Assembly: GCA_902388495.1 (NCBI GenBank)
Contig: CABMPP010000019.1
Coordinates: 1-64,000 of the forward strand
Direction: 5' to 3'
Length of the DNA: 64,000 nt
From: an uncultured Bacteroides sp.
GTDB lineage: Bacteria > Bacteroidota > Bacteroidia > Bacteroidales > Bacteroidaceae
Made by a program: the position numbers and the translations under genes
Shown here: in pieces, positions 1 to 64,000 of the stretch
Numbering within the stretch: the first letter of the stretch is position 1
Layout: every line of letters starts with the position of its first letter
Notes under the pieces: model-generated
Told to the model about the DNA's origin: nothing
Database searches by the model: none
Seen by the model: the letters and a program-made list of their open reading frames with translations, nothing else

Positions 1-1718
1 GTGTCCTGACTTGGGAAGAAGGAGACAAACTGACCGTAGTAGGCTTCGATGAAAGTGGCTCCTATCAAGGAAAAGCGGAGTACACTTTGTCTTCCGAAGC
101 AGGCGATACGAAAGGCTCTTTTACCGGAAGCGAGATTGCCAGTGCCACCAAGTACAATGTTTATTATCCCTCTACTGTGACCGTGGACGAGACTACAGGC
201 GCCGCCACTTTCGCCCTCTCCACCCAAAATCAAGACGGTAGCAACAATACCGCCCATCTTCGCAACAATATCTTCCTGCAAGCAACCGGTGTAACCGATT
301 TAGGCAATATCAAGCTTGACATGAAAAGCAGCATCATGAAGTTCGAATTAAGCAATGTACCCCAAGAAGTGGGCACACTGAAAACCTTGATATGGACAGT
401 GGAAACTGCAGATGGCCTTAAAAGTTTGGAGTTAGTATTCCCTACAGCAGGAAATATCGTAACCTTCAGTGACGGCAATCAAGGGCTTACCGCCTATCTT
501 GCTTTTATGCCCGATGATATGTCGGTGAAAGCGAACGGCAAGTTCAGCGTAACATTAAAAGGGGATAAGGCTTATTATGCCGAAACTACCATCATCGATG
601 GAAAGACTTATGCCGAAAACTTACGCTATACTGCCAAGATAGATGGCAACAGCAGTACGATGGAATGGAAGGCGAAGCCCCTCACTGTACAGACTACGGT
701 TGCATCTGGCTCCAATTACTACAATGGCTTTACTATGGAGATTGGCTCCTGGAAAGCCGATGCTCCTGCCGAACAGATAACTTTGGGCAGTGCTATTATT
801 GCTGATGGGGCAGCCGCCATTTCCGTTGATTTAAGTGCATATATCGGTAAGGATATTTGGATCTGCATCCCCAAGGTTGTGAAGTTCTTCCATACGCTGA
901 CCGCGGACGAAGCAAGCAGCATGGAAATTGTGCTTCCCGACAAGGACGGCGGCAGTACGCTGAAAGCCTCTCCTACGGCAAGCGACAAGAAATATGAGAA
1001 CGATTGGATTGTTGCTCTCTACATGGGCGTGAACAAGGATGGCGGCACAGCAGCTGATGCCGTTCCCCTCTATTGGGCTACGGGTAATCTCATTGCCACG
1101 AAGACAGGCAGCGGAGATAGCGATGTCGCTTTCCATATCGCCACAGCTGATGAGACCAAGAGCGAAGTTACTACATATGACAACTATACGAAATATAGAA
1201 ACCGTTCCCTCGGTAGCCAATGGAACTTGTTCGGCTACGGTGATGCCAGTGGCTTGAAGACGAGCGAGAATGACGGCGATTATCCTGACGAAGATATCAG
1301 CGGCAGCAGTACTTATGACATCGCTCGTGTGCAGCTGGGTGGCAGTTGGCGTCTTCCTACTTGCGGTAAAGGTGCCGACAATGAGTTTGCCGCTTTTGCT
1401 GATGGTGCTATTTCGGGTATTCTACCCGATGGTGCAAACTGGAAGGATAACAATACTTTTCTTGGACGTGAGTACACCCACACCATTTCCGATGACGATG
1501 CCTCCCGGAGTACCATCACCAACACCCTTCGGTTTCCCGCGACGGGCCATCGCGAAGGGTTGAATGCAGTTTTCATTCAGAGTTTCGGCTACTATTGGAG
1601 TGGCTCGGTCTACGGTTCGGGTCTCGTGTACAGCTTGAGCATCAGCGACTACTCCGCCTACCCAGACAACAGCGGCCTCCGCCACTACGGCCAGTCTGTG
1701 TGCCCTGTTTCAGAATAA
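1..1718 (+). CDS. Fimbrillin-family surface adhesin with DGR-like variable C-terminus (5' truncated)
   Basis: The reading frame is open from base 3, with no start in the window, so the N-terminus lies upstream. The first residues visible (WEEGDKLTVVG and following) and the long beta-rich body resemble Bacteroidales fimbrillin (Mfa-like/FimA-clan) repeats, which build or cap type V pili at the cell surface. The last ~110 residues look like the FISUMP/DUF1566-type C-type-lectin-like fold (LRFPATGHR, YYWSGS, GQSVCPV). From about 1608 to 1691 almost every codon ends in C (tac, agc, atc, gac, ctc, cac), with a few fixed codons between (ttg, cca, cag), the pattern expected of a DGR variable region. 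Family placement is inferred from sequence character only; the variable C-terminus suggests a ligand-binding tip subunit. It ends before a strong terminator. Confidence 0.8.
   Translation, partial: VLTWEEGDKLTVVGFDESGSYQGKAEYTLSSEAGDTKGSFTGSEIASATKYNVYYPSTVTVDETTGAATFALSTQNQDGSNNTAHLRNNIFLQATGVTDLGNIKLDMKSSIMKFELSNVPQEVGTLKTLIWTVETADGLKSLELVFPTAGNIVTFSDGNQGLTAYLAFMPDDMSVKANGKFSVTLKGDKAYYAETTIIDGKTYAENLRYTAKIDGNSSTMEWKAKPLTVQTTVASGSNYYNGFTMEIGSWKADAPAEQITLGSAIIADGAAAISVDLSAYIGKDIWICIPKVVKFFHTLTADEASSMEIVLPDKDGGSTLKASPTASDKKYENDWIVALYMGVNKDGGTAADAVPLYWATGNLIATKTGSGDSDVAFHIATADETKSEVTTYDNYTKYRNRSLGSQWNLFGYGDASGLKTSENDGDYPDEDISGSSTYDIARVQLGGSWRLPTCGKGADNEFAAFADGAISGILPDGANWKDNNTFLGREYTHTISDDDASRSTITNTLRFPATGHREGLNAVFIQSFGYYWSGSVYGSGLVYSLSISDYSAYPDNSGLRHYGQSVCPVSE
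1584..1718 (+). repeat. Candidate DGR variable region (VR)
   Basis: Codons 1629-1691 read tac agc ttg agc atc agc and so on, and 19 of 21 end in C. Adenine mutagenesis of AAC codons in a template repeat yields NNC codons, so this bias, confined to the lectin-fold end of the gene, is the classical VR signature. Invariant-looking codons (tgg at 1596, ttg at 1635, cca at 1662, cag-tct-gtg at 1692) interrupt the run as expected. No template repeat or reverse transcriptase is visible in this window, so an active DGR is inferred only. Confidence 0.55.
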
Positions 1719-1814
1719 AGGCGGCCTTGTGTCTCCGCTTGATAATTTTAATTATTTGAGAAAATCTTACCCCGCGAAACCTCATGAAGTGGGGTTGAAA
1801 TATAAAACTTCCTC

Positions 1815-1874
1815 GCCCTGCTCTCCTCATCCGTCAGCATCGCCTGACCCGATGAGGGAGAGCGGGGCTTTTTA
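1815..1874 (+). terminator. Rho-independent terminator after the adhesin gene
   Basis: The left arm 1815-1831 pairs with the right arm 1851-1868 (GATGAGGGAGAGCGGGGC) with one bulge and one G-T pair, followed by five Ts. It separates the adhesin from the HU/DUF4469 gene. Confidence 0.8.
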
Positions 1875-1910
1875 TAACTCATTTTAATTAACCATTTAAA
1901 CTTAAAGACA

Positions 1911-2729
1911 ATGGCAGAAGAAATCCATTATCAAATCAACGGCCAACTGGCGGACAACACCGTGACCGTTGACAACAAGGAAGATATGATCCTTGTCCCC
2001 GTCTCCATCGGCACTGCCGACGAAGCGCGTATCATCGCCGAGATGAAAGCCGAAGACTCCGGCCTTCGCGAAGAAACCATCCGGCATGTCCACGACCTGG
2101 AGAAGCGTGTGGTGCAACGCCTGCTGATGAGCGGCTATAGCGTCAATGCCGGGCTGTACTATGCCAGCACCAGCTTCCGCGGCGTCATCGAAGGTTCCTC
2201 ATGGGATTCATCTAAGAACTCCATTGTGGTGAACTTCAACATGGGTGCCGACTTGCGCGAAGCCATTAAGAAGACCACGGTGAACATCATCGGTGAGAAA
2301 GGAGCAGCGATGTACATCGGTGGCGTAACGGATGCTTCTACCCGTGCCACGGATGCCAGCGCTACGGCCGGTCGTGCTTTCACCCTGAAGGGTAGCAAGC
2401 TGAAGGTGATGGGTACTGATCCGAGTGTAGGCATCACACTAACCTCGGAAAGTGGCGCCGTCACCAAGATTACCGAAGACCTCTTTGTGAAGAACAATCC
2501 TTCGGAAGTAATCTTCATCATCCCCGCCGAGCTTACCAACGGCACCTATACCTTGAAGTTGACTACGCAGTGCAGCACTAACAACAAGCAATTACTGAAA
2601 TCTCCGCGCAGTGTAGAGAAGACTATTTATATCGGCACTGCTCCTTCGGGCGGCGGTGGCAGTCAAGGTGGTGGCAGCCAAGGCGGCGGTGGTTCTGATG
2701 GTGACCAAAGCGAGAATCCTTTGGGATAA
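1911..2729 (+). CDS. HU-like DNA-binding domain / DUF4469 protein with Gly-Ser-Gln tail
   Basis: This 272-residue protein has no signal peptide. Residues ~1-130 (MAEEIHYQINGQLADNTVTV, the LEKRVVQRLLMSGYSVNAGL helix and the FNMGADLREA segment) match the HU-like DNA-binding-domain family found in many copies in Bacteroides. Residues ~140-240 form an Ig-like beta domain of the DUF4469 type (LKVMGTDPSVGITL, FIIPAELTNGTYTLKL). The C-terminus is a flexible tail of GGGSQ-type repeats ending DGDQSENPLG. ATG 1911 follows an A-rich leader. It has its own transcription unit between two terminators. The function of the family is not established; a nucleoid or mobile-element-associated role is a guess. 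Confidence 0.75.
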   Translation: MAEEIHYQINGQLADNTVTVDNKEDMILVPVSIGTADEARIIAEMKAEDSGLREETIRHVHDLEKRVVQRLLMSGYSVNAGLYYASTSFRGVIEGSSWDSSKNSIVVNFNMGADLREAIKKTTVNIIGEKGAAMYIGGVTDASTRATDASATAGRAFTLKGSKLKVMGTDPSVGITLTSESGAVTKITEDLFVKNNPSEVIFIIPAELTNGTYTLKLTTQCSTNNKQLLKSPRSVEKTIYIGTAPSGGGGSQGGGSQGGGGSDGDQSENPLG

Positions 2730-2748
2730 AAAGTTTCCCTCCTATTGA

Positions 2749-2840
2749 GACGGGTGCCGTCTATGACTACAGACGACACCCGTCTATGGTCACAGACGAA
2801 TCCCATCTATGACCGTAGATGACATCCGTATAAAAGCAAC
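2749..2840. repeat. Intergenic mini-array, four imperfect 23-bp units
   Basis: Units start at 2749, 2772, 2795 and 2818. Each begins GACG or GATG and carries a central CCGTCTATG or CCATCTATG. The fourth unit decays after its first half. GACGGGTG at 2749 and CACCCGTC at 2777 form a perfect 8-bp inverted pair between units 1 and 2. The array lies between the DUF4469 stop and its terminator, so it would be transcribed as 3' UTR. Confidence 0.75.
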
Positions 2841-2847
2841 TACGAAA

Positions 2848-2884
2848 AAGGCATCTGATTTTGGATGAATCAGATGCCTTTTGT
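2848..2884 (+). terminator. Rho-independent terminator after the DUF4469 gene
   Basis: A perfect 13-bp stem, AAGGCATCTGATT (2848-2860) with AATCAGATGCCTT (2868-2880), has a 7-nt loop and a short T tail. Confidence 0.8.
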
Positions 2885-2964
2885 TCAATGGTATTTATAA
2901 TTCTTTGTAATCGTACAAGTCAAAGTAATACAAACGGGTATGTTCATCATTATCATTTATTTTA

Positions 2965-3123
2965 TTATTCAAAGTTTGTAGCTGCTTTTAATACCAGCTC
3001 ATAGTTCTTTTTCACCCGTTCACGCTCTTCTTTAGAAATAATGCGTGTCTTTTTCATCCGTTCTTCAAAGCGGCGGGCATCTTCACCAAATAATATTGGT
3101 GTTTCACGAATGGGCCGTGCCAT
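2965..3123 (-). CDS. Small basic/acidic hypothetical protein (52 aa), antitoxin-like
   Basis: The start is ATG at 3123 (MARPIRETPILFGEDARRF), not the earlier in-frame ATG, because AGGAGG sits 5 nt upstream and a promoter -7 box lies just ahead. The peptide is charged and largely helical (FEERMKK, SKEERERVKKNYELVLKA) with no membrane segment. Short MARPIKETP-type proteins are common in Bacteroidales, often beside toxin-like or GNAT genes, so an antitoxin-like role is possible. No partner gene is visible downstream here. Function is unknown. Confidence 0.65.
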   Translation of the reverse strand: MARPIRETPILFGEDARRFEERMKKTRIISKEERERVKKNYELVLKAATNFE

Positions 3124-3144
3124 AATTACCTCCTTTCTAAATAT

Positions 3145-3153
3145 GCAAAGGTA
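3145..3153 (-). promoter_or_regulatory. -7 box for the 52-aa gene
   Basis: On the minus strand it reads TACCTTTGC (consensus TAnnTTTG), about 22 nt from the ATG at 3123. It implies a very short leader containing the AGGAGG ribosome-binding site (3129-3134), which is unusually strong for this phylum. Confidence 0.6.
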
Positions 3154-3260
3154 CAACAATACTTTGAAAAATGTCTGTATTAGTTGACTTTATTACGTCA
3201 AACAGTAATATTGGTATACCTATCTGTAATCTGTGTATTTACCGGCATTTGATTTCGTCC

Positions 3261-3269
3261 TACTTTTGC
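3261..3269 (+). promoter_or_regulatory. -7 box for the flavodoxin gene
   Basis: TACTTTTGC matches TAnnTTTG 60 nt before ATG 3330. No clear TTTG is seen at the -33 position. Confidence 0.5.
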
Positions 3270-3329
3270 AAAAGTAAAACCGATAAGATAAAAAACGGAT
3301 TTTAATTATAAACTTTAAAACATTTTGGT

Positions 3330-3869
3330 ATGAAAGCAAAGGTATTAGCTTTATTAGTGATTGTTTTGTTCGGGGTGAATATTCAGGCTCAGACAAGTTC
3401 CAAGGGGAGGACGCTGGTTGCTTATTTTAGCTGGGGAGGCAAAACGCAGCAAGTGGCGGAGGACATTGCCGGCCTGACCGGCGGCACATTATTCCGCATT
3501 GAAACTGTGACTCCTTATCCTGATGAATATACGCCTTGCACCGAAGTAGCAAAGCAAGAAAGGGATAAAGGCATTCGTCCTCCGCTGAAGAATAAGGTGG
3601 AGAATATATCTCAGTACGATGTAATCTTTGTAGGTTGTCCCGTGTGGTGGCATACAGCGCCGATGGCTGTCTGGACATTTCTGGAAAGCTATGATTTTGC
3701 CGGAAAGACTGTCGTTCCTTTTTGCACGTATGAGGCTACTTACAGAGATGAGACTTTGGCAAAAATCGTGGAGCTTACCCCGAAGTCCAAACACTTGGAA
3801 GGTTTGGGCACTATATATCGTGATACAAAGCTGGTGGCATATTGGCTGCAAGCAATCGGGAAACTCTGA
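3330..3869 (+). CDS. Exported flavodoxin-family protein
   Basis: This is a 179-residue protein. Residues 1-20 (MKAKVLALLVIVLFGVNIQA) look like a signal peptide. The rest is a short-chain flavodoxin domain (Flavodoxin_4 type): the FMN phosphate-binding loop is around YFSWGGKTQQVAEDIA (residues ~33-48), with FVGCPVWWHTAPMAVWTFLE near 103 and PFCTYEATY near 131 lining the flavin. Such proteins are electron carriers or small quinone or flavin reductases. The signal peptide places this one in the periplasm, unusual for a flavodoxin but common for this Bacteroides subgroup. It stands alone. The redox partner is unknown. Confidence 0.85.
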   Translation: MKAKVLALLVIVLFGVNIQAQTSSKGRTLVAYFSWGGKTQQVAEDIAGLTGGTLFRIETVTPYPDEYTPCTEVAKQERDKGIRPPLKNKVENISQYDVIFVGCPVWWHTAPMAVWTFLESYDFAGKTVVPFCTYEATYRDETLAKIVELTPKSKHLEGLGTIYRDTKLVAYWLQAIGKL

Positions 3870-3934
3870 TAATACGTGAAAGATAATGCTGTTGATAAGC
3901 TTCCTTGCCGGGCGTATGTTGTGACATACGGGCA

Positions 3935-3960
3935 TAAAAAAAGGAGTACCGCTGTACTCC
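3935..3960 (-). terminator. Minus-strand rho-independent terminator
   Basis: The 7-bp perfect stem 3943-3949/3954-3960 has a 4-nt loop and a T7 tail on the minus strand. It can end both uvrB and the candidate small transcript. Confidence 0.75.
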
Positions 3961-4011
3961 AACCTTTGTTAACCTTAAATCTAATACTATGAAAAACACA
4001 GTGCAAATGTA
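3935..4011 (-). ncRNA. Candidate small RNA: promoter and terminator only ~50 nt apart
   Basis: On the minus strand a -7 box TACATTTGC (4011-4003) is followed by ~40 nt without a convincing ORF. Then comes a perfect hairpin GGAGTAC-AGCG-GTACTCC (3960-3943) ending in seven Ts. The transcript would be ~55-60 nt. It lies between the 3' ends of convergent genes (flavodoxin and uvrB). It could be an independent sRNA, or just the uvrB terminator with a chance promoter ahead. The conserved-looking wording suggests a repeated Bacteroides element, but this could not be searched. Confidence 0.4.
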
Positions 4012-4109
4012 CGGCTTTTCTTGAAACCTGCAAGAGATGCGGTATAGAAAGTGTGTTGATATAACACTTATTAAATCTTATCGCCCTATGCTACAGCTTT
4101 TTTAAGAAT

Positions 4110-6173
4110 TTACACTGCTTTTTCCTTCAATAACTCTTCCATTTTCAGTACCTCGTCACGATATTGGGCAGCTTCTATGAAGTCGAGCTTCTTGGCAGCC
4201 TCCTGCATCAGCTTCTTGGTGCGTTCGATGCTCTTTTCCAGTTGTGCACGGCTCATGTACTGAACAATCGGGTCGGCGGCAACGGCAGAAGTACCTTCCT
4301 GTTCCACATAAGGACGGGGAGCGCTGCTGCCACTGAACTTCTCATTGCTGAGGACGGCTTCGCCCGAACTCTCGTTGCTGGCAAATACATTCAGGTTCTT
4401 TGCTTTCTTTATCTGCTGGGGCGTGATGCCATGCTCCTCGTTGTACTTCAACTGTTTTTCGCGGCGACGGTTGGTCTCGTCGATGGTGAGCTGCATGCTT
4501 TCCGTAATTCTGTCGGCATACATGATGACCATACCGTTAACGTTACGTGCTGCACGTCCGGCAGTCTGTGTCAGGGAGCGATGGGAGCGGAGGAAACCTT
4601 CCTTGTCTGCATCGAGGATGGCAACAAGAGATACTTCCGGCAGGTCGAGACCTTCGCGCAGCAGGTTGACGCCGACAAGGACATCGTATAATCCCTCGCG
4701 CAGGTCGCTCATAATCTTTACACGTTCCAGCGTGTCTACATCGCTGTGTATATAGTTGCACTTCACGTTGTTGTTCAGCAGATATTCCGTCAGTTCCTCT
4801 GCCATGCGCTTGGTAAGCGTGGTGACGAGCGTACGTTCGTTCTTCTCGATGCGCAGCTGGATTTCTTCCATCAGGTCGTCTATCTGGTTGTGGCTGGGGC
4901 GGACTTCTATGATAGGGTCCAGCAATCCTGTAGGACGAATCACCTGTTCCACAACGATGCCTTCGGACTGCATCAGTTCGTAATCGGCAGGAGTGGCGCT
5001 GACGTAAATCACCTGTTTTGCCATCTCCTCGAATTCATCGAACTTCAAAGGACGATTGTCCATCGCGGCAGGCAGGCGGAAACCATATTCCACCAGGTTC
5101 GTCTTGCGGGCACGGTCGCCTCCGTACATAGCGCGGATTTGTGGAACGCTGACGTGGCTCTCGTCAATCACAATCAGAAAATCTTCGGGGAAGAAGTCCA
5201 GCAGACAGTAGGGACGGGTACCGGCAGCACGTCCGTCAAAGTAGCGCGAATAGTTCTCAATGCCCGAGCAATGCCCTAATTCGCGTATCATTTCCATATC
5301 GTATGTCACACGTTCCTGCAAGCGCTTGGCTTCGAACGGGCGGCCTTCGCTTTCAAACCATTGCACCTGTTTGTGGAGGTCGTCCTCTATCTCGTGGATG
5401 GCGCGCAAGGTGGCTTCCTTGGTAGTCATGAAGAGATTGGCCGGATAGATTTTGTAAGCATCGAAGCTGGCAACGGTAACGCCACTGACGGGGTCTACTT
5501 CTTCGATGCTGTCTATCTCGTCTCCCCAAAAGACCACGCGCAGCAGGTTGTCGGCATAAGCCAGGTAGATATCCACGGTATCACCCTTTACACGGAAGTT
5601 GCCACGGTTGAGGTCGATGTCGTTCCGCACATAGAGGCTGTCCACAAGGCGGCGCAGAAAGACGTTGCGGCTGAAGTTCTTGCCTTGTTGTATTTCGATG
5701 ACATTATTGTAGAAATCGGATGGATTGCCCATACCGTAAATGCAAGATACGGACGAAACCACCACTACATCTTTCCGTCCGGAGAGGAGGGAAGAGGTGG
5801 CAGCCAGGCGCAGTTTGTCTATCTCGTCGTTGATGGCAAGATCCTTCTCTATATAGGTGTCCGAAGACGGCAGGTAGGCTTCGGGCTGGTAGTAGTCATA
5901 GTAAGACACATAATATTCCACGGCATTGTTCGGAAAGAATCCTTTGAACTCACTGTATAGCTGGGCGGCCAACGTCTTGTTGTGACTCAGTATCAGGGTG
6001 GGTTTGTTGACGTTGGCAATGACATTGGCTATGGTGAATGTCTTTCCGGAACCGGTAACACCGAGCAAGGTCTGTGCAGGCAGCCCCTCGCGCACGCCCT
6101 CGGTAAGCTGTGCGATGGCCTCCGGTTGGTCGCCGGTGGGCTTGTAGGCGGATGTTAATTCAAATTTGTTCAT
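4110..6173 (-). CDS. uvrB: Excinuclease ABC subunit B (UvrB)
   Basis: This 687-residue protein has the full length of the family. UvrB is the helicase-like damage-verification subunit of nucleotide excision repair and works with UvrA and UvrC. The Walker A motif GVTGSGKT is at residues 38-45. The beta-hairpin that inserts between strands is in the [17 protein letters not shown] region (~92). DESH lies in the middle, the helicase motif [10 protein letters not shown] and the QTAGRAARN motif VI toward the C-terminus, and a UVR domain ([14 protein letters not shown]) at the very end contacts UvrC. ATG 6173 begins [20 protein letters not shown], the conserved start. It is monocistronic; uvrA lies ~7 kb away on the other strand. 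Confidence 0.97.
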
Positions 6174-6209
6174 TTTCTCTTCTTACGAGCGGCAATATTC
6201 GGTAAAATC

Positions 6210-6243
6210 TTTGAGATAAACAAAATTTTTTTGTTTACTTTGC
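6210..6243 (+). promoter_or_regulatory. Probable promoter of the phenylacetate-CoA ligase gene
   Basis: TTTG at 6210-6213 and a near-consensus -7 TTACTTTGC at 6235-6243 lie 47 nt before ATG 6290, with a 21-bp spacer. This is imperfect but the best match in the gap. Confidence 0.4.
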
Positions 6244-6289
6244 AGCAACGTTAATATTAACCATCAATAAAAGTAATACAACGAAGAAC

Positions 6290-7588
6290 ATGATTTGGAA
6301 TGAAAGCATCGAATGCATGGATCGCGAAAGCCTTCGTAAAATCCAGGGCATCCGCCTCAAAAAGACTGTGGAGCGTGTATATCACGACACTCCTTTCTAT
6401 CGTAAGAAAATGCAGGAATTGGGCATTACCCCCGATGACATCAACAGCATAGACGACATTGTAAAACTTCCTTTTACCACAAAGTATGACCTGCGGGATA
6501 ACTATCCCTTCGGACTTTGTGCCGTCCCCATGAGCCAGATTGTACGTATCCATGCCTCCTCCGGTACTACCGGAAAGCCTACCGTAGTGGGATATACACG
6601 CAAGGACCTTTCTGCTTGGTCCGAATGTCTTTCACGTGCTTTCACCGCCTATGGCGCAAGCAGCTCGGATATGTTTCAGGTGTCTTACGGTTACGGACTT
6701 TTTACCGGCGGACTGGGTGCCCATGCAGGTGCCGAGAATATCGGTGCTTCCGTTATCCCGATGTCCAGCGGCAATACGGAGAAGCAAATAACCTTGATGC
6801 ACGATTTCGGTGCAACCGTGCTTTGCTGTACTCCTTCTTATGCACTCTATCTGGCAGATGCCATCAAGGATTCCGGTTTTCCCCGTGAAGAATTCAAACT
6901 GAAAGTCGGTGCTTTCGGTGCCGAACCCTGGACGGAAAGCATGCGCCGTGACATTGAAACCAAACTGGGCATCAAGGCTTATGACATCTATGGATTGAGC
7001 GAAATAGCCGGTCCCGGTGTAGGTTACGAATGCGAGTGCCAGCATGGTACCCACCTCAATGAAGACCACTACTTCCCCGAAATAGTTGATCCGAATACCC
7101 TTGAACCCGTAGCTCCCGGTGAAACGGGCGAACTGGTCTTTACGCATCTCACTAAGGAAGGAATGCCTTTGCTGCGTTATCGTACCAAGGACCTCACCGC
7201 GCTGCACTATGATAAATGTCCGTGTGGGCGTACCTTGGTTCGTATGGACCGTATCCTCGGCCGTAGCGACGATATGCTGATTATCCGTGGTGTAAATGTA
7301 TTCCCCACTCAAATCGAGTCCGTTATTCTTGAAATGCCGGAGTTTGAGCCGCATTATCTCTTGTTGGTCGATCGCAAGAATAATACCGATACGATGGAAT
7401 TGCAGGTTGAAGTTCGTCCGGAGTACTATTCCGATGAAATCAACAAGATGTTGGCGTTGAAGAAAAAACTCACTGCCCGTTTGCAGAGTGTACTTGGCTT
7501 AGGCGTGGATGTCCGTCTGGTAGAACCGCGCAGTATCGAACGAAGCGTAGGTAAGGCTAAACGTGTCATTGATAACCGTAAATTGTAG
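6290..7588 (+). CDS. paaK: Phenylacetate-CoA ligase (AMP-forming)
   Basis: This 432-residue protein is the usual PaaK length. It adenylates an aryl acid such as phenylacetate and transfers it to CoA in the cytoplasm. The AMP-binding P-loop SSGTTGKP is at residues 90-97. Also visible are the YGLSEIAGPGVGYEC adenine/substrate region (~235-250), RYRTKDLTAL (~300), a conserved CPCGRT turn (~315), and GRSDDMLIIRGVNVFPTQIE, the hinge to the C-terminal domain (~323). In anaerobic gut bacteria it likely activates aryl acids made from aromatic amino acids. The ACT-domain gene follows after 30 bp and is probably co-transcribed. Confidence 0.92.
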   Translation: MIWNESIECMDRESLRKIQGIRLKKTVERVYHDTPFYRKKMQELGITPDDINSIDDIVKLPFTTKYDLRDNYPFGLCAVPMSQIVRIHASSGTTGKPTVVGYTRKDLSAWSECLSRAFTAYGASSSDMFQVSYGYGLFTGGLGAHAGAENIGASVIPMSSGNTEKQITLMHDFGATVLCCTPSYALYLADAIKDSGFPREEFKLKVGAFGAEPWTESMRRDIETKLGIKAYDIYGLSEIAGPGVGYECECQHGTHLNEDHYFPEIVDPNTLEPVAPGETGELVFTHLTKEGMPLLRYRTKDLTALHYDKCPCGRTLVRMDRILGRSDDMLIIRGVNVFPTQIESVILEMPEFEPHYLLLVDRKNNTDTMELQVEVRPEYYSDEINKMLALKKKLTARLQSVLGLGVDVRLVEPRSIERSVGKAKRVIDNRKL

Positions 7589-7618
7589 ATTGTAAATTGT
7601 AAAATTGTAAATGAACTT

Positions 7619-8044
7619 ATGGTAGCAAAACAACTTTCCATTTTTCTGGAGAACAAATCCGGTCGCCTCACAGAGGTGACAGAAGTTCTTGCTAAAGAAG
7701 GTGTCAATCTTTCTGCTCTTTGCATAGCCGAGAATGCTGATTTTGGTATTCTGCGCGGCATTGTATCTGAACCGGATAAAGCGTACAAGGCTTTAAAAGA
7801 TAATCATTTTGCTGTGAACGTAACGGATGTCGTAGGTATCAGTTGCCCCAATATCCCCGGTTCATTGGCAAAGGTACTCCGTTTCCTTTCCGACGAAGGA
7901 GTGTTTATCGAATACATGTATTCTTTTGCCAATGGGCAGACGGCAAATGTTATTATCCGTCCCAATGACATGGAAAATTGCATCCGTGTGCTGACGGAAA
8001 AGAAAGTAGACTTGCTGGCGGCAAGCGATCTGTATAAGTTATGA
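7619..8044 (+). CDS. Tandem ACT-domain protein
   Basis: This 141-residue protein consists of two ACT folds: residues ~3-65 (KQLSIFLENKSGRLTEVTEV) and ~70-140 (GISCPNIPGSLAKVLRFLSD). ACT domains bind amino acids and regulate aromatic or branched-chain metabolism. No catalytic domain is attached. Its position 30 bp after paaK suggests it senses an aromatic amino acid or modulates the ligase. The pairing is common in anaerobes; the ligand is inferred, not shown. Confidence 0.88.
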   Translation: MVAKQLSIFLENKSGRLTEVTEVLAKEGVNLSALCIAENADFGILRGIVSEPDKAYKALKDNHFAVNVTDVVGISCPNIPGSLAKVLRFLSDEGVFIEYMYSFANGQTANVIIRPNDMENCIRVLTEKKVDLLAASDLYKL

Positions 8045-8077
8045 GTGATTAGAAAATCAGGCGGATAGCTTTAGTAG

Positions 8078-8165
8078 AAGCGGCACTGTTTTCTCTGGGA
8101 AGCGGCAATGTTCTGATGAAAAACATTGCTGCTTCAGGAGCAAAACATTGCCGCTTCTTCATAAC
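8078..8165. repeat. Intergenic mini-array, four 22-bp units (two direct, two inverted)
   Basis: Units begin at 8078, 8100, 8122 and 8144. Units 1 and 2 start AAGCGGCA(C/A)TGTT. Units 3 and 4 start AACATTGC(T/C)GCTT, the reverse complement. AAGCGGCAATGTT (8100-8112) pairs perfectly with AACATTGCCGCTT (8144-8156), 13 bp. The array lies in the 275-bp gap between the ACT gene and bamD, closer to the ACT stop. Nothing else is recognisable in the gap except the bamD promoter. Confidence 0.8.
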
Positions 8166-8290
8166 TCCTGAGTCTGAATACTAATCACTGCTTGTCCTTC
8201 CTCTCTTCCCATTCGTCTTCTTAAACGACCTATTCGTCTGGTTTTTGAAAAATTAAGGCTCGTATCGTTGCTTTATTCGCTGCGAACTTC

Positions 8291-8299
8291 TATCTTTGC
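8291..8299 (+). promoter_or_regulatory. -7 box for bamD
   Basis: TATCTTTGC matches TAnnTTTG exactly, 21 nt before ATG 8320. TTG at 8268-8270 is a partial -33 element 20 bp upstream. Confidence 0.65.
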
Positions 8300-8319
8300 G
8301 CATTATTTGAACAAAAGTA

Positions 8320-9123
8320 ATGAAGAAGAACATCCTAATAACTCTGCTTGCAGCCTTGCTGCTCTCCTCGTGTGGAGAATACAACAAATTGCTGAAAAGC
8401 ACGGATTACGAATACAAGTACGAGGCGGCAAAAAATTACTTCGCAAAAGGTCAGTACAACCGTGCTGCTACTCTGCTTAACGAATTGATTGCTATCCTTA
8501 AAGGTACCGACAAGGCAGAGGAATCCCTCTACATGCTGGGTATGAGTTACTATAACCAAAAGGACTATCAAACTGCTGCGCAGACTTTTATCCAATACTA
8601 CAATGTCTACCCTCGTGGTACGTTTACCGAATTGGCACGTTTCCATGCCGGCAAGGCTTTGTATCTGGATACTCCCGAACCGCGTTTGGATCAGTCCGGT
8701 ACGTACAGTGCCATTCAGCAGTTACAGATGTTCATGGAATACTTCCCGCAGAGTGCCAAGAAAGAAGAAGCTCAGAATATGATATTTGCATTGCAGGACA
8801 AACTGGTGATGAAGGAGTATCTGTCTGCCCGGCTTTATTATAACATGGGTAACTATCTGGGCAATAACTACGAATCATGTGTCATTACTGCACAAAATGC
8901 TTTGAAGGATTATCCTTATACTAATTTGCGTGAAGACTTGTCTATCCTGATATTACGTGCCAAATACGAATTGGCTGTATACAGTGTGGAAGACAGAAAG
9001 CCCGAACGTTATCGCGAAACGGTAGACGAGTATTATGCTTTCAAGAATGAGTTCCCCGAAAGCAAGTATATGAAGGAAGCCGACCGTATCTTCAAGGAAT
9101 CGCAGAAGATACTGAAAGATTAA
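8320..9123 (+). CDS. bamD: Outer membrane assembly lipoprotein BamD
   Basis: This 267-residue lipoprotein has a signal MKKNILITLLAALLLSSC with a lipobox and lipidated Cys at ~18. It is followed by TPR-like helical repeats (EESLYMLGMSYYNQKDYQTA, TELARFHAGKALY, ESCVITAQNALKDYP). BamD anchors in the inner leaflet of the outer membrane and, with BamA, inserts beta-barrel proteins. Length and repeat layout fit the Bacteroidetes form. It heads a cluster with rpoZ (52 bp gap) and the DUF4293 gene, an order conserved in Bacteroides as far as I know. Confidence 0.93.
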   Translation: MKKNILITLLAALLLSSCGEYNKLLKSTDYEYKYEAAKNYFAKGQYNRAATLLNELIAILKGTDKAEESLYMLGMSYYNQKDYQTAAQTFIQYYNVYPRGTFTELARFHAGKALYLDTPEPRLDQSGTYSAIQQLQMFMEYFPQSAKKEEAQNMIFALQDKLVMKEYLSARLYYNMGNYLGNNYESCVITAQNALKDYPYTNLREDLSILILRAKYELAVYSVEDRKPERYRETVDEYYAFKNEFPESKYMKEADRIFKESQKILKD

Positions 9124-9175
9124 TGAGACGAGAGAGTTTATATCGATATAGAACTTAATTTAGATAGATAAATTT

Positions 9176-9511
9176 ATGGATTACAGAAAGACTAATGCCC
9201 CTACCACCACGGTGACCCGTGACATGATGGAGCTGTGTGAGGATACCGGTAATGTATACGAAAGCGTAGCAATTATTGGAAAGCGTGCCAACCAAATCAG
9301 TGTGGAAATCAAGAATGATCTTTCCAAGAAACTGGCTGAGTTTGCTTCTTACAATGACAATCTGGAAGAAGTGTTCGAAAACCGGGAGCAGATTGAAATT
9401 TCCCGTTATTATGAGAAACTGCCGAAACCGACTTTGATTGCAACTCAAGAGTACATCGAAGGAAAGATTTACTATCGCAATCCGGCTAAGGAAAAAGAGA
9501 AATTGCAGTAA
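9176..9511 (+). CDS. rpoZ: DNA-directed RNA polymerase omega subunit
   Basis: This 111-residue protein belongs to the RpoZ/Rpb6 family. The core around NVYESVAIIGKRANQISVEI (~24-43) followed by a helix (KNDLSKKLAEFASYNDNLEEVF) matches the conserved omega fold that clamps the beta' C-terminus and helps assemble the polymerase. The C-terminal YYEKLPKPTLIATQEYIEGK is typical of the Bacteroidetes version. The stop TAATG overlaps the ATG of the next gene by 1 nt, implying translational coupling. Confidence 0.9.
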   Translation: MDYRKTNAPTTTVTRDMMELCEDTGNVYESVAIIGKRANQISVEIKNDLSKKLAEFASYNDNLEEVFENREQIEISRYYEKLPKPTLIATQEYIEGKIYYRNPAKEKEKLQ

Positions 9512-9966
9512 TGATACAACGTATTCAATCCGTTTATTTGTTATTGGTAACTGTCTTGCTGGTTGTAGCTATTTGCATGCCCGTAGGACAGTTTATCGGA
9601 GCGGACGGAGTAACAACCCATGTATTCAAACCGTTAGGAATATCTATGGCCGACGGAGGATTCCAATCCACTTGGGGGTTGTTCGGGATATTGCTGTTGA
9701 GTGCACTGATTGCTTTCTGCACTATATTCCTGTTCCGTAACCGCATGTTGCAGGTGCGCATGACGATATTCAGCAGCATTTTGCTGATTGGTTATTACAT
9801 CGCTTTCTGCGTATTTATGTTTGTGTTGAAGAGCGATCTGGATGCGTCATTCCGCTTGGGATGGGCACTTTGCCTTCCGCTCATATCTATCATTCTGAAT
9901 TATCTGGCTTTCCGTGCCATTTACAGGGATGAAGTAATGGTGAAGGCAGCGGACAGATTGAGATAA
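9511..9966 (+). CDS. DUF4293 integral membrane protein
   Basis: This 151-residue membrane protein has four predicted hydrophobic segments: ~5-25 (VYLLLVTVLLVVAICMPV), ~57-75 (LFGILLLSALIAFCTIFLF), ~85-108 (ISSILLIGYYIAFCVFMFVL) and ~118-137 (WALCLPLISIILNYLAF). The opening MIQRIQSVYLL is the hallmark of DUF4293. Function is unknown. It overlaps the rpoZ stop by 1 nt and is last in the bamD cluster, followed by a terminator. Confidence 0.88.
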   Translation: MIQRIQSVYLLLVTVLLVVAICMPVGQFIGADGVTTHVFKPLGISMADGGFQSTWGLFGILLLSALIAFCTIFLFRNRMLQVRMTIFSSILLIGYYIAFCVFMFVLKSDLDASFRLGWALCLPLISIILNYLAFRAIYRDEVMVKAADRLR

Positions 9967-9980
9967 GCTATAAGAAAAAA

Positions 9981-10003
9981 AGAGACACATCTTGAATGTC
10001 TCT
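9981..10003. other. Hairpin just downstream of the DUF4293 gene
   Basis: AGAGACA (9981-9987) pairs with TGTCTCT (9997-10003). The left arm is preceded by a run of As, so on the minus strand it would end in Ts and could terminate antisense transcription entering from the beta-barrel gene side. Confidence 0.45.
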
Positions 10004-10018
10004 TGGCGTAATATAAGA

Positions 10019-10048
10019 AAGAGCAACTTTATCGGTTGCTCTTTTTTA
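10019..10048 (+). terminator. Rho-independent terminator of the bamD-rpoZ-DUF4293 cluster
   Basis: AAGAGCAA (10019-10026) pairs with TTGCTCTT (10036-10043), and the stem runs into six Ts. Confidence 0.85.
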
Positions 10049-10102
10049 GTTTATAAAGTCCGTGCGCGTAAATGATTGGCGGGAGTCTTATCAAGGCTTT
10101 TG

Positions 10103-10174
10103 AATGATTTCAGAAATCATTGCACTAATGAGTTCTGAAATCATTGGAGCAATGACTTCTGAATTCATTGCATT
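10103..10174. repeat. Intergenic mini-array, three 24-bp palindromic units
   Basis: Units at 10103, 10127 and 10151 share AATGA-TTC-GAA-TCATTG, each a near-perfect palindrome of ~19 bp. A fourth copy survives only as GATGAATAATCA at the stop of the barrel gene. The array lies between the convergent DUF4293 and beta-barrel genes. Confidence 0.8.
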
Positions 10175-10183
10175 GATGAATAA

Positions 10184-10885
10184 TCACTTCTTGAGGTCGA
10201 ACAGATACGTGATCTTTGCCGTAATGACCCCGTGAGCAGAACGGCCGAAGTAATCTTTCTTGGTACTGTTATAAAAATCGGACAAAGCATAATAGTATCT
10301 CCCTTCTACCAGGAAGTTTCCGGCTTTGGTGCGGAACTCCAGACCTGCTCCTCCGGTAATACCGTAGTCAAATTTGTTGTCGATGGCTTTGCCGTGCTGT
10401 TCTACGGTTATATTGGCGTAAGAGCTTGCTACGGCGCCATCCCAGTCACCGGCTATCTTTTCGCTGTCGCTCAACAGAAATCCCACTTGCGGACCGGCGT
10501 GGATAAAGAACTGCACACCGCGATCCTTTCCGAATGCCAGATGTGCAAGGAAGGGAATTTCTACGTAATTCATCGTGCGGGTATAGCTCAAATCGGGATA
10601 ATCTTCGTAGAACTCATCCCAACCATGCTGTGAAAGATTGATTTCGATTTGTGCACCGCAAATCATATTGAAATACTTCTCCGAGATATAACGCGCGGTA
10701 AATCCTCCATTGATACCCATCAGGTTCTTCTGCTTTACAGAAGGGGTGAAGCTGACGCTGTTCAGGTTGACACCTCCGTTGATACCGATGGCGATATTAT
10801 GGCGTTGTTCGCCTACCTGTGCATGTGCAGGCAGTGCACAAGTACCTGCTAAAACGGCTGCTCCTATAATTGTTTTCAGTTTCAT
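10184..10885 (-). CDS. PorT-like outer-membrane beta-barrel protein
   Basis: This 233-residue protein has a signal peptide (MKLKTIIGAAVLAGTCALPAHA, residues 1-22). Alternating amphipathic strands and the aromatic-rich hairpins GGAGLEFRTKAGNFLVEGRY and YFGRSAHGVITAKITYLFDL at the C-terminus match the PorT/OMP_b-brl_2 family of small 8-strand barrels. The opening GINGGVNLNSVSFTPS is typical. Substrate and role are unknown. It begins only 8 bp after the LysM/PBP1 gene stop, so the two form an operon. Confidence 0.85.
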   Translation of the reverse strand: MKLKTIIGAAVLAGTCALPAHAQVGEQRHNIAIGINGGVNLNSVSFTPSVKQKNLMGINGGFTARYISEKYFNMICGAQIEINLSQHGWDEFYEDYPDLSYTRTMNYVEIPFLAHLAFGKDRGVQFFIHAGPQVGFLLSDSEKIAGDWDGAVASSYANITVEQHGKAIDNKFDYGITGGAGLEFRTKAGNFLVEGRYYYALSDFYNSTKKDYFGRSAHGVITAKITYLFDLKK

Positions 10886-10893
10886 TTGTCTAT

Positions 10894-12678
10894 TTAATCA
10901 AAGTCCAGTTTTACAAGTTCATAGTTCTTGGTGAAGTGCACGAAGAATACTTTCTTGTTGATGAATCCTCCCCAGTTGTTTACCCGTTGGAATTTGAATC
11001 CGGTTTGGATGGGAATCAAGTCCAGTCTTTGGAAGTTGTTCTCGAATTCAGAGCCGTAGCGCGACAAACCCTTCAGGAAGAAGTAACCCGTGTCAAAGCC
11101 CAGCATGCCGAATTTGGGATAGCGCTCGTCCATATCCTTGCCGTACCATCTGCGATAGTTCTTGGTGAAGTTGATAGCGGCCGGCAACAAATTGTTGGTA
11201 TAGAAAGAGGAATAGAAATAGGTGTCCAACTCAAAGAAAGCTTCCAGATGGTCTTTGGTGTAAGTCTGCCATTCCGGATAGCCGAACAGGTGGATACGGC
11301 TTTCCGGCTGTTCACGTACCAGCAATGTCAGCTGCGGGAGTATTTTGATCAATGTCAGGTCGCTGCCCGAAGTTGGGATGAAGATATTCTCACGGTCGTT
11401 ACGGAGCACTGTTTTCAGTGATTCCACAGCGACATCCTCTTTCAGGGTTTTCATCGGAATGGAGCGGTTGCGCAATTCGTCTTTCAGACCTTTGATGAAT
11501 TCAGCTTTGTCTTTGCTACCCTGGCTTGCCTCGATAAAGATGACGTTTGCGTTGGGGAATTGGCGCACAAAGTGGTCGTAAACCTCAGAATACAAGTAAG
11601 ACTGAGGCGTATTTATCTGATAAACCGCAGGGTTCTGGAATACAGTATTGTCTTTGGAAGTAAACGGTATAACCAGGCGTATATCATTTTTCTTAGCAAA
11701 CTCTGCCAACGGTTTGATGTGTTGCTGATACAAAGGACCGAATATGATATCCATATCCTTCATTTCGCTTTTGCCAAGTATGGAATTCAGCGAAGACCTT
11801 TCCGGACCGGAGTTATAGGCATATAAGTCAATGGAAGTACCGGTACGCTTCAAGCTGTCAACAGCCATGAGCAGACCTTCGTAGTATTCCACCATGGCCG
11901 ATTCGTCCTTGGAAACTCCATCGAGGAAGGGGAGGATAATGGCGGCCTTGATCGTACTGAAACGCTCTGTCTCCTTTCTGTTTTCACGGAAGAGTTCGCT
12001 GTCCGTAGGAGGTAGCTGGGATTGCGTAGTCTGCTCCGCTTGTGCTTTCGGATAAGGGATGCAGAGGAAGGTACCTTTCTTTATTTTGTCTTCGCCTTTC
12101 AGTTCAGGGTTGGCTGCTATCAGTTCCGCTTCGCTGATGCCGTACTCGCGGCTGATGCTGAAGACGGTTTCTTTCCGCTTTACCTTGTGCATGTCGCGGC
12201 AACGTGATTCTACAGGACCGGGGATGTTGCTGCTTACTACCGGTGTGTTACTCGTCGCTTCGGGAGTTGCAGTACCTGCTTCGGCAGTAGAAGGGATACG
12301 GATCACTTGCCCGATGCGAAAGTTCTCGGCACTCAGTCCGGGGTTGGCGTCACAAATGGCTTTGGCGGATACATTGTATTTCACGGTCAGGCGGTAAAGG
12401 GTTTCACCGGCTTCGATGGTGTGATAGGTTTCTTTCTGCACATTGGCAGCGCTGCGGGGGATGCGTAGCGTGCGTCCGATATATATTTTCTCGTCACTTC
12501 CCGGATTCAGCTTTACGATGTCCGACTGGCTGACGCCATACATGCTGGCGATGGAATATAAACTTTGTCCTTTCTCAATAGTATGCAGAAAATAAGATTG
12601 GTTTTCTTGTGCCACTGCACCGAGGCTACATGCGCAGGCAAGCAACAGGAGGCAGATAATGCGATTAATCGTTTTCAT
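10894..12678 (-). CDS. LysM-repeat protein fused to a PBP1-type ligand-binding domain
   Basis: This 594-residue exported protein has a signal peptide at residues 1-23 (LLLLACACSLGAVA). Three LysM motifs bind peptidoglycan: HTIEKGQSLYSIASMYGVS (~32), HTIEAGETLYRLTVKYNVS (~87) and KRKETVFSISREYGIS (~167). After a Gln/Thr linker, residues ~245-590 form a periplasmic-binding-protein-type-1 fold (AAIILPFLDGVSKDES, DIIFGPLYQQHIKPLAEFAK, FGMLGFDTGYFF). The layout resembles LpoA-like or ABC-substrate-binding regulators tethered to the wall. The partner is unknown. It is followed by the PorT-like barrel after 8 bp, suggesting joint envelope work. Confidence 0.85.
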   Translation of the reverse strand: MKTINRIICLLLLACACSLGAVAQENQSYFLHTIEKGQSLYSIASMYGVSQSDIVKLNPGSDEKIYIGRTLRIPRSAANVQKETYHTIEAGETLYRLTVKYNVSAKAICDANPGLSAENFRIGQVIRIPSTAEAGTATPEATSNTPVVSSNIPGPVESRCRDMHKVKRKETVFSISREYGISEAELIAANPELKGEDKIKKGTFLCIPYPKAQAEQTTQSQLPPTDSELFRENRKETERFSTIKAAIILPFLDGVSKDESAMVEYYEGLLMAVDSLKRTGTSIDLYAYNSGPERSSLNSILGKSEMKDMDIIFGPLYQQHIKPLAEFAKKNDIRLVIPFTSKDNTVFQNPAVYQINTPQSYLYSEVYDHFVRQFPNANVIFIEASQGSKDKAEFIKGLKDELRNRSIPMKTLKEDVAVESLKTVLRNDRENIFIPTSGSDLTLIKILPQLTLLVREQPESRIHLFGYPEWQTYTKDHLEAFFELDTYFYSSFYTNNLLPAAINFTKNYRRWYGKDMDERYPKFGMLGFDTGYFFLKGLSRYGSEFENNFQRLDLIPIQTGFKFQRVNNWGGFINKKVFFVHFTKNYELVKLDFD

Positions 12679-12720
12679 TCAGTAGTCGTTGGTTTATATT
12701 TACAATTTCCCAAAGTAGCT

Positions 12721-12754
12721 GCAAAGATAAGAATATTGCCTAATACTAACCAAA
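12721..12754 (-). promoter_or_regulatory. Promoter of the LysM/PBP1-barrel operon
   Basis: The minus strand -7 TATCTTTGC (12729-12721) is consensus. TTTG at 12754-12751 lies 21 bp upstream. The -7 box is ~43 nt from ATG 12678. Confidence 0.6.
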
Positions 12755-12833
12755 GGATTGCGTTAAGAAATAATATTGTGCATTTCAAAACCGAAAAATA
12801 ACTCTTTTAGACTGATATTCGGGTAGAAACAGT

Positions 12834-12842
12834 TATTTTTGC
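12834..12842 (+). promoter_or_regulatory. -7 box for uvrA
   Basis: TATTTTTGC matches TAnnTTTG 27 nt before ATG 12869. No LexA-like SOS box was recognised. Confidence 0.5.
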
Positions 12843-12868
12843 GGTTAAAATTGATAGGATAAAATAAC

Positions 12869-15700
12869 ATGCAAGAAGAAACAGAATATATCAATGTATA
12901 TGGTGCGCGCGTGCACAACCTGAAAAATATCGATGCAGAAATCCCTCGTAACAGTCTTACAGTCATTACCGGATTGAGTGGAAGCGGCAAGTCCTCTTTG
13001 GCATTCGATACCCTTTTCGCTGAGGGACAGCGCCGCTATATCGAAACTTTCTCGGCTTATGCACGTAACTTTTTGGGCAATCTGGAACGTCCGGATGTTG
13101 ATAAGATAACGGGACTGAGCCCTGTAATTTCCATTGAGCAGAAGACGACGAACAAGAATCCGCGTTCCACGGTAGGTACCACAACGGAAGTTTACGATTA
13201 TTTTCGTTTGTTGTATGCCCGCGCAGGTGAAGCCTATTCCTATCTCTCCGGCGAGAAGATGGTGAAGTATACCGAAGAGCAGATTCTCGACCTTATTCTG
13301 AAAGACTATAAGGGCAAGCGCATTTACATTCTTGCTCCGCTGGTACGTAACCGTAAAGGTCATTACAAGGAACTTTTCGAGCAAGTGCGCAAGAAGGGGT
13401 ATCTCTATGTCCGTGTAGATGGCGAAGTACGCGAAGCCTTGCCCGGTATGAAACTCGACCGTTATAAGAACCACGATGTGGAAGTTGTGATAGACAAGCT
13501 GGTGGTGGCCGATAAGGATGATACCCGCCTGAAGAACAGCGTTGCTACCGCTATGCGCCAGGGCGACGGATTGCTGATGATACTCGATGCCCAGACTAAT
13601 AGTGTACGGCATTACAGCAAGCGGTTGATGTGTCCCGTCACCGGACTGTCTTATCGTGAGCCGGCTCCGCACAATTTCTCTTTCAACTCTCCGCAAGGTG
13701 CATGCCCCAAGTGCAAGGGATTGGGAGTAGTCAATCAGATCGATATAGATAAGGTGGTTCCCAATCGTGAACTCTCCATCTTTGAAGGTGCGATTGCTCC
13801 TTTGGGAAAGTATAAGAACAGTATGATCTTCTGGCAGATTGCTGCCTTGATGGAGAAGTACGAGGCAACTCTTAAAACACCGGTCAAAGATCTGCCGGAT
13901 GATGCGATTGACGAAATCCTTTATGGTTCGGACGATCGTATCAAGATCAAGAGCTCATTGATAGGCACCTCTTCCGATTACTTTGTCACTTTCGAAGGAG
14001 TAGTGAAATATATCCAGATGTTGCAGGAAAAAGATGCTTCTGCTACGGCACAGAAATGGGCGGACCAGTTTGCCAAGACTACCGTATGTCCTGAATGCCA
14101 CGGCGCCAAACTGAATAAAGAAGCGCTCTCGTTCCGTATTCATGATAAGAATATCTATGAGTTGTCTACTATGGATATCAACGAGCTATATGATTGGCTA
14201 ATGAATGTAGACCAATACCTTAGTAATAAACAGCAGCAGATTGCCGGTGAAATTCTGAAAGAAATCCGCACGCGTCTCAAGTTCCTGCTGGATGTCGGTT
14301 TGGATTATCTCTCGTTGAACCGCAGTTCGGTAAGCCTTTCCGGTGGTGAAAGTCAGCGCATCCGCCTGGCTACGCAGATTGGTTCGCAACTAGTGAATGT
14401 GCTGTATATCCTCGATGAGCCGAGTATCGGTCTGCATCAGCGCGATAATCAGCGCCTGATTCATTCGTTGAAAGATTTACGCGATATAGGTAACTCTGTC
14501 ATTGTGGTGGAACATGATAAGGACATGATGTTGGCTGCCGATTACGTCATTGATATGGGGCCGAAAGCCGGACGTCTGGGTGGTGAAGTCGTATTTGCAG
14601 GTACGCCTCCTGAGATGTTGCAGACGCATACCCTGACTTCGCAATATCTCAATGGTGAGCGTGCCATCGAGATACCAGCCAAGCGTCGTAAAGGCAACGG
14701 TCATAGTTTGTGGTTGCGTGGTGCAAAGGGCAATAACCTGAAGAATGTAGATGTAGAATTTCCGCTTGGCAAACTGATTTGTGTGACCGGTGTTTCCGGC
14801 AGCGGCAAGTCTACGCTTATTAATGAGACTTTGCAACCCATCCTTTCACAGAAGTTCTATCGCTCCCTTCAAGACCCGTTGGAGTATGACAGTATTGAGG
14901 GATTGGAACATATAGATAAGGTGGTGAATGTGGACCAGTCGCCTTTGGGACGTACCCCGCGTTCTAATCCTGCCACTTATACGGGTGTCTTCTCCGATAT
15001 CCGTAATCTGTTTGTCGGTTTGCCCGAAGCGAAGATACGCGGATATAAGCCGGGACGTTTTTCTTTCAATGTCAGTGGCGGGCGCTGTGAAGCTTGCCAG
15101 GGAAATGGTTACAAGACTATTGAAATGAACTTCATGCCCGACGTATATGTGCCTTGTGAGGTTTGTCACGGCAAACGTTATAACCGCGAGACGCTGGAAG
15201 TGCGTTTCAAGGGAAAATCCATCGCAGATGTATTGGATATGACCATCAACCGTGCTGTGGAATTCTTTGAGAATGTGCCTCAGATATTGAATAAAATAAA
15301 AGTAATTCAGGAAGTCGGCCTGGGTTATATCAAGTTGGGACAGTCGTCTACCACGCTTTCCGGCGGCGAAAGCCAGCGTGTGAAGTTAGCAACGGAGCTT
15401 TCCAAACGTGATACGGGTAAGACGCTTTATATTCTCGACGAACCTACCACCGGACTGCATTTTGAGGACATCCGTGTCCTGATGAATGTATTGAATAAAC
15501 TTGTAGACAAAGGGAATACAGTTATCGTCATCGAGCATAACCTTGATGTTATCAAAATGGCGGACTATATTATTGATATGGGTCCCGAAGGCGGTAAGGG
15601 TGGGGGAGAACTCCTGTCTTGCGGAACACCGGAAGAGGTGGCTAAAAGTAAGAAAGGCTACACTCCTAAATTCTTGAGAGAAGAACTGAAGATTAAATGA
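12869..15700 (+). CDS. uvrA: Excinuclease ABC subunit A (UvrA)
   Basis: This 943-residue protein is the standard UvrA length. UvrA is the ATPase dimer that first recognises DNA lesions and loads UvrB. Two ABC modules are visible: Walker A GLSGSGKSS (~35) and GVSGSGKST (~643), with LSGGESQR signatures at ~490 and ~830 and Walker B ILDEPSIGLH and ILDEPTTGLH. Zinc-finger cysteines lie in CPKCKGLG (~275), CPECHGAK (~407) and CEACQGNG/CEVCHGKR (~735-760). The residues after Walker A1 (AEGQRRYIETFSAYARNFLG) are diagnostic. It is alone on its strand; the deacylase gene follows after 32 bp. Confidence 0.97.
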   Translation: MQEETEYINVYGARVHNLKNIDAEIPRNSLTVITGLSGSGKSSLAFDTLFAEGQRRYIETFSAYARNFLGNLERPDVDKITGLSPVISIEQKTTNKNPRSTVGTTTEVYDYFRLLYARAGEAYSYLSGEKMVKYTEEQILDLILKDYKGKRIYILAPLVRNRKGHYKELFEQVRKKGYLYVRVDGEVREALPGMKLDRYKNHDVEVVIDKLVVADKDDTRLKNSVATAMRQGDGLLMILDAQTNSVRHYSKRLMCPVTGLSYREPAPHNFSFNSPQGACPKCKGLGVVNQIDIDKVVPNRELSIFEGAIAPLGKYKNSMIFWQIAALMEKYEATLKTPVKDLPDDAIDEILYGSDDRIKIKSSLIGTSSDYFVTFEGVVKYIQMLQEKDASATAQKWADQFAKTTVCPECHGAKLNKEALSFRIHDKNIYELSTMDINELYDWLMNVDQYLSNKQQQIAGEILKEIRTRLKFLLDVGLDYLSLNRSSVSLSGGESQRIRLATQIGSQLVNVLYILDEPSIGLHQRDNQRLIHSLKDLRDIGNSVIVVEHDKDMMLAADYVIDMGPKAGRLGGEVVFAGTPPEMLQTHTLTSQYLNGERAIEIPAKRRKGNGHSLWLRGAKGNNLKNVDVEFPLGKLICVTGVSGSGKSTLINETLQPILSQKFYRSLQDPLEYDSIEGLEHIDKVVNVDQSPLGRTPRSNPATYTGVFSDIRNLFVGLPEAKIRGYKPGRFSFNVSGGRCEACQGNGYKTIEMNFMPDVYVPCEVCHGKRYNRETLEVRFKGKSIADVLDMTINRAVEFFENVPQILNKIKVIQEVGLGYIKLGQSSTTLSGGESQRVKLATELSKRDTGKTLYILDEPTTGLHFEDIRVLMNVLNKLVDKGNTVIVIEHNLDVIKMADYIIDMGPEGGKGGGELLSCGTPEEVAKSKKGYTPKFLREELKIK

Positions 15701-15732
15701 TATACATATATTAATCTAAACTCTTATTCGAA

Positions 15733-16212
15733 GTGAAAATAAACAAGACCAATGCAGCCCGTCTGCTCGATAAAGCCAAAATAGCCTATGAACTCATCCC
15801 ATACGAAGTGGATGAGAATGATTTGAGTGCCGTGCACGTTGCCGCCAATCTGGGCGAAGACATCAATTGTGTTTTCAAGACTTTGATCCTTCATGGCGAC
15901 AAAAACGGATATTTCGTTTGTGTCATTCCCGGTGAGCACGAAGTGGATTTGAAGTTGGCAGCCAAGGTTTCCGGTAATAAGAAGTGCGACCTTATTCCGA
16001 TGAAGGAACTGCTTCCTTTGATCGGATATATTCGTGGCGGCTGCTCGCCCATCGGCATGAAAAAGCCTTTTCCTACCTATATCCATGAAACATGTCTTCA
16101 GTTCCCTTATATCTATATCAGTGCGGGACAACGCGGTCTACAGCTTAAACTCGATCCAAAAGATTTGATAAGGGAAGTGCGTGCGGAAGTATGCATTCTT
16201 TTTCATGAATAA
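15733..16212 (+). CDS. ybaK: YbaK/EbsC-type Cys-tRNA(Pro) deacylase
   Basis: This 159-residue protein has the YbaK/ProX editing fold and hydrolyses Cys-tRNA(Pro) mischarged by ProRS. The N-terminus KTNAARLLDKAKIAYELIPY, the conserved lysine in VFKTLILHGDKNGYFVCVIPG (~48-68), LKLAAKVSG, and GYIRGGCSPIGMKKPFPTYI (~110-129) with the GxxSPxG loop are family hallmarks. The start is GTG at 15733; no nearer ATG fits the conserved N-terminus. It sits 32 bp after uvrA and may share its transcript. Confidence 0.92.
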   Translation: MKINKTNAARLLDKAKIAYELIPYEVDENDLSAVHVAANLGEDINCVFKTLILHGDKNGYFVCVIPGEHEVDLKLAAKVSGNKKCDLIPMKELLPLIGYIRGGCSPIGMKKPFPTYIHETCLQFPYIYISAGQRGLQLKLDPKDLIREVRAEVCILFHE

Positions 16213-16268
16213 TTTTCTTTTTCTGTCGAGTTATTGTGTTTTTTTCAAGGAATATTCGTCAAAAAGTA

Positions 16269-16277
16269 TATATTTGC
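16269..16277 (+). promoter_or_regulatory. -7 box for the POT transporter gene
   Basis: TATATTTGC is an exact TAnnTTTG match, 50 nt before ATG 16327, with a T-rich stretch (16241-16245) near -33. Confidence 0.55.
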
Positions 16278-16326
16278 AAAAAATATAAAGAAATCAATCT
16301 AATTACTAATTAAAAAACTTGTTTTT

Positions 16327-17889
16327 ATGTTCAAAAATCATCCTAAAGGTCTGTTGGCAGCTGCAATCTCCAATATGGGCGAACGGTTCGGGTACTACAT
16401 CATGAATGCTGTGCTGGTATTGTTCCTTTGCTCTAAGTTTGGTCTGAGCGACGAGACCAGTTCCATTATTTACTCGGTTTTCTACTGTGGAATCTATGTA
16501 CTGAGTTTGGTAGGCGGTATTATTGCCGACAAGACCCAAAACTATAAAGGAACTATCATGTCGGGACTGATAGTGATGTCGTTGGGTTATGTCGTTCTGT
16601 CTATCCCAGTTTTGTCTACTGCCGATAATATTGGCTGGTTGCTTCCCCTTACTTGTCTTGCCTTGTTTTTTATCGCTTTTGGTAACGGACTTTTCAAAGG
16701 AAACTTGCAGGCTATCGTAGGTCAGATGTACGATAACTTCGAGAAAGAAGCAGAGAAAGACGGACCGGAAGCCGTTAAGCTGGCTAAGAGCCGTCGTGAC
16801 TCGGGCTTCCAGATTTTCTACGTATTCATTAACATCGGCGGCTTGATTGCGCCTTTTGTAGCTCCATTGCTTAGAGAATGGTGGCTGAAGACTCATAGCC
16901 TGACTTATAATGCCGACCTGCCTGCATTGTGCCATCAGTATATTCAAGATGGTGCGGCTATGGCTTCTGATCGACTTGCCAATCTTACCGAACTGGTAGC
17001 TAAGGTGGGTGGTACAGTAACTACCGACTTGGTTCCGTTCTGTACTCAATATCTGGATGTGTTCAACACTGGTATCCATTATTCATTCATCGCATCGGTA
17101 GTGGCTATGCTCATTTCTCTGGTTATTTTTATAATTTGCAGAAACGTATTCCCTACACCGGCAAAGAAGGCGAAGCAAGAATCTTTGGACTATACGCCCG
17201 AGGAGAAAGCCGCTATGGCAAAAGAAATCAAACAACGTTTGTATGCTCTGTTTGCTGTATTGGGTATAGTGATCTTCTTCTGGTTCTCATTCCATCAGAA
17301 CGGTCAGTCCCTCTCGCTTTTTGCCCGCGACTTTGTGGTGACCGATAGCATTGCTCCCGAAATATGGCAAGCTGTAAATCCGTTCTTCGTGATTGTACTT
17401 ACTCCGCTTATCATGCTTTTCTTCGGTGCGCTTATCCGTCGTGGAAAGGAAATTTCTACTCCTAAGAAGATTGCAATAGGTATGGGTATTGCCGGTGTTG
17501 CTTTCCTGTTCCTGGCTGTTTATTCTGCTTTGCAAGGTTATCCTTCAGGTACTGAGTTCAAGGCAATGTCCGATTCAGCTAAAGCCGGATTGAAAGCCGG
17601 GCCGTGGGTACTGATTGTTATCTACTTCTTCTTGACAGTAGCCGAACTTTTCATTTCGCCGCTTGGTCTTTCGTTCGTTTCCAAAGTAGCGCCGAAGCAC
17701 ATCCAAGGTTTATGTCAGGGTTTGTGGCTGGGTGCAACGGCAATCGGTAACCTCTTCTTGTGGGTAGGTCCGCTGATGTACAACAAAATACCTATCTGGC
17801 AATGCTGGAGCGTCTTCTTCGCTGTCTGCCTTGTGTCAATGGGCATCATGCTTGCAATGGTGAAATGGTTGGAGCGTGTGACGAAATAG
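16327..17889 (+). CDS. POT/PTR-family proton-coupled di/tripeptide transporter
   Basis: This 520-residue inner-membrane protein has ~12-14 hydrophobic segments. The N-terminal signature MGERFGYYIMNAVLVLFL (~18-35) contains the ExxERFxYY motif that couples protons to peptide uptake. GGIIADKTQNYKGTIM (~62) is the MFS A-loop, GNGLFKGNLQAIVGQMY (~118) the PTR2 signature, and FFWFSFHQNGQSLSLFARD (~318) the second PTR motif. A long loop at ~195-245 is larger than in E. coli members but common in Bacteroidetes. It imports peptides from proteolysis. It is monocistronic, ending in a bidirectional terminator. Confidence 0.92.
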   Translation: MFKNHPKGLLAAAISNMGERFGYYIMNAVLVLFLCSKFGLSDETSSIIYSVFYCGIYVLSLVGGIIADKTQNYKGTIMSGLIVMSLGYVVLSIPVLSTADNIGWLLPLTCLALFFIAFGNGLFKGNLQAIVGQMYDNFEKEAEKDGPEAVKLAKSRRDSGFQIFYVFINIGGLIAPFVAPLLREWWLKTHSLTYNADLPALCHQYIQDGAAMASDRLANLTELVAKVGGTVTTDLVPFCTQYLDVFNTGIHYSFIASVVAMLISLVIFIICRNVFPTPAKKAKQESLDYTPEEKAAMAKEIKQRLYALFAVLGIVIFFWFSFHQNGQSLSLFARDFVVTDSIAPEIWQAVNPFFVIVLTPLIMLFFGALIRRGKEISTPKKIAIGMGIAGVAFLFLAVYSALQGYPSGTEFKAMSDSAKAGLKAGPWVLIVIYFFLTVAELFISPLGLSFVSKVAPKHIQGLCQGLWLGATAIGNLFLWVGPLMYNKIPIWQCWSVFFAVCLVSMGIMLAMVKWLERVTK

Positions 17890-17905
17890 ACGGAGAAAAT
17901 TAAAG

Positions 17906-17972
17906 ATTAAAAATTAAAGGCTGCGCGGTCAGAGGATTCACTCATAGTACCGCGCAGCCTTTAATTTTTAAT
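17906..17972. terminator. Bidirectional terminator between POT and GNAT genes
   Basis: A perfect 24-bp inverted repeat (17906-17929 against 17949-17972) has core AGGCTGCGCGGT and A/T-rich outer arms giving T tails on both strands. It serves both convergent genes. Confidence 0.9.
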
Positions 17973-17975
17973 TAC

Positions 17976-18473
17976 TCAAATCTCTATTCCCATTATATAG
18001 TCATTCATATAATACCCGTTTCCTATCGGAAAATCTCCTTCTCTTAGTTTTCTCATCCCCATGCGTTCGTAGAATTGCAATGCCTTGTTGTTTCGGTTCA
18101 CATTCAGTTCCATCAAGCAGGGGGCAGGGTGTACTTCCTTGATGTACTTCACGGCTTGGCGGAACAGGAAGCTACCGCAATGCGCACCTTGGTAATCGGG
18201 TAGTACGTAAATCTTCTGCAGATGGAATACGTCTTCATCTTGCTGCTGTACCGAAACATAGCCGATAGCTTTGTCTTCTTCATAAGCCAGGAAGTAAACA
18301 TGTCCTTCTTCTTCCATCTGTTTGCGGATGTTGTCCAATGAATACATCCATTCCATCATATAGTCATTCTGTTCCGGGGTGAGGATATCCTTGTACGTGA
18401 CGGGGAATATCTGTAGCGCGAGTTTTCTAATCAGCTCGCAATCTGCTGTTGTAGCTTTTCTGATAGTAAACAT
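17976..18473 (-). CDS. GNAT-family N-acetyltransferase
   Basis: This 165-residue protein starts from ATG 18473 (MFTIRKATTADCELIRKLAL), the conserved GNAT opening. An in-frame ATG further upstream (18539) is less likely because the promoter lies between. The acetyl-CoA motif A is at IYVLPDYQGAHCGSFLFRQA (~92-111), with Q/G residues contacting the pyrophosphate. Motif B is at LMELNVNRNNKALQFYERMG (~125-144). The substrate is unknown; it resembles RimI/PA-type acetyltransferases. It is monocistronic. Confidence 0.85.
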   Translation of the reverse strand: MFTIRKATTADCELIRKLALQIFPVTYKDILTPEQNDYMMEWMYSLDNIRKQMEEEGHVYFLAYEEDKAIGYVSVQQQDEDVFHLQKIYVLPDYQGAHCGSFLFRQAVKYIKEVHPAPCLMELNVNRNNKALQFYERMGMRKLREGDFPIGNGYYMNDYIMGIEI

Positions 18474-18501
18474 ATCGATTGCATTTATATTGGTTAGTTG
18501 T

Positions 18502-18510
18502 ACAAAGTTA
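18502..18510 (-). promoter_or_regulatory. -7 box for the GNAT gene
   Basis: The minus strand TAACTTTGT is an exact TAnnTTTG match, 29 nt before ATG 18473. It lies back-to-back with the hydrogenase promoter, so the two share control DNA. Confidence 0.55.
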
Positions 18511-18526
18511 CGGCTTTTTTGTGAAA

Positions 18527-18552
18527 CAATCGTTATCAATCGTTATCTTTGC
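18527..18552 (+). promoter_or_regulatory. Hydrogenase promoter with 10-bp tandem repeat
   Basis: The -7 box TATCTTTGC (18544-18552) is 40 nt before ATG 18592; TTTG lies at 18518-18521. A perfect tandem repeat CAATCGTTAT (18527-18536 and 18537-18546) abuts and enters the -7 box. One repeat turn matches one helical turn, as in operators bound by a regulator on one face. Confidence 0.55.
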
Positions 18553-18591
18553 AAACTGTTACCGAACTAACTAATTCTGACTTTAAATATT

Positions 18592-20052
18592 ATGGCATTT
18601 ACGAACAACATTATGATTGTCCGCCACCGCTTGCTGAAAGAGCTGGTGAAACTGTGGCATGACAACGAACTTGTGGAGAAAATAGACCGGTTGCCCATCG
18701 AACTGAGTCCGAGGCGGTCCAAACATGCGGGACGTTGCTGCGTACACAAAGAACGTGCCGTGTGGAAATACAAATCGCTGCCGTTGCTGGGCTTGGACAT
18801 GGAGGATGAGAGCGATGAGCTGACCCCGTTGTCGGAGTATGCAGCCCGTGCACTGGACAGGGCGGAGAGTGGCAAGCCGAAGGATAACATCATGTGCGTG
18901 ATTGACGAGGCATGTTCGGCATGTGTACAGATCAACTATGAAATAACGAATCTTTGCCGCGGATGTACTGCACGCAGTTGCCAGGTGAACTGTCCGAAGA
19001 AAGCAGTACACGTAAAGGAAAGCGGACAGGCGTGGATAGACCATGATGAGTGCATCAGTTGCGGCATTTGCCATAAGAATTGTCCTTATCATGCCATCGT
19101 TTACATACCTGTGCCGTGCGAGGAAGCTTGCCCGGTGAAGGCCATCAGCAAGGATGAGAAAGGAATAGAGCATATCAACGAAGATAAATGTATTTATTGC
19201 GGTAAGTGCCTCAATGCTTGTCCGTTCGGAGCTATCTTCGAGCTTTCGCAGGTGTTCGATGTGTTGCATCAGATACGTAAGGGAGAACAGGTGGTAGCTG
19301 TGGTGGCTCCGTCCATTCTGGGACAATTCAAAGCGACCATCGAGCAGGTGTATGGTGCGCTGAAAGCAATCGGCTTTACGGATGTGATTGAAGTGGCGCA
19401 GGGAGCGATGGAGACTGTTCGCAATGAGGCGCACGAGTTGGTGGAGAAGCTCGGAGAAGGGCAGAAGTTTATGACGACTTCTTGTTGCCCGTCTTATATA
19501 GAATTGGTGAATAAGCATATTCCGGGAATGAAGCCTTATGTCTCGGGCACTGGTTCGCCTATGTACTATGCCGCCCGCATTGCAAAAGAGAAATATCCGG
19601 ATGCCAAAGTGGTCTTTATCGGCCCGTGTGTAGCCAAGCGTAAAGAGGCGCAACGCGATGAAGCGGTGGATTACGTCATGACGTTCGAGGAGGTGGCTTC
19701 TGTGCTGGACGGACTGAATATTGAGTTGGAACGGGTGCAACCGTATGCCATGAAGTTTACCTCTGTGCGCGAAGCGCATGGTTTTGCGCAAGCAGGTGGC
19801 GTGATGGGAGCAGTGAAGGCTTATCTGAAGGAAGAAGCGGATCAGATGAATGCTGTCCAGGTGTCCAATCTGGATAAGAAGACAATAGGCGCGTTGCGTG
19901 CTTATGCCAAATCGGGGAAGGCGCCGGGACAATTCGTTGAAGTGATGGCTTGCGAGGGAGGCTGTATCACTGGGCCGTGTGCACATAATGAGATTGCGGC
20001 GGGAAAGCGGCAGTTGGTGCAGGAATTGGCGAAACGGGAGGAGACATATTAA
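18592..20052 (+). CDS. Monomeric [FeFe] hydrogenase (group B-like)
   Basis: This 486-residue soluble protein catalyses 2H+ + 2e- to H2, probably with ferredoxin as the only partner. Residues ~100-225 hold many cysteines: LCRGCTARSCQVNCPKKA, CISCGICHKNCPYHA and CIYCGKCLNACPFGA, ligands for several [4Fe-4S] clusters. The H-cluster motifs are TSCCPSY (~297), GPCVAKRKE (~344) and MACEGGCITGPC (~451). The second reads GPC instead of the MPC of group A, and the third ends GPC rather than GGG, features I associate with group B. There is no PAS or phosphatase domain, so the sensory group C is unlikely. The N-terminal ~90 residues are unassigned. Maturase genes follow downstream. Confidence 0.88.
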   Translation: MAFTNNIMIVRHRLLKELVKLWHDNELVEKIDRLPIELSPRRSKHAGRCCVHKERAVWKYKSLPLLGLDMEDESDELTPLSEYAARALDRAESGKPKDNIMCVIDEACSACVQINYEITNLCRGCTARSCQVNCPKKAVHVKESGQAWIDHDECISCGICHKNCPYHAIVYIPVPCEEACPVKAISKDEKGIEHINEDKCIYCGKCLNACPFGAIFELSQVFDVLHQIRKGEQVVAVVAPSILGQFKATIEQVYGALKAIGFTDVIEVAQGAMETVRNEAHELVEKLGEGQKFMTTSCCPSYIELVNKHIPGMKPYVSGTGSPMYYAARIAKEKYPDAKVVFIGPCVAKRKEAQRDEAVDYVMTFEEVASVLDGLNIELERVQPYAMKFTSVREAHGFAQAGGVMGAVKAYLKEEADQMNAVQVSNLDKKTIGALRAYAKSGKAPGQFVEVMACEGGCITGPCAHNEIAAGKRQLVQELAKREETY

Positions 20053-20063
20053 GGAGTTTTAGG

Positions 20064-20121
20064 ACATAAGAACAAAAGAACATATTTAAGATGATTATTT
20101 CTTTTGTTCTTATGTTCTTTT
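20064..20121 (+). terminator. Long hairpin between hydrogenase and hydE
   Basis: A perfect 17-bp stem ACATAAGAACAAAAGAA (20064-20080) with its complement (20099-20115) is A/T-rich and followed by CTTTTG. It would attenuate rather than fully stop transcription into hydE, since no other promoter was recognised in the 125-bp gap. Confidence 0.65.
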
Positions 20122-20177
20122 GTCTAAAGTAAATCTTCTGTCAACCGATAAAATTTCCATTTCTCAAATAACGTGAT

Positions 20178-21278
20178 ATGATGAAAAACTTGATTGACAA
20201 ATTATGTCGGGAGCGAGCGCTGAGTGCCGAAGAGTACAAAGCACTGCTGCTCTGCCGCGATGCAGAAGTCTTGGAGCATCTGCAACGACGGGCGCAGGAG
20301 GAGACGCTTGCACGGTTTGGCAATCGGGTTTTCATCCGCGGACTGATTGAGATAACAAACCGCTGCCGTAATAATTGTTACTATTGCGGAATACGGAAAG
20401 AAAACCGGAACGTAGTCCGCTATGAGTTGACGCAGGAAGAAATTCTGGAATGTTGCCGCGAAGGATATCCGCTCGGTTTCCGTACTTTTGTATTGCAGGG
20501 TGGAGAGGCGCCGGAACTGAAGGACGACCGGATCACAGAAACTGTTGCCGCCATCCGCCGTGAGTTTCCCGACTGCGCCATCACCTTGTCACTGGGCGAG
20601 AAGACGCACGAAGCCTACGAACGCTTCTTTCATGCAGGTGCCAACCGCTACCTGCTACGGCACGAGACGCATAACGAAGCGCACTATCGCCAACTCCATC
20701 CCGGAAGCAAAAGGGGAAACGATAGAAGCGGAATGTCCCTGCAACATCGCCTGCAGTGCCTGGACTGGCTGAAAGAAATCGGCTATCAGACAGGGACAGG
20801 CATCATGGTGGGGAGTCCTCACCAAACCATCGACCATCTGGTAGAAGATATCCTTTTTATCGGGCAGTTCCGTCCGGAGATGATTGGCATAGGGCCTTTC
20901 ATCCCGCATCACGACACTCCCTTTGCATCCGCTCCGCCAGGCAGCATGCAGCTGACCCTGAAACTGCTTTCCATCTTCCGCCTGATGCACCCTGCCGCCC
21001 TGATACCTTCTACCACCGCCTTGGCAACGCTTGCACCGGACGGACGGGAACGCGGAATTTTGGCAGGAGCCAACGTCGTAATGCCTAACCTTTCACCACC
21101 CGCCCAACGGGAAAAATATTCTCTCTACGACCATAAAGCCTCTATGGGCGCCGAAGCTGCGGAAGGATTGCAACTGCTGGAAGAAAAACTGAGAAGCATA
21201 GGATATGAAATATCGAAAGAAAGAGGAGACTATAGAATTTTAGACGAAACCATAAATCATAAATCTTATAATGTATAA
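20178..21278 (+). CDS. hydE: [FeFe] hydrogenase H-cluster radical SAM maturase HydE
   Basis: This 366-residue radical SAM enzyme takes part in making the dithiomethylamine ligand of the H-cluster. The cluster motif CRNNCYYCG (CX3CX2C) is at residues ~63-71, preceded by RGLIEITNR. GEKTHEAYERFFHAGANRYLLRHETHNEAHY (from ~136) and GTGIMVGSPHQT (~209) are conserved in HydE, and MPNLSPPAQREKYSLYDHKA (~304) lies in the C-terminal barrel. The last 8 bp overlap hydG, which favours coupled translation. It is the first of the hydE-hydG-hydF set that matures both hydrogenases here. Confidence 0.95.
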   Translation: MMKNLIDKLCRERALSAEEYKALLLCRDAEVLEHLQRRAQEETLARFGNRVFIRGLIEITNRCRNNCYYCGIRKENRNVVRYELTQEEILECCREGYPLGFRTFVLQGGEAPELKDDRITETVAAIRREFPDCAITLSLGEKTHEAYERFFHAGANRYLLRHETHNEAHYRQLHPGSKRGNDRSGMSLQHRLQCLDWLKEIGYQTGTGIMVGSPHQTIDHLVEDILFIGQFRPEMIGIGPFIPHHDTPFASAPPGSMQLTLKLLSIFRLMHPAALIPSTTALATLAPDGRERGILAGANVVMPNLSPPAQREKYSLYDHKASMGAEAAEGLQLLEEKLRSIGYEISKERGDYRILDETINHKSYNV

Positions 21279-22689
21279 TGTAAAATCAAAACGAGCGGAA
21301 GAATTCATTCATCATCAGGAGATACTGGATACACTGGAGTATGCGCATGCCAATCGCAATAACCGTCCGCTCATTGAAGCCCTGATTGAAAAAGCTGCTT
21401 TATGCCGGGGACTTTCCCATCGGGAAGCCGCCTTATTGTTGGAGTGCGACCAACCCGACCTGGTGGAACGCATCTTCCACCTGGCGCGGGAAATTAAACA
21501 GAAGTTCTACGGCAACCGCATCGTCATGTTTGCCCCGCTATACCTTTCCAATTATTGCGTGAACGGTTGTGTCTATTGTCCCTACCATGCCAAGAACCGG
21601 ACCATCGCCCGCAAGAAATTATCGCAGGAAGAGATTCGGCAGGAAGTCATTGCCTTGCAGGATATGGGGCATAAACGTCTGGCATTGGAAGCGGGGGAAG
21701 ATCCGCGTCGCAATCCCCTTGATTATATCCTGGAGTCTATCCGGACCATTTATAGCATTCACCATAAGAATGGTGCCATCCGCCGTGTCAATGTGAACAT
21801 TGCCGCCACGACCGTGGAAAACTACCAGCGCCTGCGGGATGCAGGTATCGGTACTTATATCCTCTTTCAGGAAACTTACCACAAAGAGAATTACGAAGCG
21901 CTGCATCCCACCGGACCCAAAAGCAACTACGCTTATCATACCGAAGCTATGGACCGCGCCATGGAAGGAGGCATCGACGACGTGGGTATAGGCGTATTGT
22001 TCGGACTGAACACATACCGCTACGATTTCGTCGGACTGATGATGCATGCCGAGCATCTGGAAGCAGCTTTCGGGGTAGGTCCGCACACTATCAGCGTTCC
22101 CCGTATCTGTCCGGCGGATGATATTTCGACTGACGATTTTCCGAATGCCATTTCGGATGAGATGTTCTGTCGTATTGTGGCCGTTACGCGGATTGCTGTG
22201 CCGTATACGGGAATGATAATTTCTACACGTGAGACGGAAGCGGTGCGCCGGCAGGTGCTGGAATTGGGAATTTCGCAGATCAGTGGCGGTTCGCGTACCA
22301 GTGTGGGCGGTTATGCTGTGCCGGAGACGGAAGAGGATAACTCTGCCCAGTTTGATGTGAGCGACAGGCGTACGTTGGACGAAGTTGTCAACTGGCTGCT
22401 CGACCTCGGACATATCCCCAGCTTCTGTACGGCTTGTTATCGCGAAGGACGTACGGGAGACCGTTTCATGTCTCTTGTCAAGCGGGGGCAGATAGCCAAT
22501 TGTTGCCAGCCCAATGCGTTGATGACGCTGAAGGAGTATCTGGAAGATTATGCTTCGCCTGGGACGCGGGAGAAGGGAATACGCTTGATTCATGAAGAAC
22601 TGGCGCACATCCCTAATCCGAAGATACGGGAGATAGCGCAGCGAAATCTGCAAGAGATAGAGAATGGTAAAAGAGATTTTAGATTTTGA
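21271..22689 (+). CDS. hydG: [FeFe] hydrogenase H-cluster radical SAM maturase HydG
   Basis: This 472-residue tyrosine lyase of the ThiH-like radical SAM family cleaves tyrosine to supply CO and CN- to the H-cluster as Fe-cysteine synthons. The SAM-cluster motif CVNGCVYC (CX3CX2C) is at residues ~96-103 after NRIVMFAPLYLSNY. The second, auxiliary cluster is ligated by the C-terminal cysteines in CTACYREGRTGDRFMSL (~388) and NCCQPNALMTLKEYL (~411). Length and both motifs are complete. ATG 21271 overlaps hydE by 8 bp. Confidence 0.95.
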   Translation: MYNVKSKRAEEFIHHQEILDTLEYAHANRNNRPLIEALIEKAALCRGLSHREAALLLECDQPDLVERIFHLAREIKQKFYGNRIVMFAPLYLSNYCVNGCVYCPYHAKNRTIARKKLSQEEIRQEVIALQDMGHKRLALEAGEDPRRNPLDYILESIRTIYSIHHKNGAIRRVNVNIAATTVENYQRLRDAGIGTYILFQETYHKENYEALHPTGPKSNYAYHTEAMDRAMEGGIDDVGIGVLFGLNTYRYDFVGLMMHAEHLEAAFGVGPHTISVPRICPADDISTDDFPNAISDEMFCRIVAVTRIAVPYTGMIISTRETEAVRRQVLELGISQISGGSRTSVGGYAVPETEEDNSAQFDVSDRRTLDEVVNWLLDLGHIPSFCTACYREGRTGDRFMSLVKRGQIANCCQPNALMTLKEYLEDYASPGTREKGIRLIHEELAHIPNPKIREIAQRNLQEIENGKRDFRF

Positions 22690-22705
22690 AAGAATTGATA
22701 TAAAT

Positions 22706-23896
22706 ATGACCAATACTCCCAACTCCAACCGTCTGCACATTGCCCTTCTGGGTCGGCGGAACAGTGGCAAATCCAGCCTTATCAATGCTTTGACAGGTCA
22801 AGATACCGCCCTTGTCTCACCGACTCCCGGCACCACCACCGACCCCGTGGCAAAAGCTATGGAAGTGCACCCGCTTGGTGCCTGTCTCTTCATAGATACT
22901 CCCGGCTTCGACGACAACGAAGGAGAACTGGGCAGTCTGCGCGTGGAGCGTACCTTGAAGACGATAGAGCGTACCGATATCGCCCTGCTGCTTTGTGAAG
23001 ATGGTGGAGAGATGGAAAAGCAATGGCTGGAGCTGCTTGCCGGGCATGAAATTCCGGTCGTCCTGATTCTGAATAAATCCGACCTTCGCACGGATGCCGA
23101 AGAACTGGCATCCCGTATTGCTGCGAACTGCGGTGAGCATCCCGTCATTGTCAGCGCCAAAGAAAACTTCGGTATCCCGAATATCTTCCAAGCCATACTT
23201 GAAAAACTACCGGAAGATTTTGGCGAACAAAGCATCACCGGCGAACTGGTAGGAGAGGGGGATGTCGTCCTTCTTGTAATGCCACAAGACATACAAGCCC
23301 CCAAAGGCCGCCTTATTCTGCCTCAGGTACAGACCATCCGAGAACTCTTGGACAAGAAATGCCTGGTAACGAGCTGCACTACGGACAAACTGAAAGACAC
23401 TCTGCAATCTCTTGTCCGTCCTCCCAAACTGATTATCACCGACTCACAAGTATTCCCCCTTGTCTATCAGCAGAAACCTGCCGAAAGTCAGCTCACCTCC
23501 TTCTCCGTACTCTTTGCCGGATACAAAGGAGACATCGACACCTTTGTAAAAGGAGCTTCCGCCATCAGCAGCCTGACTGAGCAGTCGCATGTACTGATAG
23601 CGGAAGCCTGCACGCATGCTCCTCTTGCAGAAGACATCGGCAGAGTAAAACTTCCCCGCTTGCTGCGGAAACGCATTGGCGGGAATCTGCAGATAACCAT
23701 CGTTTCGGGCAATGATTTCCCAAAAGACTTATCCGGTTATGACCTCATCATCCACTGTGGCGCTTGCATGTTCAACCGGAAGTATGTACTCAGCCGTATT
23801 GCAAAAGCACGCTCACAAAACATTCCGATGACGAATTACGGAGTGGCGATTGCATATCTGAGCGGGATATTGGATAAAATAGTGATAAAGTGGTAG
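22706..23896 (+). CDS. hydF: [FeFe] hydrogenase H-cluster maturation GTPase HydF
   Basis: This 396-residue scaffold GTPase carries the 2Fe precursor and delivers it to the hydrogenase. The start is ATG 22706 (MTNTPNSNRLHIALLGRR), 17 bp after hydG; an in-frame ATG at 22664 would overlap hydG and add non-conserved residues. The G1 motif GRRNSGKSS is at ~15-23, PGTTTDP (G2) at ~42, DTPGFDD (G3) at ~66 and NKSD (G4) at ~122. The C-terminal cluster ligands are EACTHAP (~302) and HCGACMF (~351-357), the HX2CX and CXH pattern of HydF. The stop codon lies inside a 23-bp inverted repeat. Confidence 0.95.
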   Translation: MTNTPNSNRLHIALLGRRNSGKSSLINALTGQDTALVSPTPGTTTDPVAKAMEVHPLGACLFIDTPGFDDNEGELGSLRVERTLKTIERTDIALLLCEDGGEMEKQWLELLAGHEIPVVLILNKSDLRTDAEELASRIAANCGEHPVIVSAKENFGIPNIFQAILEKLPEDFGEQSITGELVGEGDVVLLVMPQDIQAPKGRLILPQVQTIRELLDKKCLVTSCTTDKLKDTLQSLVRPPKLIITDSQVFPLVYQQKPAESQLTSFSVLFAGYKGDIDTFVKGASAISSLTEQSHVLIAEACTHAPLAEDIGRVKLPRLLRKRIGGNLQITIVSGNDFPKDLSGYDLIIHCGACMFNRKYVLSRIAKARSQNIPMTNYGVAIAYLSGILDKIVIKW

Positions 23897-23955
23897 GGTG
23901 ATAAGGCGATAGGGTGATATCACCTTACCACTTTATCACCCTACCACTTTATCAC
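23882..23955. terminator. Bidirectional inverted repeat between hydF and the NuoE-like gene
   Basis: A perfect 23-bp repeat, 23882-23904 against 23933-23955 (arm begins GTGATAAAGTGG), has its left arm spanning the hydF stop. The loop contains another palindrome, GGTGATATCACC (23913-23924). It can end both convergent transcripts, although T tails are short. Confidence 0.75.
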
Positions 23956-23963
23956 TATTATTT

Positions 23964-24440
23964 TTATTCCAACTCTTCCAATATTTTTTTTACATCCACC
24001 GCCTGCAGCCGTCCGTACACCTTTTCGCCTATCATCACGACGGGAGCCAGTCCGCATGCACCTACGCAGCGCAGGCAGTCGAGTGAGAACTTCCCGTCCG
24101 GGGTCGTTTCTCCTACTTCGATACCCAGCACGCGCTTGAATTCTTCGAGCAGCCGTTCCGAGCCGCGTACATAGCAGGCTGTACCCATACATACCGAGAT
24201 GGGGTGTCGCCCCTTCGGCGTCATAGTGAAGAAGGTATAGAATGTCACCACACCATACACACGCGATACCGGAATATTCAGTTTCGAAGCAATGATGCGT
24301 TGCATCTCCTCGGGCAAATATCCGTGCAGATGTTGCGCTTCGTGAAGTATATTGATAAGTTCGCCCGGGTGGTTGCCGTATTTGTCGCAGATGGCACGCA
24401 CTTGTTCGGCAACGTCACACGCCAATTTTATATCTGACAT
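23964..24440 (-). CDS. hydC: NuoE-like [2Fe-2S] subunit of the trimeric NADH-dependent hydrogenase
   Basis: This 158-residue thioredoxin-fold ferredoxin is the small subunit of electron-bifurcating hydrogenases, equivalent to complex I NuoE. The [2Fe-2S] ligands are CMGTACYVRG (C-x4-C, ~89-94) and CLRCVGACG (~125-133). The N-terminal helical part (EQVRAICDKYGNHPGELINI, RIIASKLNIPVSRVYGV) matches NuoE. It is the last gene of the operon, 21 bp after the catalytic subunit. The name hydC follows the bifurcating-hydrogenase convention and varies between organisms. Confidence 0.9.
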   Translation of the reverse strand: MSDIKLACDVAEQVRAICDKYGNHPGELINILHEAQHLHGYLPEEMQRIIASKLNIPVSRVYGVVTFYTFFTMTPKGRHPISVCMGTACYVRGSERLLEEFKRVLGIEVGETTPDGKFSLDCLRCVGACGLAPVVMIGEKVYGRLQAVDVKKILEELE

Positions 24441-24461
24441 AGTTCTTTCTTTTTTAATGGG

Positions 24462-26228
24462 TTAATCAATAGACTTGTTGAAATAATGCGTATGCAGCAA
24501 CCGTTCCGCAGCCTCACTCAGCGGTTTGCCCAGATACTCTTCGTACAGCGTCTTGATGTACGGGTTCTCGTGAGACTTACGCAGCGGTTTGTTGGCATCC
24601 TCGCGATACAACGCATTGGCACGTGCATAGAGCACCTCCGAATTACCGTGATGCAACGGTTGCCCGCCACCGCCGATGCAGCCGCCGGGACAAGCCATGA
24701 TTTCGATGACATGATACTCGTTGCGTCCGTTGCGGATGTCTTCCAGCAGATGACGTGCATTACCCAGCCCGTGGGCGATACCCACTTTCAACTCAAAGCC
24801 GTCCAGGTCTATCGTGGCACGGCGCACACCGGCCAGTCCGCGTACTTGCTCAAAGTTTACATTCTCCAATGTCCGTCCCGTATAGATTTCGTAGACAGAG
24901 CGCAAAGCAGCTTCCATTACACCACCGGTGGTACCGAAGATGACGCCTGCACCGGTCGAAGCACCCATCGGGAGGTCGAATTCCTTGTCCGTCAGCAGTG
25001 TGAAGCCGATGTTTGCACGTCTGATGAGGCGTGCCAGTTCACGGGTCGATATGGAGTAATCCACGTCGGGATTGCCGTCCGTCTTGAACTCGTCGCGGTC
25101 GCATTCGTACTTCTTTGCCAGGCAGGGCATGATAGATACTACTACCAGCTTTTCGCGTGGAATCCCCATCTTCTTTGCCCAAAATGTCTTGGCGATGGAG
25201 CCGAACATCTGTTGCGGCGAACGTGCCGTAGAAGGAATATCGAGCATATCAGGGAAATGGTGTTCGAAGAAGTTCACCCATGCCGGACAGCAGGACGTCA
25301 GGATGGGCAAGCGTACAGACTTATCGCCTGCCATGTATCGGGTCAGGCGGTTCAGAATTTCAGAACCTTCTTCCATAATGGTAAGGTCGGCGGCAAAGTC
25401 CGTATCGAATACGTAGTCGAAACCCAGTTCACGCAGGGCATATACCATCTTTCCGGTGACCAGTGTTCCGGGAGGCAGTCCGAATTCTTCGCCCAGGGCG
25501 GCACGTACGGCGGGTGCAGTTTGTACTATCACTACCTTGTCCGGATTTGCAAGGTCGTCCAGCAAGCGGTTGGTGTGGTCGCGTTCCGTCAATGCACCTA
25601 CCGGGCAGACGGCGACGCATTGTCCGCAATAAGTACATTCGCTGTCCGTCATCATCTTGTCGAAGGCAGGGGCAATGGTGGTATTGAATCCGCGGCGGAT
25701 GGCACCCAATGCACCTACCGTCTGTACATCGTTGCAGACGCTTTCGCACCGGCGGCAGAAGATACATTTATCCATGTTGCGCACGATGGACGAGGTGACT
25801 TCGCGCTTGCGTGGCGAAAGCTCTCCTCCGTTGAAAGGCATTTCGCGGATGTTGAAGCGCAGTGCCAGCGTCTGCAATTCGCAGTTGCCGCATTTGGGGC
25901 AGGTGAGGCAGTCGTTCGGGTGATCCGAAAGGATAAGTTCGGCCACTACCTTGCGGGCATTCATCACACGCAGGGTACTGGTGCGTACCACCATACCTTC
26001 AGTACAGCGGGTGGCGCAGGCAGGTGCCAGGTTGCGGCGTCCTTCCACCTCCACCACGCAGATGCGGCACGATGCGGGATTGTTCTTGATGCAGGTGCCT
26101 TTCAGGTCGATGTGGCAAAGAGTCGGTATGTCGATTCCGATCTTTCGCGCTGCTTCCAGGATGGTAGCTCCTTGGGGCACGGTGATATAATGGTGGTCTA
26201 TTTGCAGGGTTATTTGTTTTTCTTCCAT
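24462..26228 (-). CDS. hydA: Catalytic subunit of trimeric NADH-dependent [FeFe] hydrogenase (group A3-like)
   Basis: This 588-residue protein starts with a [2Fe-2S] plant-ferredoxin/NuoG-like domain (IPTLCHIDLKGTCIKN, CRICVVEVEG, ~35-65). A His-ligated cluster segment (HPNDCLTCPKCGNCELQ, ~102-118) and two [4Fe-4S] motifs (CIFCRRCESVC, ~154, and CTYCGQCVAVCPVGA, ~199) follow. The H-cluster motifs are complete: TSCCPAW (~312), MPCLAKKYE (~367) and MACPGGCIGGGGQP (~510). With NuoF- and NuoE-like partners it probably couples H2 to NADH and ferredoxin by flavin bifurcation. The gap to the NuoF-like gene is 12 bp. The C-terminus is short, without the extra ferredoxin of some homologues. Confidence 0.93.
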   Translation of the reverse strand: MEEKQITLQIDHHYITVPQGATILEAARKIGIDIPTLCHIDLKGTCIKNNPASCRICVVEVEGRRNLAPACATRCTEGMVVRTSTLRVMNARKVVAELILSDHPNDCLTCPKCGNCELQTLALRFNIREMPFNGGELSPRKREVTSSIVRNMDKCIFCRRCESVCNDVQTVGALGAIRRGFNTTIAPAFDKMMTDSECTYCGQCVAVCPVGALTERDHTNRLLDDLANPDKVVIVQTAPAVRAALGEEFGLPPGTLVTGKMVYALRELGFDYVFDTDFAADLTIMEEGSEILNRLTRYMAGDKSVRLPILTSCCPAWVNFFEHHFPDMLDIPSTARSPQQMFGSIAKTFWAKKMGIPREKLVVVSIMPCLAKKYECDRDEFKTDGNPDVDYSISTRELARLIRRANIGFTLLTDKEFDLPMGASTGAGVIFGTTGGVMEAALRSVYEIYTGRTLENVNFEQVRGLAGVRRATIDLDGFELKVGIAHGLGNARHLLEDIRNGRNEYHVIEIMACPGGCIGGGGQPLHHGNSEVLYARANALYREDANKPLRKSHENPYIKTLYEEYLGKPLSEAAERLLHTHYFNKSID

Positions 26229-26240
26229 AGCAGTAGGATT

Positions 26241-28148
26241 TTAGCAGACATTGATTGCTTTGAATTTGCAGCGCGCCATGCACATGCCGCACTTGATGCA
26301 TACATCCGGCCGGATGACATGCGGCTTGCGCACATCGCCCATGATGGCATCTGCCGGACACTTCTTGGCACACAGATGGCAGCCGGTGCACAACTCCGGA
26401 TTGATGGTGTAAGTGAGCAGCGACTTACACTGCCGGGCGCGGCATGTTCTGTCTTTCACATGTTCCACATATTCGTCATGGAAGTGCTTGAGCGTAGAGA
26501 GTACCGGGTTGGGCGAAGTCTGTCCCAATCCGCAGAGAGCTGTATCTTTTATTACTTGTCCCAACGTGGAGAGGGTGTCGAGGTCTTTCTCCGTTCCCCG
26601 GCCTTCGGTAATCTTGTTCAGGATTTCAAGCAACCGCTTGTTACCGATGCGGCAAGGTGTGCATTTTCCGCACGACTCTTCCACAGTGAAGTCGAGGTAG
26701 AACCGCGCTACGGACACCATACAGTCGTCTTCGTCCATCACAATCATACCGCCGGAACCCATCATGGAGCCTTCGGCAAGCAGGTTGTCGAAATCGATCG
26801 GCGTATCGAGGTGCTTCTCTGTCAGGCAACCGCCCGAAGGGCCGCCCGTCTGCACTGCCTTGAATTTCTTTCCTCCTTTGATGCCGCCGCCTATTTCGTA
26901 GATTACCTCGCGCAGCGTCGTTCCCATGGGGACTTCAATCAATCCTACATTATTTATCTTTCCTGCCAGGGCAAATACTTTGGTTCCTTTGGAGCGTTCC
27001 GTTCCGATGGACGAGAACCATTCCGCCCCTTTCGTTAATATAATAGGTATATTGGCAAGAGTTTCCACATTGTTCACATTCGTCGGCTTGCCCAGATAGC
27101 CTGCCTCTGCCGGGAAGGGGGGCTTCAAAGTGGGTTCTCCGCGTTTTCCCTCCATGGAGTGGATAAGCGCCGTCTCCTCACCGCAGACAAAAGCACCTGC
27201 ACCATAGCGGATTTCGATGTCAAAACTGAAGTCGGTGCCGAAGATGTTATTCCCCAGTAATCCGTATTCGCGGGCTTGGGTGATGGCAATCTTCAGTCGT
27301 TGGATGGCAAGCGGGTACTCGGCACGGATGTAAACCAATCCCCGGGGCGAACCGATGGAGTAACCGCAGAGTGCCATTGCTTCGACGATAGAGTGGGGAT
27401 CACCTTCCATGATGGAACGGTCCATGAATGCACCGGGGTCTCCTTCATCGGCATTACACACCACATATTTCATATCTGCCTTTTGCAGGCTGGCAAGTTC
27501 CCACTTCTTTCCGGTGGGGAAACCGCCACCGCCGCGTCCGCGCAAACCGGAGCGCTTGATGACATCCACCACCTCTTCGGGCTTCTTGGTGAGCAGACTG
27601 TCCGCCAACGCCATGTAGCCGTCCAGTGCGATGTACTCTTCTATATTTTCGGGGTCGATGAAGCCGCAATTTCGCAAGGCGATGCGCATCTGCTTCCGGT
27701 AGAAGTCCATGTGCTTGGAGTCGCTGACGGTCTGTTCCGTTTTCGGGTCAACGTAGAGCAACCGTTCTATCTTCCGCCCGCCGATGATATGCTCGCTGAC
27801 GATTTCGTCGGCATCTTCGGGAGTTACCTGGGTGTAGAACGTGTTGTCCGGGATAATCTTGACGATAGGTCCCTTTTCGCAGAAGCCGAAACAACCGGTA
27901 GTGATTACATTTACCTTGTCGGTAATATTATTTCTTTCGAGTGCCTGCTGAAGTTTCTCAGCAATGACATGGCTGGCTGAAGCCTTACAGCCCGTGCCGC
28001 CACAAATCAGGATTTGCAGATGTGCCGTTCCTAATGCCAACCCACAGCATTGTTCGGTAACCGTCTCGTCGCTTTGCTCGCGTAAACGTAGCGCACTCTC
28101 TGCCCTCTTCCTGATTATTTTCAGATCATGAATGGTTAGTACTTTCAT
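26241..28148 (-). CDS. hydB: NuoF-like FMN/NADH subunit of the trimeric hydrogenase
   Basis: This 635-residue protein starts at ATG 28148 (MKVLTIHDLKIIRKR); an upstream in-frame ATG at 28202 would fall inside the promoter. Domains in order are an N-terminal thioredoxin-like [2Fe-2S] fold (CGGTGCKASAS, TTGCFGFCEKG, ~50-95), a NuoF core with the FMN/NADH site GLRGRGGGGFPTGKKWE (~190) and NADEGDPGAFMDR (~220), cluster ligands ESCGKCTPCRIG (~490), and a C-terminal 2[4Fe-4S] ferredoxin (CTGCHLCAKKCPADA, CIKCGMCMARCKFKA, ~585-630). It passes electrons between NADH and the hydrogenase. It is first in the operon. Confidence 0.93.
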   Translation of the reverse strand: MKVLTIHDLKIIRKRAESALRLREQSDETVTEQCCGLALGTAHLQILICGGTGCKASASHVIAEKLQQALERNNITDKVNVITTGCFGFCEKGPIVKIIPDNTFYTQVTPEDADEIVSEHIIGGRKIERLLYVDPKTEQTVSDSKHMDFYRKQMRIALRNCGFIDPENIEEYIALDGYMALADSLLTKKPEEVVDVIKRSGLRGRGGGGFPTGKKWELASLQKADMKYVVCNADEGDPGAFMDRSIMEGDPHSIVEAMALCGYSIGSPRGLVYIRAEYPLAIQRLKIAITQAREYGLLGNNIFGTDFSFDIEIRYGAGAFVCGEETALIHSMEGKRGEPTLKPPFPAEAGYLGKPTNVNNVETLANIPIILTKGAEWFSSIGTERSKGTKVFALAGKINNVGLIEVPMGTTLREVIYEIGGGIKGGKKFKAVQTGGPSGGCLTEKHLDTPIDFDNLLAEGSMMGSGGMIVMDEDDCMVSVARFYLDFTVEESCGKCTPCRIGNKRLLEILNKITEGRGTEKDLDTLSTLGQVIKDTALCGLGQTSPNPVLSTLKHFHDEYVEHVKDRTCRARQCKSLLTYTINPELCTGCHLCAKKCPADAIMGDVRKPHVIRPDVCIKCGMCMARCKFKAINVC

Positions 28149-28171
28149 TATGTAATAGATTAGGGTCGGAA

Positions 28172-28203
28172 ACAAAGATAGGAAAAGGTTTCCGAATGAC
28201 AAA
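28172..28203 (-). promoter_or_regulatory. Promoter of the trimeric hydrogenase operon
   Basis: The minus strand TTTG (28203-28200), an exact 19-bp spacer and TATCTTTGT (28180-28172) match the Bacteroides sigma consensus. The -7 box ends 23 nt before ATG 28148. Confidence 0.8.
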
Positions 28204-28275
28204 AAGAAAGACGGAAAGATTGAATAAGGAATTTAGGAATCTCTTCTCGCAATGGTTAAATAATGATAATATGAG

Positions 28276-28317
28276 GTACTTTGTAATACAAGGTACTAAT
28301 ATAATACATATATTTGT
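28276..28317 (+). promoter_or_regulatory. padR promoter with autoregulatory palindrome
   Basis: A 21-bp near-perfect palindrome (28276-28296; half-site GTACTTTGTA, one mismatch) lies just upstream of the -7 box TATATTTGT (28309-28317). PadR regulators commonly bind such dyads at their own promoters. The half-site TACTTTGTA recurs at 28726, 29896 and 29919. Confidence 0.65.
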
Positions 28318-28387
28318 GCCATACAAAGGAGATGGATAAAGTAATGATGATCTCCTGAATAGTAAATGCTTAATAGTAGATAATATT

Positions 28388-28714
28388 ATGGATGTAAACA
28401 ATGTAAAGTCGCAAATGCGCAAGGGCATGCTTGAATACTGCATCATGCTGCTGCTCCATAAAGAGCCGGCCTATGCTTCGGACATCATCCAGAAGCTGAA
28501 AGAGGCCAGATTGATCGTAGTGGAGGGGACGCTTTATCCGTTGCTCACCCGTCTGAAGAACGACGACCTGCTGAGCTACGAATGGATAGAGTCCACCCAA
28601 GGGCCCCCTCGTAAGTATTATCGGTTGACGGAGAAAGGAGAAGTCTTCCTCGGGGAACTGGAAATATCCTGGAAAGAACTGAACGAGACAGTCAACCACA
28701 TCAGCAATTCGTAA
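28388..28714 (+). CDS. PadR-family transcriptional regulator
   Basis: This 108-residue winged-helix repressor has its DNA-binding region at residues ~8-80 (KGMLEYCIMLLLHKEPAYASDIIQKL, VEGTLYPLLTRLKNDDLLSYEW) and the PRKYYRLTEKG wing at ~75-85, the PadR signature. The C-terminal helix would dimerise; it is a short, single-helix PadR-s1 type. The PspC gene follows after 45 bp and is the likely target, together with itself through the upstream palindrome. PadR-PspC pairs often respond to envelope stress. Confidence 0.92.
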   Translation: MDVNNVKSQMRKGMLEYCIMLLLHKEPAYASDIIQKLKEARLIVVEGTLYPLLTRLKNDDLLSYEWIESTQGPPRKYYRLTEKGEVFLGELEISWKELNETVNHISNS

Positions 28715-28759
28715 CCTGTAATTCATACTTTGTAATTCATCATTAAAAACATATTAGCA

Positions 28760-29869
28760 ATGAAAAAGACATTAACTGTAAACTTAGGCGGAACTGTTTT
28801 CAACATTGACGACGACGCATACCGCCTTCTGGATAACTACCTGAGTAACCTCAAACTGCATTTCCGCAAAGATGCCGGTGCAGAAGAGATAGTAGATGAT
28901 ATTGAGCGCCGCATTTCCGAGCTTTTTGCCGAGAAACTGTCTGCCGGTTCGCAAGTAATTACGATAGCCGATGTGGAAGAAGTGATTGCCCGCATGGGAA
29001 AGCCGGAAGATATGGAGGCAGGAGAGGAGAGTACCGGTTCCGCTTCGGGCGGTGCAAATGCAGGCAGTAGTTCTGCATCCGGAAGTTGGAGTACCGGTAC
29101 TGCTTATGGATCTACGCGTCGGCGCCTTTACCGTAACCCGGACGACAAGATGCTGGGTGGCGTAATTAGCGGTATGGCTGCCTATCTGGGATGGGATGTG
29201 ACCTTGCTTCGTCTGTTGCTGCTCGTCGTTCTGATTTGTGGAGTAGGTACGCTGATACCGGTTTATATTGTATGCTGGCTGATTATTCCGGAGGCCAGTA
29301 CGGCAGCCGAAAAACTGAGTATGCGCGGCGAAGCTGTTACGGTAGAGAATATCGGAAAGACCGTGACCGACGGTTTTGAGAAAATGGCTAACGGTGTGAA
29401 TGACTATATGAAGTCTGACAAACCGCGTACTGCTCTGCAGAAATTGGGTGATACACTGGTGATGATTGCCGGTTGGATTCTGAAACTTTGTGTGGTGATA
29501 TTCGCTATCATTTGCAGTCCGATACTGTTTGTGGTCGGGGTGGTGTTTGTAGCTCTGCTGTTTGCTGCGGTGATGGTGGCTGTCGGTGGTGGCGCGGCGC
29601 TGATTTCGCTCTTCCCGATGTTTGATGTGGTACTGCCTACTTCTCCGTTGTCTGCCATTGTGCTGTACATTGCAGGTATCTTGGTGGTAGGTATTCCTTT
29701 GGTCAGCCTTGTATGGGCAATCTTCGGACAGGTGTTTAAATGGCAACCCATGAATTCCGGTCTGAAGTGGACACTGGTTATTCTTTGGATTGTGAGCGCA
29801 GCTTGTTTTGGTATCTGCTTCGCAATACAAGGGGCTACTTTCCCGGAACTTGGAATTTTTAATATATAG
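28760..29869 (+). CDS. PspC-domain membrane protein
   Basis: This 369-residue protein has a soluble N-terminal part of ~110 residues (KKTLTVNLGGTVFNIDDDAY, EIVDDIERRISELFAEKL) typical of the Bacteroidetes PspC proteins. A Gly/Ser-rich linker (~95-120) follows, then the PspC domain (RRLYRNPDDKMLGGVISGMAAYLGW, ~120-145, plus the next membrane helix). Four or so further hydrophobic segments follow (WILKLCVVIFAIICSPILFV, VGVVFVALLFAAVMVAVGGG, LSAIVLYIAGILVVGIPLV). It sits at the inner membrane, and a stress-sensing role is inferred from PadR and the family. It is second in the operon. Confidence 0.88.
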   Translation: MKKTLTVNLGGTVFNIDDDAYRLLDNYLSNLKLHFRKDAGAEEIVDDIERRISELFAEKLSAGSQVITIADVEEVIARMGKPEDMEAGEESTGSASGGANAGSSSASGSWSTGTAYGSTRRRLYRNPDDKMLGGVISGMAAYLGWDVTLLRLLLLVVLICGVGTLIPVYIVCWLIIPEASTAAEKLSMRGEAVTVENIGKTVTDGFEKMANGVNDYMKSDKPRTALQKLGDTLVMIAGWILKLCVVIFAIICSPILFVVGVVFVALLFAAVMVAVGGGAALISLFPMFDVVLPTSPLSAIVLYIAGILVVGIPLVSLVWAIFGQVFKWQPMNSGLKWTLVILWIVSAACFGICFAIQGATFPELGIFNI

Positions 29870-29893
29870 AGGATAGCATCCCTACAAGAATAC

Positions 29894-29983
29894 AATACTT
29901 TGTATTACAGTAAATTAATACTTTGTACTACAATAATTTAATATCGTGTTTGCAGGAAGTTAATTCCGTGTAAACACGATATT
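29894..29983. repeat. Intergenic mini-array, four units of 23/23/22/22 bp
   Basis: Units begin at 29894, 29917, 29940 and 29962, each opening AAT. Units 1 and 2 share AATACTTTGTA-TACA. Units 3 and 4 share AAT--CGTGT. AATATCGTGTTT (29940-29951) and AAACACGATATT (29972-29983) form a perfect 12-bp inverted repeat. The array begins 24 bp after the PspC stop. Confidence 0.8.
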
Positions 29984-30640
29984 AATTTTCTTTTTTCCTT
30001 CCTCCCTTTCTTCTTTATAAAGAGTTTAAAGTCCCTCTCTTTTTGAATTCATCTTCCTCTTTCCCCATCTTGTTTTTGCATTGTCTCCTACACCCTACAC
30101 CCGCTTTGCAATACTTTTATTGATAGGCAGTTACGGGTGTATAAGAGGTTTGTAGGGTGTATAAGGATTATTTACTTCTCCTACACCAATTATCTATTTC
30201 CCTTATAGTTAGTGTTTTATCCCCATTCTTTATTTCCCATAATATAATGTGATTTTCTTCATTTTCCTTGTTGTTTTTGTACTTTTCCCTTATTAGTAAT
30301 GCAGTTCTGGAACTTGCTAAACTTCGTTTCATGTATGAGGGCTCTACGGGGGACAACCGGAAACCGTAGAGCCCTCGGATGGCAACTGTTCGGCCCACAA
30401 TTGGAGGACGAAGTTATGTAACGTGTATAATCACGTAAACTGCTGTATATACGGTGATTATGTACGGTGCAATCTCGGTTTTATTCCATTCTTTAGGGAG
30501 ATTGTGCCCAAGGAATAGCTTTGAAGAATTTTGGTAGAAGAGTATGTTAAATCCGCACATCAGAGTATGTGTCAACTGATTGATTTTTAATGAAATAATG
30601 CTTTTGCAGAAAAAGATTGCCATTTTATTCACAAGAATAT
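29984..30640. other. Gene-poor stretch upstream of the capsule locus
   Basis: No convincing gene is visible. It holds a pyrimidine-rich run (29984-30070), copies of CTACACCC (30088-30103) facing inverted copies GGGTGTATAAG (30135-30145 and 30155-30165), and a perfect 13-bp hairpin GAGGGCTCTACGG (30337-30349) with its complement (30364-30376) lacking a T tail. ACGTG (30421-30425) and CACGT (30432-30436) form a short dyad. The region reads like decayed or regulatory DNA bordering a variable locus. Confidence 0.5.
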
Positions 30641-30672
30641 TTTGTAATTTCGTTTCTTGGTTTTACCTTTGC
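30641..30672 (+). promoter_or_regulatory. Capsule operon promoter
   Basis: TTTG (30641-30644), an exact 19-bp spacer and TACCTTTGC (30664-30672) give a full consensus promoter ~150-250 nt before upxY. The long leader fits antitermination by UpxY. No flanking inverted repeats of the invertible-promoter type were found, so it seems locked on. Confidence 0.7.
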
Positions 30673-30919
30673 ATCCGTTAAACAAACGCTTATTGAATGC
30701 CTTAGCATCTATAAACGTTTCGTTATCAGTCTTGTAAGGCGTAAAAACTGTACAAACCCATTTGAAGCAGATTTTTCAACCTTCAAAAGCACCAGCTTGC
30801 TTCTCCTGCGATAGGGGAGGTGTTAACTGGACAATGGACGTACCAATTTCAAATCCAAGAAATTACGTTCTAACCGGAAGGGGATTCATTCCCCCGGTGT
30901 CCCCAAAGAATATCCTTTC

Positions 30920-31462
30920 GTGAACGCTCATAAAGAAGAAATACACTGGTATGCCTTGCGCATTACTTATAGCCGGGAACTGGCTTTAAAGCAGTTTCTG
31001 GATGCCGAGCAAGTGGAAAACTTCGTTCCTATGCGTTACGAATACGTCACGAGGCAAGAGCGGCGCATCCGCAAATTGGTTCCTGCTATACACAACTTGG
31101 TGTTTATCCGTGGTTCCCGCCAGCAAATAGATGAAATCAAGGAAACTAAAGCTGCTATTTTTCCACTTCGTTATATAATGGATCGTGAATCCCGTCAGCC
31201 CATTGTTGTTCCTGATGTTCAGATGCGCAACTTTATTGCTGTTGCCGGTACATTCGATCAGCAAGTCATTTATCTGCCACCTACCGACTTTTCTATGAAT
31301 AGAGGTGATCGTGTCCGTATCACCGGTGGTATCTTCGAAGGTGTTGAAGGCGTTTTTGTCCGTATCAAAGGCGACCGCCGTGTTGTTGTTTCCATCCAGG
31401 GGGTCATGGCTGTAGCTACTACTTTTATCCATCCGTCTCTTATTGAGAAAATAGAAGAATAG
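30920..31462 (+). CDS. upxY: UpxY-family capsule transcription antiterminator
   Basis: This 180-residue NusG-like protein has an NGN domain (IHWYALRITYSRELALKQFL, ENFVPMRYEYV, ~8-45) and a C-terminal KOW-type segment (MNRGDRVRITGGIFEGVEGV, ~132-151). UpxY proteins let RNA polymerase read through the leader of their own capsule operon. The start is GTG 30920 in this call. The same frame stays open to 30827 (CTG, 6 nt after GGGGAGG) and encodes KEYPFVNAH-like sequence that looks conserved, so the true start may be upstream and non-ATG. A 29-codon ORF from ATG 30835 overlaps the GTG by 4 nt. No upxZ follows. Confidence 0.88.
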   Translation: MNAHKEEIHWYALRITYSRELALKQFLDAEQVENFVPMRYEYVTRQERRIRKLVPAIHNLVFIRGSRQQIDEIKETKAAIFPLRYIMDRESRQPIVVPDVQMRNFIAVAGTFDQQVIYLPPTDFSMNRGDRVRITGGIFEGVEGVFVRIKGDRRVVVSIQGVMAVATTFIHPSLIEKIEE

Positions 31463-31585
31463 AATAAAACTCTATCTTACTCTGTAGCTTCGCGGTGCAA
31501 TTGATTCTTTTGTAAGTAATCATTGTGAGTACTTTATCAAAAGGATACGCTCTAATTTAGTATAAATCCATAGATTTATGATTCT

Positions 31586-33031
31586 GTGACAGATTCGTTG
31601 AAACATAAAACAATCCAAGGTGTCGGATGGAGTTTCATTGACAATATCGCAAGTTCAGGTATTACCTTTTTGGTAGGACTTGTGCTTGCTCGTCTCTTAA
31701 CTCCTGAAGAGTATGGAGTAATGGCCATGATAGCTATATTTATTGCAATATCTAATTCCATTATAGACAGTGGCTTTTCCAATGCATTGATACGAAAGAT
31801 ACATGTAGAGCGAATTGATTATAATACAGTCTTTTGTTTTAATTTGATAGTCAGTATTCTTATTTATGTACTTCTCTATATATCTTCTCCTGCTATTAGT
31901 CTATTTTTTAATGAGCCTATTTTGAAAGGAGTAACAAGAGTAATCGGATGGGTACTGATAATTAATGCACTTGCTATTATTCCTCGTACTCAATTTGTGA
32001 AGAATATAGATTTTAAAACACAGACCAAAGCGTCTTTTATATCTTCTATTAGTAGTGGAGTTATTGGAATAGGGATGGCGTTAGGAGGTATGGGAGTATG
32101 GAGTTTAGTTGGGCAACAACTGTCTCGTCAGTTTTTGAATACTTTATTACTTTGGTTTTATAGCAAATGGTATCCGGTATGGGAATTCTCTGCAAAAAGT
32201 TTTAAAGAATTGTTTGGCTTTGGTTCTAAATTGTTACTTTCGGGATTATTGGATACTATTTATAAGAATATTTATTATATTGTAATAGGACGTTTTTATA
32301 CTTCTATACAGTTAGGACAATACACTCGTGCTGAACAGTTCAATACAATATTTTCTAGTAATTTGAGTCGGATTGTGCAGCGCGTTAGTTATCCTATGCT
32401 CAGTTCCATACAGGAAGAACAAAAACGTTTGCGTGAGGCTTATCGGCGTGTAATAAAGACTACCATGCTTGTAACCTTTGCTTGTATGCTTGGACTTGCT
32501 GCTATAGCTAAGCCTTTAATCATAATTCTAATAGGGGAGAAATGGTTACCGGCTGTTGCTTTTTTGCAAATTATCTGTTTTGCGGGTATGCTTTATCCGC
32601 TCCATGCTATCAATTTGAATATTTTGCAGGTAAAGGGGCGTTCGGATTTATTTCTTAAATTGGAAATTGTCAAGAAAATCATAGCGATAGGTCCTGTCGT
32701 TATGGGAATCTACTATGGAATCGAGTATATGTTGTGGGGCAGTGTTCTAACTTCTGTCATAGCTTATTTTTTTAATAGCTATTATTCAGCAGAATTAATA
32801 CATTATCCTACAACTGACCAAATAAAAGATATATTACCTATTTTTATTGTTTCTTTGACTGTTGCTATCGTTATGTGGAGTCTATCTATGCTAAACATTT
32901 CCGTTTACATACAACTTCCTATTCAATTAGTTGTAGGCATGGTATTGGCTATTACCGCCTATGAACAGTTACAACTCCCCGAATATTTTGAGTTAAAGCA
33001 ACTTGTACTTTCTGCTATTCGTAAGAAATAA
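31586..33031 (+). CDS. wzx: Polysaccharide repeat-unit flippase (Wzx, MOP superfamily)
   Basis: This 481-residue membrane protein has ~14 hydrophobic segments. It begins LKHKTIQGVGWSFIDNIASSGITFLVGLVLARLL, the usual start of the oligosaccharide flippase/MviN-like family (WzxC subgroup). The conserved LTPEEYGVMAMIAIF segment follows at ~38. It flips the lipid-linked repeat unit across the inner membrane. The start is GTG 31586, 123 bp after upxY. AT-content rises sharply from here on compared with the flanks, consistent with horizontally acquired capsule genes. Confidence 0.9.
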   Translation: MTDSLKHKTIQGVGWSFIDNIASSGITFLVGLVLARLLTPEEYGVMAMIAIFIAISNSIIDSGFSNALIRKIHVERIDYNTVFCFNLIVSILIYVLLYISSPAISLFFNEPILKGVTRVIGWVLIINALAIIPRTQFVKNIDFKTQTKASFISSISSGVIGIGMALGGMGVWSLVGQQLSRQFLNTLLLWFYSKWYPVWEFSAKSFKELFGFGSKLLLSGLLDTIYKNIYYIVIGRFYTSIQLGQYTRAEQFNTIFSSNLSRIVQRVSYPMLSSIQEEQKRLREAYRRVIKTTMLVTFACMLGLAAIAKPLIIILIGEKWLPAVAFLQIICFAGMLYPLHAINLNILQVKGRSDLFLKLEIVKKIIAIGPVVMGIYYGIEYMLWGSVLTSVIAYFFNSYYSAELIHYPTTDQIKDILPIFIVSLTVAIVMWSLSMLNISVYIQLPIQLVVGMVLAITAYEQLQLPEYFELKQLVLSAIRKK

Positions 33032-33058
33032 AAATCAGAAATATTATTATTAAATGAG

Positions 33059-34168
33059 ATGGGAAACAAAGTAATTACGGTTACTTCTCCGTTACTTCCT
33101 TCACTAGACGATTTTATACCCTATCTGCAAGATATTTGGGATCGTAAGTGGTTGACTAATAATGGTCATTATCATAAGGAGTTGGAGAGAGCCTTGTGCG
33201 AGTATTTGGAAGTGCCTTATATCAGTTTGTTTACCAACGGTACTTTGCCGTTGATGTGTGCATTGCAAGCGTTGCGTATTACGGGTGAAGTGATAACCAC
33301 TCCTTATAGTTTTGTTGCTACTACTCACGCTTTGTGGTGGAATGGCATCAAACCTATATTCGTGGATATTAATCCTGAGACTTGCAATATCGATCCTGAT
33401 AAGATTGAAGCTGCAATAACTCCTAAAACAACAGCTATCATGCCTGTTCATGTGTATGGTAAACCTTGTGATGTGGAACGCATCCAAGAGATAGCCGATA
33501 AGTATGGCTTGAAAGTCATTTATGATGCTGCACATGCTTTTGGCGTGAAAGTAAATGGAAAATCAATACTGGAAGCTGGTGATATTTCGACGCTGAGTTT
33601 TCATGCTACGAAAGTATATAATACGATTGAGGGGGGAGCCTTAATATGTCACGATGAAAAAACGAAAAATCGTATTGATTATTTGAAAAATTTTGGTTTT
33701 GCAGGAGAAACAACGATTGTGGCTCCTGGTATCAATGGCAAAATGGATGAAGTGCGTGCAGTTTATGGTCTGCTAAATTTGAAGCAAGTGGATGCGGCAA
33801 TAAACTCTCGTCAACAAGTAGCCATCAAGTATCGTGAAGTTTTACGAAATGTAGAAGGTATTAGCTTTATGGAAGACATGCCGGGAGTTCATCACAATTA
33901 TGCTTATTTTCCCATTTTCGTGGATGCTCCAAAATATGGCATGACTCGTGATGAACTTTATTTCAAAATGAAAGAGCAGAACATATTGAGCAGACGTTAT
34001 TTTTATCCACTTATAAGTGAGTTTTCTACTTACAGAGGATTGGAGTCTGCAAAACCTGAAAATTTGTCAGTGTCGCATAAGATTGCCAATAGTGTGATTT
34101 GTTTACCGATGTACCATAATCTTGATAATAGTGCTATAGAGTATATCCTAAATTTGATAGTTAAATAA
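33059..34168 (+). CDS. DegT/DnrJ/EryC1/StrS-family sugar aminotransferase
   Basis: This 369-residue PLP enzyme makes an amino sugar from a nucleotide keto-sugar. Visible are the substrate loop FTNGTLPLMCALQAL (~58), VFxDINPETCNIDP (~99), VYDAAHAFGVK (PLP-ring Asp, ~153) and the Schiff-base lysine in STLSFHATKVYNTIEGGA (~177-194). The C-terminal part RRYFYPLISEFSTYRG is typical of VioA/FdtB-like members. Its last base is shared with the ATP-grasp gene (TAATG), implying coupled expression. The exact sugar is unknown. Confidence 0.9.
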   Translation: MGNKVITVTSPLLPSLDDFIPYLQDIWDRKWLTNNGHYHKELERALCEYLEVPYISLFTNGTLPLMCALQALRITGEVITTPYSFVATTHALWWNGIKPIFVDINPETCNIDPDKIEAAITPKTTAIMPVHVYGKPCDVERIQEIADKYGLKVIYDAAHAFGVKVNGKSILEAGDISTLSFHATKVYNTIEGGALICHDEKTKNRIDYLKNFGFAGETTIVAPGINGKMDEVRAVYGLLNLKQVDAAINSRQQVAIKYREVLRNVEGISFMEDMPGVHHNYAYFPIFVDAPKYGMTRDELYFKMKEQNILSRRYFYPLISEFSTYRGLESAKPENLSVSHKIANSVICLPMYHNLDNSAIEYILNLIVK

Positions 34169-35376
34169 TGAAACAAAAAAGACTTCTTCTTCTTGGTGGC
34201 CTGCGTTATTTGCTTCCAGTAATAGAGGCGGCTCATAAACAAGGTTACTATGTAATAACTTGTGATTATATTCCGAATAATATAGCTCATAAATATTCTG
34301 ACGAATACCATAATGTAAGTATTATAGATAAAGAGACGGTACTAGCTTTGGCACATGAACTTCAGATAGATGGTATTATGTCCTTTGCTGTTGATCCTGG
34401 AGTTGTAACTGCTGCTTATGTGCAGGAACAGATGGGGCTACCAGCATTTGGACCTTATGAATCAGTCTGTATTTTGCAGAATAAGGATAAATTTCGTAAC
34501 TTTTTGACACAACATGGCTTTAATGTTCCGAGAGCCAAAGGCTTTTCTTCTATAGAAGAGGCTTTGGATGAAACTTACTGGTATTCTTGGCCTGTGATAG
34601 TAAAGCCTACAGATGCAGCAGGTAGTAAAGGGGTAACGAGGGTTAATAGCTTGGAAGATTTGGAACCAGCACTTAAGCATGCATTTGAGCATTCCATATC
34701 CAAGCGGGTAATCGTAGAAGAGTTTATCGAAAAACAAGGATATTCTTCTGATACGGATAGTTTTTCCGTGAATGGAGAGTTAAAGTTTGTGTCATATTCT
34801 GCGCAACGGTTTGATGATGATGCAGCTAATCCATATACGCCATCTGCTTACAGTTGGCCTTCAACTTTTACAATAGAGCAAAAGACCGAGCTAACTTCTG
34901 AATTACAGCGATTGTTAAAGCTTTTGAGGATGCATACTTCTATCTATAATATTGAAACCCGTATAGGATCGAATGGGAAGCCTTATATAATGGAGGTTTC
35001 TCCAAGAGGCGGTGGCAATCGTCTAGCTGAAATGCTTCATTTTGCGACAGGAGTTGATCTGATAACTAATGCTGTGCGTGCAGCAGTAGGCGATGAAATT
35101 GAGAAAATAGAACAAAGAGCTTATTGCGGGCATTGGGCAGAGGTGATATTGCATGCAGACAGAGATGGACGTTTTAAATCATTAGCTATTGACGAAAAAA
35201 TTTATCAGGCTCATGTAGTTCAAACAGATTTGTGGGTTAAGGAAAATAATAAAGTTTCTGCATTCAAGGGTGCTAATGATGCAATAGGTACATTAGTCTT
35301 GAAATTTGATTCAGAATCAGAATTAGAACAGACTTTAGCTCATCAAAAGGATTGGCTGACTGTTGAATTAAAATGA
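34168..35376 (+). CDS. ATP-grasp ligase, capsule-associated
   Basis: This 402-residue protein starts with a pre-ATP-grasp Rossmann segment (KRLLLLGGLRYLLPVIEAA, ~3-21). The ATP-grasp core follows: VIVKPTDAAGSKGVTRV (~146-162), VIVEEFIEKQGYSSDTDSF and EVSPRGGGNRLAEML (Mg/ATP ligands, ~277). Such enzymes join a carboxylate to an amine. Next to an aminotransferase it may attach an amino acid or similar acid to the new amino sugar; this is inference. It overlaps the aminotransferase by one base and is followed after 38 bp by the GT56-like gene. Confidence 0.88.
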   Translation: MKQKRLLLLGGLRYLLPVIEAAHKQGYYVITCDYIPNNIAHKYSDEYHNVSIIDKETVLALAHELQIDGIMSFAVDPGVVTAAYVQEQMGLPAFGPYESVCILQNKDKFRNFLTQHGFNVPRAKGFSSIEEALDETYWYSWPVIVKPTDAAGSKGVTRVNSLEDLEPALKHAFEHSISKRVIVEEFIEKQGYSSDTDSFSVNGELKFVSYSAQRFDDDAANPYTPSAYSWPSTFTIEQKTELTSELQRLLKLLRMHTSIYNIETRIGSNGKPYIMEVSPRGGGNRLAEMLHFATGVDLITNAVRAAVGDEIEKIEQRAYCGHWAEVILHADRDGRFKSLAIDEKIYQAHVVQTDLWVKENNKVSAFKGANDAIGTLVLKFDSESELEQTLAHQKDWLTVELK

Positions 35377-35414
35377 TGGTAACTATATGTAAGTAATATT
35401 TTGGTACTTTTACA

Positions 35415-36548
35415 ATGATGGATAAATTGATTTTTATACATATAGGTGCGGATGAAAAATTTTATAGATTGGCACGGGAACAATTTAGCAATATAGAATA
35501 TCTTCATAATATATATTATTTAAAGTCCAATATAAATAAAAGACTTGATAACCTGATAGTTATTGATAGCTTTAAGGCTTTATTCAATGAAATATCAAAA
35601 ATACCATATTTTGCATTAATTCTTCATTCCAGATGCGGTATTCCTGAATTTTATTTCAAAAAAATACCTCGTGAAAAAATAATAGTTTGGATTTCATTTG
35701 GTTTTGATTTATACAGTGATACTTCTTTTTTACACTTGGATAGAACCCCTTTGAAATATCCATTGTTCAAATCTAAGACTATACATTATCTTTGTAAGCA
35801 TCCAATTTCTTATATATTAAGAAGAATCTTTGTAATTTGGAAGCATAAATTAGGATATTCTTTTTTTATGAAAAGAATTGATTACGTTTCAACAAGATTG
35901 CATATAGAGTTTGAACTTTTATCTGTTGAATATCCACATGCCAAAAATTTTTCTTTTTCATATATTGGTAAAGAGGATGTATTAACTACTAAGATACATG
36001 ATTTAAATGATAGTAATCGTATATTGGTAGGAAATTCGGCTTCAATAGAGAATAATCATTTTGACCTTTTTGAGAGAATAAGATGTTCTAATTTAACGAA
36101 GAAATATAACCTTATTGTTCCTATAAATTATGGAAATGAATTATATAAAAAAGAAGTTGAAAAGAAGGGTGTTAAATATTTTGGAAAGAATATAGAACTG
36201 TTGAAGAATTTTATTCCTTATAAAGAGTATGTGCAGCTTCTTTCTTCATGTAAAGTTGGTATTATGGGACATTTGAGGCAACAGGCTTTAGGAAATATAG
36301 AATTATTAATATTAAATGGCGCAAAAATATTTGTCTATAAGGATAGTGTAATATATAAGTGTTATAAACAAATAGGAATAAAATTATTTACTATAGAAGA
36401 TGATTTGAATATAAATAATATTGATACGCCTTTATCAGTAGATATAGCAAATAATAATCGTAATATTCTTATTGAATATTTTTCCTATACTCGTAGCTTA
36501 CAGGATTTGAAATTATCTATACAGAATATTGTTGAAAATCATAGATGA
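35415..36548 (+). CDS. GT56-like glycosyltransferase (WecF/Fuc4NAc transferase family)
   Basis: This 377-residue protein has no membrane segment. RILVGNSASIENNHFDLFERI (from ~210) followed by the NLIVPINYGN and VQLLSSCKVGIMGHLRQQALGN segments matches the Glyco_transf_56 family, whose E. coli member WecF adds TDP-Fuc4NAc to lipid II of enterobacterial common antigen. Sequence is strongly AT-rich. The donor in this locus could be the sugar made by the upstream aminotransferase/ATP-grasp pair. It overlaps the polymerase gene by 4 nt (ATGA). Confidence 0.75.
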   Translation: MMDKLIFIHIGADEKFYRLAREQFSNIEYLHNIYYLKSNINKRLDNLIVIDSFKALFNEISKIPYFALILHSRCGIPEFYFKKIPREKIIVWISFGFDLYSDTSFLHLDRTPLKYPLFKSKTIHYLCKHPISYILRRIFVIWKHKLGYSFFMKRIDYVSTRLHIEFELLSVEYPHAKNFSFSYIGKEDVLTTKIHDLNDSNRILVGNSASIENNHFDLFERIRCSNLTKKYNLIVPINYGNELYKKEVEKKGVKYFGKNIELLKNFIPYKEYVQLLSSCKVGIMGHLRQQALGNIELLILNGAKIFVYKDSVIYKCYKQIGIKLFTIEDDLNINNIDTPLSVDIANNNRNILIEYFSYTRSLQDLKLSIQNIVENHR

Positions 36549-37726
36549 TCTATTTCTTTATTTTATCTTTTATATTAATAGGTATTTTTTTGTATGATAT
36601 ACGAAATTGTCGTACGAAAAGAGTGGAATATTATTATTTCATTTTTATGTTATTGTCTCTGTTATCAGGTTTTAGTTATAGATTGGGGGCTGATACAATT
36701 TCGTATATGAATGAATATAAATCTTATAGTGATAATGTATTAATACTTTCATTTAATTATATTTTTTCATTTGCGGAGACAGATAGGATGCCCTTGTGGA
36801 TCTTGCTGAATACAATTTTCCGAATGTTTCATGCTGACTTTTGGGTTTTTCATTTGTTTCAGTCTATTGTCATTAACTATGCTGTATGTTTTATTTTTCA
36901 TAAATATAGTAATTGTTCTTTTGTTGCCCTTTTATTGTATTATATTGTAATATTCCCTTATTTTAATTTTGAGATTTTGCGTGAAAGTTTTTCTGTAGCT
37001 ATTTTTTTGTTCTTGGTTCCAAGCCTTTTAGCTAAATCTTATTTTAAATATTATATAGGTATATTATTTGCATTGGGATTTCATATTTCTGCTTCTGTCT
37101 TGTTTTTTGTGCCTTTTATGGAGATAATATCTCGACAAAAATTCGGATTTGTTATTTTTGTAATTATTATAGTTGTGATTCTATTTTGTTCTCAATATTT
37201 TACAGAATCCCTGTTGTTACTGTTGAATATTGATTTGTATGCAGATAAGGCATTAGGATATTTTACAAATACAAAATATTCTTTATCTAAATTGAACGTT
37301 TCATTTGTTGTCAATATTTTATTTTTTATAGTTTTGCCATATGTATTATATGCTTTTTCATATAAAAAAAGGGAATATAAAAATCTTTCTTTATTTCCAT
37401 TAGTAGGAATGTATACATTAATATATGCTGCAACATTAATAGTCCCGATCTTTTATCGTTTAAACAATTATTTTATAATATTTTTTATTATATGTATATC
37501 TGGCATGTGGAAAGGCTGGCATTTTGAAAGAATCTCCATTAGCGTAGTTAAATTTATTGGGCGTTTCCTTTTGTTATGTTTTTTGCTTTTTAAGTTGAGC
37601 TTATATTGGCTTCCTTTGTATCCAACTATATATCCTTCGTATTCAAGATATTATCCTTATGAATCTGTTATATATAAACACACTGATCCTATTCGTGAAC
37701 GTATATTTTTTAATTTAGACAAATAG
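36545..37726 (+). CDS. wzy: EpsG/Wzy-type polysaccharide polymerase
   Basis: This 393-residue protein has ~10-11 hydrophobic segments and few conserved residues, as usual for polymerases. SGFSYRLGADTISYMNEYKS (~38-57) is characteristic of the EpsG family (polysaccharide polymerisation in the periplasm), and FEILRESFSVAIFLFLVPSL (~138) is the conserved R-E segment. It starts in the last codon of the GT56-like gene. A 252-bp AT-rich gap without a gene follows before the MurB-like gene. Confidence 0.8.
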   Translation: MIYFFILSFILIGIFLYDIRNCRTKRVEYYYFIFMLLSLLSGFSYRLGADTISYMNEYKSYSDNVLILSFNYIFSFAETDRMPLWILLNTIFRMFHADFWVFHLFQSIVINYAVCFIFHKYSNCSFVALLLYYIVIFPYFNFEILRESFSVAIFLFLVPSLLAKSYFKYYIGILFALGFHISASVLFFVPFMEIISRQKFGFVIFVIIIVVILFCSQYFTESLLLLLNIDLYADKALGYFTNTKYSLSKLNVSFVVNILFFIVLPYVLYAFSYKKREYKNLSLFPLVGMYTLIYAATLIVPIFYRLNNYFIIFFIICISGMWKGWHFERISISVVKFIGRFLLLCFLLFKLSLYWLPLYPTIYPSYSRYYPYESVIYKHTDPIRERIFFNLDK

Positions 37727-37978
37727 TAAGCTATTACTTGTAGTGTGTTAATTGATTTCTTTATTATTATCATGAGAATCTATATTTCTGCTAGCATTGT
37801 AAAATTATTTTAGAGGAATGGAAATTATACTTGTTTTTATTTGCTGTACTTTTTCGTGATAATTCTTAGTGTATAACTATTACGATATTGTTTATTCATA
37901 CTATCTTTTGTATTGCCTGTCGGCAATGAGAAATTATTGAAATATTCATGAAATGAACCATAAAATGGAGTTTATAAA
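37727..37978. other. AT-rich gap within the capsule operon
   Basis: The 252 bp hold no ORF longer than ~15 codons starting at ATG, no convincing terminator and no consensus promoter. CCTGTCGGCAAT-type hairpins are weak. It is the longest break in the otherwise tight operon and may mark an insertion or deletion junction ahead of the MurB-like gene. Confidence 0.5.
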
Positions 37979-38827
37979 ATGAAAATACTTAAATCAGTAG
38001 ATTTGTATAAGTACAATACGATGAAATTACATTGTTTTGCAGAAATTATGTACATACCGGAGTCTGTTAATGAATTAGTTGAACTTATCACTATGCTGAA
38101 GGAGCAGCATCTTAATTTCTATTGTTTAGGAGCAGGTAGTAATATCATTTTTGCGGAGAGAGTAGAAAGACCTATTATTAATTTGATGTTTTTTGACAAT
38201 AGCTTATGCTATTGTGAGAATGGCATTGTGCAATGTGGTGCCTCTGTAAGAATCCAGAAACTTATTTCATGGCTTAAAAACTATTCTTTAGGAGGTATTG
38301 AATATTTATTTTCTGTTCCTTCCAGTGTAGGGGGGGCTGTATATATGAATGCAGGCCGTGGTCGTAAGTTTAATATGTCAATATCAGATTATATTCAAAT
38401 GGTAAAATACTTGGATCTATCTGATATGAAAATCAAAACTCTTTGTGGAAATGAATACTTCTCATATAGAACATCTCCTTTTCAAAAAATAAATGTTGTA
38501 ATACTGAACGTGTTTTTTAAATTCAAAAAACAAGAATTAGCAGTAACTGAAAGATTAATAAAAGAGAGGTTGGAGTACTCAAAGAAGACTTTATCTGCAG
38601 ATAAACCAAGTTGTGGCTCTGTGTTTAATAAGGTAAATCCATTTATTATTAGATTGTTTATGGGCAAAGTGAGTGGTGGAGCCATGTTTTCTCAAAAGAC
38701 TCCTAATTGGATTTGTAATATGGGTAATGCTACTGCTAAAGATATTGAAAATTTAGTAGGGAGGGTTATTAGAATTCATAGATTGTTTTTGTTAAAATAT
38801 AATTTAGAGATTCGTTTTTTTAAATAA
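37979..38827 (+). CDS. MurB-like FAD oxidoreductase inside the capsule operon
   Basis: This 282-residue protein resembles UDP-N-acetylenolpyruvylglucosamine reductase. It shows the FAD-binding GAGSNIIF (~50), GGIEYLFSVPSSVGGAVYMNAG (~106-127), YRTSPFQ (~165), SADKPSCGSVFNK (catalytic Ser region, ~202-214) and NWICNMGNATAKDIENLV (~243). It lacks the obvious LEPEVR end with the catalytic Glu, ending LEIRFFK instead, and is a bit shorter than housekeeping MurB. MurB makes UDP-MurNAc for peptidoglycan. In a capsule locus it may make a lactyl-type sugar, or be a recruited homologue. The housekeeping copy would be elsewhere. Confidence 0.8.
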   Translation: MKILKSVDLYKYNTMKLHCFAEIMYIPESVNELVELITMLKEQHLNFYCLGAGSNIIFAERVERPIINLMFFDNSLCYCENGIVQCGASVRIQKLISWLKNYSLGGIEYLFSVPSSVGGAVYMNAGRGRKFNMSISDYIQMVKYLDLSDMKIKTLCGNEYFSYRTSPFQKINVVILNVFFKFKKQELAVTERLIKERLEYSKKTLSADKPSCGSVFNKVNPFIIRLFMGKVSGGAMFSQKTPNWICNMGNATAKDIENLVGRVIRIHRLFLLKYNLEIRFFK

Positions 38828-38830
38828 ATC

Positions 38831-39997
38831 ATGATGCATATATTACATATTTCAGGATCGTATGGAGGTACAGAGGTTTATAAGAATCTGTATTCTTCTT
38901 TGGACAATTTAGGAATACGGCAAACTATATTTGTGCCTTTGAATGCTGCTAATCATGATAGGATAGGTAGTCACTATATTGATTTTAAGGTCTCAGGATC
39001 TCGTATTATTTATTCGGTAGCTTTAAAACCTTGGCATCGCTTCTTTTATAAAAATAAAATAAATGTTATAACAAGGGAAATAGAGAGAGAGGTTGATCTA
39101 CGGTGTGTAGATATTATCCATGCTTCTACATTATGTATGGATGGAGCAGTTGCTTATGAGTTAAAAAAAAAGTTTGATATACCTTATTTATCTGCAGTAC
39201 GAAATACAGATATATCAGTTTATTACAAATATTTTAAATGGCAGATTCCTTACTTTTCTAAGGTTTTTTCCGAAGCTGCTAACATTGCTTTTATTTCTCC
39301 TCAATATAAAAATTTTTATTTGAAGAATTTTGTAGCAGAGAGTAAACAGAAAAATGTCATAAATAAAATTGTAATAATTCCTAATGGTATAGATGCACTT
39401 TTTCTCAAGAAAAGATTCATGGCATTCAAGGAGCTGTCGCGTCCTATAAAAGTTGTTTTTGCTTCTGCGTTTGTGAGAAATAAGGGGTTGATGGAAATAA
39501 TCAATGCTATTGCTTTATTGAGAAATGAAGGGTATGATATAACTCTGAATGCTATTGGAAAAGGTTTGCCTTTTAGAAGAGAAAATACTAATTATATAGA
39601 TAAAGTGGAAAAATTGGCAGAGAAATACGATTGGATCGAATTGCAGAATTTTTTACCAAAAGATTTATTACGTGAAGCTTTTTCACAAAGTGATATTTAT
39701 GTGATGCCATCTCAACCGGAAACTTTTGGTTTAGTTTATGTAGAGGCACTTTCGCAAAAACTTCCTATCGTTTATGGTAAAGGAGAGGGATTTGATGGCT
39801 ATTTTGAAGAATCTTTTGTTGGTTATGCAGCAATTCCTTTTGATGTAAATGATATAGCCGAGAAGATAAGACTTGTGGTAGATAATTATGATAAAATAAT
39901 TGCTAATATTAGTAGTCTTGATTTGAATAATTTATTTAGTTGGGAAAGTATTTCTGAAAAATATGCGGAATTATATATGAAAATAACTGTACAATGA
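38831..39997 (+). CDS. GT4-family glycosyltransferase
   Basis: This 388-residue GT-B enzyme has its N-terminal acceptor domain opening MHILHISGSYGGTEVYKNLY. The C-terminal donor domain begins near PIKVVFASAFVRNKGLMEII (~208) and has the DIYVMPSQPETFGLVYVEAL motif (E-x7-E nucleotide-sugar ligand, ~297-316). It is a retaining glycosyltransferase adding one sugar to the growing repeat unit. It starts 3 bp after the MurB-like gene and overlaps the pyruvyl transferase by 4 nt. Confidence 0.9.
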   Translation: MMHILHISGSYGGTEVYKNLYSSLDNLGIRQTIFVPLNAANHDRIGSHYIDFKVSGSRIIYSVALKPWHRFFYKNKINVITREIEREVDLRCVDIIHASTLCMDGAVAYELKKKFDIPYLSAVRNTDISVYYKYFKWQIPYFSKVFSEAANIAFISPQYKNFYLKNFVAESKQKNVINKIVIIPNGIDALFLKKRFMAFKELSRPIKVVFASAFVRNKGLMEIINAIALLRNEGYDITLNAIGKGLPFRRENTNYIDKVEKLAEKYDWIELQNFLPKDLLREAFSQSDIYVMPSQPETFGLVYVEALSQKLPIVYGKGEGFDGYFEESFVGYAAIPFDVNDIAEKIRLVVDNYDKIIANISSLDLNNLFSWESISEKYAELYMKITVQ

Positions 39998-41109
39998 AAA
40001 AACTAGCACTTCTGTCTTTTCATAATGCGGCCAATTACGGTGCTGCTTTACAAGCATATGCCTTGCAACATGTTTTGTCTCAGAAAGGATATAATTGTGA
40101 ATATATTAATTATCAGAATAAACAGCGGCGAAATGAATACAATATGGCATATCATGTTGTAGAATGTTTGAAGCAAAAGAAACTTAAATCAGCGTTAGTT
40201 TATTTCTTAGGTAGTCCGTTTATGTTTATTAGGAAGAGGAGATTCAGGAAGTTCTATGACCATTATCTTAAATGTACTGACACAATCTATTCAACACGAC
40301 AGTCGGTTGCTATATTAAATAGTCAATATGATAAATTTATAGTGGGAAGTGATCAGGTGTGGAACTATGAAAACAATGGAGGTGATTTCGTGTATATGCT
40401 TGATTTTGTAGAAAAAAGAGAAAAAAAAGTCTCTTATTCTTCGAGCTTTGGTCTATGTTCAATACCTGATGAATTATTGGAAAAATACAGAAAGTATTTA
40501 AATGATATCAAGTATTTGTCAGTACGTGAAAGCTATGGTGTAGAAATAATTAGAAAACTTACTGGGCGGACAGCTAAATTAGTTTTGGATCCAGTCTTTT
40601 TAGTAAAGAAAGAAGATTGGCAATCTTTGTGCCATATTATAAATGAAAAATATATTTTTTCTTATACCAATCAACCTCACCAATTTAATATATTTCTAAG
40701 CCAAACGACATTTAATATTAGAAAATATAAACATTACAAATTAGCACGTGCTACTACAGTTTTAGATTTTTTATCTAATTCTACAAGAGTTAAATATACA
40801 ATGTCCCCAACAGAATTTGTTAGTGTCATTAATTGTGCTGACTTGGTAGTGTCTGCATCATTTCATTGTATCTCGTTAGCTATTATTCTAAATAGACCTT
40901 TTGTTGCTATTTTAGCTGGGGATATGGGAAAGGATGAAAGAATATTAAGCCTATTGAACTTATTGGGTTTGCAAGATAGAATATTATCTTCTTTCATGAC
41001 ACTAAATAAGGTTATGGAAAAAATAGATTACGATAGGGTAAACCAAAAGATTACTTCATTAAGAAATGATTCACTTTCATTTTTGAAAGAGAGTATAGAA
41101 GATAATTAA
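39994..41109 (+). CDS. Polysaccharide pyruvyl transferase (CsaB/WcaK-like)
   Basis: This 371-residue enzyme belongs to the PS_pyruv_trans family, transferring pyruvate from PEP to form a ketal on a capsule sugar. It begins KKLALLSFHNAANYGAALQAYALQHVL, diagnostic for the family. IVGSDQVWNYENNGGDFVYML is at ~118, and DLVVSASFHCISLAIILNRP (~284-303) contains the active-site His. Pyruvylation would give the capsule negative charge. It overlaps the GT4 gene by 4 nt. Confidence 0.9.
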   Translation: MKKLALLSFHNAANYGAALQAYALQHVLSQKGYNCEYINYQNKQRRNEYNMAYHVVECLKQKKLKSALVYFLGSPFMFIRKRRFRKFYDHYLKCTDTIYSTRQSVAILNSQYDKFIVGSDQVWNYENNGGDFVYMLDFVEKREKKVSYSSSFGLCSIPDELLEKYRKYLNDIKYLSVRESYGVEIIRKLTGRTAKLVLDPVFLVKKEDWQSLCHIINEKYIFSYTNQPHQFNIFLSQTTFNIRKYKHYKLARATTVLDFLSNSTRVKYTMSPTEFVSVINCADLVVSASFHCISLAIILNRPFVAILAGDMGKDERILSLLNLLGLQDRILSSFMTLNKVMEKIDYDRVNQKITSLRNDSLSFLKESIEDN

Positions 41110-41123
41110 TATAATATATTGGT

Positions 41124-42404
41124 ATGGATACAATTAAAATTGCTGTAATCGGTCTCGGTTACGTAGGGCTCCCTTTGGCCCGACTTTTCTCAACGAAGTA
41201 TAAAACAGTTGGTTTTGATATGAACCGGATGCGAGTGGATGCATTGATGGCAGGGCATGATGCTACATTGGAAGTTTCGGATGAATTGCTACAAGATGCT
41301 ATTCTAAATCATGGTTTTGTCTGCACAACAGAACTCGAAGACATGAAGGATTGTAATTTCTATGTGGTAGCTGTACCTACTCCTGTTGATGCTAATAATC
41401 GGCCAGACTTGAAACCTTTGTCGGGGGCAAGCGAGACGGTGGGTAAGGTTATCTCCAAAGGAGATATTGTGGTATATGAATCAACTGTTTATCCAGGAGT
41501 TACGGAAGAAGAATGTTTGCCAGTGATTGAAAGAGTTTCCGGCTTGAAATTCAATGTGGATTTCTTTGCAGGTTACTCTCCTGAACGGATTAATCCAGGG
41601 GATAAAGAACACACCGTGGAGAAAATAAAGAAAGTAACTTCTGGTTCGACTCCTGAGGTTGCAGACATTGTTGATAGAGTGTATAATTCTGTTTTGTTGA
41701 ATGGAACTCATAAGGCTCCTTCTATCAAAGTAGCAGAAGCTTCGAAAATTATTGAGAATTCACAGCGTGATGTAAATATTGCGTTTATGAATGAATTGGC
41801 AAAAATCTTCAATGCGATGGGAATTGATACGAATGATGTGATAGAAGCCGCTTCTTCTAAATGGAATTTTATAAAGCTGAAACCGGGCTTGGTTGGTGGA
41901 CATTGTATCAGTGTAGATCCATACTACCTGATACAGAAGGCACAAGTCTATGGGGTACTGCCACGGATGATGTCTGCTGCTCGTCGGTTGAATGATGGTA
42001 TGGGAGACTATGTCGCTAATCAGGTGATTAAGTTGATGAATAAGAAAGGGATTTTGGTAAAAGATGCTAAAATTCTGTTATTAGGTATCACATTTAAGGA
42101 GAATTGCCCAGATATTCGTAATACAAAGATTGTGGATATCTACAGTACATTGTCTGAATACACTAGGAACATTACGGTATATGATCCTTGGGCAAATACA
42201 GCTAAGGTTAAGCATGAATATGGTATTGCCCTTGCTGAAAACTCTTTGAGAGAGTTGCGAGGAAAGTTTGATGCCGTCGTTTTAGGGGTAGCTCATGATG
42301 TTTTTAAGAATGAAGATATTCGTTCTTTTTTGAAAGAAAAGAATGGAGTTATATACGATGTAAAAGGAGTTCTAGATAGAACAGTTATTGATGGAAGACT
42401 ATAA
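41124..42404 (+). CDS. UDP-sugar 6-dehydrogenase (TviB/WbpO-like)
   Basis: This 426-residue NAD-dependent enzyme oxidises UDP-GlcNAc/GalNAc-type sugars to uronates. The Rossmann NAD motif is IAVIGLGYVGLPLARLF (~6-22). YESTVYPGVTEEECLP (~118) and GGHCISVDPYYLIQKA (catalytic Cys, ~258-273) are conserved, and LGITFKENCPDIRNTKIVD (~319) is the UDP-binding C-terminal region. It belongs to the Vi antigen TviB group rather than UDP-glucose dehydrogenase. It is closer to flanking-genome base composition than neighbouring genes. The gap from the pyruvyl transferase is 14 bp. Confidence 0.92.
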   Translation: MDTIKIAVIGLGYVGLPLARLFSTKYKTVGFDMNRMRVDALMAGHDATLEVSDELLQDAILNHGFVCTTELEDMKDCNFYVVAVPTPVDANNRPDLKPLSGASETVGKVISKGDIVVYESTVYPGVTEEECLPVIERVSGLKFNVDFFAGYSPERINPGDKEHTVEKIKKVTSGSTPEVADIVDRVYNSVLLNGTHKAPSIKVAEASKIIENSQRDVNIAFMNELAKIFNAMGIDTNDVIEAASSKWNFIKLKPGLVGGHCISVDPYYLIQKAQVYGVLPRMMSAARRLNDGMGDYVANQVIKLMNKKGILVKDAKILLLGITFKENCPDIRNTKIVDIYSTLSEYTRNITVYDPWANTAKVKHEYGIALAENSLRELRGKFDAVVLGVAHDVFKNEDIRSFLKEKNGVIYDVKGVLDRTVIDGRL

Positions 42405-42407
42405 GCT

Positions 42408-43400
42408 ATGCTTTCTGTAATTTGTCCAATTTATAATGAAGCAAAATATATTGATATTTGTGTTCAGTCTATTTTGCTTCAGGATTTTCCAAAGGATAAA
42501 CTGGAAGTATTATTTGTAGATGGTATAAGCACGGATGGAACTCGTGACATTATAAATAGTTATTCCCGACAATATTCTTTTATCCATTTATTAGATAATG
42601 AAAGGCGTATAGTGCCGGTTGCCATGAATATTGGCATAAAGGCTTCCAAAGGAGATGTAATAATGCGTTTGGATGCCCACGCTCAATATCCTCCGAATTA
42701 TTTTTCCGCACTAGTGTTGAAATTATACCAATTGAATGCTGATAATGTGGGGACAATTTGTAGGACTGATGTACTGAACAAGACCCCCAAGACTTTGGCT
42801 ATTCGAACAGTATTGGGTAATAAATTGGGTGTTGGTAATTCTACTTTCCGATTAGGAATTGATAAAGTGATGGAAGTGGATACGGTTCCTTTTGGTTGCT
42901 GGAAAAGGGACGTTTTTGAAAAATATGGTTTTTATGATGAGCGCTTGATACGGAATCAGGATATAGAATTGAATAAACGGATAGCTCATGGTGGAGGGCA
43001 TATTTTTATTGTACCTGATACGTATTGTACCTATTTGGCTCGTGAAACATTCAAAGGATTGGCTAAGAATAATTTTGGAAATGGGAGATGGAATGTTTTG
43101 ACGGTATATTATACAAAGCAATTTAGATCATTATCGGTGAGGCATTTCATACCATTGCTGTTTTTACTTTCTTTATTTCTACCTTTATTATTTGCTTTGT
43201 TTTATACTCCATTTGCTTATTTGCCATTTTTATTTTTATCAATGTATTTATTGGTTCTTTCTAGCATGAGTTTGTATTTGTCTATAAGTAAGAAACTCAA
43301 TGCATTTTATTTATTAACGACTTTTGTCATATTACATGTATCTTATGGATATGGTTCGTTAGTGGGAATTTTAAATTGCATAAGTCATGGAAAATGCTGA
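42408..43400 (+). CDS. GT2-family glycosyltransferase with C-terminal membrane segments
   Basis: This 330-residue protein has a GT-A domain opening SVICPIYNEAKYIDICVQSI. The DxD-like MRLDAHAQYPPNYFSALV is at ~85, and an acceptor-binding loop (ERLIRNQDIELNKRI, ~178-192) follows with the ED-like general-base region. Two to three hydrophobic helices (HFIPLLFLLSLFLPLLFALF) near the C-terminus anchor it to the inner membrane. The domain pattern resembles ExoA succinoglycan transferases. It overlaps the acetyltransferase gene by 14 nt. Confidence 0.9.
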   Translation: MLSVICPIYNEAKYIDICVQSILLQDFPKDKLEVLFVDGISTDGTRDIINSYSRQYSFIHLLDNERRIVPVAMNIGIKASKGDVIMRLDAHAQYPPNYFSALVLKLYQLNADNVGTICRTDVLNKTPKTLAIRTVLGNKLGVGNSTFRLGIDKVMEVDTVPFGCWKRDVFEKYGFYDERLIRNQDIELNKRIAHGGGHIFIVPDTYCTYLARETFKGLAKNNFGNGRWNVLTVYYTKQFRSLSVRHFIPLLFLLSLFLPLLFALFYTPFAYLPFLFLSMYLLVLSSMSLYLSISKKLNAFYLLTTFVILHVSYGYGSLVGILNCISHGKC

Positions 43401-43911
43401 TTGTCGGAGTCAAAAAGGAACTCTCTTTTCTTGGATGTGGAAAAAGTTGTATAAAGAAAAAGTGCCGGTTCCCTATTATTGTTATTATTCCTTGTTTACT
43501 ATTATATTAAAGCCTATAAGAAAGTGGTTTTCTGCCGTATTTATTCCTACTATTCCTTTCTCTAACTTAAGGGTGCAGTGCTATAGATGGTGTGGCTACA
43601 AAATAGGTAAGAATACTTTTATAGGGATGCGCTGTTATTTGGATGATATGTGTTATGATTTGATTGAAATAGGTGATAATGTGACAATATCTTATGGCGT
43701 TTTTTTGGCATGTCATGGTCGGAAACAAGGACATAATAGGCTGGTCATAAAAGAGGGGGCTTATATTGGAATGAATAGTTCTATAATTGCCCGTAATAAT
43801 GATGGAATAGTAATCGGAAAGAATGCAGTAGTAGGAGCTTGTAGCTTAGTGAATAAATCAGTTATGGATAATTCGGTAGTGGTTGGTGTTCCTGCTAGAA
43901 AAATTAAGTAA
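43387..43911 (+). CDS. Left-handed beta-helix (hexapeptide) acyltransferase
   Basis: This 174-residue protein has hexapeptide repeats of the [LIV]-G-x4 type through ~85-165 (IGKNTFIGMRCYLDDM, IGDNVTISYGVFLACHG, IKEGAYIGMNSSIIARN, IGKNAVVGACSLVNKSV). It ends VVGVPARKIK, the common end of maltose-O-acetyltransferase-like enzymes. A catalytic His is probably in LACHGRKQGH. It would O- or N-acetylate a capsule sugar using acetyl-CoA. The 60-residue N-terminus is less conserved. It sits between GT2 and the initiating transferase. Confidence 0.88.
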   Translation: MENADCRSQKGTLFSWMWKKLYKEKVPVPYYCYYSLFTIILKPIRKWFSAVFIPTIPFSNLRVQCYRWCGYKIGKNTFIGMRCYLDDMCYDLIEIGDNVTISYGVFLACHGRKQGHNRLVIKEGAYIGMNSSIIARNNDGIVIGKNAVVGACSLVNKSVMDNSVVVGVPARKIK

Positions 43912-43934
43912 AGTCTAATAGACGTTTTAGATAT

Positions 43935-44525
43935 ATGTTTTTAAAGTTTGTTTTTGACCGAGGGACAGCACTCTTTGGGTTAATTTTTCTATCTCCTATT
44001 TTATTTGTTGTAGCTATTCTGATTCATGTTAAGATGCCGGGGGGGGCTGTTATCTTTAAGCAAAAAAGGGTAGGACAGTACGGTAAGTTATTTACTATGT
44101 ATAAGTTCCGCTCAATGACCGTCGGCCATTCAGGGAGTTCGGTTTCTGTAAAAGGCGAAGGACGCATTACTCCTTTAGGAGCAAAGTTACGAAAATATAA
44201 ATTAGATGAATTACCTGAATTGTGGAATGTATTGATAGGGGATATGAGTTTTGTTGGTCCTCGTCCTGATGTCCCAGGTTATGCAGATAGACTTGAAGGG
44301 GAGAATAGAAGAATACTACTTCTGAAGCCTGGTATTACCGGTCCTGCTAGTTTAAAATATCGTAATGAAGAAGAATTGTTAGCAGAACAGGAAGACCCCC
44401 AGAAATACAATGACCAGATACTGTTTCCTGATAAAGTAAAAATCAATATAGAATATTTGAATAACTGGTCTTTTGGGTATGATATTAAAATCATTATATA
44501 TACGGTACTGGGAAAGGATTTGTGA
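43935..44525 (+). CDS. Initiating sugar-phosphate transferase (PglC-type phosphoglycosyl transferase)
   Basis: This 196-residue monotopic membrane enzyme of the bacterial sugar transferase family transfers a sugar-1-phosphate to undecaprenyl phosphate to start the repeat unit. The N-terminal re-entrant helix is FLKFVFDRGTALFGLIFLSP. VIFKQKRVGQYGKLFTMYKFRSM (~43-65) is diagnostic, and the catalytic D-E pair lies in YKLDELPELWNVL (~94). FVGPRPDVPGYADRL (~112) completes the domain. It is the short PglC type, without the multi-helix N-terminus of WcaJ. Confidence 0.92.
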   Translation: MFLKFVFDRGTALFGLIFLSPILFVVAILIHVKMPGGAVIFKQKRVGQYGKLFTMYKFRSMTVGHSGSSVSVKGEGRITPLGAKLRKYKLDELPELWNVLIGDMSFVGPRPDVPGYADRLEGENRRILLLKPGITGPASLKYRNEEELLAEQEDPQKYNDQILFPDKVKINIEYLNNWSFGYDIKIIIYTVLGKDL

Positions 44526-44590
44526 AGTACTTTCCTTTCTTTTTATTCCACTCTATATACGAAAATCGGATCATCATAAATAATTTTCTT

Positions 44591-45721
44591 ATGAACAATA
44601 GAATATGGCTTTCGCTTGCCCACATGAGTGGTCGTGAGCAAGACTTTATAAAAGAAGCTTTTGATACAAACTGGGTAGTTCCTTTAGGCCCCAATGTAGA
44701 TGCTTTCGAGAAATCTTTAGCAGAATATCTGGGGAAAGAGCGCTATGTAACGGCTTTGAGTGCCGGTACGGCTGCTCTTCATTTAGGATTGATTCTACTT
44801 GGCGTGAAACCTGGCGATGAAGTGATCTGCCAAAGCTTTACATTTGCTGCTTCTGCCAATCCTATTTCTTATCTGGAGGCAGAACCGGTATTTGTGGATA
44901 GTGAAAAGGATACCTGGAATATGGATCCGGTGTTACTGGAAGAGGCAATCAAGGACCGTTTGAGAAAGACAGGACGGGTACCTAAGGCAATTATTCCCGT
45001 TCATCTTTATGGTATGCCTGCCAAGATGAAAGAAATCATGGAAGTAGCACAGCGCTATGATATTCCTATCCTTGAAGATGCGGCAGAAGCTTTGGGCTCA
45101 GAATTGTATGGACAGAAGTGCGGTACTTTTGGTGAATTGGCTGCCTTGTCCTTCAATGGGAATAAAATGATTACGACTTCCGGCGGCGGTGCTTTGATTT
45201 GTCGTACGCCAGAGGAAGCAAAGCAGACGAAGTTCTATGCAACCCAGGCTCGTGATGCAGCCCCTCATTATCAGCATACGCATATCGGTTACAACTACCG
45301 TATGAGTAATATTTGTGCAGGCATCGGCCGTGGTCAGATGTTTGTCTTGGATGAACATGTGGCCAGGAGACGTGCCATTCATGACCTTTATACTGAGTTA
45401 CTGAAGAACGTCCCGGGAATAACCGTAATGCAGAATCCTGATGAGGATACTGACTCTAATTTCTGGTTGACTTGTATTCTGGTTGATCCCGACAAAGCCG
45501 GTAAGACTCGTGAAGATATCCGATTGAAATTAGATGCCGAGAATATTGAGACTCGTCCTTTGTGGAAGCCAATGCATTTGCAGCCGGTTTTCAAAGATGC
45601 TCCTTTCTATGGAAATGGGACGAGTGAGCGGTTGTTTGATATCGGTTTATGCCTGCCTTCCGGCCCGACATTGACAGATAGTGATATACAGCGGGTAGTT
45701 GATACAATAAAGGCAGTATGA
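44591..45721 (+). CDS. DegT/DnrJ/EryC1/StrS aminotransferase (PglE-like)
   Basis: This 376-residue PLP enzyme starts at ATG 44591 (MNNRIWLSLAHMSGREQDFI), the conserved opening of the group making UDP-4-amino-4,6-dideoxy sugars. An in-frame GTG at 44522, overlapping the previous gene, would add 23 non-conserved residues. Visible are VTALSAGTAALHLGLILLG (~53), ILEDAAEALGSELYG (PLP Asp, ~159-173) and the lysine in ALSFNGNKMITTSGGGALI (~185). It probably feeds the neighbouring PglC-type transferase, but no 4,6-dehydratase is seen here. It closes the locus. Confidence 0.92.
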   Translation: MNNRIWLSLAHMSGREQDFIKEAFDTNWVVPLGPNVDAFEKSLAEYLGKERYVTALSAGTAALHLGLILLGVKPGDEVICQSFTFAASANPISYLEAEPVFVDSEKDTWNMDPVLLEEAIKDRLRKTGRVPKAIIPVHLYGMPAKMKEIMEVAQRYDIPILEDAAEALGSELYGQKCGTFGELAALSFNGNKMITTSGGGALICRTPEEAKQTKFYATQARDAAPHYQHTHIGYNYRMSNICAGIGRGQMFVLDEHVARRRAIHDLYTELLKNVPGITVMQNPDEDTDSNFWLTCILVDPDKAGKTREDIRLKLDAENIETRPLWKPMHLQPVFKDAPFYGNGTSERLFDIGLCLPSGPTLTDSDIQRVVDTIKAV

Positions 45722-45765
45722 ATATGAAACTATAGCTGCCAGGCTAAGAACTATAACAGATATAA

Positions 45766-45806
45766 AAATGCCGATAAGTATGTGTCTCCACTACTTATCG
45801 GCATTT
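45766..45806. terminator. Bidirectional terminator ending the capsule operon
   Basis: A perfect 15-bp stem AAATGCCGATAAGTA (45766-45780) with its complement (45792-45806) is flanked by A and T runs. It also serves the convergent DUF1460 gene. Confidence 0.85.
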
Positions 45807-45830
45807 CTTATATCTTCCTTTTAATCAAAT

Positions 45831-46619
45831 TTACTTTTTCAGTCTCAGTACACGGATTCCCGTCCACTTATTATTATCCTTCAACATTTGCGATAAAGCC
45901 ACTTTAGAAACAACTACTTTTTTATCGGTAGAAGAAGCATGTACTAATGTAAGTTTGTCATCTGCGTAGAAAGCAATACCCATGTGGGCTACGTCCAAGC
46001 CGGGAGTATTGGTGGTGATGGCAATGATGTCACCGTCTTTAATCCAGGGAAGACCGGCAACGGGAAGTTTGGCTTTGGGGAGATAATGAACGTTTTGACC
46101 GGACAGTGATTTCTCTATTTCCTTCATTTTTGCAACGTTCTCCGGCGAGTTGGCCAGTTGCTTGTACTGTTGGGGATGAGACGACATGTAAGAGATGGAA
46201 AGCTTTTCAGTGTCGGGGCTCATGTTACCGGTCACATCTTCGAGGATGCCATTGCGTACACCGTTGTTTATCCAGTCGGCAATGTAATGCAGGCGGGAAG
46301 TGTAACCGTCGATATTGCCATTACGGTAACGGATCTTCTGCAGGTTGTCGGCAAAGGCACTTTCGGAAATATCTCCGTCCGCTAACTTGGGAGTAAGTGT
46401 TTCTGCCAGTACATATTCTACAAAAGTAGTACAGTCCATTTCATCACAATTGATGATAAGTTCTTCGGGACCGTCTGCTTCGAGAGTGTGGGCTACGTAA
46501 GGAACATCCAAATACTTTATTCCATTGCTCAGCACATCTTTTCCTCCTTGTGCAGAGACAGAAGTCACCATAGCTGCGGCACAAAGGGCGCTGAACATAA
46601 TTTTAGTCATTGATTTCAT
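45831..46619 (-). CDS. DUF1460 exported cysteine hydrolase
   Basis: This 262-residue protein has a signal peptide (MFSALCAAAMVTSVSA, ending ~24). The DUF1460/N-acetylmuramoyl-L-alanine-amidase-like fold belongs to the NlpC/P60 papain superfamily: INCDEMDCTTFVEYVLAETL (~57-76) contains the likely nucleophile Cys, and DVAHMGIAFYADDKLTLVHA (~210-229) contains the His. The family cleaves peptidoglycan peptides in the periplasm. It is monocistronic between two terminators, convergent with the capsule operon. Confidence 0.88.
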   Translation of the reverse strand: MKSMTKIMFSALCAAAMVTSVSAQGGKDVLSNGIKYLDVPYVAHTLEADGPEELIINCDEMDCTTFVEYVLAETLTPKLADGDISESAFADNLQKIRYRNGNIDGYTSRLHYIADWINNGVRNGILEDVTGNMSPDTEKLSISYMSSHPQQYKQLANSPENVAKMKEIEKSLSGQNVHYLPKAKLPVAGLPWIKDGDIIAITTNTPGLDVAHMGIAFYADDKLTLVHASSTDKKVVVSKVALSQMLKDNNKWTGIRVLRLKK

Positions 46620-46663
46620 TGTTTTCTCTTTTAATTATTATTCTTATTTTATCCTAAAACATA

Positions 46664-46695
46664 AAAAGGATGCAGCAAATTTACTACATCCTTTT
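46664..46695 (-). terminator. Minus-strand terminator after beta-galactosidase
   Basis: AAAAGGATG-AG and CT-CATCCTTTT arms (46664-46675 and 46684-46695, one mismatch) form a stem that runs into Ts on the minus strand, 31 bp past the beta-galactosidase stop. Confidence 0.75.
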
Positions 46696-46725
46696 CATAA
46701 ATACTTAATCCGAAGGGATTAAAAT

Positions 46726-49953
<3,228 letters not shown>

Positions 49954-50841
49954 TTATTTCTTAGGGGTAGATTCGGATGCAGGAAACACAAGTCCGTCAC
50001 GCAGCCATTTCTCTAATTCGCCTGTCCATTGGCGCTTGTAGGTGAAGTTGTCGCGGAAGCCCCAACCATGTTCGCCGGTAGGATATACATGCAGGCTGGC
50101 AGGAACTTTCTGGTCGCGCAGGGCAAGGAAATAGCCGATGCCATTGATAGGCGGTACTGCGCCATCGTCGGCAGAAAGCATGATGAATGCCTGTGGAGAT
50201 CGTGGTGAAACTTGTCTCTCAAGCGAATACTTCTGTTCCAGTTCCTGAGACGGATTGGCTCCGATCAGGTTCTCGCGGGAACCTGCGTGCGTAACACCTT
50301 TCAGCATGGAGATGACCGGATAGAACAGAATCTGAAAATCGGGACGCGTCTTGTCACTGCTGTAAAGAGTGGCAAGAGAAGCAGCCAGATGTCCGCCGGC
50401 AGAAGCTCCCATAATACCTACGCGTGCAGGATTGACACCCCATTCGGCAGCGTGTTCGCGTACAAGGCGGATGGCCTGCTCGGCATCGGAAAGAGGTACC
50501 TCGTAGTTGCCGTTCGGCATGCGGTATTTCAGAACTACATACGTGATGCCTTGGGTATTAAACCAGGGAGCCATGTCATGACCTTCATGGTTCATGGCAA
50601 GACGCGCATAACCACCGCCCGGGCACATGATGATAGCCATACCGTTCGGCTTTTCCGCCGGATAGACGGTGATGGAAGGATTGACTACATTGGCAACACG
50701 TCCGCCGTTCAGGTCTTCTTCCGTACCCGTCAGCCCGTTACTATTAGGGGCACCATTGGGCCATAGAAGCAGCTCAACGGGCTTTTGTGCAGATAACATC
50801 GTTGTTACAAATAGGAAAGATAAGATTAAAATCTTTTTCAT
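49954..50841 (-). CDS. Exported alpha/beta-hydrolase (acetyl-esterase-like)
   Basis: This 295-residue protein has a signal peptide (ILILSFLFVTTMLSA). The oxyanion loop is IIMCPGGGYARLAMNHEG (~70-87), the nucleophile elbow GIMGASAGGH (Ser, ~144), the Asp in MLSADDGAVPP (~220) and the His in YPTGEHGWGF (~258). The BD-FAE/acetylxylan-esterase type removes acetyl or feruloyl groups from polysaccharides. It lies between the OPT transporter (17 bp) and beta-galactosidase (9 bp) genes, so all three are probably co-transcribed. Confidence 0.9.
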   Translation of the reverse strand: MKKILILSFLFVTTMLSAQKPVELLLWPNGAPNSNGLTGTEEDLNGGRVANVVNPSITVYPAEKPNGMAIIMCPGGGYARLAMNHEGHDMAPWFNTQGITYVVLKYRMPNGNYEVPLSDAEQAIRLVREHAAEWGVNPARVGIMGASAGGHLAASLATLYSSDKTRPDFQILFYPVISMLKGVTHAGSRENLIGANPSQELEQKYSLERQVSPRSPQAFIMLSADDGAVPPINGIGYFLALRDQKVPASLHVYPTGEHGWGFRDNFTYKRQWTGELEKWLRDGLVFPASESTPKK

Positions 50842-50858
50842 TGCTTTAATTTTAAAAG

Positions 50859-52850
50859 TTACTTAGTTTTCATAGAAGCCTTGATGAAGTAGAATATCAG
50901 GATGGCATAAGCACCGAGTGCCAGTACTTCAGACCAGGTATTGTTCAGCCAGGCATCGTTCACCAGATTGACCCCTCCGAAACGCATGGCAGCACTTACC
51001 ACACCCATCAGTGCACCACCGGCAATGAAACCGGATGCAAGCAGCGTACCCTTTTCGCCACGTTCTGCGTTGAGAGCGGCATCTTTGCTGCGGCTGGTCA
51101 CGTACCAATTGACGGCGCCACCCACTACCAGCGGTACGTTCAGTTCCAACGGGATGAACATACCCAGCGCAAACGCCAGTGCAGGAATCTTGCAGGCATT
51201 CAGGATAATAGCAAGTACCGCACCGATAGCATACAGCAACCAGGGAGCACCTACACCATTCATCAGTGGTTCGATAACTGCCGCCATGGCATTGGCCTGC
51301 GGAGCAGCCAGTTGTCCACTGGTGAAACCGTATGTTTTGTTCAGGATAATCATTACACCGCCTACGGTGGCAGCAGAAACAATCGTTCCGAGGAACTTCC
51401 ACGTCTCCTGCTTGGCGGGCGTACTACCCAACCAATAACCGATTTTCAAGTCGGTAATGAACCCACCTGCCATAGATAATGCTGTGCAGACAACACCACC
51501 CATCACAAGCGCTGCCACCATTCCTTCCGGACCTTTCAGGCCAACGGCTACCATCACTACGGATGCCAGGATCAAAGTCATCAGCGTCATGCCGGAAACC
51601 GGATTGGTTCCTACAATGGCGATGGCATTGGCTGCTACGGTTGTGAAGAGGAAAGCGATGCCGGCTACCAGTAAGATCGCTACTATGGTGTGCAGCAGAT
51701 TGCCCTGCATAACATCAAAATAGAAAAACAATACCACCAATATCAATGTGATGATAGAGCCGATGGCAATAATCTTCATAGAGATATCCCGTTGCGTACG
51801 CTTTACGCTTGCTTCTACGTTGGACTTGCCACCCATTTCTTTTGCAGCCAGCCCTACGGCACTCTTAATGATACCCCATGACTTGACGATACCGATGATA
51901 CCTGCCATAGCGATACCTCCGATACCGATACTCTTGGCGTAGTACTTAAAGATTTCCTCCGGTGCCATAGCCCCTACAGTTGCAGTGATTTCCGGATTCC
52001 ACTGATTCAAAACACTGTCTCCAAAAATCAGGGACATACCGGGAATGATAATCCACCATACAGCCAGTGAACCGGCACAGATGATAGATGCATATTTCAG
52101 TCCGACGATATATCCCAAACCAAGTACGGCAGCGCCTGTATTAACTTTGAATACCAGTTTCGCCTTTTCTGCCAGCATTTCGCCGAAGCCGCAAACGCGG
52201 GTTGTGAAGTTTTCGTTCCACCAGCCGAAGGTAGCCACGATAAAGTCGTACAGACCACCGATGATACCTGCCATCAGCAACGGTTTGGCCTGGCTGCCTC
52301 CTTTTTCACCGGAGACAAGCACCTGCGTAGTGGCAGTTGCTTCAGGGAAAGGATATTGGCCGTGCATGTCGCTTACGAAATATTTACGGAAGGGGATAAG
52401 GAAGAGGATACCCAGCACACCTCCAAGCAGCGAACTGATGAATACTTGTGTGAAGGTAACAGTGATTTCTTTCGGATAGGTTTCCTGAAGAATATACAAT
52501 GCCGGAAGGGTGAAAATGGCACCTGCCACGATAACTCCCGAACTGGCTCCGATGGATTGGATGATGACGTTTTCGCCCAACGCATTTTTACGCTTGGCAG
52601 CTCCCGACACACCTACGGCAATGATGGCGATGGGGATGGCAGCTTCGAATACCTGCCCTACCTTCAGTCCCAGATAGGCCGCAGCAGCCGAAAAGAGGAT
52701 AGCCATCAATATACCCCACGTCACTGACCAAGGATTTACTTCTGGATACTTTTTGTCCGGGCTCATCAGTGGATTGTACACTTCACCCGGTTTCAGTTCA
52801 CGGAACGCGTTCTCCGGTAATCCGGTAATTGGTTCTTCTTCTTGTTTCAT
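50859..52850 (-). CDS. OPT-family oligopeptide transporter
   Basis: This 663-residue inner-membrane protein has about 16 hydrophobic segments. Family features are the N-terminal PEVNPWSVTWGILMAILFSA (~34-53), the FPEATATTQVLVSGEKGG loop (~172-189), NPVSGMTLMTLILAS (~425) and the C-terminal GVGAPWLLYAIGAVLAIILN segment (~555). It belongs to the bacterial OPT branch found in Bacteroidetes and imports oligopeptides, or possibly metal-siderophore complexes. The first gene of the operon with esterase and beta-galactosidase; this combination is unusual. Confidence 0.92.
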   Translation of the reverse strand: MKQEEEPITGLPENAFRELKPGEVYNPLMSPDKKYPEVNPWSVTWGILMAILFSAAAAYLGLKVGQVFEAAIPIAIIAVGVSGAAKRKNALGENVIIQSIGASSGVIVAGAIFTLPALYILQETYPKEITVTFTQVFISSLLGGVLGILFLIPFRKYFVSDMHGQYPFPEATATTQVLVSGEKGGSQAKPLLMAGIIGGLYDFIVATFGWWNENFTTRVCGFGEMLAEKAKLVFKVNTGAAVLGLGYIVGLKYASIICAGSLAVWWIIIPGMSLIFGDSVLNQWNPEITATVGAMAPEEIFKYYAKSIGIGGIAMAGIIGIVKSWGIIKSAVGLAAKEMGGKSNVEASVKRTQRDISMKIIAIGSIITLILVVLFFYFDVMQGNLLHTIVAILLVAGIAFLFTTVAANAIAIVGTNPVSGMTLMTLILASVVMVAVGLKGPEGMVAALVMGGVVCTALSMAGGFITDLKIGYWLGSTPAKQETWKFLGTIVSAATVGGVMIILNKTYGFTSGQLAAPQANAMAAVIEPLMNGVGAPWLLYAIGAVLAIILNACKIPALAFALGMFIPLELNVPLVVGGAVNWYVTSRSKDAALNAERGEKGTLLASGFIAGGALMGVVSAAMRFGGVNLVNDAWLNNTWSEVLALGAYAILIFYFIKASMKTK

Positions 52851-52920
52851 GATTTTGCTGTTTTATGTTTATGATTTCACTTTTTGTATCAGATATATCA
52901 ATTTAAAGTTCAAAGAAAGC

Positions 52921-52952
52921 AAAAAAAAAGGAGAATTGAAAAATTCTCCTTT
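52921..52952 (-). terminator. Minus-strand terminator after DUF1573 gene
   Basis: GGAGAATT (52930-52937) and AATTCTCC (52942-52949) form a short stem; nine Ts follow on the minus strand (52929-52921). It insulates the OPT operon from upstream transcription. Confidence 0.85.
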
Positions 52953-52972
52953 AATCTATATCATAAAAACGT

Positions 52973-53368
52973 TTATTTCGCGTCTTTCGCTGTCATATCC
53001 CCTTCGATGAATAGTCTCATCAGTTCTGTTTTGGCATTGGTGCGCAAAGTGATGGACTTCTTGAAGTGTCCGGGATATCTGCCCGTTCCGTTGTAAGTAA
53101 CCTTTATAGTTCCAGTCTTTCCCGGTAATATCGGTTCTTGTGTATATTCGGGCACTGTACATCCACAGGATGCTACTGCCTGATGAATAACCAGTGGAGC
53201 ATCACCGATATTGGTAAACTTAAAAGTATAAGTTACAACCGGATTGTTTTCAGAGAATGTACCAAAATTATGTGTGGTTTCCTCAAATTTAATGTCTGCC
53301 TGGCCTTGTGCGTAGGCATAACCGATGCTCATTACCAGCATCATCATATAAAAAGCGATTTTCTTCAT
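52973..53368 (-). CDS. DUF1573 secreted protein
   Basis: This 131-residue protein starts at ATG 53368 (MKKIAFYMMMLVMSIGYAYA), a signal peptide; an in-frame ATG 33 bp further upstream adds unrelated residues. One DUF1573 Ig-like domain follows: FEETTHNFGTFSENNPVVTY, FKFTNIGDAPLVIHQAVASC (with CGCTVPE) and GTIKVTYNGTGRYPGHFKK. The family is extremely common in Bacteroidetes; function is unknown, and metal or cofactor binding by CGC is conceivable. It is monocistronic with its own terminator. Confidence 0.88.
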   Translation of the reverse strand: MKKIAFYMMMLVMSIGYAYAQGQADIKFEETTHNFGTFSENNPVVTYTFKFTNIGDAPLVIHQAVASCGCTVPEYTQEPILPGKTGTIKVTYNGTGRYPGHFKKSITLRTNAKTELMRLFIEGDMTAKDAK

Positions 53369-53460
53369 GTCTTTATCTTTTTTATATTTCAACGGGGGCA
53401 AAGGTAACCCATTTTCGGGAAAATAACCTCAATGGTGTGCGAAATTGTATTAAAATGGGC

Positions 53461-54168
53461 TCAGAAACTATCTATTCGTATGATAAGGAGTGAAAAATAA
53501 GGGAAGCGGAGGGTGCCAATCTGCCCGGCATCACTCAAGTACTTCTCATTCGGAGTTCCCACATTCTCAAAGTAGTGATAACTGTATTCAGGATGCCGGC
53601 AGATACAGCGGTGGATTTCATCGGTACATTGGGAGAGTTTCATAATGACAATGGCACTCTTTTCGTGTATCAGCTTTTCTATCTCTTCGGCGGTAGTGGT
53701 ACCGGGAATTACAGTGAGGCGCTCTTCCTGACTGGCTACGTGCAATCCGGCCAGCGCACCGGCAGCAATGAATGCCGGAATGCCTGCAATGTGTTCAACG
53801 GGAATGTCGTTTGCTTGCAGTTGCTCATATACATAATATATAGAGGAGTAGAAACCGGCATCTCCCTCTGCGACGATACACACCTTTTTCCCACTCAGGT
53901 GGAGTGCGGATGCTTCTGCATAAACCTGCTCGTAGGCGTTAAAAGCCTGTGTGCGCTGTTTGCTCATGGGGAGGGGGAAGCGGCAGATGTTGCTCTCCGG
54001 GATGGCAAGTTGCTGCATGATGTCGGCGGCCCGCGAGAGGATTCTTCCGTCTTTTGTATGCGTTTCGGGGCAGAAGATACTGTCGGCTGCTTGTAGGGCT
54101 TTCAAACCTTTTACGGTGATTAACTCCGGTTCGCCGGGACCGAGGGATACGAATATGATAGGATGCAT
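53461..54168 (-). CDS. cobI: Precorrin-2/cobalt-factor-II C20-methyltransferase-like enzyme
   Basis: This 235-residue SAM-dependent tetrapyrrole methylase has FVSLGPGEPELITVKGLKAL (residues ~6-25) as the substrate/SAM loop. GKKVCIVAEGDAGFYSSIYY (~93) and AGIPAFIAAGALAGL (~128) are conserved in the CobI/CbiL branch that methylates C20 of precorrin-2 in corrin synthesis. It stands alone, away from other cob/cbi genes, and divergent from the AraC gene. Other C20-type methyltransferase activity cannot be excluded. Confidence 0.82.
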   Translation of the reverse strand: MHPIIFVSLGPGEPELITVKGLKALQAADSIFCPETHTKDGRILSRAADIMQQLAIPESNICRFPLPMSKQRTQAFNAYEQVYAEASALHLSGKKVCIVAEGDAGFYSSIYYVYEQLQANDIPVEHIAGIPAFIAAGALAGLHVASQEERLTVIPGTTTAEEIEKLIHEKSAIVIMKLSQCTDEIHRCICRHPEYSYHYFENVGTPNEKYLSDAGQIGTLRFPYFSLLIIRIDSF

Positions 54169-54256
54169 TTCAATAAAAAAATTAAATATTAAAAACTAAA
54201 CATGAGAGATACGGCGCAAAAGTCGGTAAATAATCTGTAGGAAACAAGATATTGTT

Positions 54257-54265
54257 TATCTTTGT
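54257..54265 (+). promoter_or_regulatory. -7 box for the AraC-family gene
   Basis: TATCTTTGT matches TAnnTTTG, 24 nt before ATG 54289. TCTG at 54234-54237 is a weak -33 with a 19-bp spacer. Confidence 0.55.
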
Positions 54266-54288
54266 GTGTTTATATCAAGAAACAACCA

Positions 54289-55152
54289 ATGTTTATGGAT
54301 TATCAACTGAATACCCGACTGAATGGCAATATTGCCATGACTTCCCATTTCCATGAGAGCGCACAGCTGCAACGTGACAATACCTTATATAAATTTATAT
54401 GGGTGCAGAGCGGCACACTTATATTGGAAGTAGACCACATCCCTATGTGCCTGTCAAAGAATGAAATCGTGACACTGACCCCGCTGCATCATCTGGAAGT
54501 AAAAGAAGTGGATGGCGAATACCTCACCTTTGTCTTCAACAGCAATTTCTATTGCATTTACGGACACGATAACGAAGTGTCCTGCAACGGCTTTCTGTTC
54601 TTCGGTTCGTCCAAGGTGATGCGGCTGACACTTTCTGATGAGCAATCTTCCAATCTGCACGACATCGTTCGCATCTTCCGCCAGGAGTCTGCCATCCACG
54701 ACAATCTGCAAGAGGAAATGCTGCGCATTGTATTGAAGCGCTTCATTATTACCTGTACGCGTATTGCCCGCCGCAAGTTTGGCGTAGGAGAGGAAAAAGA
54801 GAAGACGTTCGATATTATCCGACAGTTCTATGTGCTCGTAGATCAGAATTTCAAGGAGAAAAAACAGGTACAGGACTATGCCGACATCCTTTGCCGCTCT
54901 CCAAAGACACTTTCCAATTTGTTTTCTTCCTGCGGTTTGCCTTCGCCCTTGCGTGTGATTCACGAACGGATAGAGGCCGAAGCTATGAGATTGCTATTGT
55001 ACACCCGTAAAAGTGCGAAAGAAATCAGTGCCATCCTTGGATTTGAGGACTTGCCGGCATTCAGCCGTTTCTTTAAGAAAATGACCGGAGAAAGTGTTTC
55101 GGACTATCGTAAAAGAGCGGAACGGGAAGAATTGCCAACTGTTGCGGAATAA
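54289..55152 (+). CDS. AraC-family transcriptional regulator
   Basis: This 287-residue protein starts at ATG 54289 (MFMDYQLNTRLNGN); the frame is open further upstream but that part holds the promoter. An N-terminal cupin-like sensor covers ~1-150 (ESAQLQRDNTLYKFIWVQSG, LSKNEIVTLTPLHHLEVKEV, CIYGHDNEVSCNGFLFFGSS). Two helix-turn-helix motifs follow (VQDYADILCRSPKTLSNLF, ~198, and AKEISAILGFEDLPAFSRFFKKMTG, ~250). It probably controls the rclC/rclA-like genes 89 bp downstream. It is not an obvious orthologue of E. coli RclR, although cysteines in the sensor could serve redox sensing. Confidence 0.88.
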   Translation: MFMDYQLNTRLNGNIAMTSHFHESAQLQRDNTLYKFIWVQSGTLILEVDHIPMCLSKNEIVTLTPLHHLEVKEVDGEYLTFVFNSNFYCIYGHDNEVSCNGFLFFGSSKVMRLTLSDEQSSNLHDIVRIFRQESAIHDNLQEEMLRIVLKRFIITCTRIARRKFGVGEEKEKTFDIIRQFYVLVDQNFKEKKQVQDYADILCRSPKTLSNLFSSCGLPSPLRVIHERIEAEAMRLLLYTRKSAKEISAILGFEDLPAFSRFFKKMTGESVSDYRKRAEREELPTVAE

Positions 55153-55241
55153 TTGCCATTCCGGACATGGAGAAAAACACGGAACTTTGCAGAAACAAAA
55201 ATCAAGTAGTATTATTTTAATCATTAAAGAATAAAACAAAG

Positions 55242-55832
55242 ATGAAAACGAAATTGCAAAGTTTGTTCGTAGCTGCGTTGACGCTGGCTGCTTCTGTTCA
55301 GAAATTGGGTATTAATTTAATCCGTGTTGCTATCCTGGTTATCTTCGTGTGGATTGGCGGTTTGAAGTTTTGGAATTATGAGGCCGAGGGTATTGTGCCT
55401 TTCGTGGCAAACAGTCCTTTTATGAGTTTTTTCTATGCAAAGAGCGCTCCGGAATATAAGGAGTATAAACTGAAAGAAGGAGAATTCAATGAAGTGAAGC
55501 ATCAATGGCATGTGGAGAACAATACGTACGGTTTCTCTCATGGTTTGGGCATTCTTATCATGTCTATTGGTATTCTTACTTTCCTGGGCATTTTCTCTCC
55601 TAAAATCGGTTTGATAGGTGCTACATTGGCCATTATTATGACTCTCGGCACGCTTTCCTTCCTGGTGACCACTCCCGAAGTATGGGTGCCCGACTTGGGA
55701 AGCGGAGAACATGGTTTCCCGCTGCTGACGGGAGCGGGGCGCTTGGTTATCAAAGATACGGCTATTCTTGCCGGTGCCATCGTTGTACTGGCCGATAGTG
55801 CAAAAAGAGTATTGAACCAACTAAAGAAATAG
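55242..55832 (+). CDS. YkgB/RclC-like inner-membrane protein (DUF417)
   Basis: This 196-residue membrane protein has four hydrophobic segments. NLIRVAILVIFVWIGGLKFW (~25-44) with NYEAEGIVPFVANSPFMSF is the DUF417/YkgB signature. A long polar loop (~70-100) and GLGILIMSIGILTFLGIFSP (~100) follow. E. coli RclC (YkgB) belongs to the reactive-chlorine-resistance operon. It lies 4 bp before the RclA-like gene, so the pair is an operon, behind the AraC gene. The role in Bacteroides is inferred from this gene order. Confidence 0.85.
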   Translation: MKTKLQSLFVAALTLAASVQKLGINLIRVAILVIFVWIGGLKFWNYEAEGIVPFVANSPFMSFFYAKSAPEYKEYKLKEGEFNEVKHQWHVENNTYGFSHGLGILIMSIGILTFLGIFSPKIGLIGATLAIIMTLGTLSFLVTTPEVWVPDLGSGEHGFPLLTGAGRLVIKDTAILAGAIVVLADSAKRVLNQLKK

Positions 55833-55836
55833 AGTT

Positions 55837-57192
55837 ATGAAACAGTATGATGCCATTATCATCGGGTTCGGCAAAGGAGGTAAAACCTTGGCTGCAGAGT
55901 TGGCAAAACGGAATCAGTCCGTTGCCGTGATAGAGCGTTCGGACAAGATGTACGGAGGTACGTGTATCAACATCGGGTGTATTCCTACTAAGACATTGGT
56001 ACATGCAGCGAAACTGGCCGATAAGGATGCTTCTTGGGATGAGAAACAGGCATACTATCGCCGGGCCATTGCGGGGAAAGAGGAAGTGACCTCTTTCCTG
56101 CGCCAGAAGAATTATCACAACTTGGCAGATAATCCTCATATAACTGTATATACGGGCATCGGTTCTTTTGCCGGTCCGGATGTTGTGGAAGTACGGATGG
56201 CGGAAGAAACCATACAGTTGCAGGCATCCCGGATATTTATCAATACGGGAGCAGAAACGATTATCCCGCCGATTGAAGGAATACAAAGCAGTCCCAAAGT
56301 ATATACCAGCACTTCCATTATGGAATTGACTGAGTTGCCTGCCCGTCTTGTCATTGTGGGAGGCGGATATATCGGCTTGGAGTTTGCTTCTATGTATGCT
56401 TCGTTCGGGTCGCAGGTGACGGTACTCGAAGGATATTCCGAGTTGATATCCCGCGAAGACCGCGACATTGCAGCCAGTGTTCAGGAGGTATTGGAACAAA
56501 AAGGAATTGTGTTCCGGCTGAATGCACGCGTGCAGTCTGTGAATGGTTCTACTGTTGTTTATCAGGATGTGGTGACGGGTGAAGAACATCGTCTGGTAGG
56601 AGATGCCATATTGCTGGCTACAGGACGTCGTCCTAATATATCGGGATTGAACTTGGAAGCGGCAGGAGTTGAAGTAAATGAACGCGGGGCTATTATAGTG
56701 AATGAACATTTGCAGACAACTAACCCGAATATCCGTGCTATCGGTGATGTGAAGGGCGGTTTGCAGTTCACATATATTTCTTTGGATGACTATCGTATTC
56801 TGCGCGAAGATTTGTTTGGGGCAGGAGAGCGGAAAGTATCCGATCGCGATCCGGTAAGTTATTCGGTATTCATTGATCCGCCTCTTGCACGCATTGGGCT
56901 GAGTGAAGCGGAAGCCCGTAAGAAAGGATTGAATATAAAGGTAAATAAACTGCCGGTTGCCGCTATTCCGCGTGCCAGGACTTTGGGAGATACCAATGGT
57001 GTGTTCAAGGTAGTGGTCGATGCCGATACGGATAAGATTTTGGGATGTACGCTCTTTGGACCGGATTCGAGTGAGGTTATCAACTTGGTAACTATGGCTA
57101 TGAAAACAGGGCAGGAGTACACTTTTCTGCGCGATTTCATCTTTACGCATCCCAGCATGAGCGAGGCACTGAATGATTTGATGAATTTCTAA
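55837..57192 (+). CDS. rclA: RclA-like flavin disulfide oxidoreductase
   Basis: This 451-residue pyridine nucleotide-disulfide oxidoreductase has an N-terminal FAD motif IIIGFGKGGKTLAAELAK (~7-24). The redox disulfide pair C43/C48 in YGGTCINIGCIPTKTLVHA follows. The NAD(P) domain is at IVGGGYIGLEFASMYASFGS (~171-190), FAD motif IRAIGDVKGGLQFTYISLDD (~300) and a dimerisation end FIFTHPSMSEALNDL. The segments YGGTCINIGCIPTKT, LQFTYISLDDYRI and PSMSEALNDL closely match E. coli RclA, which reduces Cu(II) and protects against HOCl. It is the second gene of the rclC-rclA pair. Confidence 0.9.
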   Translation: MKQYDAIIIGFGKGGKTLAAELAKRNQSVAVIERSDKMYGGTCINIGCIPTKTLVHAAKLADKDASWDEKQAYYRRAIAGKEEVTSFLRQKNYHNLADNPHITVYTGIGSFAGPDVVEVRMAEETIQLQASRIFINTGAETIIPPIEGIQSSPKVYTSTSIMELTELPARLVIVGGGYIGLEFASMYASFGSQVTVLEGYSELISREDRDIAASVQEVLEQKGIVFRLNARVQSVNGSTVVYQDVVTGEEHRLVGDAILLATGRRPNISGLNLEAAGVEVNERGAIIVNEHLQTTNPNIRAIGDVKGGLQFTYISLDDYRILREDLFGAGERKVSDRDPVSYSVFIDPPLARIGLSEAEARKKGLNIKVNKLPVAAIPRARTLGDTNGVFKVVVDADTDKILGCTLFGPDSSEVINLVTMAMKTGQEYTFLRDFIFTHPSMSEALNDLMNF

Positions 57193-57327
57193 GTTCGGCG
57201 CCGACTGACCGATAACATAACTTATATATCTTTTCAGGGCTCTAATTTGTATAAATAGATTGATGATAAAAACAATGAAAATACAGCTTTGTAATCTGTT
57301 GATTACCAATGTGGTATATTGAGGCTA

Positions 57328-57415
57328 TCTCAGTATACGACAGAGGTACCCTCAGTATACGACAGAGATACCCTCAGTATACGACAGAGGTACCCTCAAG
57401 TAACGACTGAACTGT
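57328..57415. repeat. Intergenic mini-array, three 22-bp units plus one diverged unit
   Basis: Units begin at 57328, 57350 and 57372 and share CTCAGTATACGACAGAG, differing at one or two bases. A fourth at 57394 diverges after CCTCA. Each holds the dyad GTATAC. It begins 136 bp after the rclA stop; the rest of the 342-bp gap to the next gene is AT-rich and shows no riboswitch. Confidence 0.8.
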
Positions 57416-57534
57416 CCTTCTCTCTATCATTGTAAATAATTATGTTTATTGTACGAAATCTGTGCTAAGATTCTTTGCGTATCTCCCCAAAAATGCCGAA
57501 TATTGTACTCGAATTTTATAAAATCCGAATAATC

Positions 57535-58701
57535 ATGACTCGAATACCTATCGCGGGCATTGTACTTCTATGTATTTTATGTATAACTTCTTGCGGCTCA
57601 AAGTCGAAACAAGCTTCCGGTGAACATGCTGCTGCAGATTATTCTGTATCTGCAGCAGATACGGCCGCTACCATTACGCCTGTTTATGCAAAAGGCTATT
57701 CTGTGAAATATCTTCCCGGAAACATTCGCTTGGTAGACTTGCGTGATCCTCAGAAAGAGAGCAGTAATACTTTTCATTATGCTTTGGTACCGAAGGGTAC
57801 GAAACCTGTCGGTATTCCCAATGATTATACTGTCATTGAAACTCCGGTAGAGCATGTCATCTGTATGACTTCCCTGCAACTTTCCAATTTTATTCGTCTG
57901 GATGCCTGCGACTATGTAGTGGGCATAACAAGCACGCGCCACCTCTTCAACAAAGAGATGAACGAGCGTTTGAAGTCCGGCAAGACAGCTAAGATCGGCA
58001 TCGAAGGAAACTTTGATAATGAGGTGATAATGAGCGTCAATCCTGATGTTATCTTCATCTCTCCCTTTAAGCGCGGAGGCTATGATGCCATGCGTGAAAT
58101 CGGCATTCCTTTGGTTCCACATCTGGGATATAAAGAAATGACACCGCTGGGACAGGCCGAATGGATTAAATTCATCGGAATGTTCATCGGACAGGAAGCA
58201 GAGGCGAATGCCCGCTTTGCTGCCATCGAAAAGAGATACAATGAATTGAGGGAATTGGCTGCGGATGTAGAGAAACGTCCGGTTGTGTTCAGTGGCGAGA
58301 TACGTGGTGGTAACTGGTACGCAGTAGGCGGGAAGAGCTTCCTTGCCGAGCTTTTTCGTGATGCCGGTGCCGATTATTTCTTGAAAGATGATCCCCGTTC
58401 GGGCGGTGTTACCCTGGATTTTGAAACGGTATATAGTCAGGCAGAGAGTGCTGATTTCTGGCGAATCGTCAACAGTTACGACGGCACGTTCTCGTATGAT
58501 GCCTTGAAGTCTCTCGATCCCCGTTATGCCGATTTCCGTGCATTCCGCGACAAAGGGGTTATCTACTGCAATATGCGCGAGCAACCTTTCTACGAAAGCA
58601 TGCCTATGGAACCGGAAATTGTCCTGGAGGACTTGATACACGCTTTCCATCCTGATTTGTTACCCGATTATACTCCTAAATATTACGCTCGCTTGAAATG
58701 A
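57535..58701 (+). CDS. ABC-transporter substrate-binding lipoprotein (BtuF/FecB-like)
   Basis: This 388-residue lipoprotein starts at ATG 57535 (MTRIPIAGIVLLCILCITSC); its lipobox Cys is at ~20. An in-frame ATG 60 bp upstream is unlikely because it precedes the signal peptide. The type III periplasmic-binding fold is seen as VEHVICMTSLQLSNFIRLDA (~102), VIMSVNPDVIFISPFKRGGY (~163) and a long backbone helix near RFAAIEKRYNELRELAADVE. It binds cobalamin, haem or Fe-siderophore for the two following genes. It overlaps the permease by 4 nt. Confidence 0.9.
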   Translation: MTRIPIAGIVLLCILCITSCGSKSKQASGEHAAADYSVSAADTAATITPVYAKGYSVKYLPGNIRLVDLRDPQKESSNTFHYALVPKGTKPVGIPNDYTVIETPVEHVICMTSLQLSNFIRLDACDYVVGITSTRHLFNKEMNERLKSGKTAKIGIEGNFDNEVIMSVNPDVIFISPFKRGGYDAMREIGIPLVPHLGYKEMTPLGQAEWIKFIGMFIGQEAEANARFAAIEKRYNELRELAADVEKRPVVFSGEIRGGNWYAVGGKSFLAELFRDAGADYFLKDDPRSGGVTLDFETVYSQAESADFWRIVNSYDGTFSYDALKSLDPRYADFRAFRDKGVIYCNMREQPFYESMPMEPEIVLEDLIHAFHPDLLPDYTPKYYARLK

Positions 58702-59738
58702 TGAAAAGGCCTACACTGTTGTTAATGTTGCTGCTACTGGCATCTATTTTTCTGCTTTTCCTCTTGAACTTGTTATTGGGTTCTGTGCATGTTCCGTTTC
58801 GTTCGGTATGGAACATCCTGTGGGGAAATACGGATGATTCCGTCATTTGGCAGAATATTATCTGGAAGTCGCGCGTGCCGCAAGCGTTGACGGCGTTGGT
58901 GGCAGGGGCAGGGCTTTCGGTCAGCGGGCTACAGATGCAGACGGTGTTCCGCAATCCGTTGGCTGGGCCGTCGGTGCTTGGCATCAGTTCGGGTGCCAGC
59001 TTGGGAGTGGCTTGTGTGGTGCTGCTTTCCGGTGCAATGGGAGGCGTGGCATTGAGCCGCTTAGGATATATGGGAGAAGTCGCTTTGTCAATTGCCGCTA
59101 TTGTAGGGGCATTGGCGGTGATGGCGCTTATCGTTTATGTGTCTCAGAAGGTGAAGGGAAATGTGACGCTGCTGATCATCGGTGTGATGATAGGCTACGT
59201 GGCAAGTGCTGTTATCGGCGTATTGAAGTATTTCAGTGTGGAAGAAGATATCCGTGCGTATGTCATTTGGGGTTTGGGCAGCTTTGCCCGTGTCTCCGGC
59301 GACCAGATGATATTGTTTGTATGCATCATGGCAACGCTGCTGCCTTTGTCGTTCCTGCTGATAAAGACAATGAATCTGCTGTTGCTGGGCGATGGCTATG
59401 CGCGTAACTTGGGGCTGAATATCAAGCGGGCTCGTTTGCTGGTCATCTCTTGCTCCGGCGTGTTGGTAGCTATTGTAACGGCGTATTGTGGACCGATTAT
59501 GTTTATCGGATTGGCGGTGCCCCACTTGTGTCGGGCTATTTTCCATACTTCGGACCACCGGATATTGATGCCCGGTACTCTGCTGGTAGGCGCTGCTTTG
59601 GCATTGGTCTGCAATCTGATAGCCCGTATGCCAGGCTTTGAGGGCGCTTTGCCCGTCAATTCGGTGACGGCACTGGTCGGTGCGCCGGTGGTGGCTTCTG
59701 TGTTGTTTAATAAGAGAAAAGGGGAGATTAATGAATAA
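58698..59738 (+). CDS. FecCD/BtuC-family ABC-transporter permease
   Basis: This 346-residue protein has ~9-10 membrane helices. SGLQMQTVFRNPLAGPSVLGIS (~78-99) is the hallmark of the FecCD family (G-N-P-L-A-x-P-x-x-L-G). VTAYCGPIMFIGLAVPHLCRAIF (~255-277) is the coupling-helix/GLxVPH region that docks the ATPase, and EGALPVNSVTALVGAPVVASVLF completes the C-terminus. It forms the channel of the importer with the upstream lipoprotein and the downstream ATPase, with start and stop overlaps of 4 and 8 bp. Confidence 0.93.
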   Translation: MMKRPTLLLMLLLLASIFLLFLLNLLLGSVHVPFRSVWNILWGNTDDSVIWQNIIWKSRVPQALTALVAGAGLSVSGLQMQTVFRNPLAGPSVLGISSGASLGVACVVLLSGAMGGVALSRLGYMGEVALSIAAIVGALAVMALIVYVSQKVKGNVTLLIIGVMIGYVASAVIGVLKYFSVEEDIRAYVIWGLGSFARVSGDQMILFVCIMATLLPLSFLLIKTMNLLLLGDGYARNLGLNIKRARLLVISCSGVLVAIVTAYCGPIMFIGLAVPHLCRAIFHTSDHRILMPGTLLVGAALALVCNLIARMPGFEGALPVNSVTALVGAPVVASVLFNKRKGEINE

Positions 59739-60750
59739 GGAAACTATACATATAGAGAATCTTTCTATCGGTTATCCCGGTAAAGGTGATGTGAAGGTGG
59801 TGGCAGACGGTATCTGTGCCGGAATTAATGGTGGAGAACTGACATGCTTGCTGGGTGCCAATGGAGTGGGGAAGTCCACCTTGCTCCGTACTTTGTCGGC
59901 CTTTCAGCCGAAACTAGGCGGAGAAATACGCATTCAGGGGAAAGAGATAGGAGAGTATACTGATAAGCAACTTTCACGCGTCATCAGTGTGGTGCTGACG
60001 GAGAAGTGCGATATCCGTAATATGACCGTAACAGAACTGATAGGGTTGGGACGCAGTCCTTATACCGGTTTTTGGGGCACGCTTTCCAAAGAAGATAAAG
60101 CTGTGGTAGACCGTTCCGTCGCTTTGGTCGGCATTCCTCATCTGGCACATCGTATGGTGCATACCTTGAGCGACGGTGAGCGTCAGAAGGTGATGATAGC
60201 CAAAGCTCTTGCTCAGGAAACTCCCGTCATCTATCTTGATGAACCCACTGCTTTCCTCGATTTCCCCAGCAAAGTGGAAATGATGCAACTGTTGCATCAC
60301 CTCAGCCGACAGACAGACAAGACAATCTTCCTTTCTACCCACGATCTGGAACTTGCCCTTCAGATAGCCGATAAGATTTGGTTGATGGATAAGGTGCATG
60401 GCGTAACCATCGGTACTCCCGAAGATCTTTCCCTGAATGGCAGTCTCAGTAACTTCTTTGCCCGCAAAGGCATTGTTTTCGATTTGGAAACGGGGCTGTT
60501 CCGGGTAGATAATGAATACTCTTCCCAAATACGTCTGGTGGGGCATGGGCAAAAGTACGCTATGGTGCGCAAGGCATTGCAGCGAAACGGCATTCTGGCA
60601 AACCGTAACATTGAATCGGACATTTATATAGAAACCGGAGACTTGAAAGGAGGAGAAAACTTTGTGATTCATCTGCCGGGCAAGGAGCCGGTAGAAGTGT
60701 TGTGTATTGACGAACTTCTGGAAATTGTCCGCTCTGTAAACAAAGATTAG
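59731..60750 (+). CDS. ABC-transporter ATP-binding protein with C-terminal extension
   Basis: This 339-residue protein starts at ATG 59731 (MNKETIHIENLSIGYPG), 8 bp inside the permease; an earlier ATG would add 17 non-conserved residues. Walker A GANGVGKST is at ~43-51, the signature LSDGERQ at ~145 (D for the usual G), Walker B VIYLDEPT at ~164 and the His switch FLSTHDLEL near ~198. After ~255 residues an extra ~85-residue domain follows (ALQRNGILANRNIESDIYI, FVIHLPGKEPVEVLCIDELL), not found in E. coli BtuD. It powers the importer; the tail may regulate it. Confidence 0.9.
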   Translation: MNKETIHIENLSIGYPGKGDVKVVADGICAGINGGELTCLLGANGVGKSTLLRTLSAFQPKLGGEIRIQGKEIGEYTDKQLSRVISVVLTEKCDIRNMTVTELIGLGRSPYTGFWGTLSKEDKAVVDRSVALVGIPHLAHRMVHTLSDGERQKVMIAKALAQETPVIYLDEPTAFLDFPSKVEMMQLLHHLSRQTDKTIFLSTHDLELALQIADKIWLMDKVHGVTIGTPEDLSLNGSLSNFFARKGIVFDLETGLFRVDNEYSSQIRLVGHGQKYAMVRKALQRNGILANRNIESDIYIETGDLKGGENFVIHLPGKEPVEVLCIDELLEIVRSVNKD

Positions 60751-60842
60751 GTACGTTTGTGATTCCTTGATTATCAGTTTAATATCGCGGTTAAATATCA
60801 TTAAATACGGGGGCTTTTGCTTTTCTGTTTACAAATAAATTC

Positions 60843-60851
60843 TATATTTGT
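60843..60851 (+). promoter_or_regulatory. -7 box for catalase
   Basis: TATATTTGT fits TAnnTTTG, 28 nt before ATG 60879. TTTG at 60816-60819 lies 23 bp upstream. No OxyR-like dyad was recognised. Confidence 0.5.
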
Positions 60852-60878
60852 AATAATTTCAACTTTAAAAGAAATAGT

Positions 60879-62390
60879 ATGGATAAGCAGAAGAAATTAA
60901 CAACAGAAGTCGGTGCTCCCGTGTCGGATAACCGTAATGCTCAAACCGCAGGTTCCCGCGGTCCTATCATGATGCAAGATACCTGGCTGATGGAGAAATT
61001 GGCCCATTTCGATCGCGAGGTTATTCCGGAACGACGTATGCATGCCAAGGGTAGCGGTGCTTTCGGAACTTTTACAACTACGCACGATGTAACCCGCTAT
61101 ACGTGTGCTAAACTTTTCTCGGAAATCGGTAAACAGACAGATGTGTTCGTACGCTTTTCCACAGTGGCCGGTGAGCGTGGTGCTGCCGATGCCGAGCGTG
61201 ATATCCGCGGCTTTGCCATCAAATTCTATACTGAAGAAGGCAATTGGGATTTGGTAGGAAACAACACTCCCGTATTCTTTATCCGTGATCCGATGCAGTT
61301 CCCCGATTTGAATCATGCCGTGAAGCGTGACCCCAAAACGAATCTGCGTTCTCCGCAAAACAATTGGGACTATTGGACCATGCTGCCCGAAGCTTTGCAT
61401 CAGGTCACGATTGTAATGTCCGACCGTGGTATTCCGGCGTCTTATCGTCACATGCATGGTTTCGGCAGCCATACTTATAGTCTGATAAATGGAGACGGTA
61501 CTCGTGTATGGGTGAAGTTCCATCTGCGTACGCAGCAAGGCATCAAGAATCTGACCAATGAAGAAGCTGCCGCCATTATAGCAAAAGACCGTGAAAGTCA
61601 TCAGCGCGATTTGTTTGAAACTATTGAACGCAAGGACTTCCCGAAATGGACATTATATTTTCAGATTATGACAGAGGAGCAGGCCCGGAGTTATAAAGAA
61701 AATCCGTTTGATATCACCAAGACGTGGAGTCATAAGGACTTTCCGTTGATTGAGGTCGGTGTGATGGAGTTGAACCGTAATCCCGAGAATTACTTTGCCG
61801 ATGTGGAGCAGGCTGCTTTTGCTCCTACGCATCTGGTGCCGGGCATCGGGCTTTCACCGGATAAGTTGCTGCAAGGACGTCTCTTCTCTTATGGTGATGC
61901 GCAGCGCTATCGTTTGGGAGTGAACCACGATCAGATCCCCGTGAACCGGGCACGTTGTCCGGTGCATAGCTATCATCGCGACGGTATGATGCGGGTGGAC
62001 GGAAATTATGGCGCTACCAAAGGCTACGCTCCCAATGGCTTCGGCGAATGGGAGGAGCAGCCCGAATACCGTCATCCGGCTCTGCCCGTAGATGGTGCTG
62101 TAGACCATTACAGCCCCTACGAAGATAAGACGGACAATTGCTTCTATCAGCCGGGCGACCTTTACCGCCTGATGGCGGAAGATAAGAAACAAGCCCTTAT
62201 CAGTAATACCATTGCAGATATTATGCCTGTGACGGATAATGTGAAATATCGTCATGCAGCACATTGCTATCTGGCAGATAAGGATTACGGTACACGTCTT
62301 GCCGAAGGACTTCACCTGGATTTGAAACGGGTGGAAGAACTTGCTGCTATGAGTGAAAAAGACCGGTTGTGGGCTACGCGGGATATGTAA
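60879..62390 (+). CDS. katA: Haem catalase (clade 3, small subunit)
   Basis: This 503-residue enzyme decomposes H2O2 to water and oxygen in the cytoplasm. The active-site His lies in [14 protein letters not shown] (~51-64), the Asn in [20 protein letters not shown] (~125-144), and the proximal haem Tyr in [14 protein letters not shown] (~334-347). [20 protein letters not shown] (~194-213) is the family core. Length matches NADPH-binding small-subunit catalases. It is monocistronic, between the ABC importer and a strong terminator. It probably responds to peroxide, as catalases in Bacteroides do under OxyR. Confidence 0.95.
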
Positions 62391-62395
62391 AATAG

Positions 62396-62436
62396 AATAG
62401 CCCGGAAAGAGACGCGTCTTTCCGGGCTATTTATTC
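62396..62436 (+). terminator. Terminator after catalase
   Basis: A 15-bp perfect stem AATAGCCCGGAAAGA (62396-62410) with its complement (62417-62431) has a 6-nt loop and a T-rich tail. Upstream A-richness lets it also serve the convergent gene. Confidence 0.85.
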
Positions 62437-62457
62437 TATTATAATCGTAGCAAAATG

Positions 62458-64000
62458 CTACGCATGGTCAGATCCTTCCACCAGCCACTTATCAATATTC
62501 CGAGTTTGTTTACTGAAGTTCACGCCAATCTTAAACAACTGTCGGCTGTCCGTCTCGAAAGGTAGTGCATAACGTTTTTCGTTGATTTGCTGCAAGGCCT
62601 CTTCGGCAGTGCCGTCCAACTTAAATTCTATTACGTAAATAAACTTATCAGTTTGCAATACGAGGTCGATGCGGCCGTCGGAGGTGTGATACTCCGCTTT
62701 TGTGTAGAAGCCCAATAGTTTACAGAGGATAAAGAGTACATTCTGATAGTGAAGCTCAAGTTCACTCACCAGTTCGTATGGAGTATCGGCGAGGAAACTT
62801 TGCAGGCGTTTGAAGAACGCATTCAGATCACCCGAACGCAGTTCTTTTACAAATCTTTGTATTTCAAACGGTGCTTCTATTTTATTGAAGCGGGTATAAA
62901 AGGGAATCAAGAATTTCAAGAACCCTTCTTCCACTTCCTTATTCGAGAAACCGAGGCGATAGAGACCGAATTCTTCGTCATATCCCTTTATGGTGAGATA
63001 CCCACTTTGGAAAAGAACAGGGATCGGATCTTCGTCGCCATAGATACTGTTCAGCACATCGGCATCCGTTTCTACATGCGTCATACGTTCCAAGTCATAA
63101 TGGCTACGCTTTAGTAACTCCACGAGGTAGGTGGGAGTACCTGTCTCAAACCAATAGCTGCCGAATTCTTTACGGTCGAAAGCGTTGAGTAAGCTGAACG
63201 GATTGTATATACCGATGGAGTTGTGCGTGAAGTGATAACCGTCGTAATATTCTTTCAGCTTGTTGCAGAACTGTTCATACGTCAGGCCTTGTGCTTCGGC
63301 AAATTCATGCATCTCGGGCTCCAAATTGTCATGCAACTCTTGATTGCTGATGCCGCAGATGTCAATGTACTTATTCCACATTGAAAGGTCGTTCAGGTTG
63401 TTGAGGTCGCTGAATACACTTACCTTTCCAAACTTCGTGACTCCTGTCAGTATGGCAAACTTGATGCAACCGTCCATCGTTTTCAGTGCTCCGTAGAAAG
63501 GCTTCAACGTATTTCGGAATTCCGTTTGCAAAGCCTCGTTGCCGATAGCTTGCAGCATGGGCTTGTCATATTCGTCGATGAGGATGGCAACGCGATGCCC
63601 CGTTTGCTCGCAGGCGCGTTCTATGATTCCCGCAAAACGCAGTGAGAAGGAGCGTTCGGACGGATTGGCGCCATAAAGCTCTTCCCATTTGGCCAGTGAT
63701 TTCTCAAGGATATTGTTGAGGCTTTCTTCAGTATCATACTTCTCTATATTGAGGTCGAGGTGCAGGATGGGGCGCTTTATCCAGTCTTTTTCCAATGTTT
63801 CCATCGCCAAGCCTTTGAAAAGTTCCTTCTTTCCTTGAAAGTAGGCTTCAAGGGTCGAGATCAGCAGGCTCTTTCCAAATCGACGCGGACGGCTGAGAAA
63901 ATAATAGCTTCCCGTCTTCACCAATTGATATATCAAGGCGGTTTTATCAATATAGAAATAACCGTCTTTGCGTATCTTTTCAAAATTTTGAATGCCGATA
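62458..64000 (-). CDS. AAA-ATPase / PD-(D/E)XK nuclease-like protein (5' end outside window)
   Basis: The frame is open to base 64000, adding IGIQNFEKIRKDGYFYIDKT before the TTG at 63936, so the true start lies a few residues outside. This is the AAA-ATPase-like plus DUF1703 family common in Bacteroides. LSRPRRFGKSLLISTLEAYF contains a degenerate P-loop, VAILIDEYDKPML the Walker B, and the C-terminal GRIDLVLQTDKFIYVIEFKL has the D-x-E-x-K core of PD-(D/E)XK nucleases. Roles in defence or mobile DNA are suspected but not shown. It is convergent with catalase. Confidence 0.9.
   Translation of the reverse strand, partial: IGIQNFEKIRKDGYFYIDKTALIYQLVKTGSYYFLSRPRRFGKSLLISTLEAYFQGKKELFKGLAMETLEKDWIKRPILHLDLNIEKYDTEESLNNILEKSLAKWEELYGANPSERSFSLRFAGIIERACEQTGHRVAILIDEYDKPMLQAIGNEALQTEFRNTLKPFYGALKTMDGCIKFAILTGVTKFGKVSVFSDLNNLNDLSMWNKYIDICGISNQELHDNLEPEMHEFAEAQGLTYEQFCNKLKEYYDGYHFTHNSIGIYNPFSLLNAFDRKEFGSYWFETGTPTYLVELLKRSHYDLERMTHVETDADVLNSIYGDEDPIPVLFQSGYLTIKGYDEEFGLYRLGFSNKEVEEGFLKFLIPFYTRFNKIEAPFEIQRFVKELRSGDLNAFFKRLQSFLADTPYELVSELELHYQNVLFILCKLLGFYTKAEYHTSDGRIDLVLQTDKFIYVIEFKLDGTAEEALQQINEKRYALPFETDSRQLFKIGVNFSKQTRNIDKWLVEGSDHA

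Follow-up and report, generated by a model that had tools for sequence, protein, structure and literature searches.

Is the 3′ end of the adhesin gene at the start of this stretch of gut Bacteroides DNA the variable repeat of a diversity-generating retroelement (DGR), and if so, where are the reverse transcriptase (RT) and the template that rewrite it? In a DGR, an adenine-erring RT copies the transcript of a template rich in AAC and AAT codons into cDNA, which then takes the place of the target's matching 3′ end. The window, which is the whole stretch of 64,000 nucleotides (64 kb) that was analysed, contains the candidate target listed with its parts in Table 1. We put at about 0.85 the probability that this tail is the variable repeat of a DGR, with its RT and template either located at some other place in the genome or no longer present. 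Sequence comparison shows the tail to be a homologue of RT-linked templates with the codon pattern predicted for a DGR target, and the variation among its relatives follows the prediction as well. The preliminary description, in which the gene is a DGR target or the descendant of one, with an RT upstream, in trans or lost, is in this respect borne out, the tail being the module that RT-linked templates encode.

Table 1 Coordinates in the window of the adhesin gene, its predicted domains and its 3′ features
Feature	Position	Strand	Remarks
Adhesin gene	3..1718	+	Open frame; first 67 codons precede the window
Fimbrillin-fold N-terminal region (predicted), in-window part	3..680	+	Protein residues 68-293
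C-type-lectin-like C-terminal domain (predicted)	969..1718	+	Stretch folded alone
DGR variable-repeat-like tail module, FPATG...PVSE	1533..1715	+	61 codons; aligned to 164 template peptides
Densest NNC block	1608..1691	+	22/28 codons NNC
Flank right after the stop codon	1719..1740	+	20/22 bases common to B. timonensis relative L001

The gene product is predicted to be a lipoprotein-like adhesin with a fimbrillin-fold N-terminus and a C-type-lectin-like C-terminus; the fimbrillin type and the C-type-lectin-like end were first suggested from the sequence. The full-length protein (P0001) has 638 aa and, spotted by eye, a lipobox-like ASGC close to its N-terminus. Two features of type V pilus tip pilins are present, the fimbrillin fold and an extra C-terminal domain with a putative binding role. 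The C-type-lectin-like assignment is backed by a predicted structure with middling structural matches, and 4eps is the first Foldseek match of the protein. No Pfam model reaches its cut-off on the protein, Lcl_C (PF07603) and FISUMP (TIGR02145) are absent from the P0001 matches in Pfam (E ≤ 1) and NCBIfam (E ≤ 0.1), and the FimD tip-adhesin model NF052322 gives it 15.5 bits against a curated cut-off of 170. Two homologues in the relative G028 have no adjoining fimbrillin in the ORF list, as judged by eye.

The putative variable repeat occupies the gene's 3′ end, inside the C-type-lectin-like domain, as in DGR targets. The codons between 1608 and 1691, described at the outset as nearly all NNC, are so in 22 of 28 cases compared with 0.357 gene-wide (binomial P 4.5e-6, uncorrected for picking the best stretch). 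The variable stretch had been placed at 1584-1718, which covers the 3′ two thirds of the repeat; the repeat itself starts earlier, at about 1533 with FPATG, and ends at 1715. These bounds follow from the homologous template/variable-repeat pairs of other loci (L109).

Templates linked to RTs encode an Asn-rich version of the same module. It is carried in their own reading frame by 164 of 190 listed RT-family proteins, at whose start the Asn-rich peptide sits; the 190 are those among the best 120 of 5421 matches to the L109 template-RT frame and the best 120 of 135 matches, were found with fused queries, and give a fraction that is no census. In an alignment with the 164 template peptides, the window tail matches 19 of 28 conserved non-Asn columns and retains Asn at 1 of the 20 Asn columns. 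Of the 20 window codons at those Asn columns, 19 have C or T in third position (P 0.0028; gene body 0.66) and 16 have C (P 3e-5; gene body 0.34), the lone exception to C or T being GAA, which A changes alone cannot derive from AAC or AAT. Where three template DNAs have AAC or AAT, the window has C- or T-ending codons at 17/18, 16/18 and 17/18 places. Mismatches with these three foreign templates fall at 35/56, 34/51 and 34/54 of the template A sites as against 49/127, 51/126 and 45/123 of the other bases, an excess at A with P 0.004, 0.003 and 0.002, respectively. Because the non-A background is high, these templates are homologues of the window's own template and not that template itself. Applied to the tails of L001, L193 and L194, the same test gives P 1e-5 to 0.03, save for L193 with one template (P 0.4).

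The module profile has matches in 67 of 158 Bacteroides genomes (E ≤ 0.001) and in 110 of 399 family genomes (E ≤ 1e-12); the 399 are a subset of a larger group, scoring covered up to 15 candidates in each genome, and few matches were inspected. Five genomes (G102, G094, G095, G429 and G368) have 11 to 20 tail-module matches apiece, which suggests large networks of variable proteins. In L109, L143, L145 and P0121-P0310 the template is in the RT frame, and the RT N-terminus would bear an Asn-rich copy of the target tail; in L149 the template is in a different frame from the RT. This arrangement was considered as a novelty and set aside because template and RT frame have already been reported to overlap (PMC3521204).

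An intact DGR bearing the tail module exists in the relative G135. At its locus L109, comparison of template and target reveals changes at 25 of 59 A sites and at 1 of 130 other bases. The RT reading frame there opens with the template, read in frame, and the RT has the SQ dipeptide (GNLTSQ) that marks DGR RTs (PMC3521204). L109-like RTs are found in 22 of 158 Bacteroides genomes (E ≤ 1e-25). Template/variable-repeat pairs are present in 14 of a first set of 20 stretches (13/16 of those chosen by RT match, 1/4 of those chosen by tail match) and in 13 of a second set of 20 (19 chosen by RT match), 11 of them clear and two, L156 and L161, doubtful. In three relatives (G135, G323 and G440), templates rewrite targets that lie away from them, although the contigs come from draft genomes and may be nearer than they appear. 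In six of ten such tails the adenine bias has P no higher than 3e-6; P is 0.004 in one and 0.4 in another, and two further tails, from G135 (L195), have little bias (34/59 at A vs 57/124 elsewhere; 30/59 vs 53/124). Eleven of 19 fetched stretches, from G429 and G290, have no template in their pieces and were left out of this bias test.

Variation among relatives of the adhesin, drawn from the best 120 of 213 protein matches, is concentrated in the tail. The close relatives P0002-P0005 and P0016 are alike in their bodies and unlike in their tails; between P0002 and P0003, 528 of 560 body positions are identical as opposed to 35 of 61 in the tail. This pair also differs in a short patch right after GGSW, LFGRIEMESMYRLLAS vs LSVRIELESMSNLLLN (about 1350-1395 in the window, P0001 residues 517-531), possibly a second variable patch in the same domain. 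G028 encodes two paralogues of the window adhesin (L193 and L194), whose close relatives P0006 and P0007 have 54% identity to the window protein. The last 60 codons of L193 and L194 differ at 27 bases, distributed 13/13/1 over codon positions 1/2/3, whereas their 605 body codons differ at 199, distributed 69/49/81 (Fisher P 6e-5 for the third-position share); at the body rate about eight third-position differences would be expected in the tail. The presence of A in one copy, at 19/27 tail and 120/199 body differences, does not discriminate. Diversification confined to the tail and to codon positions 1 and 2 is thus seen in the nearest relatives with DNA or a strain variant. As proteins, P0006 and L194 are identical at 591/601 body and 40/62 tail positions, and P0007 and L193 at 600/603 and 62/62. 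These comparisons indicate that tails evolve faster than bodies and that some of the change looks like tail copying: P0006 and P0007 share an identical tail (62/62) on bodies that match at 518/601 positions, which looks like a finished tail copied between paralogues rather than fresh mutation.

The window itself contains neither a template nor a convincing RT, in agreement with the preliminary description. Adenine-tolerant scans of both strands with 1584-1718 and then 1527-1718 as queries give no template, the best non-self place having 13 non-A mismatches in 75 nt. A tblastn search of the 64 kb with three DGR RTs has its best E at 0.045 over 20 residues, and nothing convincing is found for RT or Avd. 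With both components absent from the window, the tail looks like a distant or an abandoned DGR target. No cognate template is found in 158 Bacteroides genomes with the window tail DNA as query; the three matches at E ≤ 0.01 are one long match, which is the G001 tail, and two of 33-40 bases. The L109 template was tried as the window's own and rejected, with at least 25 non-A mismatches per 100 nt at the best alignment, and PF00078 alone was discarded as a marker of DGR RTs for being too general (95/158 genomes match). The nearest uvrB to that of the window, at 86%, is in B. rodentium (G002) and in G158, and synteny with G158 starts only at 4110.

Mobile elements were searched as well. Among viral contigs, the adhesin pattern search returns 39 stretches and no relatives, and of the tail patterns a 17-base one returns seven stretches, none of which encodes the module, and the other returns none. 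A 3.3-kb DNA query has two matches in phage records, which cover 2% of it downstream of the adhesin gene, and no match in plasmid records. At the protein level there is one phage match at 30% and no plasmid match; plasmid RTs have 29-35% identity.

The 3′ flank provides a further comparison. In L001 it forms a perfect 6-bp GC stem, which the two differences in the window weaken to an imperfect one; stems of 5 bp occur near the stop codon in L109, L193 and L194, and a perfect stem is absent at that place from L108 and L110, two away-lying targets. In phage BPP-1, efficient homing requires such a hairpin (PMC3240598).

How the window tail came to be as it is can be read in several ways. Under a DGR reading, a template transcript would be copied by an adenine-erring RT and the cDNA would replace the adhesin 3′ end, the cDNA step being supplied by established knowledge of DGRs. 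The AAC and AAT codons for Asn would become NNC and NNT in the tail, placing about 20 changeable residues on the C-type-lectin-like domain with which this fimbrillin-fold surface protein ends, where they may alter what the adhesin binds. Ordinary bias towards C-ending codons together with positive selection, with no special mechanism, could be entertained given that C endings occur at 14 of 41 other tail columns too and that one other 28-codon stretch in the window's stop-to-stop frames of at least 200 codons reaches 20/28 NNC (minus strand, about 5594, in a 690-codon frame at the uvrB place). It is nonetheless very improbable, as the C/T endings cluster at the template-Asn columns, homologous tails have proven template pairs, and third positions account for 1/27 differences in the G028 tails against 81/199 in the bodies. 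Slightly more improbable still is diversification of the tails solely by recombination among paralogues and strains, with no RT ever involved. The single tail on the two unlike bodies of P0006 and P0007 is what such exchange would leave, but recombination alone leaves unexplained both the position 1-2 changes with frozen third positions and the homology to RT-linked Asn-rich templates.

Within the DGR reading, the tail may be an active remote target, to which we give overall odds a little short of even, or an orphan, which we rate slightly lower. In the latter case the DGR is gone from the lineage, the tail is a leftover, and ordinary recombination now copies finished tails among paralogous adhesins. 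The empty 64 kb, the weaker flank stem in the window and the shared tail of P0006 and P0007 all speak for an orphan, as does G028, which keeps two such adhesins. That genome has no PF00078 match and one truncated DGR-type RT, with no template pair within the 19 kb around it, and a search of it with tail DNA matches only the two adhesin tails and finds no template; it was treated as one contig (C1, 3,998,906 bases, for a genome given as 4.0 Mb). Against an orphan, the window genome is seen only over 64 kb, DGRs of relatives act on away-lying targets, and G158, one of the two holders of the nearest uvrB, has an intact DGR about 58 kb from uvrB whose lipoprotein-like adhesin target has a different tail. 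The truncated RT frame of G028 (161 aa) lies in the region 7341-11904 of L146, next to an accessory-protein-like frame and another variable-tailed protein, a lipoprotein-like frame of 888 aa, and the group is read as a decayed DGR.

A broader and more speculative proposal, which we think unlikely as matters stand, is that some Bacteroides keep hypervariable tails without a working diversifier. DGRs in other strains or in passing elements would make the tails, which would then pass ready-made, as cassettes, from one paralogous adhesin gene to another, with the window gene as another case. G028, with two variable adhesins, a truncated RT and no template found, and the tail shared by P0006 and P0007 are traces expected under this proposal. 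If it is true, surveys confined to RT neighbourhoods miss some of the diversity; in any event, G028 is a relative in which to examine whether diverse adhesins persist after the element behind them is gone.

Diversification of Bacteroides surface adhesins by DGRs is already known, and the window gene adds a remote or orphaned case to it. Macadangdang et al. 2024 is cited by the review PMC12632263 for DGRs acting on type V pilus tip pilins in Bacteroides, a subject to which the preliminary description also alluded. As in the systems outlined there, a C-terminal binding domain (predicted here) of a surface adhesin would be rewritten by a DGR; the window gene, whose product is a candidate pilin, differs in that neither RT nor cognate template is found for it. 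DGR targets of the DUF1566 and Fib_succ_major types are described from human gut metagenomes in PMC4159848, which reports one with an Mfa2 domain and likens the variable-target fold to 4eps. The window protein resembles the targets in that account as a fimbrillin-type lipoprotein with a C-terminal variable domain and a 4eps-like fold, but falls below every Pfam cut-off. Remote and RT-less targets are described in Treponema denticola (PMC4891356) and remote ones in cyanobacteria (PMC7517822). Like these, the window repeat is far from or without a core RT and template, yet the type of template is identified in those accounts and none is found for the window gene. Compared with the G135 DGR (L109), the tail module is the same, ending in SVRPVS, whereas the target body there is kinase-like instead of fimbrillin and the template is not the window's. 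PMC8144416 states a C-type-lectin rule for DGR targets and notes that surveys are blind to remote ones; the window case demonstrates a way to recognise a target with no RT nearby.

The remainder of the window holds other loci. Just 3′ of the adhesin gene, 1911-2729 encodes a protein with HU-type DNA-binding and DUF4469 regions, relatives of which are at other places in G001, G105 and G156. Further along are an iron-only hydrogenase with two radical-SAM proteins and HydF (18592-23896) and a polysaccharide biosynthesis locus (31721-45721).
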